Under the pieces are notes generated by a model. The model was not told where the DNA came from. It did no database searches and saw nothing but the letters and a program-made list of their open reading frames with translations. Below, piece after piece: positions 1 to 32,625 of a stretch of 32,625 nt of DNA (its first letter is position 1; each line of letters begins with the position of its first letter). The DNA is from Candidatus Liptonbacteria bacterium (GTDB lineage: Bacteria; Patescibacteriota; Minisyncoccia; UBA6257; 2-01-FULL-56-20): NCBI GenBank assembly GCA_016186635.1, contig JACPLI010000008.1, positions 1 through 32,625 of the forward strand. Direction: 5' to 3'. The translations under genes and the position numbers were made by a program.

Positions 1-20
1 CCCCGCACATTTTGTGTTTT

Positions 21-141
21 TGCATGAAGATAGACAATCGGATGTCTATCTTCCGGTCAAGGCAGACGAAAAAGTTTGACTATATCGAGCTTTTTCGTCT
101 GCCGACACTCAAAAAACCAACACGAAAGTTCCCTTAACCCA
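21..141. repeat. Left copy of 121-bp terminal inverted repeat
   Basis: This segment is identical, base for base, to the reverse complement of 32505-32625. It contains two nested hairpins: an 8-bp stem at 28-49 (GATAGACA/TGTCTATC) and a 14-bp stem at 61-103 (GGCAGACGAAAAAG pairing with its complement) around a 15-nt loop. The first Cys-rich gene starts 25 bp inside it. Only 20 bases lie outside it on the left, and none on the right. A repeat of about k-mer length at both ends is what a short-read assembly gives when it stops at a multicopy element, so I read it as an interspersed repeat rather than a telomere. Confidence 0.9.
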
Positions 142-165
142 CCATAACGGTTGTGCATAAAAAAT

Positions 166-1869
166 ATGAATCCTGAAACCCGTACCTGCAAAAACTGCTC
201 CACCTCATTTACGATTGAGCCGGAAGACTTCGATTTCTACAAAAAAATTTCCGTCCCTCCCCCGACGTGGTGCCCTTCGTGCCGCTTCATGCGGCGGCTC
301 GCGTTCTATCAAGAGCGCAACCTCTATAAGCGGAACTGCGACCTCTGTGGGAAAAGCACCTTCTCGCACCACACCCCAAGCACCAGAAATGTCTACTGCG
401 CGCCCTGCTTTTGGAGTGATGCGTGGGACCCGGGCTCCTTTTATCGTGAATACAACCCATCGGTGCCATTTCTAAAACAAGTGGATGAACTTATCCGCAC
501 GAGCCCAAAAATAGCATTGAGTGTGAATTACCCCACGCTCGTGAATTCGGACTACATCAATCACGCGGGTCCTTGTAAAAACTGCTACCTCATTTTTGAC
601 GTTGAGAACTGCGAAAACGTTCTCTATTCCGTATTTCTGGACGATGTAAAAGACAGCATGGACTGCTACATGCTCATACACAGCGAGTTGTGCTACGGCA
701 ACGTGTCATGCGGAAGATGCTCGCGGGTATTTTTCTCCGAGGACTGCCCGGATTGCGTGGACGTGTGGTTCTCCAAGGACTGCCGGGGATGCACCAACTG
801 TTTCGGATGTATGGGATTGCGCAAGAAGAAATACCACTTCTTTAACGAACCCCTCTCGAAAGAAGAGTATACGAAGCGCATGAAAGAACTCCCGCTTCAC
901 TCGCGGAAAGGCATCGAAGAAACCTTGCAAAAAGTCCATGCTTTCTGGCTCACTCGCCCGCACCGCTACGCGCACCTCGGCGCAAAAAATGTGAACGTAA
1001 CAGGCGACTATGTGTTCTCCGCCTCCAAGAATTCAAAAGACATCTACTTTGGAATAGGAATCGAAGACAGCCGCTTTTGCCAATTCGTAGGCATGCTTCC
1101 GGCTAAGGATTGCTATGACTACACGCGATGGGGCAACGGCGCGGAGCGAGTATACGAGTGCCTCATTGTGGGCGAAGGCGCACGCGACGTCCGGTTCAGC
1201 ATCCAAACGTGGAGCGAAGTTCTCGACATCGAGTACTGCTTCTGGGTTACTTCTTCCTCACACATGTTCGGGTGCGCGAACATCCGTAAAGAAGAGTACT
1301 GCATTTTGAACAAGCAATACTCCAAGAGCGAGTATGAAAAATTGAAAATGAGGATAAGAGAGGATATGAACAAAAATCCATACGTGGACGCCACGGGTAT
1401 CGAATACAAATACGGCGAATTTTTTCCTCCCGAATTAAGTTTGCACGCCTACAACGAAACGCAGGCGATGGATATTTTCCCCATAACAGAAGCCGAAGCG
1501 GGAAAAAAAGGATACCTGTGGAGAGAACTGCCAACTCCGGCGTACAAGCCCACCATCACCGCTGATAAAATCCCCGACAGCATCCACGACGTGACCGACG
1601 ACATCCTCAAAGAAATCATCGAGTGCGAGTCCTGCAAAAAACCCTTCCGCATGGTGAAGCCGGAGCTCGAACTTCTGCGGCGCTTCGGACTTCCGGTTCC
1701 TATGAAATGTTTCAACTGTCGCCATTTGGCTCGCTGGGCACGAGTGAATCCACCTCGCCTCTGGAACCGCACCTGCGCGAAGTGCAACGCGGCGATTAAA
1801 ACCTCGTACTCCCCCGAGCGGCCGGAGATCATCTACTGCGAGCAATGTTATCGAGCAGAAGTCTCGTAA
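166..1869 (+). CDS. Cys-rich zinc-ribbon protein, paralogue A
   Basis: 567 aa, function unknown. The start is the ATG at 166, because the protein then begins MNPETRTCKNC like its neighbours (MNSETRTCRNC, MSSETRVCKSC); an upstream TTG at 151 only adds five residues. The order of parts is: a zinc-ribbon pair (about 1-90, CxxC...CPSCR, then CDLC...CAPC), a Cys-rich core in two similar halves, each ending in FGC..(L/I)RKK.Y...N..(Y/L)SK.EY, and a second zinc-ribbon pair at the C-terminus (CESC...CFNCR, then CAKC...CEQC). The two terminal modules resemble each other, so the protein looks built by internal duplication. No signal peptide or membrane segment is seen, so it is probably cytoplasmic and zinc-loaded. 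It is first of three tandem copies. This copy has the compact C-terminal zinc knuckles without the inserts seen in B and C. Confidence 0.85.
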   Translation: MNPETRTCKNCSTSFTIEPEDFDFYKKISVPPPTWCPSCRFMRRLAFYQERNLYKRNCDLCGKSTFSHHTPSTRNVYCAPCFWSDAWDPGSFYREYNPSVPFLKQVDELIRTSPKIALSVNYPTLVNSDYINHAGPCKNCYLIFDVENCENVLYSVFLDDVKDSMDCYMLIHSELCYGNVSCGRCSRVFFSEDCPDCVDVWFSKDCRGCTNCFGCMGLRKKKYHFFNEPLSKEEYTKRMKELPLHSRKGIEETLQKVHAFWLTRPHRYAHLGAKNVNVTGDYVFSASKNSKDIYFGIGIEDSRFCQFVGMLPAKDCYDYTRWGNGAERVYECLIVGEGARDVRFSIQTWSEVLDIEYCFWVTSSSHMFGCANIRKEEYCILNKQYSKSEYEKLKMRIREDMNKNPYVDATGIEYKYGEFFPPELSLHAYNETQAMDIFPITEAEAGKKGYLWRELPTPAYKPTITADKIPDSIHDVTDDILKEIIECESCKKPFRMVKPELELLRRFGLPVPMKCFNCRHLARWARVNPPRLWNRTCAKCNAAIKTSYSPERPEIIYCEQCYRAEVS

Positions 1870-1873
1870 AACA

Positions 1874-1905
1874 TCATGGGCTAATTCGTGCGAATTAGCC
1901 CATGA
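1874..1905 (+). other. Conserved hairpin in the A-B spacer
   Basis: A 15-bp perfect stem with a 2-nt loop lies just after the stop codon of paralogue A (arms 1874-1888 and 1891-1905). The same hairpin recurs after paralogue B, with outer pairs and loop changed. No T-run follows, so it is not a typical intrinsic terminator. It may stabilise the mRNA end or be a trace of the tandem duplication. Confidence 0.75.
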
Positions 1906-1931
1906 TAATAGCGAGTGAAATATAAGAAGCG

Positions 1932-1937
1932 TATCAT
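1932..1937 (+). promoter_or_regulatory. Putative -10 box of paralogue B
   Basis: TATCAT lies 8 nt before the ATG at 1946, inside a block that is conserved ahead of paralogue C (GTATCATTAAG, one variable base, then GTAATGA). There is no Shine-Dalgarno sequence. The spacing suggests a leaderless or nearly leaderless transcript. No convincing -35 box was found. Confidence 0.45.
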
Positions 1938-1945
1938 TAAGGGTA

Positions 1946-3802
1946 ATGAATTCGGAAACAAGAACTTGTAGAAACTGCCAAGCGCAATTTTTGATCGAAA
2001 CCGACGATTTTTCGTTCTACGAAAAGATAAAAGTCCCGCCGCCCACGTGGTGCCCGGAGTGCCGTTTTCGGCGGAGAATCATCTGGCGGAACGAACGAAA
2101 GCTTTTCCGTGGGAAAAGCGCCCTCTCGGGCCAGAATCTCTTTACCCTTTTTCCTCCCGAAGCGGGATATATTCTTTATAAAAACGACGAGTGGAGGGGC
2201 GGATACGCCCCGCTCGCTTACGGGCAAGATGTAGATTTTTCGAGACCCTTTCTCACCCAACTTTTCGAACTCGACAAAAAAGTACCAAAACCCGCAGGCA
2301 GCGCCGCGAGAATGGTGAACAGCGAATATTCGGACAACGCAAGCGACCTCAAGAACTGCTACCTCCTTTTCAATTCCAACTTTACCGAAGACAGCGCGTA
2401 CGGGAACGGCGTGGACCGGTGCCGCGCATGTTTCGACAACTCGCACATCCAGGATTGCGAACGCTGCTACCACTCGTTCTGGCTCACGAAGTGCTATGAA
2501 ACCCACTTTTCCTCCCGATGCGAGGACTGCACGAACATGTGGTTCTCGAAGGACTGCCGCGGCTGCAGCAACTGCTTCGGGTGCGTGAATTTACGCGCGC
2601 AGAAATACTGCGTCTTCAATAAGCAATACTCGAAAGAAGAATATCAGCAAAAACTTAAAGCACTGAACTTGTCTTCGTGGAAAAATCTCCAAGAAGCCGG
2701 CGCGAAGGCGAAAGAATTCTGGCTCCGGTTCCCCAACAAATTTATGCAGGGAGTACACAACGTGAACGTGAGCGGCGAGTTCATCACGCACTCGAAAAAT
2801 GTCCGCGACAGTTACCTTATCCGCGCGAGCGAGAATCTTCGCTATGTGCAATATTCGCAAGTGCCCTCCTCGAAGGATTGCTACGACTCTTCCCTCATCG
2901 GCTGCAACGCGGAACAGCTCTACGAATCCGCCGTATGCGGCTGGGGCGCGTCGAACATCAAGTTTTGCTGGGAATGCTGGGACAGCGCGGCAAACATGGA
3001 GTATTGCCTTTACTGCAACACTTCTTCCGACCTCTTCGGTTGCGCGGGCGTGCAGAAAAAGCAGTACTGCATCCTGAACAAACAGTATGAGAAAAATGAG
3101 TATGAGAAAATGAGAACGAAAATAATCGAGCATATGAATAAAATGCCGTACATCGTAAAATCCCAAATCCCAAGCTCCAAATCCCAAACAAGTCCCAATG
3201 ACCAAAATTCAAAATACGAAACAAGGGAAATAGCATACACATACGGGGAATTCTTTCCTCCCGAGTTCTCTCCCTTCGCCTACACGCACACCATTTCTCC
3301 CGACCACTTCCCGCTCTCAAAAGATGAGGCGCAGGCACTTGGATTCCGCTGGATAAACGCGAACCCCACCGAGTATCAGACGACGAAAAACGCGGCGGAC
3401 ATTCCCGATGCAATTGAAAACCTGCTCGACGATGTGCTCAAAGAAATCTTGAAGTGCGCAACGTGCGGACGTGCATATCGCATTATTGAGCCAGAACTCC
3501 AATTCTTAAAACAGTTGGGAGTCCCTGCTCCGCGCTCTTGCGTGGACTGCCGCCACAACGACCGCATTAGCCAAAGAAACCGGGCGGTGTTTTATGACCG
3601 GAAATGCATGTGCGAAGGCACGCATAGCGCTAGTCCTGCCCGTCCGGCAGGCGGGCGCGAATCGCAAATCGCCTATCATAAAAACACTGCCGCACACTTT
3701 CACGGCAACTTTCCCTGCTCCAACACATTCCAAACAAGCTACTCACCGGAACAACCGGAAATTATTTACTGCGAGCAGTGCTATCAGACAGAAGTGGCGT
3801 AA
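1946..3802 (+). CDS. Cys-rich zinc-ribbon protein, paralogue B
   Basis: 618 aa, same architecture as paralogue A: N-terminal ribbon (CRNC...CPECR), two-part Cys-rich core with WFSKDCRGC.NCFGC and FGC..VQKKQYCILNKQY, and C-terminal ribbons (CATC...CVDCR, ending YCEQCY). The second N-terminal ribbon is degenerate here, since the usual C..C pair after RNER is replaced by a Ser/Gly-rich stretch. The protein is longer than A because of two repeat-like inserts: a Gln/Asn/Ser-rich stretch around residues 406-428, and a Pro/Gly-rich stretch within the last knuckle (hairpin at about 3634-3656). The last knuckle also has the YHKN...HFHG...C extension found in C and D. Function unknown; no membrane segment. 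Confidence 0.85.
   Translation: MNSETRTCRNCQAQFLIETDDFSFYEKIKVPPPTWCPECRFRRRIIWRNERKLFRGKSALSGQNLFTLFPPEAGYILYKNDEWRGGYAPLAYGQDVDFSRPFLTQLFELDKKVPKPAGSAARMVNSEYSDNASDLKNCYLLFNSNFTEDSAYGNGVDRCRACFDNSHIQDCERCYHSFWLTKCYETHFSSRCEDCTNMWFSKDCRGCSNCFGCVNLRAQKYCVFNKQYSKEEYQQKLKALNLSSWKNLQEAGAKAKEFWLRFPNKFMQGVHNVNVSGEFITHSKNVRDSYLIRASENLRYVQYSQVPSSKDCYDSSLIGCNAEQLYESAVCGWGASNIKFCWECWDSAANMEYCLYCNTSSDLFGCAGVQKKQYCILNKQYEKNEYEKMRTKIIEHMNKMPYIVKSQIPSSKSQTSPNDQNSKYETREIAYTYGEFFPPEFSPFAYTHTISPDHFPLSKDEAQALGFRWINANPTEYQTTKNAADIPDAIENLLDDVLKEILKCATCGRAYRIIEPELQFLKQLGVPAPRSCVDCRHNDRISQRNRAVFYDRKCMCEGTHSASPARPAGGRESQIAYHKNTAAHFHGNFPCSNTFQTSYSPEQPEIIYCEQCYQTEVA
3160..3228 (+). repeat. Interspersed repeat read in frame inside paralogue B
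   Basis: A low-complexity run (AAATCCCAAATCCCAAGC...) encodes about 23 residues of the form KSQIPSSKSQ...PNDQNSKYET that paralogues A and C lack. A closely similar run, on the other strand, encodes NSQIPNSKFQ...NDQTSNFET inside the P-type ATPase at 18198-18266. Both are open in the same protein frame. Confidence 0.7.
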
Positions 3803-3808
3803 AGCCGT

Positions 3809-3838
3809 TATGGGCTAATTCGCACGAATTAGCCCATA
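3809..3838 (+). other. Conserved hairpin in the B-C spacer
   Basis: A 14-bp perfect stem (3809-3822 with 3825-3838) matches the hairpin after paralogue A. The two-base loop differs (CA instead of TG), and an outer base pair differs while remaining paired, which is a small amount of compensatory change. The sequence downstream as far as the next ATG is also conserved. Confidence 0.75.
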
Positions 3839-3864
3839 TAATAGCGGTTGGAATGTAAACAATG

Positions 3865-3870
3865 TATCAT
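3865..3870 (+). promoter_or_regulatory. Putative -10 box of paralogue C
   Basis: TATCAT lies 8 nt before the ATG at 3879, as for paralogue B. No ribosome binding site is present. It suggests that each copy of the array has its own leaderless start. Confidence 0.45.
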
Positions 3871-3878
3871 TAAGCGTA

Positions 3879-5687
3879 ATGAGTTCAGAAACAAGGGTTT
3901 GTAAAAGTTGTCAGAGGCAATTTGCCATTGAACCCGACGACTTTTCGTTCTATGAAAAGATCGGCGTGCCGCCGCCCACCTTCTGCCCCGACTGCAGGTT
4001 CCAGCGGCGGCTCCTGTGGCGAAACGAGCGTACGTTCTATCGCCGCGCGTGCGACCTTTGTAAGAGAAACATTATTGCGGTATATCCAACGGATTCTCCC
4101 TTCCCCGTCTATTGCCAGAAATGCTGGTGGAGCGACAAGTGGAGCCCCCTCTCCTACGGGCAGGACATGGACTTCTCGCGCCCGTTTTTCGAACAAGTAA
4201 AGGAACTCTGGAGCAAAGTCCCCGCGCTCTCCATCCAAAACGATGACGGCATCGCGAGCACGAACTCCGAGTGGTCCTACGACTGGGCGTTCAGCAAAAA
4301 CACGTATTTGAGCGTCTGCGGATGGTATACGGAAAACTGCTTTTATTCCTACTACGCCTGCTACGACAAGGATATTGCTGACTGCTATTTTATTTGGAAT
4401 TCGGAAATAGGGTATGAACTCGTGAACTGCGGCAAGTGTTACGGATCGAAGTACTGCACGCTCTGCTTCGACTGCACCGATTGCACGCTCTCCTACGACC
4501 TCCGGGGGTGCTCTCATTGCACGATGTGCGTAGGGCTCCGCAACAAACAATACTGCATCCTGAACCAGCAGTATTCCAAGGAAGAATACGCGAATAAACT
4601 TAAAGAATTGAATCTCGGCAATCGAGATGCGCTCGAGGCGCGCATGAAAGAATTCCGGGAATTCGCACTCCGCACGCCAAGAAAGTTCGCGAATCTCCTG
4701 AAATCAGTCCTCTGCACCAGCGACAACCTCATCACCTCAAAAAATTCCCATTCCTGCTTTTATGCGCAAGACCTTGAAAACTGCCGCCATATTGCGAATG
4801 TGGACGGCGCGAAGGATTCCTACGACTGCAATAACACTGGGCATGCAGAGCTCTGCTATGACTCCGTAACGCCCGACAACTCCCGCGGCAACAAGTTTTC
4901 CATTTTCTGCTGGAAATGCACCGAGGCGGAATACTCGAATAACTGCCACTCGTGCGTGAGCGTCATGGGTTCCTCGGGACTGAAGCACACCTCGTACGCG
5001 ATTTTGAACAAGCAATATGACAAAGAATCCTTCGGCAAGCTCAGGACGCGCATCATTGAACAAATGAAGCGCGCCGGGGAGTGGGGCGAATTTTTTCCGC
5101 ACACGCTCTCCCCTCATGCTTACAACGAAACCGCCGCGCTCGAGTGGTTCCCGCTCACGAAGGAAGAGGCGCTCGCGAAGGGCTACCGATGGAAAGATGA
5201 AGCAAAGAAAGAACATGTCCCCACAAAAACCGCCGCCGATTTGCCAAAAACGATTGCGGAAACGCCCGACTCCATATTGAATGAAGTAATTGAGTGTTCG
5301 CATGTGTACGTCGGGCGTCACAATAACCATGACAATGACCATGACCAGTCATCGTCATCGTTACCGTCATCGTGTAATCATAAATGCACCACGGCATTTA
5401 AGATTACTGTCGCTGAACTCCAACTCTACCGAAAACTCGACGTGCCGATTCCCACACTCTGCCCGAACTGCAGGCACTATGCTCGCCTGCAACAACGCAA
5501 CCCAGCAAAACTATGGAAACGCGCATGCCAGTGCGCGGGAACAAACTCCGAAAACGGAATCTACAAAAATACCGTGGGTCATAGTCATGGTAATAGTCAT
5601 TGTGAAGTTTCCTTCGAGACCTCATTCGCACCGGAGAGGCCGGAGGTTGTGTACTGCGAGCAGTGCTACAACGCGGAGATTGCGTAA
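3879..5687 (+). CDS. Cys-rich zinc-ribbon protein, paralogue C
   Basis: 602 aa, same family as A and B. The N-terminal module is complete (CKSC...CPDCR, CDLC...CQKC followed by WWSDKW). The Cys-rich core has the two FGC/MCVGLR-type repeats ending in YCILNQQYSKEEY and YAILNKQYDKESF. In the C-terminal ribbon the first CxxC is split: C-SHVYVG, then a His/Asn/Asp/Ser-rich stretch, then CNHKC. The extra stretch is coded by an ATGACN-type repeat at 5316-5385. The last knuckle carries YKNTVGHSHGNSHC, also partly repeat-derived. Function unknown; the extra His and Cys might still bind metal, which is inference. Confidence 0.85.
   Translation: MSSETRVCKSCQRQFAIEPDDFSFYEKIGVPPPTFCPDCRFQRRLLWRNERTFYRRACDLCKRNIIAVYPTDSPFPVYCQKCWWSDKWSPLSYGQDMDFSRPFFEQVKELWSKVPALSIQNDDGIASTNSEWSYDWAFSKNTYLSVCGWYTENCFYSYYACYDKDIADCYFIWNSEIGYELVNCGKCYGSKYCTLCFDCTDCTLSYDLRGCSHCTMCVGLRNKQYCILNQQYSKEEYANKLKELNLGNRDALEARMKEFREFALRTPRKFANLLKSVLCTSDNLITSKNSHSCFYAQDLENCRHIANVDGAKDSYDCNNTGHAELCYDSVTPDNSRGNKFSIFCWKCTEAEYSNNCHSCVSVMGSSGLKHTSYAILNKQYDKESFGKLRTRIIEQMKRAGEWGEFFPHTLSPHAYNETAALEWFPLTKEEALAKGYRWKDEAKKEHVPTKTAADLPKTIAETPDSILNEVIECSHVYVGRHNNHDNDHDQSSSSLPSSCNHKCTTAFKITVAELQLYRKLDVPIPTLCPNCRHYARLQQRNPAKLWKRACQCAGTNSENGIYKNTVGHSHGNSHCEVSFETSFAPERPEVVYCEQCYNAEIA
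5316..5385 (+). repeat. ATGACN/GTCATN hairpin repeat inside paralogue C
   Basis: One arm is made of ATAACC/ATGACN units and the other of GTCATC/GTTACC units, so the segment folds into a long imperfect hairpin. It is in frame and codes for the HNNHDNDHDQ and SSSSLPSS residues. The same repeat type occurs at about 5577-5606, 8868-8893, 27910-27955 and 30285-30358. Confidence 0.7.
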
Positions 5688-5731
5688 CAAAGAACTAACT
5701 AACAGTTCCTTGTAGCCAAATTTCATTCCTC

Positions 5732-5938
5732 CTATTTTACAAACCGAAAAATCCCAACATGAGACTTGAACTCTGAAGGAACATTAAACATTATCGGAAC
5801 TTCCACTCCTTTCTTTCTAGCTTTCTCATAGGCATCTTTTGCTTCCTTAGAAGAGGCGACTACCGTTTTCTCGTCTTCGGCGAGAGCTACCCACAAACCC
5901 TTATATTTCCTGTATATTTCAACCCAACTTATAGACAT
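5732..5938 (-). CDS. Small DUF5678-like protein
   Basis: 68 aa. The N-terminus has the pattern W.E.Y.KYKGLWVAL...VVA, followed by a helix rich in Ala/Lys and a VP.MF.VPSEF end, which fits the DUF5678 family (small proteins of unknown function, common in archaea and CPR). It stands on the opposite strand between paralogue C and the stub of another Cys-rich copy, so it may mark where that copy was lost. A perfect TATAAT lies 6 nt upstream of the ATG, which predicts a leaderless mRNA. Confidence 0.7.
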   Translation of the reverse strand: MSISWVEIYRKYKGLWVALAEDEKTVVASSKEAKDAYEKARKKGVEVPIMFNVPSEFKSHVGIFRFVK

Positions 5939-5944
5939 AGTTTA

Positions 5945-5950
5945 ATTATA
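5945..5950 (-). promoter_or_regulatory. -10 box of the DUF5678-like gene
   Basis: TATAAT on the minus strand is separated from the ATG at 5938 by six bases. Transcription would begin at or next to the start codon. No ribosome binding site is present. Confidence 0.65.
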
Positions 5951-5989
5951 CACTTTATAGTTTTGGACTCTCATTATAGGTGCTAATAA

Positions 5990-6106
5990 TCATTTTGCAA
6001 TATCCACGACGAGAAACTCTGCCCGAATGAGTTTGAAGCGTCATTTGCGCCGGAGAGAGCGGAGATTGTGTATTGTGAAGCGTGCTACAACGCCGAAATT
6101 GCGTAG
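5990..6106 (+). pseudogene. C-terminal remnant of another Cys-rich paralogue
   Basis: The frame ending at the TAG at 6104 reads ...CPNEFEASFAPERAEIVYC and then EACYNAEIA. This matches the last 30-odd residues of paralogue C and, better, of the broken copy at 27589-29318 (HGEESCPNKFETSYAPERPE). An in-frame stop lies at 5987, and no upstream part of the gene is recognisable. It shows that the left array once had at least four members. Confidence 0.85.
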
Positions 6107-6173
6107 CGGGCAAGTAATGTCCCGCTGAAACTTCAGAGAAAGCTGATAATAAAACAATCCGGCATAAAAATGA

Positions 6174-6494
6174 CTAGGTTTTCCCCTTTGATTCACGATA
6201 TTCTACAATCACTATCTCATCGGATTTTGCGATAGGTTTCTCATAGGTATAAACAGAACCAGAACCTGCGGCAACAAAATAAGTGGCGGATGCTACATCT
6301 ACTGATTCAACGTCCGGTGCTGGACATACTGGATTGGGATTCTCGCATTGCTTCGGTACTTCAATCTGGGAGTACAAATTCCAAAGTTTTTGAAAAGGCC
6401 AAATAATATACACTACTAAATTTATGAAAATGACGACAAGTACTGCTAAAACAGCTAAAGGGATTGCGGAGAACAACAATAATTTTCTTTTCAT
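6174..6494 (-). CDS. Hypothetical single-pass membrane protein
   Basis: 106 aa. Residues about 4-35 form one long hydrophobic segment (LLLFSAIPLAVLAVLVVIF...), preceded by MKRK, so the N-terminus is an uncleaved signal anchor. The rest (about 70 aa) has two Cys in a Pro-rich stretch (QCENPNPVCPAPDVE) and no domain I recognise. A TATAAT box 26 nt upstream supports a real gene. Confidence 0.55.
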   Translation of the reverse strand: MKRKLLLFSAIPLAVLAVLVVIFINLVVYIIWPFQKLWNLYSQIEVPKQCENPNPVCPAPDVESVDVASATYFVAAGSGSVYTYEKPIAKSDEIVIVEYRESKGKT

Positions 6495-6519
6495 GATCTA
6501 TTCTTGTGTAATTGGCCAC

Positions 6520-6525
6520 ATTATA
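6520..6525 (-). promoter_or_regulatory. -10 box of the hypothetical membrane protein gene
   Basis: A perfect TATAAT on the minus strand upstream of the ATG at 6494. The region further upstream is AT-rich, but no clear -35 box was found. Confidence 0.5.
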
Positions 6526-6609
6526 ACCGATTTTTCTAAAAATAAAAAGAGGGCGTAATACGCGAAACTCTGCCCTTCGCGAGTGTGAACTTATCCACAA
6601 TCATCCCAT

Positions 6610-6637
6610 TTGACACCCCTCCCCTCCGGCATATGAT
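6610..6637 (+). promoter_or_regulatory. Promoter of the riboswitch leader
   Basis: A consensus -35 box TTGACA (6610-6615) is followed after 16 bp by TATGAT (6632-6637). The predicted transcription start is near 6644, about 350 nt before the coding region, which leaves room for the riboswitch. Confidence 0.75.
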
Positions 6638-6651
6638 GACCTTACAAGTTG

Positions 6652-6667
6652 CATAGTTTCGAAAGTA
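6652..6667 (+). promoter_or_regulatory. Candidate operator shared with the arsR-nrdJ promoter
   Basis: CATAGTTTCGAAA (6652-6664) occurs identically at 14083-14095, next to the start of the ArsR-type gene. Here it lies in an imperfect palindrome (ATAGTTTC/GAAAGTAT) and at the tip of a longer stem (AAGTTGCATA/TATGCAACTT). It sits just downstream of the predicted transcription start, where a bound repressor would block elongation. Binding by the ArsR-like protein is inference. Confidence 0.5.
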
Positions 6668-6689
6668 TGCAACTTATTCACAATAAGCA

Positions 6690-6930
6690 GTGAGTCTAGA
6701 GGGTCCCTCCTTCGCGTAAAGCTACGGAGGGCGCAGTGGGGAAGCGGGTGTAAATCCCGCACAGTGCCGCTACGGTAATTCCGATGCATATCGGATAAGT
6801 CCGAGTACCAACCTCTGGAATGTGTGGTGCGTGTCCCAGCATTTTGCGGGGCAAGCTTCTCGAGCAAGAGGCAACCCTGATATGTCGAATCAGAGTCGTT
6901 CCCTCTTGCTGTACGCAAGAGTTTTTTTAT
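6690..6930 (+). promoter_or_regulatory. Cobalamin riboswitch with expression platform
   Basis: The conserved core is recognisable: GGGAAGCGGGTGTAAATCCC, then GCACAGTGCCGC.ACGGTAA, then a short stem (TTCCGAT/ATCGGA), and a B12-box-like AGTCCGAGTACCAACCT near 6797-6813. The paired stem CCCTCC/GGAGGG lies at its 5' side. Downstream, 6863-6871 (AGCAAGAGG) can pair with 6902-6910 (CCTCTTGCT) as an antiterminator, in competition with the terminator at 6903-6921. This is the usual layout for transcriptional OFF control by adenosyl- or hydroxocobalamin. The gene controlled is the transcobalamin-like protein at 6998. Confidence 0.85.
6903..6928 (+). terminator. Intrinsic terminator of the riboswitch
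   Basis: CTCTTGC (6903-6909) pairs with GCAAGAG (6915-6921), followed directly by seven T. An identical GCAAGAG at 6864-6870 competes for the same left arm. Confidence 0.85.
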
Positions 6931-6965
6931 TTCACTTCTGCGCAAGCAGAAATCTAAAAATCTGG

Positions 6966-6985
6966 ATTCCCGTTTCCACGGGAAT
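6966..6985 (+). repeat. ATTCCCG...CGGGAAT palindromic repeat
   Basis: ATTCCCGTTTCCACGGGAAT within TGGATTCCCG...GGGAATGAC, the common interspersed element that translates as PRKRES-type peptides. It lies between the riboswitch terminator and the start codon at 6998. Another copy is read in frame in the ATPase gene (16989-17045). Confidence 0.75.
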
Positions 6986-6997
6986 GACAAATCCATT

Positions 6998-8866
6998 ATG
7001 TCCAAAAAATATATCGCAGCGTTTGTGGGTTTCGCGGTCGTAAGCAGTTTGTTTTTGAGCGTCGGCGTCTCGCACGGCGATACGAACACCGCACTCGCCT
7101 ATCTGAAGTCAAAGCCGCTCACGGCGTGGACGATTATGGCGCTCACTGCGGCGGGAGAATCCCCCGCGCTTGATTCGCTCAAATCAGTCTCAAGCGAAAA
7201 AGCGATTGACTACGAAGCGCCGATATTGGCGCTCACCGCCGCAGGCAAAGACCCGCGTACGTTCGGCGCGACAGATTACGTCGCGAAACTCAAGAGCTTC
7301 TCGGACGGGACCCAGCTCGGCGACGCGACAACTTTGAACGATGACATATTCGGCATTCTTGCGCTTCTCTCTGCGGGAGAGGAAAAAGAGAGTGCCTCGG
7401 TCTCGAGCACACTCCGCTTTGTGCTAAACCACCAGAATAGCGACGGGGGCTGGGGCTATGCCGTAGGCGGGGCAAGCGATACTAATACCACTGCCGCGGC
7501 AGTGATGGCGCTCCGCGCGGCGGGCACTCCTGCACCCGACACCTCGATTACCAAAGCGCTTGACTACCTCAAGTCCGCGCAAAATGGCGACGGCGGATTT
7601 CCCTATGACCCAAAGAGCGCCTGGGGCACGGACTCTGACGCTTCCTCGGACGCGTGGGTAATCATGGCAATAAAAAGCGCAGGGCAGGACCCTGCGGCGT
7701 GGCAAAAGGACAGCAAATCGCCCCTCGCAAACCTCGCCACATTCGCGGATGCCTCCGGTTTCTACCGCTACCAGCAAGGCGCCTCCGAGGATTCTTTCAG
7801 CCCCACCACCACCTCCTACGCGGTGATTGCGCTCGCCAACAAATTTTTCCCTCTCCGCGTGCTCGCTCCCACCGCCCCAGTACCCGTCCATTACTCCTAC
7901 CGCATCGAAGGCAAAACACAGGAGCTTTGCGCGGGAGAATCGGATGGCGTAACCGCGCTAGAATCCGTGCGTGCCGCCGCCGACGCCTGCGGCATCACCT
8001 ACCACATTCAGGAATCAAGCATCGGTTCTTACGTGGACGAAATCGCCACCGAAAAAGCCGCGGGCGCCTCCGGCTGGATGTATGCGGTGAAAAACGAGCT
8101 GCCGAGCGTGGGCGCGGGCGACTACAAACTCGCCGCGAACGACGACATCATCTGGTACTACGGCGCCTATGGCGACGAACTCCTCCGGCTTACGCTCGAC
8201 GCCACGAGCACCGCCGCAGGCACGCCCATCTCGGGCAAAGTGGAAACGTACCACGCTCACGCCTGGGCGCCCTTCGCGGGCGCCGCGGTTCTCGCGGGGA
8301 ATACCTCGACCACAACCGATGTAGCAGGAAAATTCTCACTCTCGCTCCCCGAAGGAATTCACTCACTTTCCGCGGAGGCGGCAAATCACGTGCGGAGCAA
8401 CACGGAAAAAGCGGCGGTGGGTGAACCGGACGCAACTGCGATTCCCTTAAGTGTGACGATTGCAACGAGCACCGGCGGCAACGGCCCCTCGGCAGGCTCG
8501 GGGTCTGCGAGCGGTGGGGGTGGCGGAACCGGCAGCGTAATCCAGGGCATATCCATCACGGTGGAAACGGGCACTACGGAAAGCGGGCTTGATTTCGGTT
8601 CGCTGGGCGGGGGCGGCGCGCAAAAGAAAACGATTACGCTCAAAAACAAAGGGCAGAAAAAACTTGCGATGCAGGCGGCGGTAAGCGGGGATGACGTGTT
8701 CCGAAGCTATCTCTTCCTCGACGGGAAAACCTGGCGCGTCTACCACGCGGCGGTGGAGCCCGGCGGAACCGTCGCGCCCGAAACCTCGCTCCGCATCCCC
8801 GCCTCGTACCCCGCGCCCGGCGCGAAAAAAGGAGCGCTGGTCTTTTGGGCGGTACCGGTGGAGTAA
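6998..8866 (+). CDS. Secreted transcobalamin-like protein (helical barrel + DUF4430)
   Basis: 622 aa. The signal peptide is about 1-27. Residues about 30-285 carry repeats of the prenyltransferase/squalene-cyclase type (AYLKSKPLTAWTIMAL, QNSDGGWGY, AQNGDGGFPYD), the alpha/alpha barrel shared with cobalamin carriers. Residues about 295-392 match DUF4430, the C-terminal domain of transcobalamin and intrinsic factor (GSYVDEIA...SGWMYAVKNE..SVGAGDYKL..NDDIIWYYG), with C311 and C331 able to pair. A carboxypeptidase-regulatory-like beta domain (about 398-475), a Gly/Ser linker and a last beta domain follow. There is no C-terminal membrane segment. A cobalamin riboswitch lies upstream and the next gene (8870) follows after 3 nt. 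The role as B12 capture at the surface is inferred from domain pair plus riboswitch. Confidence 0.85.
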   Translation: MSKKYIAAFVGFAVVSSLFLSVGVSHGDTNTALAYLKSKPLTAWTIMALTAAGESPALDSLKSVSSEKAIDYEAPILALTAAGKDPRTFGATDYVAKLKSFSDGTQLGDATTLNDDIFGILALLSAGEEKESASVSSTLRFVLNHQNSDGGWGYAVGGASDTNTTAAAVMALRAAGTPAPDTSITKALDYLKSAQNGDGGFPYDPKSAWGTDSDASSDAWVIMAIKSAGQDPAAWQKDSKSPLANLATFADASGFYRYQQGASEDSFSPTTTSYAVIALANKFFPLRVLAPTAPVPVHYSYRIEGKTQELCAGESDGVTALESVRAAADACGITYHIQESSIGSYVDEIATEKAAGASGWMYAVKNELPSVGAGDYKLAANDDIIWYYGAYGDELLRLTLDATSTAAGTPISGKVETYHAHAWAPFAGAAVLAGNTSTTTDVAGKFSLSLPEGIHSLSAEAANHVRSNTEKAAVGEPDATAIPLSVTIATSTGGNGPSAGSGSASGGGGGTGSVIQGISITVETGTTESGLDFGSLGGGGAQKKTITLKNKGQKKLAMQAAVSGDDVFRSYLFLDGKTWRVYHAAVEPGGTVAPETSLRIPASYPAPGAKKGALVFWAVPVE

Positions 8867-8869
8867 ACG

Positions 8870-9463
8870 ATGACTATGACTATAACGATGACGAAGGAGA
8901 TAAAATCAATTTGGGGAAGTCCGACTTCCTTAAGGAAGTCGGACTTCCTTACATTGATCGCGTTTGCAGGATTATTTATCCTCACGTCGCAAGCGCACGC
9001 CATCGGCATTACCGTGCTTCCTTCGGAGCTGAACGTAAAAACGCCACGCGGGACAGAAGCAGTCGCACGCCTCACCATCCAAAACCCTTCGCGCGAAGTG
9101 GCAGTGTTCGAAGTCTACCCCGATGACCTCGACTCGCTCATCACGCCCATCCCCTCGCGCTTCACGCTCGAGTCCGCCGAGTCCCGCACAATTGAAATAA
9201 AATTCGCCGCCAAACGGGAGGGAGTTTACACCACAAACCTCTCGGTGCTCGCCCGCCCCCTCACGGACCCCCTGCTCGGCATCGGGAGCGGCGTCAAAAT
9301 CCCGATTATATTCACCGTAACCGCGCCGCAAACATTCGCGCTCGCATCCCTCATTTCGCTCAACTCGCCGTGGGGACTCGCTACTATCGGAATTGCACTC
9401 GCCGCAATTTTGATCTACGCGTTACGCCGTGCATTCCAAAAGCGCGCCGCGGAACGGTATTAG
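8870..9463 (+). CDS. Membrane-anchored beta-sandwich protein, partner of the transcobalamin-like protein
   Basis: 197 aa. A signal sequence (about 26-44, LTLIAFAGLFILTSQAHA) is followed by an Ig-like domain (ITVLPSELNVKTPRGTEAVA...IQNPS...) resembling the DUF916 type, and one C-terminal membrane helix (about 163-185) with a basic tail. It starts 3 nt after the stop of the transcobalamin-like gene, so the two are probably co-transcribed under the same riboswitch. It could anchor or dock the secreted B12 binder, which is inference. The N-terminus is odd: MTMTITMTKEIK comes from an ATGACN repeat and GSPTSLRKSDF from a 30-bp palindrome. The true start might be further in; the AAGGAG at 8894 is placed for a start near 8907. 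Confidence 0.75.
   Translation: MTMTITMTKEIKSIWGSPTSLRKSDFLTLIAFAGLFILTSQAHAIGITVLPSELNVKTPRGTEAVARLTIQNPSREVAVFEVYPDDLDSLITPIPSRFTLESAESRTIEIKFAAKREGVYTTNLSVLARPLTDPLLGIGSGVKIPIIFTVTAPQTFALASLISLNSPWGLATIGIALAAILIYALRRAFQKRAAERY
8917..8946. repeat. 30-bp perfect palindrome in the signal-peptide coding region
   Basis: AAGTCCGACTTCC-TTAA-GGAAGTCGGACTT is a perfect inverted repeat. It is in frame and supplies the basic n-region before the hydrophobic part of the signal sequence of the 8870 gene. It directly follows an ATGACN run. Confidence 0.85.
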
Positions 9464-9465
9464 CT

Positions 9466-9494
9466 AATCTTCGGCAACCGGATTGCCTAAGATT
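9466..9494. terminator. Bidirectional terminator between convergent genes
   Basis: AATCTT-C-GGCAA (9466-9477) pairs with TTGCC-T-AAGATT (9483-9494) around a 5-nt loop. T-rich sequence follows on the plus side. It overlaps the 3' end of the DoxX-like gene and follows the plus-strand stop at 9463. Confidence 0.6.
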
Positions 9495-9888
9495 GATTTC
9501 TTCCCCGAGCAGAGAACCACTCGCGGAGCGAGCGTGGCCACCCCATAAGAAAAAGCAATGCAAGCGGCGCACCCCAGTTTGCCCACCGCTCGACGAAATC
9601 CCACCACGACTCTCCCATGATGGGCCGTACGAGTGCCGTCCAGAATCCCCAGAACGCCATCCAAAGGAGCGCCCACGGCAGGGGCTTTATGAGCACGAGG
9701 AGCGCAAAGAGTACATCCATGACTCCCACCGCGAAGAGCACCTGCGCCGCCGCTCCCGCATCCACCGAGAGGAACCGCTCAATCCATCCCACCCACTGCG
9801 CCTTCCCTTGAAGCGCAAACGCCCCGTGCCCCAGAAACTCCCCCGCAACCGCGATACGCAAGACCCATCCCACTAAAGAACTCTGCAT
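9487..9888 (-). CDS. DoxX-like small membrane protein
   Basis: 133 aa with four hydrophobic segments (LRIAVAGEFLGHGAFAL, AAQVLFAVGVMDVLFALLVL, LPWALLWMAFWGFWTALV, WANWGAPLALLFL). The layout and the GEFLGHG start resemble the DoxX/DoxD-type family. The family function is mixed (quinone or redox links) and gives no clear role here. It is the last gene of the arsR-nrdJ-cobO-ECF run, with one base between it and the previous stop. A role in cobalamin uptake is possible only by position. Confidence 0.6.
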   Translation of the reverse strand: MQSSLVGWVLRIAVAGEFLGHGAFALQGKAQWVGWIERFLSVDAGAAAQVLFAVGVMDVLFALLVLIKPLPWALLWMAFWGFWTALVRPIMGESWWDFVERWANWGAPLALLFLMGWPRSLREWFSARGRNQS

Positions 9889-9889
9889 T

Positions 9890-10417
9890 TTATTGCACTC
9901 CTATTACTGCAACGTCGCTCGACGTGCGACGTTCTTCCGACGTAATCCACGCGTAGACCAAGGGGCTCACCGTCACCGCAAACACGGTGTTCCCCAGAAG
10001 GTGGAGCATGGTAAAAGGAATCTGCCCCGCAACTGCCGCAACAAACGATTGCCCAAAGAAGAGCGGCCCCACGGTAAGCCCTGTCAAAGCGTCGTACACA
10101 AGCGTACCGATGATTGCATACGCAAAGTAAGACGCGCGCGAACTTTCACGGTTGCGCAAAAACAAATACGCGCCCGCGCCCACGAGCCCGTAGGAAGACG
10201 CGGTGATAAGCGACCACACGCCCGCCGTGCCGGTCACGATGTCAAAGAGAAAAATACTCGCCGCGCCAAAGAGAAACCCGCTCATGGCGCCTCCTCGCTT
10301 CGCAAACGGCATCGCAGTCGCAAGAATCGGCTCCACATTCGGCGCCCGCCAAGGCAAAAGCCGCACCGCAAGGCACCCGAGGAGTGCCGCACCATATTTC
10401 CAATCCAATCTCCGCAT
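9890..10417 (-). CDS. ECF transporter S component, candidate cobalamin or corrinoid binder
   Basis: 175 aa with about five or six membrane segments. The pattern LGCLAVRLLPWRAPNVEPILATAMPFAKRGG...GFLFGAAS fits the S (substrate-binding) subunits of energy-coupling-factor transporters of the DUF6580 type. Family members differ in substrate, so sequence alone does not tell. The gene is directly downstream of the adenosyltransferase gene in the same operon as B12-dependent ribonucleotide reductase, which points to cobalamin or a corrinoid. No EcfT or EcfA gene is in the window; a shared module elsewhere in the genome would have to supply them. Confidence 0.65.
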   Translation of the reverse strand: MRRLDWKYGAALLGCLAVRLLPWRAPNVEPILATAMPFAKRGGAMSGFLFGAASIFLFDIVTGTAGVWSLITASSYGLVGAGAYLFLRNRESSRASYFAYAIIGTLVYDALTGLTVGPLFFGQSFVAAVAGQIPFTMLHLLGNTVFAVTVSPLVYAWITSEERRTSSDVAVIGVQ

Positions 10418-10446
10418 GAGTTTGATAATTGATAATTGAAAATTTT

Positions 10447-10968
10447 CTAGTACTCCACCCCTTTCACCCCCATCACTCCCCCGGCATACGGGTGCTTCAC
10501 CTCCCGCATCTCGGTCACCAAGTCCGCTTCCTCGATGAACTCCGGCGCGGCATTCCGCCCTGTGAGAATTACATGCTCCACTTTTTGGTGCGCACGATGA
10601 AGCACCTTCTCCACGCTCTTCTCCGTGATAAGTCCGAGTGAGACCGCATTATTCACTTCGTCCAGAATTACCACCTCCCACTTCCCCGACTGGATTTCCT
10701 TGTCTGCAAACGCAAGCGCTTCTTGTGCCGCCTTCATATGCTCCTCGCGCGGCAACTTGTCTCCGAAAATCCCCACAAATCCCTTTCCCTTTTTTACAAT
10801 TTTAAAGTTAGGCCCCAAAAGTTTTGCGGAATCCTCCTCGCCGGAGTGCCATGGCCCTTTGATGAACTGCACCATAAGTACTCGCTTCCCGTCTCCCACA
10901 AGCCGCAAGGCCTGCCCCAACGCCGCAGTGGTTTTTCCTTTGCCGTTACCGGTGAAAACGAGAAGCAT
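10447..10968 (-). CDS. cobO: Corrinoid adenosyltransferase (CobO/CobA/BtuR type)
   Basis: 173 aa, slightly shorter than E. coli BtuR. The N-terminal P-loop TGNGKGKTTAALGQALR (about 6-22), VLMVQFIKG, and the VVILDEVNNAVSLGLI motif (about 94-109) identify the ATP:co(I)rrinoid adenosyltransferase family, which attaches the 5'-deoxyadenosyl group from ATP to cobalt. HVILTGRNA.PE and the end with KHPY..GV fit the family. It lies between nrdJ (27 nt upstream) and the ECF S gene. The product, adenosylcobalamin, is the cofactor of the neighbouring ribonucleotide reductase. Confidence 0.93.
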   Translation of the reverse strand: MLLVFTGNGKGKTTAALGQALRLVGDGKRVLMVQFIKGPWHSGEEDSAKLLGPNFKIVKKGKGFVGIFGDKLPREEHMKAAQEALAFADKEIQSGKWEVVILDEVNNAVSLGLITEKSVEKVLHRAHQKVEHVILTGRNAAPEFIEEADLVTEMREVKHPYAGGVMGVKGVEY

Positions 10969-10995
10969 GAGGTTTGGCTAATGGCTAATGGCTAT

Positions 10996-13734
10996 TTACG
11001 AACACGCTCCGCTTGTGCTCCCGCACTGGATGCACGTCTTACACGACCCGGTCTGTATGAGCATCCCGCCGCAGGCGCGGCACACGCTGTCCGCATACAC
11101 GCGCGCCGCACTCGCGGGCGCTTCAGCGGCAACAGTTTTTACCGCAACAGTCTGCGCGATAGGCATCGCGGGAACTTTCTCGTCCTGGTCAAGCCCTTTG
11201 TGCGGCACTTTGATACCCATTCCCTCAAGCTCGTCCGCAGAGAGAAAGCGGATGGCGAGGTAGCGGAAAATGTAGTCCGTGATGGAAGTCGCGACTTGCA
11301 CCTCCGGGTTCTTCGTAAACCCGGCGGGTTCATAGCGCCCGTAGGAAAACTTCTGCGCAAGCGTCGCGACCGGCACACCGTACCGGAGCGCGGTCGAGAC
11401 CACGATGGCGAAGGCGTCGAGGAGCCCCGCGAGGGTCGAACCCTGCTTCGACATTCGGATGAAAATCTCGGCGAGACCCCCGTCCTCAAACATGCTGTAG
11501 GTGAGATACCCCTCGTGCCCCGCAATCGAGAACTTGTGCGTCTCGGAGGGCCGCGTCGCAGGCAAGTGCCGCCGCGCCGGCTTCTGCTCTTTCTTCTGTG
11601 TGCCTTTCCCCTGCTCCGCGCCGGTAAAGAGCGGCTGGGCGGCTTTCGAGCCGTCGCGGTAGACGGCAAACGCCTTCAGTCCAAGCTTCCACCCCATCAT
11701 GAGCGCTTGCTCCACTTCTTCCACCGTCGTCTCGTGCGGCATGTTAAAGGTTTTCGATATGGCGCCCGAAAGGAAAGGCTGCACCGCCGCCACCATCTTC
11801 ACATGCCCCTTCCACGAAATGGAGCGAGTGCCCTTCGCGGGTTTTACCGCGCAGTCGAAAACGGGCAAATGCTCCTCCCGGAGCCCCGGCGCTCCCTCTG
11901 CGGTTCCCCGCGCCTCGATATACGCGGCGATTGCCGCGCGCTCCGCCTCCCCATACCCCACCGCGCGCAGGGCGTCGGAGACCACGTTGTTCACAAATTT
12001 CATCATACCGCCGCCCACAAGCCGCTTCATTTTAACAAGCGCGAACTCCGGCTCCACGCCGGTCGTCACGCAATCCATCATGAGCGCAATCGTGCCCGTG
12101 GGTGCGAGGACGGATACCTGCGCGTTCCGCACGCCCCACCGGCGGGCGTCCGCAACCGCCCCGTCCCACGCCTCGCGCGCGCTCCGCACGATATCGCCAT
12201 CGAACGCAAGTGTGCCGTCCACTCCTTGAAGCGCATCACGGTGCATATGAAGCACCTTGAGGAGCGGCTCGCGGTTTTCCTGGAATCGCGCAAAGGGATG
12301 CATGTCGCGCGCGAGGTGCGCCGAGAAGCGGTACGCCTCGCCCGTCATAAGCGCGGTGATTGCGGCGGCGGTGTGCCTCGCCTCGTCCGAGTCGTAGGGA
12401 ATCCCCAGCGACATAAGCACAGCGCCCAGATTCGCGTAGCCCAGCCCCAGCTGGCGGAAGTCGTGCGCATTCTTCGCGATGCGGGGGGTGGGGTACGCCG
12501 AGCCATCCACCAGAATTTCCTGCGCGAGGAGCATGATGTCCACCGTGCGGCGGAACCCCTCCACGTCGAATTTTCCCTCCGGCGTGAGGTAATGGAGCAA
12601 ATTGATGGACGAGAGGTTGCACGCGGAGTTGTCCACGTGCATGTACTCGCTGCAGGGGTTCGAGCCGTTGATGCGCCCGGAGGCAGGGCACGTATGCCAC
12701 CGATTGATGGTCGTATCAAACTGGAGCCCGGGGTCACCGCAGTTCCAGGCGTTCTCCGCAATTGCATGGAACACGTCGCGCGCTTTATATGCGTCCGCTA
12801 CCGCGCCGTCCGTAATCCGCCGCGTCCGCCACGCCTCGTCCTGCTCCACCGCCTGCATAAACAGGTCTGTTACGCGCACGCTGTTGTTCGCGTTCTGGTA
12901 CTGGATGGAATTCCACGCGGGGTCGTTCAAATCGAACATATTGTAGCCCGCGTCAATCAGCGCCCGCACTTTCTTCTCCTCATCCGACTTCACGCGGATA
13001 AACCGCATGATGTCGGGGTGGTCCACATTCAAAATCACCATTTTCGCCGCGCGGCGCGTGGAGCCGCCCGAGGCAATCATCCCCGCAACCGCGTCTGCAC
13101 CGCGCATGAAGGACACCGGTCCCGACGAGTGCCCGCCGCGCGAGAGGGTCTCCTTCGTGGAGCGCAGAGGTGAAAGATTCACGCCCGCGCCCGAGCCGCG
13201 CTTGAAAATGAGCCCTTCGGTCGTAATCCACTCCAGGATGGATTCCATCGAGTCCTCCACGGAGAGGATGAAGCACGCCGAGCACTGCGGCTTCGCATCA
13301 ATTCCCACATTGAACCACACCGGGGAATTGAACGCCGCGCGCTGATGCACAAGCACATACGCAAGCTCATCGGCATACGTGTTCGCGCTCGCGTCATCGG
13401 CGAAGTAGTGAAACCGCAATCCCCATTCGCGCACGGTCTTCACCACCCGCCCTATCATCTGCCGGACGGAGGATTCCCGCTCTGCGGAGCCCACGCGCCC
13501 GCGGAAATATTTTGAGCCGGCGATCTCCGCCGCGTTCTCCGACCAGAATTCCGGAAACTCCAACTCGCGCTCTTCTGCAGCTCCGTTCGTGCCGCGCACC
13601 GTCACTTTCCTGGTCGTCCACGCCACTTCGTCGAAGGGATGTGTCCCTTCACGTGAAAAGAAACGCTCCACAAGCGGCGCGTGTGCGTTCTGATGCTGCT
13701 TCAGCGGCGCGGCGGGAACAGTCGCACGCTCCAT
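10996..13734 (-). CDS. nrdJ: Adenosylcobalamin-dependent (class II) ribonucleoside-diphosphate reductase
   Basis: 912 aa, full length. It makes deoxyribonucleotides from ribonucleotides using a radical formed from adenosylcobalamin. Visible features are the redox Cys region PQCSACF (C151/C154), the RGSGAGVNLSPLR and GG.SSGPVSFMRG blocks, the active-site motif NPCSEYM (N359, C361, E363) followed by the second redox Cys in DNSACNLSSINL (C372), the APTGTIALMMDC region, and a C-terminal Cys-rich tail (CRACGG...CKTCIQCGSTSGAC) typical of class II enzymes. No nrdB or nrdD is in the window. It begins 12 nt after the ArsR-type gene and is followed by cobO, so cofactor supply and use are in one operon. 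Confidence 0.95.
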   Translation of the reverse strand: MERATVPAAPLKQHQNAHAPLVERFFSREGTHPFDEVAWTTRKVTVRGTNGAAEERELEFPEFWSENAAEIAGSKYFRGRVGSAERESSVRQMIGRVVKTVREWGLRFHYFADDASANTYADELAYVLVHQRAAFNSPVWFNVGIDAKPQCSACFILSVEDSMESILEWITTEGLIFKRGSGAGVNLSPLRSTKETLSRGGHSSGPVSFMRGADAVAGMIASGGSTRRAAKMVILNVDHPDIMRFIRVKSDEEKKVRALIDAGYNMFDLNDPAWNSIQYQNANNSVRVTDLFMQAVEQDEAWRTRRITDGAVADAYKARDVFHAIAENAWNCGDPGLQFDTTINRWHTCPASGRINGSNPCSEYMHVDNSACNLSSINLLHYLTPEGKFDVEGFRRTVDIMLLAQEILVDGSAYPTPRIAKNAHDFRQLGLGYANLGAVLMSLGIPYDSDEARHTAAAITALMTGEAYRFSAHLARDMHPFARFQENREPLLKVLHMHRDALQGVDGTLAFDGDIVRSAREAWDGAVADARRWGVRNAQVSVLAPTGTIALMMDCVTTGVEPEFALVKMKRLVGGGMMKFVNNVVSDALRAVGYGEAERAAIAAYIEARGTAEGAPGLREEHLPVFDCAVKPAKGTRSISWKGHVKMVAAVQPFLSGAISKTFNMPHETTVEEVEQALMMGWKLGLKAFAVYRDGSKAAQPLFTGAEQGKGTQKKEQKPARRHLPATRPSETHKFSIAGHEGYLTYSMFEDGGLAEIFIRMSKQGSTLAGLLDAFAIVVSTALRYGVPVATLAQKFSYGRYEPAGFTKNPEVQVATSITDYIFRYLAIRFLSADELEGMGIKVPHKGLDQDEKVPAMPIAQTVAVKTVAAEAPASAARVYADSVCRACGGMLIQTGSCKTCIQCGSTSGACS

Positions 13735-13746
13735 GTGCGGTTTGCG

Positions 13747-14085
13747 TTAGAGCGGGCTCGCCACAGGGGCGGGCCCACTCCACAAGTCTTTAAGAATTCG
13801 GCACGGTTCCACAATCCGAGGATTTGCAATCGTGTAATAGACATTCAACCCGCTCTTCCGCACCCGCACCACCCGCGCGTAGCGCAAGAGCGCCAAGTGC
13901 TGGGACATGTTCGCTTTGGAAACGCCGAGAATCCTCGTAAGCTCGTCCACCGAAACCTCGTGGTGCTTTAAAATATTCAGAATCTCAAGCCGCTTCGGAT
14001 TCGCAAGAATTTTGTAGAGATGTGCGTTCCGCTGGTAGACCGCCTTGGGGAATGGAGACTTCGCTTTTGTTGTTGCCGTCTTCAT
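13747..14085 (-). CDS. ArsR-family winged-helix regulator
   Basis: 112 aa. The winged helix runs from LYKILANPKRLEILNIL to the recognition part VDELTRILGVSKANMSQHLALLRYARVVRVRKSGLNVYYTI. The metal-binding ELCVCDL motif of ArsR/SmtB is missing (EVSVDEL instead), and the only Cys is in EPCRIL near the C-terminus, so this is not an ordinary metal sensor. It is the first gene of the operon with nrdJ, cobO, the ECF S gene and the DoxX-like gene. A candidate operator lies between its own promoter and start codon, and again at the riboswitch leader promoter. The ligand is unknown; a corrinoid, a nucleotide-pool signal or a redox signal are all possible. Confidence 0.85.
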   Translation of the reverse strand: MKTATTKAKSPFPKAVYQRNAHLYKILANPKRLEILNILKHHEVSVDELTRILGVSKANMSQHLALLRYARVVRVRKSGLNVYYTIANPRIVEPCRILKDLWSGPAPVASPL

Positions 14086-14143
14086 AGTTTCGAAATTTCT
14101 TAACTACTTCTCCACTATACTCCCCGCGTGCCGCTCATGGCAA
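14083..14143 (-). promoter_or_regulatory. Promoter and candidate operator of the arsR-nrdJ operon
   Basis: On the minus strand, -35 TTGCCA (14138-14143) and -10 TATAGT (14114-14119) are 18 bp apart. The 13-bp CATAGTTTCGAAA found also at 6652-6664 lies at 14083-14095, between the predicted transcription start (near 14107) and including the start codon. Its centre TTTCGAAA is palindromic. Confidence 0.6.
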
Positions 14144-14213
14144 GCAAGAGAATTATCCACAGCACAAGAGCACATCCGCCAATGCCTCGCAATCACCCAC
14201 GACAGCACAACTG

Positions 14214-14984
14214 CTACTTAAACCTCGCAAAATATCGGTCAATCTCCGGCCGCAAATCAATCCCCGCCTGTTCAAAGCAATCAAGTAAAACATTATAAGT
14301 TCCTTCTCCCGCGAGAAAATTCCAAAATTCCTCTGCTACTTTTACCTCTTCTTTAAGATCAAGCATCCCTTTCATTGTCCACCGAGTATACGGCTTCGGT
14401 TCGTAAGGGTTGTATGGAATTGAAATAAGTGTTCTTACTTTAACTTTGGGATGTTGATAAAAGTACACTGCGAGCCATTCGAGCATATTTCGCTTGTAGG
14501 ATATAAAATCGCCTTTATTTGGTTTAACCGTTTTCAGGTCAAACATAAACACCTCGTCCTTCCTCGAAACAAGAAATAGATCAACCTTCACTGATTTAAG
14601 CTTGTTTTGCTTCCCATGTTGGGCAACTTTCCGTACTCTTTCCGTTTCAGAAACTTTATCCACCTCCCCGCCCATAGAAAGATGGTTCATAATCTTTTGA
14701 ATTTCATCCTGAGCCCCTTGCGTAAGGATGTTGCCAAGTTTGTATTGGGTGAAAACTTCTTTGAATTTTGTCTTTGCAACTTCCTTTGCAACTGGCTCAT
14801 AAATCGAGGTTCCGAATGTTGTGTTTAACGAATGAAGAAAAGAGAACAGAGCCATTCTGTCTTTGCCCAGTAATCGGTAATGAAATGGCATATGGTCCGT
14901 TTCGGGCTTGTAATCTTGAAACTTATTACGAAGACAGTCCTTTATAGTACCCACAATGTGATCTTTGTATTCTTTGGTAAGCAT
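14214..14984 (-). CDS. TdeIII-like type II restriction endonuclease
   Basis: 256 aa. The sequence has a PD-(D/E)xK-type core, KVDLFLVSRKDEVFMFDLKTVKPNKGD (about 131-157), with D and DLK as likely catalytic residues, followed by a conserved ISIPYNPYEPKPYTRW stretch; this pattern fits the TdeIII family. The start codon overlaps the stop of the methyltransferase gene (TAATG), so the two are translated together. Base composition is visibly AT-richer than the flanking genes, as is usual for a transferred restriction system. The recognition site cannot be read from the sequence. Confidence 0.7.
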   Translation of the reverse strand: MLTKEYKDHIVGTIKDCLRNKFQDYKPETDHMPFHYRLLGKDRMALFSFLHSLNTTFGTSIYEPVAKEVAKTKFKEVFTQYKLGNILTQGAQDEIQKIMNHLSMGGEVDKVSETERVRKVAQHGKQNKLKSVKVDLFLVSRKDEVFMFDLKTVKPNKGDFISYKRNMLEWLAVYFYQHPKVKVRTLISIPYNPYEPKPYTRWTMKGMLDLKEEVKVAEEFWNFLAGEGTYNVLLDCFEQAGIDLRPEIDRYFARFK

Positions 14985-16570
14985 TATGTTCTCTTGAGAT
15001 GAAAAATAATTTCCGAGTAGGGCGACTTGTCCCGCTCGGTGCGGTTTAACACTGGACGCTTGAACCGATTAACAATCTTCATTCCCGATTGCGCAGCGAT
15101 AGTAGGATAAAGGTTATGTTTGTCGTTTGCAACGAGGAAAACATCAAAGTTGTCAGCAAGATATTCTCTGCAGTTCAGTAAAACCTTTGAAATCCCCTCA
15201 ATATAAGACGCTCGCGCTTCCACACCCTGTCCTTTATAAAGAGGGCCTATCTCAAACTCATCTCTACGCTCAAAACCGAAAAGGTCATAGGCGTAGGCAT
15301 GCTGTTCGTGATAGTCAATCTGTCCCACATAGGGCGGCGAAGTAAAAATACCCCTAATCTTTTGTTGCCTTAACACATCATGGAATTTTTTGTTCCGCTT
15401 CTCAACTTCCTTGAATATATCGACCGTTCGAGAATCAGCCGGAATAACTGCGTAACACGAGTCTGTCTTTAATTTCTCATAAGCTTTGAGCCGCTCTATA
15501 GTGTCCGTCGCATAGCGGTCAAACCACTCTTTTATCGAGAAGAGCGGCTTACAAATCTTTTTGTGCTTCCAGCAGTAATAGGTAACTACTTGAGGTTCTT
15601 TAAGCGTGGCTAAATCAGAATGCGTTGTCGCGCGGCACGACCTAATGGTACGACTTAAAATTACCGCTGAAATCTTTTTATTTCTCACATTTTTAATTCT
15701 CTTTATCTGTTCAAACGCAAAATCAATTTCCTTGCGAACATTTCTGATATACCACTTATCCAAAAAGTTCTGGGAGGAGAAGTGATTAAGCTCAATGCCA
15801 TATTTCTTTACAAGTCCATTATAAACACTCAGAAATTCCTTCTCTTTTTCGACCGCGTAGTTGCCCTCATCAATCTGCTTTCTCTGTATCTTATATTTGA
15901 ACTCTGGGCTTGGAAAATAGTGAATATTGAAATCGGCCATCTGAGCCAACAGTTCACTTTCAAAAATAGCGATATTACTGTCTACTTCATAGTTTGCAAT
16001 CGCTTGCGCCACTTTCTTCACCTCATTCTCAAGTAAAGTAAAATCGTACGACAACAACTTTGCTTCCGTAATTGTGCAATTAAAATGAGAAATATCAATT
16101 CCGATAGAATGCATACCCACCTCATGTGCCTGCACAAGCGTCGTGCCAGAACCAGAAAACGGATCGAGAATTATATCTCCGGCCTTAAAGTAAATTTCTT
16201 TCTTAAAATCGTCTGTGTGACCGTCAATAAAATATTCGACAAGCTGCGGGATAAACTTCCCTTTATAAGGATGCAAGCGGTGAACATGTTTTGTGGTGTC
16301 CTTCTCTCGCAGATGGTCAAAAGACAAAGCCCAGTTTAGATCATCTCCAAGCCGCTTTTTCCAACTCGTCTCTCGCCAGCTGCGGTAGGACTCATAGTAT
16401 TTTTTCAAATCGCTCGGATCTATAAGTACCGAGGTAGTACCATCGTATTTTTTTACTTTCCCATACTGCACCAAGTATGAGATATTCGATTCGCTAATAT
16501 CTCGCTTCAAAAAATCGCTCGCCCAACGGCTTGCCTCTTTAATCGTGAAGAAATTTTGGGTCTGCTGCAT
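14984..16570 (-). CDS. Type II DNA methyltransferase with N-terminal HTH
   Basis: 528 aa from the ATG at 16570 (an upstream TTG at 16576 is less likely). The N-terminal 60 residues (FTIKEASRWASDFLKRDISESNISYLV...) look like a helix-turn-helix of the excisionase kind. Motif I is DPFSGSGTTLVQAHE (about 136-150) and motif IV is TSPPYVGQIDY (about 410), with the target-recognition region between them. TSPPY suggests N4-cytosine or N6-adenine methylation. It protects the host from the endonuclease coded downstream. An inverted repeat at its promoter may be the target of the HTH for self-control. Confidence 0.85.
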   Translation of the reverse strand: MQQTQNFFTIKEASRWASDFLKRDISESNISYLVQYGKVKKYDGTTSVLIDPSDLKKYYESYRSWRETSWKKRLGDDLNWALSFDHLREKDTTKHVHRLHPYKGKFIPQLVEYFIDGHTDDFKKEIYFKAGDIILDPFSGSGTTLVQAHEVGMHSIGIDISHFNCTITEAKLLSYDFTLLENEVKKVAQAIANYEVDSNIAIFESELLAQMADFNIHYFPSPEFKYKIQRKQIDEGNYAVEKEKEFLSVYNGLVKKYGIELNHFSSQNFLDKWYIRNVRKEIDFAFEQIKRIKNVRNKKISAVILSRTIRSCRATTHSDLATLKEPQVVTYYCWKHKKICKPLFSIKEWFDRYATDTIERLKAYEKLKTDSCYAVIPADSRTVDIFKEVEKRNKKFHDVLRQQKIRGIFTSPPYVGQIDYHEQHAYAYDLFGFERRDEFEIGPLYKGQGVEARASYIEGISKVLLNCREYLADNFDVFLVANDKHNLYPTIAAQSGMKIVNRFKRPVLNRTERDKSPYSEIIFHLKRT

Positions 16571-16574
16571 ACGC

Positions 16575-16609
16575 AAAGAAGAGAGTTAATATCTCTTCTT
16601 TATAGTATA
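16575..16609 (-). promoter_or_regulatory. Promoter and inverted repeat of the restriction-modification operon
   Basis: On the minus strand, -10 TATACT (16604-16609) is followed by a perfect 10-bp inverted repeat (AAAGAAGAGA/TCTCTTCTTT, 16575-16584 and 16592-16601) that spans the predicted transcription start. This is a good position for autoregulation. The region also separates this operon from the ATPase gene that ends at 16620. Confidence 0.55.
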
Positions 16610-16619
16610 CCCCAAACCT

Positions 16620-19088
16620 CTAAAGCTCGCGCCGCCGTAAAAGCACCGCATTCACCGCCACGATGAACGTACTTACCGACATGAGCGCCGCCGCGAACGC
16701 GGGCTCCAAAATAATCCCCTTGAAGGCGAGCGCGCCCGCCGCAAGCGGCAGTGCCGCGATGTTATACCCCGCCGCCCACCAGAGATTTTGAATCATCTTT
16801 GAGTATGTCATCCGCGACAACTTAATTATCTTCACAATATCCCGAGGGTCGTTCCGCACGAGGATAATGCCCGCGGACTCGATTGCCACGTTCGTGCCCG
16901 CCCCGATGGCGATGCCCACGTCGGATTGTGTCAAAGCCGGCGCGTCGTTGATGCCGTCGCCAACAAAAGCGATGCGGTGCCTGATGTTATCCCCGTGCAA
17001 ACGGGGATCCAGTATTTCCTTGGATTCCCGCTTCCGCGGGAATGACAAAACAGTTTCAAATTTCGGATTTTGCAGTTTTTTCACTATTGCCGCTTTTTCG
17101 CCGGGCAACACCCTCGCGTAGTACTCGTCCACACCCAACTCGCTAGACACCCATTTCGCCACATCTTCGGAATCCCCGGTAATCATCGCGGTCTTCACTC
17201 CTATTTCTTTAAGTACCGTGAGCGCCTCGCGCGACTCCTCGCGGATGACGTCCGCAAGCGCAACAGCGCCCGCAAGCGCGCGCTCCTTCACTGCAAAAAT
17301 CACGGTGTGCCCTTTCCTGCCCGCCTCCGCAATCGGGCCGGAAAGCTCGGAAGGAATGTGTACGCCGATACTCTCGAGAAGCGCCGGGCCGCCCACGAGC
17401 ACTTCTTTACCGTCCACGAGCGCCCGCACACCCCTCCCCTTGAGCGCTTCGAATTTCTCCGCGGTTGTGAGCGGCAGGTCCCGCCGCTTGGCTTCGGCAA
17501 CGACCGCTTTTGCAATCGGGTGCTCGGAAAAGGTATCGAGAGATGCCGCGAGCGCAAGCACCTCGTCTTTGCCTGAACCGCCCGCGGTCCAGATTTCCAT
17601 AACCCCGAACTCGCCTTTCGTGAGCGTGCCCGTCTTGTCAAAAAGCACCGTGTCCACGTTCCGCGCCGCTTCGAGCGCAAGCCGCTGTTTCACGAGGAAT
17701 CCGTGCTGTGCCGCTTTGGTCGTGGAAATCGACGCCACAAGCGGCACCGCAAGACCAAGCGCGTGCGGGCAGGCAATCACCAAGACCGCCACGAGCCGCG
17801 CCACGGCAAACGCGAGGTCCGCGCCCGCCATAAGCCACGCCGCGAGGGTAATGGCGCCGCCCACAACTGCAATAAAGGTAAGGTAGAGCGCCGCGCGGTC
17901 CGAGAGAACTTGGAGGCGCGACTTCGACGCCTGCGCCTCGGCAACAAGCCGCATCACGCCCGCGAGGAACGTGTGCTCCCCGATGTGCGAGACTTTCACC
18001 GTGAGCGCGCCATCCCCGTTCGTGGCGCCCGCAATCACCGCATCATCCTCCTTCTTCGGGACCGGCTTCGATTCTCCCGTCATGAGCGCCTCATTCACGT
18101 CGGACTCTCCGCGCACGACCACGCTGTCCGCAGGAACCTTCGCCCCGGGCCGCACGAGCACCCAATCTCCTTCCTTCAGCTCTTCAAGTGACACCTCTTT
18201 TGTTTCGAAGTTTGAAGTTTGGTCATTGGATATTGTTTGGAATTTAGAATTTGGAATTTGGCTATTGCGAATTATCAAAATCGCCTTGTCCGGCAACAAC
18301 TTTGACAGCTCGCGGAGCGCCCCCTGCGCGCCCTTGACCGCCCGCATCTCGAGCCAGTGGCCAAGAAGCATAATCGTGATAAGCGTCGTGAGCTCCCAGA
18401 AAAGCGCCTCCGCTCCCGCGAAGACAGCATAGACGCTCCAGAGATACGCGGCGGAGACCGCAACGCCGATAAGCGTCATCATGCCCGGGAGCCGGCCCAC
18501 AATTTCCCGCCACGCGCCCGCAAGGAATACCCAGCCGCCGTAGAAAAAGACGATCGAGCCAAGCACAAACGGCACATACGCCGCACCGGGAAACTCGGGC
18601 GGCGACCATCCAAACACAACTTTAATCACATCCGAGTAGAGCACCACCGGAATGGTGAGTACCAAACTCACCCAGAATTTTTTGAGGAACATCGCGGTGC
18701 TGTGCCCGGCATGCTTGCCCGCCGAAGCTTCAGCGAAGGAGGGCTTGCCTGCCCCGTGCCCCTTATGCTCCACCGCCGCTTTCTTCTTTTTTGCAGGCAC
18801 AAGCGCCATCCCGCACTCCGGGCACATTCCGGGCCGCGCCTGCTGAATCTCCGGATGCATGGGGCAGGTATATATTTCTCCTCCCTCATCCTTATGTTCA
18901 TGCTCATCCTTACGTTCCACGGCGTGGACCGTGATTTCTATATTGCAGCTCTTGTGCTCCTTACACCACGCCTCGCACTTCTCCGCCCATTCCTTTTCCT
19001 TGTACTCTAAGCCGCACTCCGGGCACTTGTAGAGCTTCTCCGTGTCATGCTTAAGCTCCTTTTCAAGCTTGTCGTGGCAACAATCCAT
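16620..19088 (-). CDS. copB: CopB-type heavy-metal (copper) P-type ATPase
   Basis: 822 aa. It pumps copper (or a related soft metal) out across the membrane. An N-terminal Cys-rich region (CPECG..., CEAWC) precedes a heavy-metal-binding YTCPMHPEI...GMCPECGMAL domain (about 73-95). Then come membrane helices, the A domain (MTGES, 336-340), the CPH metal motif (440-442, typical of the CopB/P1B-3 branch), DKTGTLT (484-490), SEHPIAKA (521-528), TGDS and GDGINDAP (710-717). Three stretches come from interspersed repeats: about 116-127 (SFAEASAGK), 275-297 (NSQIPNSKFQ...) and 680-705 (LSFPRKRESKE...). The last sits just before GDGINDAP. The frame is kept through all three, and all catalytic motifs are intact. 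It is the last gene of the metal block. Confidence 0.93.
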   Translation of the reverse strand: MDCCHDKLEKELKHDTEKLYKCPECGLEYKEKEWAEKCEAWCKEHKSCNIEITVHAVERKDEHEHKDEGGEIYTCPMHPEIQQARPGMCPECGMALVPAKKKKAAVEHKGHGAGKPSFAEASAGKHAGHSTAMFLKKFWVSLVLTIPVVLYSDVIKVVFGWSPPEFPGAAYVPFVLGSIVFFYGGWVFLAGAWREIVGRLPGMMTLIGVAVSAAYLWSVYAVFAGAEALFWELTTLITIMLLGHWLEMRAVKGAQGALRELSKLLPDKAILIIRNSQIPNSKFQTISNDQTSNFETKEVSLEELKEGDWVLVRPGAKVPADSVVVRGESDVNEALMTGESKPVPKKEDDAVIAGATNGDGALTVKVSHIGEHTFLAGVMRLVAEAQASKSRLQVLSDRAALYLTFIAVVGGAITLAAWLMAGADLAFAVARLVAVLVIACPHALGLAVPLVASISTTKAAQHGFLVKQRLALEAARNVDTVLFDKTGTLTKGEFGVMEIWTAGGSGKDEVLALAASLDTFSEHPIAKAVVAEAKRRDLPLTTAEKFEALKGRGVRALVDGKEVLVGGPALLESIGVHIPSELSGPIAEAGRKGHTVIFAVKERALAGAVALADVIREESREALTVLKEIGVKTAMITGDSEDVAKWVSSELGVDEYYARVLPGEKAAIVKKLQNPKFETVLSFPRKRESKEILDPRLHGDNIRHRIAFVGDGINDAPALTQSDVGIAIGAGTNVAIESAGIILVRNDPRDIVKIIKLSRMTYSKMIQNLWWAAGYNIAALPLAAGALAFKGIILEPAFAAALMSVSTFIVAVNAVLLRRREL
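16989..17045 (-). repeat. PRKRES-type palindromic repeat read in frame in copB
   Basis: TGGATTCCCGCTTCCGCGGGAATGAC on the plus strand is the same element as at 6966-6985. It encodes LSFPRKRESKEILDPRLHGD, a peptide well known from this repeat class, inserted in the P domain of the ATPase before the hinge motif. Confidence 0.85.
18198..18266 (-). repeat. Low-complexity repeat read in frame in copB
   Basis: It encodes about 23 residues (NSQIPNSKFQ...TSNFET) between the membrane part and the actuator domain. The DNA and peptide match the repeat at 3160-3228 in Cys-rich paralogue B. Confidence 0.75.
18708..18743 (-). repeat. SFAEASAGK-type palindromic repeat in copB
   Basis: The segment CTTGCCCGCCGAAGCTTCAG...GAAGGAGGGC encodes SFAEASAGKHAG in the linker between the metal-binding domain and the first membrane helix. 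A related element at 25224-25258 encodes PASAKAPAGKAW in another gene. Confidence 0.75.
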
Positions 19089-19119
19089 GTTTGTAGTATC
19101 TAATGGTTATTGGCTATCA

Positions 19120-20049
19120 CTACACCCCACACCCTCCACCGCCCTGATTCTCTTCACGCGGCACAAGCGACGCGACTCTTTGAAAACCCGACGCGCTCGA
19201 GTACTCTTTCCCCAAAATCTCCTTCGGGTTCGCCTGCGCGGGATTTATACCTTTCGAGGTAAGATACTTCGCAATCGTCGCGTACTCGTTCGGGAACCAG
19301 AACGAGTTTACCGCGAGCGCCGCACGGTACATTTCATCCTCTGTCGCGCCATTCGCCGCGAGCAGTTCAAGAAGCCCCAGCATCGCCATCCCGTGGTTGC
19401 AATCCGGGAAATAGGTGCTGTTGTCACAGCACGGGCGGTAAATATTCTGCGAAACTCGTTCCACAAGCTGCTGCTGGGCAAGGTTCAGCGTCACAAACTC
19501 ATGCGCACTGTAGTGCGCCATTGCGTCTCCTCCCTTCGCCAAGGTCCACCCTCCGGTTGACGCAAACCGCCCTGCGCCGCCGTACTGGGAACTTGTCATC
19601 GGCCCCTCCTCCAAAATCGGATTCTTGTTCCCGAGCCCGAATGCCCAGAGGACATTCAAGAGCGCCCCCGCGTTCTCCTGCGTCACGGTAAGCGTCTTCT
19701 TCGGGTAGTTCTCAAGCAAGACCCTCGCCTCGCCGGACAACCCGCCCCGCGCCTCATAGATTGCCGCAAATTGCTCCTTGTCGAGCACGCCCGCCTCCGC
19801 CATGCGGACTCCGAGGTCTCCCCACGCAATCGGCAACTCCACTGATTGTGCAACAATCGCGCCTCCGCCGTCGTGCCCGGCAGTCCCCGCGATGAGCGCG
19901 GCGCCCTCCTTGGCGCCTAATGACGCCGGTGCGGCCTTCATCCCCGTCGTATACACCCACGCGCCGCCAAGCACGAGCGCCGCGAAGGCGATACTCGCCG
20001 GGACAAGGTATTTATTTTTTCGCTCTCCTGAACCGCGCTCCTGTTCCAT
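19120..20049 (-). CDS. Membrane-anchored protein with CC/CNH motif, unknown function
   Basis: 309 aa. A single N-terminal membrane segment (about 14-37) is followed by an extracytoplasmic domain. The motif YRPCCDNSTYFPDCNHGMAM (about 204-223) brings together three Cys, one His and two Met, and the C-terminus ends GGGGCGV. These residues and the place directly upstream of copB (31 nt) suggest metal binding. I do not recognise a named domain. It ends the run of small membrane proteins of the metal block. Confidence 0.75.
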   Translation of the reverse strand: MEQERGSGERKNKYLVPASIAFAALVLGGAWVYTTGMKAAPASLGAKEGAALIAGTAGHDGGGAIVAQSVELPIAWGDLGVRMAEAGVLDKEQFAAIYEARGGLSGEARVLLENYPKKTLTVTQENAGALLNVLWAFGLGNKNPILEEGPMTSSQYGGAGRFASTGGWTLAKGGDAMAHYSAHEFVTLNLAQQQLVERVSQNIYRPCCDNSTYFPDCNHGMAMLGLLELLAANGATEDEMYRAALAVNSFWFPNEYATIAKYLTSKGINPAQANPKEILGKEYSSASGFQRVASLVPREENQGGGGCGV

Positions 20050-20054
20050 AGTGA

Positions 20055-20321
20055 TTATTTTGAAGTGTTGGCGATGCTCGAATTATGCATCCAGACGTAG
20101 TACCACGCGAGAACCCACGCGAACACAAACACATAGACCGCTCCGAGCACGATGCTCCCTCCCGTAAGCCATGTGAACCCGGGAAGGGTCTCAAAAATCG
20201 CCTCATGAACCTCCACTCCGCGCGCCGTCCTCCACGGGAAAATCCCGCCGATGAGACAAAGCGCATACAGAACCTCCCCGCCCAGCACGCACAACCAGCC
20301 GTACCTCTTTAAGTTAAGCAT
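20055..20321 (-). CDS. Small two-helix membrane protein
   Basis: 88 aa with two hydrophobic segments (about 8-28, WLCVLGGEVLYALCLIGGIFP; about 52-75, TGGSIVLGAVYVFVFAWVLAWYYVW). No known domain. Five bases separate it from the start of the next gene at 20049, so they form one operon. Confidence 0.65.
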   Translation of the reverse strand: MLNLKRYGWLCVLGGEVLYALCLIGGIFPWRTARGVEVHEAIFETLPGFTWLTGGSIVLGAVYVFVFAWVLAWYYVWMHNSSIANTSK

Positions 20322-20393
20322 TGTAATGGTAAATGGTAATTTAAGTAATTAGTAACTGATAATTAAACCGCATCAACGACCTTTTGGAGTTTT

Positions 20394-20861
20394 CTATTCA
20401 ATATCCCACGTGAACGACCGCTCGGGAACTCCGCCGACATTTTTTATTTTGAATATTATGGAGGACGGCACCGGGGTAATTGCGTTAAATACGAGCACGC
20501 CTTCCCGATGATGCCCGCCGGGGCCGGGCCCCTCCCACGCCGTCGGACGATAGACGTTGCCCCTGTCATCTGCAAGTGCCGCGACAGCGAGCATGTCATC
20601 GTCCAAACTTCCGGAGTGCGTATCAAACACGACTTCAAATCTCCACTCCTTCGCGTCTTTGTCGAATGTAGTCGGAGTTACTTTAACTGCTACCAGCGGC
20701 TGTTCGTCAGCTTTCGTTTCCCAACCACTCTTTGCCACGCTCGCCAGTTCTTCCGCCTGCGGCACACTTCCCGTCTGCACCGGCTCACGGCGAAACACCC
20801 CTCCGAAGTAGAGAACAGCAACAGCGATTAACCCAATGATTGTAGAGCGCAAATAATTCAT
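20394..20861 (-). CDS. Signal-anchored beta-rich protein, unknown function
   Basis: 155 aa. An N-terminal membrane segment (about 5-22) is followed by a beta-rich domain with KVTPTTFDKDAKEWRFEVVFDTHSGSLDDDM and PGGHHREGVLVF. No named domain is recognised. Its start overlaps the stop of the four-helix protein upstream (ATGA). A His-His pair and the locus suggest a role in metal stress, which is inference only. Confidence 0.65.
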   Translation of the reverse strand: MNYLRSTIIGLIAVAVLYFGGVFRREPVQTGSVPQAEELASVAKSGWETKADEQPLVAVKVTPTTFDKDAKEWRFEVVFDTHSGSLDDDMLAVAALADDRGNVYRPTAWEGPGPGGHHREGVLVFNAITPVPSSIIFKIKNVGGVPERSFTWDIE

Positions 20862-21295
20862 GCGTGCTGAAATTTCGTTATTCTGCTTGTGATATACGCA
20901 ATGCCGCCAAGGTTAAAGAGGGTGCCAACCCAGAAAAGCTCAATCTGATACTGTGCAACGAAGGTGACGATGCCGACCGCACCAAGAATAGGAAGAATGT
21001 TTACGAGGTAATGCGCACAGCACGACACCATTGCCGCCGCGGAGGTCACGCCGGTAACTCCCACCACTTTGCCCTCTCCGTGACGGCTCGCAACCACGTT
21101 TCGTAAGTAGGAGTATAAACCAATCTGAATGCCGAACCCAGCGGCAAGCGAAACGATGAAATACCAAAACTGCGCGAACTGGCTCTGGGCGAAGCTCCAG
21201 CCCGAAACGAGCGTCAGCACCCCGAAGTACGCGCCGAGAAGTACCACACCTGCGAATACTCCGTAGAGAATCGCCATTATGCTCGAGCGCGTCAT
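20858..21295 (-). CDS. Four-helix membrane protein with SCCAH motif
   Basis: 145 aa, four hydrophobic segments (about 9-31, 44-64, 78-110, 113-140). The third contains SCCAHYLVNILPILG (C92, C93, H95), a Cys-Cys-His set in the membrane of the sort used to pass soft metal ions. It overlaps both neighbours by 4 nt (ATGA), so translation is coupled. The family name is not known to me; MerT-like metal transport is one option but the fold match is weak. Confidence 0.65.
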   Translation of the reverse strand: MTRSSIMAILYGVFAGVVLLGAYFGVLTLVSGWSFAQSQFAQFWYFIVSLAAGFGIQIGLYSYLRNVVASRHGEGKVVGVTGVTSAAAMVSCCAHYLVNILPILGAVGIVTFVAQYQIELFWVGTLFNLGGIAYITSRITKFQHA

Positions 21296-21573
21296 GCGCG
21301 GTTGGTAAGTGTGTCAACCTTTTTCTTCAGTACCGCAAACTCGCTCCGCGTTGGCACGTCAAGCTCGCGCAACGCCTTTTTGAGCAACACCTTCAACTCC
21401 CGCACCGATGCGCGCCTGCTCGCTTCGCCCTCCGCGACGAGCGCGGCGAATGCCTTCTTCGCCTCGAGCCGCGGAATTTTCGCCGAAATTGCCCGCACAA
21501 GCCGCTTTGCCCCCTTTGCCGACGCGCCCACCAGCCCTACGCTTGCAAGCAATACTTTTTCATATGATTTCAT
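21292..21573 (-). CDS. Helical phasin-like protein
   Basis: 93 aa, mainly Ala/Lys/Glu helices (AKGAKRLVRAISAKIPRLEAKKAFAALVAEGEAS...FAVLKKKVDTLTNRA), with a coiled-coil C-terminus like that of the poly(hydroxyalkanoate) granule-associated group. No PHA synthesis gene is present, so the role is unknown. It overlaps the next gene by 4 nt. Confidence 0.6.
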   Translation of the reverse strand: MKSYEKVLLASVGLVGASAKGAKRLVRAISAKIPRLEAKKAFAALVAEGEASRRASVRELKVLLKKALRELDVPTRSEFAVLKKKVDTLTNRA

Positions 21574-21592
21574 GGATGTAATTATTATTTTT

Positions 21593-22315
21593 TCACTCGA
21601 CTTTTATGGATACTCTACGCCAGGTAAAATGCTCGTACACGCTTGACCAATAAAATCCAAAGGAGAGCGCGAACAGGAGTTCTTCAAGCGGAATGCCCGC
21701 AATCAGAATCCCCGAAATAGCATCAAGCCGCCAGACCTGCGCCACATACCCCGGGTACAGCGCAATCAGCGTGAGAAAATAAACAAAGTAAAGTCCGAGA
21801 AAGAGGAGCGCGCTCACGAACATTTTCTTTTTCAAATCCGGCCGGCAATACCATGTGGCGACACCGCCGAGGATTAACGCAAGAACAGATATGTAGATGG
21901 GATTAAGGGAAGTGGCAAGCGAGAGGGCGATAAAAACGACTGGTGCGGCAAGCAACGCCCAAAGATGATAGCGGTGATGCGCAGCATGGCGGGCCTCTAG
22001 GGGCATATGCCTATGCGCCGTGGGGAAAACGCGCTCGTAGAGCACAACCACAATACCACCGATGGCAAACGCGAACACAATACTCTCGATGTCGAAGCCG
22101 GTCCGGTGTGCCAAATCAAACAAGGACGGCGGATTCCAATACTCGGGCACGAACAAGGGTTCGGTGAGCCCCAAAAGAGAGGTCCATAAGCTCACGATGA
22201 GCATCTCTTTTTTACTCTCTTTGCTTCGCACACGCGCATAGACAACTCCCCAAATACCCATGAGGAGCAGGGTCCATAACGCCCAGGCGAATTGTGGTTC
22301 ATGTACGGTGTTCAT
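21593..22315 (-). CDS. Lycopene cyclase domain-like membrane protein
   Basis: 240 aa with about seven membrane segments. GLTEPLFVPEYWNPPSLFD and IPLEELLFALSFGFYWSSVYEH are like the two conserved blocks of the CarR/CrtY-type heterodimeric lycopene cyclase domain (the second block with its P(I/L)EE motif). No other carotenoid gene is in the window, and the gene is in a metal block, so cyclase activity is uncertain. It may be a related membrane protein using a different lipid or quinone substrate. Confidence 0.6.
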   Translation of the reverse strand: MNTVHEPQFAWALWTLLLMGIWGVVYARVRSKESKKEMLIVSLWTSLLGLTEPLFVPEYWNPPSLFDLAHRTGFDIESIVFAFAIGGIVVVLYERVFPTAHRHMPLEARHAAHHRYHLWALLAAPVVFIALSLATSLNPIYISVLALILGGVATWYCRPDLKKKMFVSALLFLGLYFVYFLTLIALYPGYVAQVWRLDAISGILIAGIPLEELLFALSFGFYWSSVYEHFTWRRVSIKVE

Positions 22316-22324
22316 GATTAGTAA

Positions 22325-22570
22325 TTAGTGACAACCGCGATGCTCTTCCTTCTTTTCTTTGGAGGCATCCGCCTCATTTTCTTCGTGGGCACCGCCGTGA
22401 CCTTTGAACATCATCGCGACATGCGCGACCACGCATACCACAAGAAGCAGCGGCACGAGATAACCGGACGAAACCCCGCCGCCCGCGAATACCACAACAA
22501 GAATGGGCACACCACAAAGTGCGAGCATCCACCACATTGAGTGGCCCCCTGGTTTACTGTGGTTGTGCAT
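22325..22570 (-). CDS. DUF2933-like small His-rich membrane protein
   Basis: 81 aa from the ATG at 22570 (an upstream TTG at 22591 would add seven residues). It starts MHNHSKPGGHSMWWML, has two membrane segments (about 12-30 and 38-54) and ends with a His/Glu-rich tail (HGGAHEENEADASKEKKEEH, then GCH). This layout fits DUF2933, a family often found with copper and heavy-metal resistance genes. The terminal His and Cys residues could bind metal. Confidence 0.65.
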   Translation of the reverse strand: MHNHSKPGGHSMWWMLALCGVPILVVVFAGGGVSSGYLVPLLLVVCVVAHVAMMFKGHGGAHEENEADASKEKKEEHRGCH

Positions 22571-22605
22571 AGTACGCGGAGTTGTCGTCAAAATGCTTCT
22601 GCATA

Positions 22606-23301
22606 TTACTTCTCCAGCAAATCCTTTTTCTTCTCCTCAAACTCATTCCGGTCAATCTCGCCCTTGGCGTACCGCTCTTTCAATATCTCAAGCGGCGACT
22701 TTTCTCCGTCCCGCGAGACACGCGGCTGATTCGCGAACCACCGCACGAGCGCGACAATGCCAGCGATAATCAACGCCCACCAGAGCACCATAAAAATCCA
22801 GCCGAAACCGCCCAAAGGAGCAAATCCAAAGCCCATCATGGAATTATTGTAATTACTGAACGCTGATGGGCTCGACCAGCCTCCCATCATTCCTCCTCCC
22901 ATCATCGTCTGCATCATAGGCATAAAGCCAATTCCTCCGGCGGGGTACACAGCAGAGGCATCACACCCGCTCATGCGCTTCCCCATGACGACGTGCATCT
23001 GTTCCTCGCCGTCCTCGCCGAGCATCTGCGCCATCATGGCATTCATCGCCTCGTGGGAAGTCCCCATCATTTGGCCCATAAAATACTCGCCAAGCGCGCC
23101 GAAATCCCCGTCGGAGAGGTCTGCGCACACCGCCTCCTTCGCCCGTAATTTCTCCCACATCGCCTTCCCTTCCGCTTCTTCGAGGGCGGTGTGGTTGTCC
23201 ACCGCTCCCGCAGTCGGACTCGCCGCATGCGCAAACGCAACTCCATTCGCCATAAGAGCAAGTCCCACTGCAAGAACCGCGCCAAAAAGTATTTTTTTCA
23301 T
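22606..23301 (-). CDS. Secreted Met-rich protein with C-terminal SHOCT domain
   Basis: 231 aa from MKKILFGAV (an upstream in-frame TTG at 23313 is less likely). A signal peptide (about 1-25) is followed by a Met-rich domain with many Met and two Cys (MGQMMGTSHEAMNAMMAQML; GKRMSGCDAS; MMQTMMGGGMMGG), one membrane segment (about 165-187) and a SHOCT motif (PLEILKERYAKGEIDRNEFE) at the end. Met-rich secreted regions commonly bind Cu(I). The neighbouring DUF2933 and DUF302 genes support copper handling. Confidence 0.8.
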   Translation of the reverse strand: MKKILFGAVLAVGLALMANGVAFAHAASPTAGAVDNHTALEEAEGKAMWEKLRAKEAVCADLSDGDFGALGEYFMGQMMGTSHEAMNAMMAQMLGEDGEEQMHVVMGKRMSGCDASAVYPAGGIGFMPMMQTMMGGGMMGGWSSPSAFSNYNNSMMGFGFAPLGGFGWIFMVLWWALIIAGIVALVRWFANQPRVSRDGEKSPLEILKERYAKGEIDRNEFEEKKKDLLEK

Positions 23302-23313
23302 GAGTGAATACAA

Positions 23314-23703
23314 TTATTTCGCGCTGTCAATGATACCCCGCACCGCCGCGTCAATTTCCTCCGGCAATGCCCCCAATTCCGCCTTCGGAAAAAATTGCCG
23401 CAGGACCACGGGCCGCATACCGGAGAGAACCGTCATACCGTCCTTCACATACACGTTGATTTTGCACGGCATGCACAACCCGAGCCGCATATCGGCCTCC
23501 AAAAACGCGTTCGCGTAGCGCGCGTTGCAGAACTCAATGATTTTGAAGGGGGCTCGCGCAAACCCCTTTTCCCCGAGCGTCTTCTGCACGTCGTGGATGT
23601 GGAGCACCCGCATGCCAGCTTTCGCGGCGTTTTCCTGCACGCTCTCCACCGCCGCATCAAACTCTTTCGTGGTTGTCACCGTATAATCGAAGCTTGGTTC
23701 CAT
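23314..23703 (-). CDS. DUF302 protein
   Basis: 129 aa. FDYTVTTTKEFDAAVESVQENAAKAGMRVLHIHD and LGLCMPCKINVYVKDG...LSGMRP are typical of DUF302, a small alpha/beta family found in metal and redox loci; its biochemical role is not settled. The MPCK site could bind metal. It is 12 nt after the csoR-like gene and thus under the same control. Confidence 0.8.
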   Translation of the reverse strand: MEPSFDYTVTTTKEFDAAVESVQENAAKAGMRVLHIHDVQKTLGEKGFARAPFKIIEFCNARYANAFLEADMRLGLCMPCKINVYVKDGMTVLSGMRPVVLRQFFPKAELGALPEEIDAAVRGIIDSAK

Positions 23704-23715
23704 AAAATTGTTTAA

Positions 23716-23988
23716 TTACTTATTCGACAACGTATAGACCTTGATGAGTTCCTGCACCGCCCGTTCCTCCTCGCCTTTCTTTTGAAGCTGATGCTTCACG
23801 TGGGTTTTGAGGTGATTCTCGAGTAGCAGCCGATTCAAGCTCTTTAGGGACTCCTGTATCGAGAGCGACTGGAGCATAAGATCCACGCAGTACTGCTCCT
23901 CCTCGATTGCCTTCGCAAGCCCCTTCATCTGCCCTTCCAGAATCCGCGCACGATGCAACGCCCGCTTTTTGATGTGTTGATTGACCAT
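23716..23988 (-). CDS. CsoR/RcnR-family metal-sensing repressor
   Basis: 90 aa, the usual length for the family: three helices with IKKRALHRARILEGQMKGLAK at the start. Metal residues are C34 (EQYCVDL), H59 and H63 (ENHLKTHV). Copper sensors of the CsoR type have Cys at the last place (C-H-C), while Ni/Co sensors of the RcnR type have His there plus an N-terminal His. This one has C-H-H and H5, so the ligand set is closer to RcnR. A CsoR/RcnR-like site with a G/C tract is between the -35 and -10 boxes. It probably represses its own operon and the metal block downstream. Confidence 0.85.
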   Translation of the reverse strand: MVNQHIKKRALHRARILEGQMKGLAKAIEEEQYCVDLMLQSLSIQESLKSLNRLLLENHLKTHVKHQLQKKGEEERAVQELIKVYTLSNK

Positions 23989-23996
23989 AGATATAG

Positions 23997-24024
23997 GATA
24001 TACCCCCGTACCCTATCTTGTCAA
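23997..24024 (-). promoter_or_regulatory. Promoter and operator of the csoR-like operon
   Basis: On the minus strand, -35 TTGACA (24019-24024) and -10 TATATC (23997-24002) are 16 bp apart. TACGGGGGTA (24001-24010) between them is like the G-tract site of CsoR/RcnR repressors. The -10 box ends 8 nt before the ATG at 23988, so the mRNA is probably leaderless. Confidence 0.65.
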
Positions 24025-24033
24025 GTGAGACTT

Positions 24034-24170
24034 GGCAGATTCTCTCGGCTACCGCTCGAATCCCCGGCGTGGATTCTCGCTGGTGCTTCGGTTTCGCTCC
24101 CCCGCCCTTTCTGCAGAAAGGGCGGGGACCGTGCCCGCTCAACCTCAGAACCGCGCCGAGAGAATCTGCC
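24034..24170. repeat. Structured intergenic element with 16-bp terminal inverted repeats
   Basis: GGCAGATTCTCTCGGC (24034-24049) is the exact reverse complement of 24155-24170. Inside is a perfect 28-bp palindrome at 24100-24127 (CCCCGCCCTTTCTG and its complement). No open frame is convincing. The layout is that of a MITE-like element or a strong terminator after the 24192 gene. Confidence 0.75.
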
Positions 24171-24191
24171 TGCGTCCTGTTGGGATACGGG

Positions 24192-24644
24192 CTACTCGTA
24201 CCGAATCTCGATTTTATCCTTATCGCGCATCATATAATTCTCGAACTCCTCATTCGGCGCGCCGCTTACCAGGAACTTCACCGTTCCCTCCGGGCCGTTC
24301 CGATACCCCATAATCTCCTCGCGAGTAAACGCCTTCCCCCACACACTAAAGAAGTGCCCGAGACGAATGTCCTCTTTCCGCACAAGCCCCGTCATCTCGA
24401 GATGCAGCGTTCCAGTCCCATCGTGCGTATGTATCGGACTGTGCACAATCCCGATACCGATGTTCGCGGGAATATCCTGCTTCACTCCCTTAATGTAAAT
24501 CATAAGTTCGGGATGCCAATGGAGACCGCTCCGCGACACGACTTCCGCCTCTGCTACTTCCGGCTGGGATGCGCCCCACCAAAACAAAGCGAGAACCACA
24601 ATTATTCCCCCAATGAGCCACCCGTGCTTCGCAATTTTTTTCAT
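24192..24644 (-). CDS. Signal-anchored His-rich protein, unknown function
   Basis: 150 aa. An N-terminal membrane segment (about 8-26, WLIGGIIVVLALFWWGA) precedes an extracytoplasmic domain. SGLHWHPELMIYIKG, VHSPIHTHDGTGTLHLEM and RKEDIRLGHFFSVWGK put several His close together, as in metal-binding beta proteins. I do not recognise a named family. It stands between the thioredoxin-like gene and the csoR-like gene, separated from the latter by a structured element. Confidence 0.7.
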   Translation of the reverse strand: MKKIAKHGWLIGGIIVVLALFWWGASQPEVAEAEVVSRSGLHWHPELMIYIKGVKQDIPANIGIGIVHSPIHTHDGTGTLHLEMTGLVRKEDIRLGHFFSVWGKAFTREEIMGYRNGPEGTVKFLVSGAPNEEFENYMMRDKDKIEIRYE

Positions 24645-24680
24645 GATAATGATTATTGATTAATGATTAATGATTACCGA

Positions 24681-25049
24681 TTATTGTTGAATTGGCAAAT
24701 TACACCCGCTCTTCTCTGCGAGTTTCTCCAACCCCTGTTCCCCCACAAGCTTCTCCCCTTCGCCCGTGAGCCACGTAGGGAACCCCTCGATACCTTTCGC
24801 CGCGCACGCTTGCGGTTCCTTCGGGCACTGCACGTACGGCACGAGGCGAAAAGAATCACCAAATGCGCGCTTCTCAGTCTGGCAATGCGAGCACCAGTCC
24901 GCCCCATACATCGTAAACCCCTTCTCCGCGAGGCATGCCGCGAACTCGTCGTACGTCCCGCTCGCGGGCGTCGGGGCATACAGCAGCCACCCTATTCCTA
25001 TTGCCACAACCACCACAAACCCAAGTCCCATAAGTGTTTGTCTTTGCAT
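24681..25049 (-). CDS. Membrane-anchored thioredoxin-like protein
   Basis: 122 aa. An N-terminal membrane segment (about 6-24) is followed by a short thioredoxin fold: YGADWCSHCQTEKRAFG carries the CxxC active site (CSHC, about 53-56) and GFPTW has the cis-Pro. This form is like the thioredoxin domain found fused to or next to VKOR. It probably acts on disulfides outside the membrane, with reducing power from the CcdA protein coded at 25712. Its ATG directly abuts an 18-bp inverted repeat. Confidence 0.85.
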   Translation of the reverse strand: MQRQTLMGLGFVVVVAIGIGWLLYAPTPASGTYDEFAACLAEKGFTMYGADWCSHCQTEKRAFGDSFRLVPYVQCPKEPQACAAKGIEGFPTWLTGEGEKLVGEQGLEKLAEKSGCNLPIQQ

Positions 25050-25169
25050 CCCTCACTCAAGCAGGAGCATAGCTACCCCTGCTTCATAAATTTAATCGCC
25101 ACTTTAATGAGAACCATGATTCTGAAACATACTCGCAATCACACCTCCCCACTCCTGCTTGAGTGAGGG
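25050..25169. repeat. Spacer bounded by an 18-bp inverted repeat
   Basis: CCCTCACTCAAGCAGGAG (25050-25067) is the reverse complement of 25152-25169. The repeats fill the space exactly between the start of the thioredoxin-like gene and the stop of the upstream gene. The 84 bp between them hold only a 14-codon frame, so no gene is supported. Confidence 0.75.
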
Positions 25170-25170
25170 A

Positions 25171-25707
25171 CTATTCGTCACAACAATCAACTAATTTATC
25201 CACGATATCGCTGAAGGTCCAAGCCTTGCCCGCTGGAGCCTTGGCGGAGGCGGGGTTTTTACCTTCTTCCTCCCTCGCAACTTCCTTAAACCCCGGCACA
25301 CCAATAAGCTTCAGCCGCAGCGCCCAAAACATGGAATACGTCTTATAGGCGCGGGCGAACATCTCCTTGGCCTCCGCCTTTTTGCCGTCGCCGTTCAATT
25401 TCGTGCCCACTTCCATAAGCCGCATCGTGGCGGCGAGAAGGTGCTTCGTAATACACCACGTCTCCCCCTCATGCCGCGCAACCATTTTCCCCAAAAGTTC
25501 TTTCCGCATCTCGCGCACTTCTCCGAGCAACGCAAGGTACTCGGGTTTCTGCGTCTTCGCATGCGTAAAGAACATGTGCTCCTCCAAACTAATAAGGTTC
25601 ATCACCGCGATGCTCAAGTCCTCCTCGGTCGAAAGGTCCACCGTGCCGGAACGCTTCAGCTCCTCTACTTTTTTTATTATCTCCGCGAACTGTTCTTCTT
25701 GTGTCAT
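25171..25707 (-). CDS. Helical protein of unknown function with repeat insert
   Basis: 178 aa, mainly alpha-helical, no signal or membrane segment (MTQEEQFAEIIKKVEELKRSG...). It ends with FSDIVDKLVDCCDE, a Cys-Cys pair close to the C-terminus. Around residues 149-160, PASAKAPAGKAW is coded by an interspersed repeat related to that in copB. It is four bases downstream of the CcdA gene. Function unknown. Confidence 0.7.
   Translation of the reverse strand: MTQEEQFAEIIKKVEELKRSGTVDLSTEEDLSIAVMNLISLEEHMFFTHAKTQKPEYLALLGEVREMRKELLGKMVARHEGETWCITKHLLAATMRLMEVGTKLNGDGKKAEAKEMFARAYKTYSMFWALRLKLIGVPGFKEVAREEEGKNPASAKAPAGKAWTFSDIVDKLVDCCDE
25224..25258 (-). repeat. AKAPAGKA-type palindromic repeat
   Basis: GCCTTGCCCGCTGGAGCCTT followed by GGCGGAGGCGGGG is similar to 18708-18743. 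It is in the same protein frame as its relative (xAKAPAGKx versus xAEASAGKx). Confidence 0.7.
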
Positions 25708-25711
25708 TTCA

Positions 25712-26494
25712 TTAAAGAAGGAAAATTGACAATCCGAGGAGAACCGCCCCGATTCCTCCCCACAACCTCATATTACCCGTTTCCCGCTTCTTCCACTCCT
25801 GTAGGCGCCCCAAGACACCCGCATCGCTCCCCAGCACAAGAATCAGAATGAGGGGGAGGATGAAGACAAGGTTATACAGCGCGAGGTATCCCATACCGCT
25901 CACATACGTCCGCGTATCATGCAAGAGCCCAAGGATGAGAAGGTAAGGTCCACCCGTGCACGGGAATTCGCAAAGCCCCACAAGGCCGCCCAAGAGAAAC
26001 GCCGCCGGGAGCGAAGAACGTTCCATAAGCGACGCTATGGGCTTGTGCGATACGCTGGGAATTTTGAGCTTAATCGGGAATGACGGGAAAAAATGATTTA
26101 TGAGGCTCAAGAACCCCGCCGCAACCATGAGGGACGCCGCGAGCTTCGCCATGAAATGCGGCGTATTGAAGAGATGGAGCGCCTGCAAGAGCCCCACGCC
26201 AATAAGAAGGTACGCCGCGAAAACCCCGAGGATATAGAACCCGCCAATCCAGAGAATCCGCGCACGCTCTTTCTGGAGGCTCACCAGAAATGCAATCGTG
26301 AGAATCAAGACCGAAAATGCGCAGGGGTTAATGCTGTCCAATACCGCCGCGACCAGCACGAGCGGCAGGAGCCATTTTCCTCCTTCGGATATGCTCCAGA
26401 GCGCATCCGTCCCGAAATTCCCCGCCTTAAGAACGAATGCGCCGCCGATAAGCACGACTGCAATTCCCAGCACAATCCAAAACCGTTTTGACAT
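25712..26494 (-). CDS. ccdA: CcdA/DsbD-type thiol transporter
   Basis: 260 aa. One extra N-terminal segment (about 5-22), then six core membrane helices as in CcdA. The two conserved Cys sit in DSINPCAFSVL (about 55-65) and CEFPCTGGPYLL (about 171-182). It carries electrons from cytoplasmic thioredoxin to outside thiol proteins. Its partners are probably the thioredoxin-like protein at 24681 and the DUF1573 protein at 26501, which precedes it by 6 nt. Confidence 0.88.
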   Translation of the reverse strand: MSKRFWIVLGIAVVLIGGAFVLKAGNFGTDALWSISEGGKWLLPLVLVAAVLDSINPCAFSVLILTIAFLVSLQKERARILWIGGFYILGVFAAYLLIGVGLLQALHLFNTPHFMAKLAASLMVAAGFLSLINHFFPSFPIKLKIPSVSHKPIASLMERSSLPAAFLLGGLVGLCEFPCTGGPYLLILGLLHDTRTYVSGMGYLALYNLVFILPLILILVLGSDAGVLGRLQEWKKRETGNMRLWGGIGAVLLGLSIFLL

Positions 26495-26500
26495 AAGGAT

Positions 26501-27007
26501 TTACGGCGTTACATCCGCAGAAAACGCGAGTTCGACCGGCGCGCCGTCGTCCGTCTCAAGGTACACCACCCGCTCGATTCTCCCGATGCCCGCGGGCCCG
26601 TGCGCGTTGGGGTCAAAAATCGCCTCCACCGCCGCCTCCTCGCCCGGGGCAATCGAGACATCAATCCGCGGCACAAACCCGTGCCCCGGCATGCCGAAGG
26701 GTCCTGCCTGCCCGGATGCCGCCGCGAGCTTTGCCGTCGTACACATGCATGAGGTGTACATTTTCGTCACCCGCACCGGCACGCTCCCCGTATTCTTCAC
26801 CTTATATTCGTGCGACACATTCCCTTTCTTCATAGAGACGCTCCCGAACGAAAACTGCTCCATGTCCGCGCGGAGCGCGGACTCACCCGTCGGCGCAATA
26901 TTCGCCGTTTGATTCCCGCGCGGCTCACCCCCGCCCCAGAAAAACAATGCCCACACCACCACTACCGCAAACGCAACGCCGATAATTATATTTTTTGAAT
27001 TTTCCAT
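26501..27007 (-). CDS. Signal-anchored DUF1573 protein
   Basis: 168 aa. An N-terminal membrane segment (about 7-25) precedes an Ig-like DUF1573 domain: FSFGSVSMKKGNVSHEYKVKNTGSVPVRVTKMYTSCMCTTA (CxC) and VSIAPGEEAAVEAIFDP. The family is secreted, often close to thiol or metal proteins, and of unclear function. It is co-transcribed with ccdA. Confidence 0.83.
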   Translation of the reverse strand: MENSKNIIIGVAFAVVVVWALFFWGGGEPRGNQTANIAPTGESALRADMEQFSFGSVSMKKGNVSHEYKVKNTGSVPVRVTKMYTSCMCTTAKLAAASGQAGPFGMPGHGFVPRIDVSIAPGEEAAVEAIFDPNAHGPAGIGRIERVVYLETDDGAPVELAFSADVTP

Positions 27008-27095
27008 TTAGAGACGCGAACCAGAAAAATCGCTTTCCGCACAAAAGCCGCGCACACCCGGATTGCGACCACAATCCGAAGCGATAACGGCAGTT

Positions 27096-27494
27096 TTATG
27101 CGAGCGAAGGAATCCGCCGCTCGCAGAGTGCGAGCCACCTGGCGAAACGCACTTTGTGCGGCGCCTGCGCGCGCGCGGCGCGCAACGGAACGTATACGTA
27201 AAGAGACGGCGCCTCAAACGCTGCTCGAGCGACAATGCCTATAACTGCCATCGCAAGAAGCGCCGCTCCCGCCCATGCCGCGACATACGCCGCCGAGAAA
27301 CTCTTCAGAACACTCAAGTGGAACGCCGCCGCTTCCGCCGAGCCCGCCACGCCGGGGCACGCATTGCCCCCCGCGGCAGTCCGCGCAAGGCATCCGATTT
27401 GATGGTTGTCCGTATGCTGAAGCAACGCAAACGCCCCAAATACCGCCATACTGATAAATGCGCACATAACGAGCGTGCCGAAGACTGCTTTCAT
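27096..27494 (-). CDS. Small membrane protein at the head of the metal/thiol block
   Basis: 132 aa from MKAVFGTLVM at 27494 (the upstream ATG at 27515 overlaps the promoter, and longer frames run into noncoding sequence). There are two membrane segments (about 2-22; about 70-98, SAAYVAAWAGAALLAMAVIGIV) with a loop holding two Cys (IGC...GNACPG). No named family. The long basic end (PLRAARAQAPHKVRFARWLA...) is probably cytoplasmic. A -10 box lies 9 nt upstream. Confidence 0.55.
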   Translation of the reverse strand: MKAVFGTLVMCAFISMAVFGAFALLQHTDNHQIGCLARTAAGGNACPGVAGSAEAAAFHLSVLKSFSAAYVAAWAGAALLAMAVIGIVARAAFEAPSLYVYVPLRAARAQAPHKVRFARWLALCERRIPSLA

Positions 27495-27503
27495 ATGCTC
27501 AAT

Positions 27504-27509
27504 AGTATA
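27504..27509 (-). promoter_or_regulatory. -10 box of the 27494 gene
   Basis: TATACT on the minus strand, with TTGTGT 18 bp further up as a weak -35 box. Nine bases separate it from the ATG at 27494, so the leader is absent or 2-3 nt. Confidence 0.5.
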
Positions 27510-27588
27510 TACCATGAATCCTTTTTTACACAATCTCCGCGTGGTCGCACTGCTCGCCCCTCGGGCATACTCGGGATGAAAGTTGCTC

Positions 27589-29318
27589 TCACGCGATTTC
27601 GCTATTGTAGCAACTTTCACAGTACACGATTTCGGGGCGCTCGGGCGCATACGACGTCTCAAACTTATTCGGGCACGATTCCTCGCCATGGAAGTGGGTA
27701 GTGGTATTTTTATACCCGCTTGTTCCATGTTCCTTGTTGCCTGTTATTGCGTTGCAGGCGCAGCACCGGTGCCACAACCTCAGCGGATTTCTCTTCGCGA
27801 GCCGCGCGTAGTGGCGGCAGTTTGGGCAAAGGCGCGGGAGCGGCAGCCGCATCCGGCGATAGAACTGCAGTTCGGCAGGGATAACCTTAAATGCAGTAGT
27901 GCAATTATGTTTGCACGATGACAATGACCCTTCATGGTTATTGTCATAGTCATTGTTGTGTCCTTCCGGACGCGCGTGCGCGCACCCGACAACCTGTTCG
28001 AGAATAGAATTTCCCACCTCCTCGATGCGCGCGGGGACATCGCCTGACTGCAGGGTCACCGCATAGTTCCGGCGCTCCGGCTCCCTCCACGTGAAACCCG
28101 CCGCCCGCGCCTCTTCGTGCGTGAGGGGGAAAAAGTCCTGCGCGACGGATTCGTTGTACGCAAGAAGCAAAAGCTCGGCGGGAAAATACTCGCCGTATTT
28201 GTAGACTCTCCCGTGTGCTCCCGCAAAAGGCATCGCATCCATATGCGCCTTTATTTTAGGGACAAGGGCTTCGTACTCCTCTTTCGAATACTGCCGGTTC
28301 AGCACGCAGTACTGCTTCTTCCGCAGTCCCGCGCATCCGAAGAGATTCGCGCTGCCCGAGCAAAGGTCCGAGTATTCAATGTCCGTGCTCTCTCCGCACG
28401 TGTTCGAAAACTTGCTCCGCGCCACCTTCCAAAATCCGAGGTACTCGTAGCATAACTCCAGATACTCGCAGTAGTTCACGTCATGCACGTCCTTCGCCCC
28501 AATCATGCGGACACAGTACGCGCACTCCTCCGCCCGCTTCACGTCGAAGCACTCCCTCGCATTTTTTGATTGCACGACGACATGATGCGCTCTTTCTCCT
28601 TGAGGTACGCTTCCTTCGTAAACGGCTGGTTGAAAATATGATAATTCTTGCTGCGCAACCCTACGCATCCGATGCAGTCCTGGCAGTTCTTGCAATCGAA
28701 GCAATACAGGAGGTTGAGCGACGCGGCACAGTCCTGGCAAAACGCGCAATGCGAAAGCTTCTCGCAATCAATGCACTCGTAGCAGTACTCGGATTCGCGC
28801 GCGAGGTACGTGTCCACGCAATACTTCGATTCGTAGGGCGAGCCGTACAGGCAATTCTCCACTTCGATGGAGCCGAAAATGAGGTAGCAGCCTTTCGCAT
28901 CGCCCACATAGTTCACGTACTCGCTGTTCCTGCAATTCACCGTGCCCAGATTGGGGCGGGGAACTTTATTCTGGAGCTCGCGGAACTGCACGAAGAAGGG
29001 TTTGCTCCAGTCGCAGGCAGCGCCGTACTGGAGCGGGTCCCACCCGTCGCCCCACCAACACTCCTGGCAGTACACCGGAAACGGCTTTTCCGAGGAGTAC
29101 ATCGAGACCATCGCCTTGTTGCAAAGTCCGCATTCCCGGTGATAGAAATTGCGCTCATTGCGCACCATTAACCGGCGCTGATAGCGGCACGGAGGGCAGA
29201 GGGTCGGCGGCGGGACTTTAATCTTCTCGTAAAACCGAAAATCTTCGGGCGTGGCAGCAAAACCATTCTTACAGTTTTGGCACTGTCGAGTTCCGCGGTT
29301 GATTACTCCCTGTCCCAT
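27589..29318 (-). pseudogene. Cys-rich zinc-ribbon protein, paralogue D, broken by a deletion-frameshift
   Basis: Two frames together make one member of the family of paralogues A-C. The first (29318 to about 28575) has the N-terminal ribbons (CQNC...CPPCR, CGLC...CQECWWGDGW) and the first half core, up to KEAYLKEKERIMSS. The second (about 28578 to 27589) resumes at QSKNARECFDVKRAEECAYC and runs through the second half core and the C-terminal ribbons to SCYNSEIA. About 36 residues present in the other copies are missing at the joint, and the frame changes, so a deletion and not a single-base error is likely. A split CxxC with an ATGACN insert is present as in paralogue C. It follows ftsX by 44 bp. 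Confidence 0.88.
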
Positions 29319-29362
29319 ATCGCTTGCTTGCCCCGCGAGCGCGAAGCGCTTTTACGGGGTCG

Positions 29363-30271
29363 CTAGTTCTTCAGATACCTCCGCACTGCGATGAAGCTTG
29401 AAAGCGCCCCGATGCCCACACCGAAGACCAGCTGATACCCCAAAAGCGAAGCGAGATTCCCCATGAAGTAGCGGGAAAGTTCGAGCCCCGGAATAAACAC
29501 GCTCAAGTAAGGCGAGGCAAAGTAGACCGCCGGAATCATGACGATGAGACTCGCCGCCGCCGCAATGGCGCCGGAGATGGTTCCCTCCACCATGTACGGT
29601 CCCCGCACCAGGGCATTCGAGGCGCCCACCACCCGCATAATGCCGATTTCTTCGCGGTTTGAGTAAATCGCAAGGCGAATCGTGTTGAATACGACAAGTC
29701 CCGCGATAAGCGAGAGCAGCAGCGTGAGCGTAAATCCGACACGGTTCACATTCTCGATGATGCGCGCGAGCCGGTCAATCACCACCTGATTCTTCGCGTA
29801 ACTCACGTTATCAATAAACGAGGAAAGGTTCGGCGCGCCAAGGTAGCGAGCGATAGTCGCATACTGCTCGGGACGCTGCGCCTTGATGCTCAAGGACGCC
29901 TGAAACGGATTCGCATTCAATTCGTTGATGGCTTGGCTGATAACCTGGTCGTTCTTGTGGGTATTTTTGAAAAGCTCAAGCGCCTTGTCGCTCGAAACGT
30001 AATTCACGTTTTTTACTTCGGAAAGGTTTTCGAGCGACTGCTTGATGCTTAAAATCTGGTCTTCCGACGTGTTGTTCTTGAAATACACGCTGATGTCTAT
30101 CTTATCCTGAATCGAGACCACCGCCTGGCGCGTGATGACGCCGAAGAGGATAAGCCCCACGAACACCATGAGCGCAAGCGTGGTGATGGCGACGGTCGCA
30201 GTCGAAAGCCAGCCGTTTCTGCGGAACCCTTTCACACCAAACTTGAGGATGCGGAAGATGATGGTAAACAT
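29363..30271 (-). CDS. ftsX: Cell division protein FtsX
   Basis: 302 aa. One N-terminal membrane segment (about 22-46), an extracytoplasmic domain (about 50-170), then three membrane segments, as in FtsX. With FtsE it forms the ABC-type complex that links division to peptidoglycan hydrolysis. The order prfB-ftsE-ftsX is found in many bacteria. It lies 81 bp after ftsE, with an ATGACN hairpin in between. Confidence 0.92.
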   Translation of the reverse strand: MFTIIFRILKFGVKGFRRNGWLSTATVAITTLALMVFVGLILFGVITRQAVVSIQDKIDISVYFKNNTSEDQILSIKQSLENLSEVKNVNYVSSDKALELFKNTHKNDQVISQAINELNANPFQASLSIKAQRPEQYATIARYLGAPNLSSFIDNVSYAKNQVVIDRLARIIENVNRVGFTLTLLLSLIAGLVVFNTIRLAIYSNREEIGIMRVVGASNALVRGPYMVEGTISGAIAAAASLIVMIPAVYFASPYLSVFIPGLELSRYFMGNLASLLGYQLVFGVGIGALSSFIAVRRYLKN

Positions 30272-30284
30272 TGGAGAAAAACTA

Positions 30285-30358
30285 TGACAATAACTATAAC
30301 AATGACGTTATAATAACTTTTCCCGCGGTCATAGTCATGGTTATCGTCATCGTTACAC
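30285..30358. repeat. ATGACN/GTCATN hairpin repeat between ftsE and ftsX
   Basis: The left arm (CTATGACAATAACTATAACA...) and right arm (GGTCATAGTCATGGTTATCG...) are about 24 bp each and complementary but for about five positions, most of which allow G-U pairing. The repeat fills most of the gap between the two genes and reaches the end of ftsE. Confidence 0.75.
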
Positions 30359-31036
30359 AAGTATATACTTCCCTTTCTCATCGTCGCGGATAACCCGCCC
30401 GCGGTCAAGCGTAATCACTCTGCGTTCAAGGTCATTGATAATCTCCTTGTCGTGCGTCGCGAGCACCACCGTGGTGCCCAGCTCGTTGATTTTTTCAAGG
30501 AGCTTCACTATCTCCGCGGTGTGGAACGGGTCGAGATTCCCGGTCGGCTCATCCGCGATAATCACTTCCGGCCGGTGAATCATCGCGCGTGCGATTGCCA
30601 CCCGCTGCTTTTCCCCGCCCGAGAGTTCGTGCGGGAAATTATTTCCTTTGTCGGAGAGCCCCACCATATCAAGCACCTGCGGCACCAGCTCGTTGATTTC
30701 GCGCTGGGTGCGCCCCGCCACTTCAAGCGCAAAGGCGATGTTTTCGTAGGCGGTCTTCGTCGGAAGGAGCCGGAAATCCTGAAACACCACGCCGATGTGC
30801 CGCCGGAAGTGCGGCAGCTCGCCCGACCGCAGTTTGTTCACCTCATACTGCCCGAAAAAAATCCGCCCGCGGCTGGGCTTTTCTTCTCCTATCAAAAGCT
30901 TGATGATGGTGGACTTTCCCGCCCCCGAACGCCCCGCGAGCGAGACAAACTCGCCCTGTTTTACCTCAAACGTCGCGTCCTCGAGCGCCGGACTCGTGTG
31001 GTTATAGATCTTCGAAACGCCTTGGAAGGCAATCAT
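30353..31036 (-). CDS. ftsE: Cell division ATP-binding protein FtsE
   Basis: 227 aa ABC ATPase: Walker A GRSGAGKST (about 35-43), Q-loop VVFQDFRLLP, signature LSGGEKQRVAIARAM, Walker B VIIADEPTGNLDP and the H-loop ATHD. LP.K(T)AYENIAF.L is typical of FtsE. It works with FtsX. The final codons overlap the hairpin repeat that follows. Confidence 0.94.
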   Translation of the reverse strand: MIAFQGVSKIYNHTSPALEDATFEVKQGEFVSLAGRSGAGKSTIIKLLIGEEKPSRGRIFFGQYEVNKLRSGELPHFRRHIGVVFQDFRLLPTKTAYENIAFALEVAGRTQREINELVPQVLDMVGLSDKGNNFPHELSGGEKQRVAIARAMIHRPEVIIADEPTGNLDPFHTAEIVKLLEKINELGTTVVLATHDKEIINDLERRVITLDRGRVIRDDEKGKYILV

Positions 31037-31039
31037 GGG

Positions 31040-31180
31040 AGTATTCGCGAATAACGCTAATTAAGGTTGATTCTCCGCCCGAGGCGGATCCGCCTTTGGC
31101 GGAAATAACGCGAATCAACTTCGTCGAAAGACCGCCCAACGATTTTAACAAACATTCGCGTTATTTGCCACCATTCGCGA
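31040..31180. repeat. prfB-ftsE spacer with nested inverted repeats
   Basis: A 28-bp imperfect palindrome lies at 31075-31102 (centre GGCGGATCCGCC), flanked by GGTTGATTC (31065-31073) and its complement GAATCAAC (31112-31119). Several near-copies of ATTCGCG(A/T)TA lie around it. The palindrome is the same type as that inside prfB (31988-32015). No gene is seen. Confidence 0.7.
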
Positions 31181-31182
31181 TA

Positions 31183-32245
31183 TTAGCGATTACTCTCTAC
31201 TTCTGCTTCCACGAACATATCCAAGTCCCCCGCGAGCACCTTGTCCACCTGCGAGGTTTCGGCTTCCGTCCGGTGGTCTTTCACAAGCTGGTAGGGGTTC
31301 AGGACGTAGGAGCGAATTTGGTTGCCCCATTCGGGCTTCACTTTCACGCGGAGCGCGGAAAGCTCCGCAACGTGATGCCGTTCCATAAGCTGGATAATTT
31401 TCGCCTTGAGAAGGCGGAGTGCATACTCGCGGTTCTGCTGCTGGCTGCGTTCCACGCGCGCGCCCACCGTAATCCCCGTGGGAAGGTGCGTCACGCGCAC
31501 CGCGGTTTCCACTTTGTTCACATTCTGCCCGCCGGGGCCTCCCGCCCGGGAAAACTCGAATTTCAAATCGCTCTCGGGAATCTGAATTTTGGACTCTTCC
31601 ACGGCGGGCAAATCCGGAACCACTTCCACAAGCGCGAATGCCGTGTGCCGGAGCTTCTTCGGCGAGAACGGGGAAATGCGCACAAGCCGGTGCACACCGG
31701 ACTCTTTCTTCAAGTATCCGTATACATACTGACCTTTGAGTTCCAACACGCGCCCCCGAGGGTTGTCATCAATCACTCGAACTTTCCAACTCTGCTTCTC
31801 TGCATAGCGCATATACATCTCGCCAAGCATCCGCGCCCAGTCCTCCGCATCTTCCCCGCCCGCGCCGGGGTACACAGAAACAATCGCGGCTTGCCCGTCG
31901 TACTTTCCCTTGAAAAGTTCCTCAAGTTCAAATGCCCGAAACTTCCGGCGCGTCTCATAATACAAATTCTCGTCAAATGATTTCTCTCCGCCAGAGGCGG
32001 ATCCGCCTCTGGCGGAAAGCGCGGCAATGCCCGTTTCAATTTCCTGGTAGCGGGCAACGAGGTCGCGGAGAATGCCGAGCCGCTTGATTTTCTCGTCCGC
32101 CGAGATGCGATTCTGCCAAAAATCCGGCGCACTCATCGCCGCTTCAAGCTCCACTATCTCTTTTTCCTTCGCCGCAAGGTCAAAGCCGCCCGCCTAACCG
32201 GCGGGCTTCGGTTGCAAGTTCCTCAAGTTGCGCCCTGAAATCCAT
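31183..32245 (-). CDS. prfB: Peptide chain release factor 2 with programmed +1 frameshift
   Basis: About 353 aa if the frameshift is counted. Translation begins at the ATG at 32245 and gives 21 codons (MDFRAQLEELATEARRLGGRL) ending at CTT-TGA-C (32185-32179). A +1 shift gives DLAAKEKEI and continues through the main frame (residues from 32154 on). The factor ends translation at UAA and UGA. The SPF tripeptide (RISPFSPKK) and GGQ (AGGPGGQNVNK) are present. ARGGSASGG at about residues 78-86 is coded by a palindrome and lies in the N-terminal domain, away from the SPF and GGQ sites. A TATACT box 6 nt before the ATG predicts a leaderless mRNA. Confidence 0.92.
31988..32015. repeat. 28-bp perfect palindrome inside prfB
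   Basis: CCGCCAGAGGCGG-AT-CCGCCTCTGGCGG, also with matching flanks to the intergenic element at 31075-31102. It is in frame and codes for ARGGSASGG. Confidence 0.88.
32179..32185 (-). promoter_or_regulatory. prfB programmed frameshift site
   Basis: CTT TGA C on the minus strand. Slippage from CTT to TTT reads GAC next. A G-rich stretch (AGGCGGGCGG) just upstream could act as the internal Shine-Dalgarno-like stimulator. This makes RF2 synthesis depend on RF2 level. Confidence 0.88.
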
Positions 32246-32251
32246 GGGGAA

Positions 32252-32257
32252 AGTATA
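32252..32257 (-). promoter_or_regulatory. -10 box of prfB
   Basis: TATACT on the minus strand, preceded by TGG as an extended -10. Six bases separate it from the ATG at 32245, which puts the transcription start at or next to the A of the start codon. Confidence 0.6.
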
Positions 32258-32293
32258 CCATACTCCCGCGAGTTGAACAGGTGCTCTGGATAC

Positions 32294-32333
32294 TGCACCA
32301 AATTGTATCCCACGTGGGATACAATTTGGTGCA
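32294..32333. repeat. 40-bp perfect palindrome upstream of prfB
   Basis: Twenty bases (TGCACCAAATTGTATCCCAC) are followed by their exact reverse complement. No T-run follows on either side. It may be a terminator for the region to the right, or another interspersed palindrome. Confidence 0.8.
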
Positions 32334-32504
32334 AAGAAGTTTAAATCAAACAGGCCGCCTTGCGGGGCGACCTGCGATGAATCCTACACATCATTCGCTT
32401 CACTTCACTTGTGGAACACGGTGATTTTGTTCGTTTCCGGCGGTTCTGCTGACTCTTTCTCGGGTTCGCAGGGTGGCCATGGCTTGAGTTCCCCTCCCGA
32501 AACT
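32334..32504. other. Spacer with a possible gene remnant
   Basis: On the minus strand, a frame open from the inverted repeat (32566) to the TGA at 32408 ends KPWPPCEPEKESAEPPETNK and then ITVFHK. It looks protein-like but has no start codon, because an in-frame stop lies in the repeat. It may be the tail of a gene cut by the repeat element. An imperfect hairpin is at 32350-32374. Nothing else is seen. Confidence 0.3.
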
Positions 32505-32625
32505 TGGGTTAAGGGAACTTTCGTGTTGGTTTTTTGAGTGTCGGCAGACGAAAAAGCTCGATATAGTCAAACTTTTTCGTCTGCCTTGACCGGAAGATAG
32601 ACATCCGATTGTCTATCTTCATGCA
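32505..32625. repeat. Right copy of 121-bp terminal inverted repeat
   Basis: This is the exact reverse complement of 21-141, with the same two hairpins. It is the last sequence of the window. Identity stops sharply at 141/32505 on the inner side. Confidence 0.9.

Follow-up and report, generated by a model that had tools for sequence, protein, structure and literature searches.

A candidate cobalamin salvage-and-use locus in a Candidatus Liptonbacteria genome

An nrdJ-cbrS-cbrT-pduO cluster with the transporter ECF-CbrT has been published for Lactobacillus delbrueckii, and CbrT is a proven B12 S component of Lactobacillus (PMC5997447). In L. rhamnosus, a DUF4430 gene adjoins rtpR (PMC9963975), and BtuM, encoded beside btuR, sets an earlier example of a B12 S component acting on its own (PMC6072759). 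A further related arrangement was found in Bacillus timonensis L128, where the locus comprises a cobalamin riboswitch, a DUF4430-toroid gene, a DUF4430 gene, and genes for EcfT, EcfA and an S component. Our literature search on CPR bacteria (Patescibacteria) in connection with cobalamin riboswitches, ECF transporters or class II ribonucleotide reductase (RNR) found no paper, and B12 acquisition by these reduced, partner-dependent bacteria appears to be little described. Here we analyze a locus from a 32,625-nt stretch of Liptonbacteria DNA (the window), following up an earlier note made from the sequence.

Layout and genomic setting of the locus

The locus occupies positions 6610-14143 of contig JACPLI010000008.1, and both of its limits coincide with two outward promoter-like sites. 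Its features are as follows:

6610..6637, plus strand: sigma-70-like promoter, TTGACA-16-TATGAT (11/12, consensus match only)
6683..6830, plus strand: cobalamin riboswitch aptamer RF00174 (covariance model 50.1 bits, gathering score 31.5)
6864..6909, plus strand: antiterminator, in which 6864-6871 (GCAAGAGG) pairs with 6902-6909 (CCTCTTGC)
6903..6928, plus strand: intrinsic terminator with a 7-bp stem and T7 tail, competing with the antiterminator
6998..8866, plus strand: secreted toroid and DUF4430 protein, 622 aa (profile matches, fold model)
7946..8164, plus strand: DUF4430 domain, transcobalamin beta-domain-like (profile match)
8870..9463, plus strand: membrane-anchored Ig-like partner, P2 (homologues in relatives; start codon uncertain)
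9487..9888, minus strand: small hydrophobic membrane protein of unknown family, last operon gene
9890..10417, minus strand: CbrT-like B12 S component, 175 aa, predicted to be solitary
10447..10968, minus strand: corrinoid adenosyltransferase CobO/BtuR (PF02572, 189.3 bits; P-loop GNGKGKTT)
10996..13734, minus strand: class II B12-dependent RNR, NrdJ, 912 aa (NF005122, TIGR02504)
13747..14085, minus strand: ArsR-family regulator, first operon gene (profile match)
14114..14143, minus strand: promoter-like site of the operon (10/12, consensus match only)

The observation made in the earlier note was confirmed as a whole, with the riboswitch and capture genes on the plus strand and a convergent operon, said to encode an S component, a corrinoid adenosyltransferase and a class II RNR, found at 9487-14085 of the minus strand. 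The operon reads arsR, nrdJ, cobO, the S-component-like gene and the small membrane protein gene, with intergenic gaps, from arsR onward, of 12, 27, 29 and 1 bp. The genome measures 0.92 Mb (97.9% complete), and among named relatives, those nearest to the toroid protein come for the most part from Patescibacteria MAGs; both points are consistent with the CPR-like genome that had been suggested, although indirectly. A phage or plasmid origin was rejected, since the toroid protein had no match among phages and the S component none among plasmids.

The riboswitch and the putative capture proteins

The cobalamin riboswitch reported ahead of the secreted protein gene is indeed present upstream of ORF 6998-8866, where the RF00174 match (E 8e-10) covers the full model (1-189) and is the sole copy in the genome. 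The antiterminator and terminator folds that follow it are predicted to be mutually exclusive and have nearly equal energies (−32.5 and −32.1 kcal/mol, respectively). These competing folds suggest ligand-dependent switching in which B12 would turn the riboswitch OFF. Only the capture genes are governed by it; the import and activation operon, on the other strand, lies outside its reach.

The 622-aa protein consists of a signal peptide (residues ~1-27), an alpha toroid (~28-285; Pfam match SQHop_cyclase_C at 100-231), DUF4430 (317-389) and C-terminal beta/Ig-like domains (~400-622). Both its domain order and a PDB fold search bear out the barrel plus DUF4430 plan of transcobalamin that had been attributed to it. 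With the fold model of residues 28-400 (pLDDT 91.4) as query, the best 15 matches (E between 3e-12 and 1e-9) were exclusively transcobalamin, intrinsic factor or haptocorrin, spanning both domains and ranking ahead of all other PDB entries. The structural comparison with transcobalamin proposed in the earlier note thus upheld the two-domain fold but not the closed-carrier arrangement or a cobalamin pocket between the domains, as the domain orientation in the model, built without ligand, fails to superpose on closed carriers (rmsd ~22 Å). At the profile level, DUF4430 matched transcobalamin-2 (TCN2, E 5e-10), TCN1 (3e-7) and intrinsic factor (2e-4), whereas the toroid part matched cyclases and prenyltransferases only, with no significant likeness to the transcobalamin toroid; by sequence alone the toroid is nearer to squalene cyclases than to transcobalamin. 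The protein may bind corrinoids and reside at the cell surface. A homologue of P2 lies immediately 3' of the toroid gene in relatives as well (loci L076, L078, L080, L082 and L116-L120).

Predicted import, activation and use of the corrinoid

The S-component protein alone gave no significant Pfam match, and its identity was assigned on the basis of its relatives, fold and CbrT homology. The profile of its family had a single match in the PDB, CbrT (6fnp_A, E 2.1e-5; 6FNP is the ECF-CbrT structure). In a fold search of the PDB, ranks 1-17 were all ECF S components (probability 0.93-1.00, E at least 0.014), with a query model of low confidence (pLDDT 68). An invariant Co-ligating cysteine, as in BtuM, was considered and dropped, the six-member family alignment containing none.

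EcfT (PF02361) was found above cut-off in 0/80 genomes of the phylum, comprising this genome and 79 related ones; the same profile detected EcfT in 10/14 control genomes, and a very divergent EcfT would escape it. On this result a standard ECF transporter was rejected, and import probably proceeds through a solitary S component without EcfT, as proposed for BtuM. Of the ECF S component named in the earlier note, the homology to B12 S components was therefore retained and the usual ECF transporter was not.

The adenosyltransferase scored 167.2 bits against NCBIfam cobA, slightly below the cut-off of 167.75. NrdJ scored 1273.7 bits for NF005122 (cut-off 859) and 590 for TIGR02504 (cut-off 400). 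Since the genome also encodes a class I RNR, B12 is probably not essential here, and essentiality was rejected; the role suggested for the coenzyme in making DNA precursors is plausible, though probably not obligatory. In several relatives, an NrdR-like gene occupies the position of arsR.

Linkage across the phylum, alternative readings and known systems

We scored DUF4430, the cobalamin riboswitch and CobO in 287 genomes of the phylum. A putative B12-capture protein of this kind (DUF4430) was present in about a quarter, mostly alongside parts of the same set. A survey of CPR genomes for co-occurrence had been proposed in the earlier note; the elements co-occur and are also physically linked. 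DUF4430 co-occurs with the riboswitch (p = 7e-9) and with CobO (p = 5e-10; Fisher), p-values that overstate independence because genomes of one phylum share kinship. It lies at most 1.5 kb downstream of 24/58 riboswitches (~0.06 expected), and CobO lies within 3.5 kb of it in 35 of the 49 genomes having both. DUF6580, a remote relative of CbrT on which a literature search found no paper, occurred in 46/48 tested DUF4430 genomes as compared to 1/32 without DUF4430 (p = 1e-18). The other two carry the Liptonbacteria S-component family instead, and a CbrT-like protein of one or the other kind is found in 48/48. Riboswitch control of the toroid/DUF4430 gene recurs in relatives, for example G271, G126 and G132, and the module is rebuilt from unrelated parts such as PduO, RTPR and the AdoCbl-II riboswitch. 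Both L127 and G132 have clusters of S component, class II RNR and PduO, to which L127 adds an AdoCbl-II riboswitch, DUF4430 and a toroid.

Together with the gene content, the riboswitch with its switchable terminator, the carrier-like fold and the CbrT homology, this linkage leads us to consider it likely that the locus serves as one module for the salvage and use of B12. Under B12 shortage, transcription would read past the terminator under the control of the riboswitch, yielding the carrier-type protein and membrane-anchored P2, which would then capture corrinoid on the cell surface. The carrier would hand it over to the CbrT-like S component, which would move it inward by facilitated diffusion without an ECF motor. 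Inside, CobO would adenosylate the corrinoid, trapping it and forming adenosylcobalamin, which NrdJ would spend on making deoxyribonucleotides. The earlier note had in mind an epibiont that might take B12 or corrinoids from its host or surroundings. More broadly, we regard it as an even call whether B12 import in Patescibacteria dispenses with ECF motors altogether. In that scheme, capture proteins with DUF4430, of which some are full transcobalamin-type carriers, would pass corrinoid to CbrT-like proteins acting alone (DUF6580 or the Liptonbacteria family), and CobO/PduO adenosylation would pull the flux.

Among the alternatives we give most weight, while still thinking it unlikely, to an S component driven by an ABC motor that is shared or has escaped recognition. 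S components that have been studied well, among them CbrT, rely on an ECF module (PMC5997447), and a divergent EcfT may slip past the profile; against this stand the survey counts for EcfT, and no CPR locus examined pairs an S component with EcfT, unlike Bacillus L128. Also unlikely is that the true cargo is not cobalamin but another corrinoid, for example cobinamide or an incomplete corrinoid released by neighbours. Enzymes of the CobO type accept several corrinoids as substrates. CbrT, too, accepts cobinamide besides cobalamin (PMC5997447), but no corrinoid-completion genes were seen within the window.

The toroid and DUF4430 protein might instead bind B12 solely as a sensor, a store or a means of denying it to competitors, with the S component importing unaided. 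The capture gene is on the opposite strand under separate control, and in G132 and G271 the toroid gene and RNR cluster are at separate sites, as this would allow. Nevertheless, we consider it improbable, given that the S-component gene adjoins DUF4430 genes in most CPR loci, that DUF4430 genes share one operon with an ECF transporter in Bacillus L128, and that every tested DUF4430 genome has a CbrT-like protein. Least probable by far is a cyclase or prenyltransferase-like enzyme with incidental riboswitch control. Pfam and sequence searches label the toroid squalene-hopene cyclase, yet the carrier match ranks above cyclases, the N-terminus resembles an export signal and riboswitch control is repeated in relatives; fold ranking and the DUF4430 fusion led us to reject this candidate.

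The module offers a route, open to testing, that leads from capture to DNA synthesis in a tiny, probably symbiotic bacterium, and DUF6580 gains a predicted function, which would be its first if the capture and motor-free import reading is true. Bacterial DUF4430/toroid proteins would then be counterparts of animal B12 carriers, and a bacterial relative with the two-domain plan helps to ask where those carriers originated. Like transcobalamin, intrinsic factor and haptocorrin, which are its best PDB fold matches, the Liptonbacteria protein is predicted to be secreted and has an alpha toroid followed by a DUF4430/beta-domain; unlike them, it adds C-terminal beta/Ig-like domains, and its toroid has no significant sequence similarity to theirs.

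With BtuM/BtuR the locus shares an S-component fold, a genome in which no EcfT was found and a nearby adenosyltransferase gene for metabolic trapping, but its S component belongs to the CbrT sequence family, has no cysteine that is invariant across its six-member family and is accompanied by a putative external capture protein. B. timonensis L128 likewise has a cobalamin riboswitch, a toroid plus DUF4430 surface protein and an S component, and differs in its full ECF module, its LPxTATN-type wall sorting signal and DUF4430 domains that precede the toroid. As in L. delbrueckii, a class II RNR, a CbrT-type S component and a corrinoid adenosyltransferase are clustered, and as in L. rhamnosus a DUF4430 protein gene lies beside the RNR gene; in contrast to both, no EcfT was detected, CobO replaces PduO, and DUF4430 is fused to a toroid and encoded on the other strand, where a separate riboswitch controls it. 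The arrangement, described earlier as not textbook, is so for CPR but not beyond, the two Lactobacillus arrangements having been published, and the Liptonbacteria locus is a variation on the nrdJ-cbrS-cbrT-pduO cluster already described.

Riboswitch and putative capture gene

We were able to find all the elements named in the earlier note (the cobalamin riboswitch, the secreted protein with toroid and DUF4430 domains, the S component, CobO and NrdJ) in a genome of 0.92 Mb that is 97.9% complete. The capture gene and the signals ahead of it are arranged as follows.

6610-6637: strong promoter-like site ahead of the cobalamin riboswitch
6683-6830: cobalamin riboswitch (RF00174, 50.1 bits)
6903-6928: T-tailed terminator downstream of the riboswitch
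6998-8866, plus strand: 622-aa putative capture protein with toroid, DUF4430 and C-terminal beta/Ig-like domains

The riboswitch is the single RF00174 match in the whole genome. The 5' arm of the terminator has an alternative pairing partner at 6864-6871, and the two competing folds have predicted energies of -32.1 and -32.5 kcal/mol. Transcription-terminating riboswitches are usually built in this way, with the ligand normally turning expression off. A palindromic repeat, ATTCCCGTTTNCACGGGAAT, occurs with its variants at 6966-6985, 16989-17008 and 17024-17043; the first of these copies lies downstream of the terminator, just ahead of the capture gene.

The capture protein begins with a hydrophobic export signal and has no further clear membrane stretch. 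Residues 28-400, modelled from 14 sequences (pLDDT 91, pTM 0.74), retrieved B12 carriers as the first 15 PDB matches, namely rat, bovine and human transcobalamin and human intrinsic factor and haptocorrin, with E values of 3e-12 to 1e-9 over about 400 columns. Prenyltransferases and cyclases ranked after the carriers, at 1e-7 or weaker and with fewer columns covered. A profile built from DUF4430 domains likewise matches transcobalamin-2 (E = 5e-10), as well as transcobalamin-1 and intrinsic factor. The transcobalamin plan proposed earlier for this protein is supported by the fold over both domains. The modelled domains are oriented differently from those of the closed animal carriers. In the latter, association of the domains requires B12, and the beta-domain is the first B12 binding site (PMC11107200). 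The predicted orientation is compatible with a ligand-free form; the cobalamin pocket between the two domains is putative.

Directly behind the toroid gene lies that of P2 (8870-9463, plus strand), an Ig-like protein with a membrane stretch at its C-terminus, which we infer to be the anchor of the carrier. The toroid-DUF4430-P2 cassette is also present at other loci (L076, L078, L080, L082 and L116-L120), and in a Dehalococcoidia locus (L125) a P2-related protein is encoded between the toroid gene and the DUF4430-EcfT genes. A perfect palindrome, GGAAGTCCGACTTCC..GGAAGTCGGACTTCC, spans 8915-8948, where the P2 reading frame begins, and the start codon of P2 is uncertain because of it.

The minus-strand operon and its neighbours

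The genes of the minus-strand operon are ordered arsR, nrdJ, cobO, S component and small membrane protein, separated by gaps of 1-29 bp, and the identities of NrdJ and CobO are secure. An NrdR-like regulator precedes nrdJ in the related loci L077, L083, L088, L108 and L115; the window has an ArsR-family gene in that position.

On its own, the S component (9890-10417) gave no significant Pfam match. A profile of its six-member family matched just one PDB protein, 6fnp_A (E = 2.1e-5). This chain belongs to the ECF-CbrT structure, ECF-CbrT being the transporter that takes up B12 in L. delbrueckii (PMC5997447); judging by how long 6fnp_A is and by how it aligns to S components, we take it to be the CbrT chain. 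The predicted fold of the S component, of modest confidence, had ECF S components at all of ranks 1-17. DUF6580, the S-like family at most other CPR loci, aligns to the window's S family with 96% probability and likewise matches 6fnp_A alone (E = 0.0017).

Elsewhere in the window, a TdeIII-type restriction endonuclease and a DNA methylase (14214-16576) have a G+C content of 40-41%, against 54% for the window, and this restriction-modification system was probably acquired. A heavy-metal P-type ATPase with an HMBD domain is encoded at 16620-19088. One family of Cys-rich proteins has a tandem of three members and one further relative at 151-5687 and 27589-28767, and other members at L209:4015-5739 and L212:8438-8977; among the CPR loci read, those outside the window occur solely near the S-component gene of two genomes (G163 and G014).

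Distribution across the phylum

Among 287 genomes of the phylum, DUF4430 was found in 81, RF00174 in 58, of which 34 exceeded the gathering score, and CobO in 96; for CobO, the 93 genomes that passed its cut-off entered the statistics. The co-occurrence that the earlier note had proposed to survey in CPR genomes was borne out: DUF4430, the riboswitch and CobO co-occur strongly and are physically linked more strongly still, with p-values that are inflated by kinship. For 24 of the 58 riboswitches, DUF4430 followed in the same orientation within 1.5 kb downstream, as compared to about 0.06 expected, and CobO was within 3.5 kb of DUF4430 in 35 of the 49 genomes carrying both.

A common CPR cluster consists of nrdJ, cobO, a small DUF4430 gene and DUF6580. 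In a closer comparison of 80 selected genomes, DUF6580 was present in 46/48 with DUF4430 and in 1/32 without it; none of the 80 had EcfT above the cut-off. The two DUF4430 genomes lacking DUF6580 are the window's own and G132, and both have the window's S family. In G132 and in L127, a Paceibacterota locus, this S family stands beside an RTPR-type class II reductase, with PduO replacing CobO; the L127 cluster additionally holds an AdoCbl-II riboswitch, DUF4430 and a toroid. That unrelated parts with like roles stand in for one another in different clusters is what speaks most strongly for the proposed function of the module.

B12 dependence and proposed pathway

The genome of the window also encodes a class I reductase (G000:C22:28631-33138, locus L215), with these parts:

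L215: class I alpha subunit with ATP cone
G000:C22:32278-33138: R2

Since this enzyme is present, B12 is probably non-essential here. R2 and NRDD were each found in 0/13 other DUF4430 genomes tested, and most of these may therefore depend on the class II enzyme.

In the most likely pathway, a corrinoid or B12 would be captured at the cell surface and passed on to the solitary S component; CobO would then trap the imported B12, and NrdJ would use the product. An earlier case of solitary transport combined with trapping by an adenosyltransferase is that of BtuM (PMC6072759).
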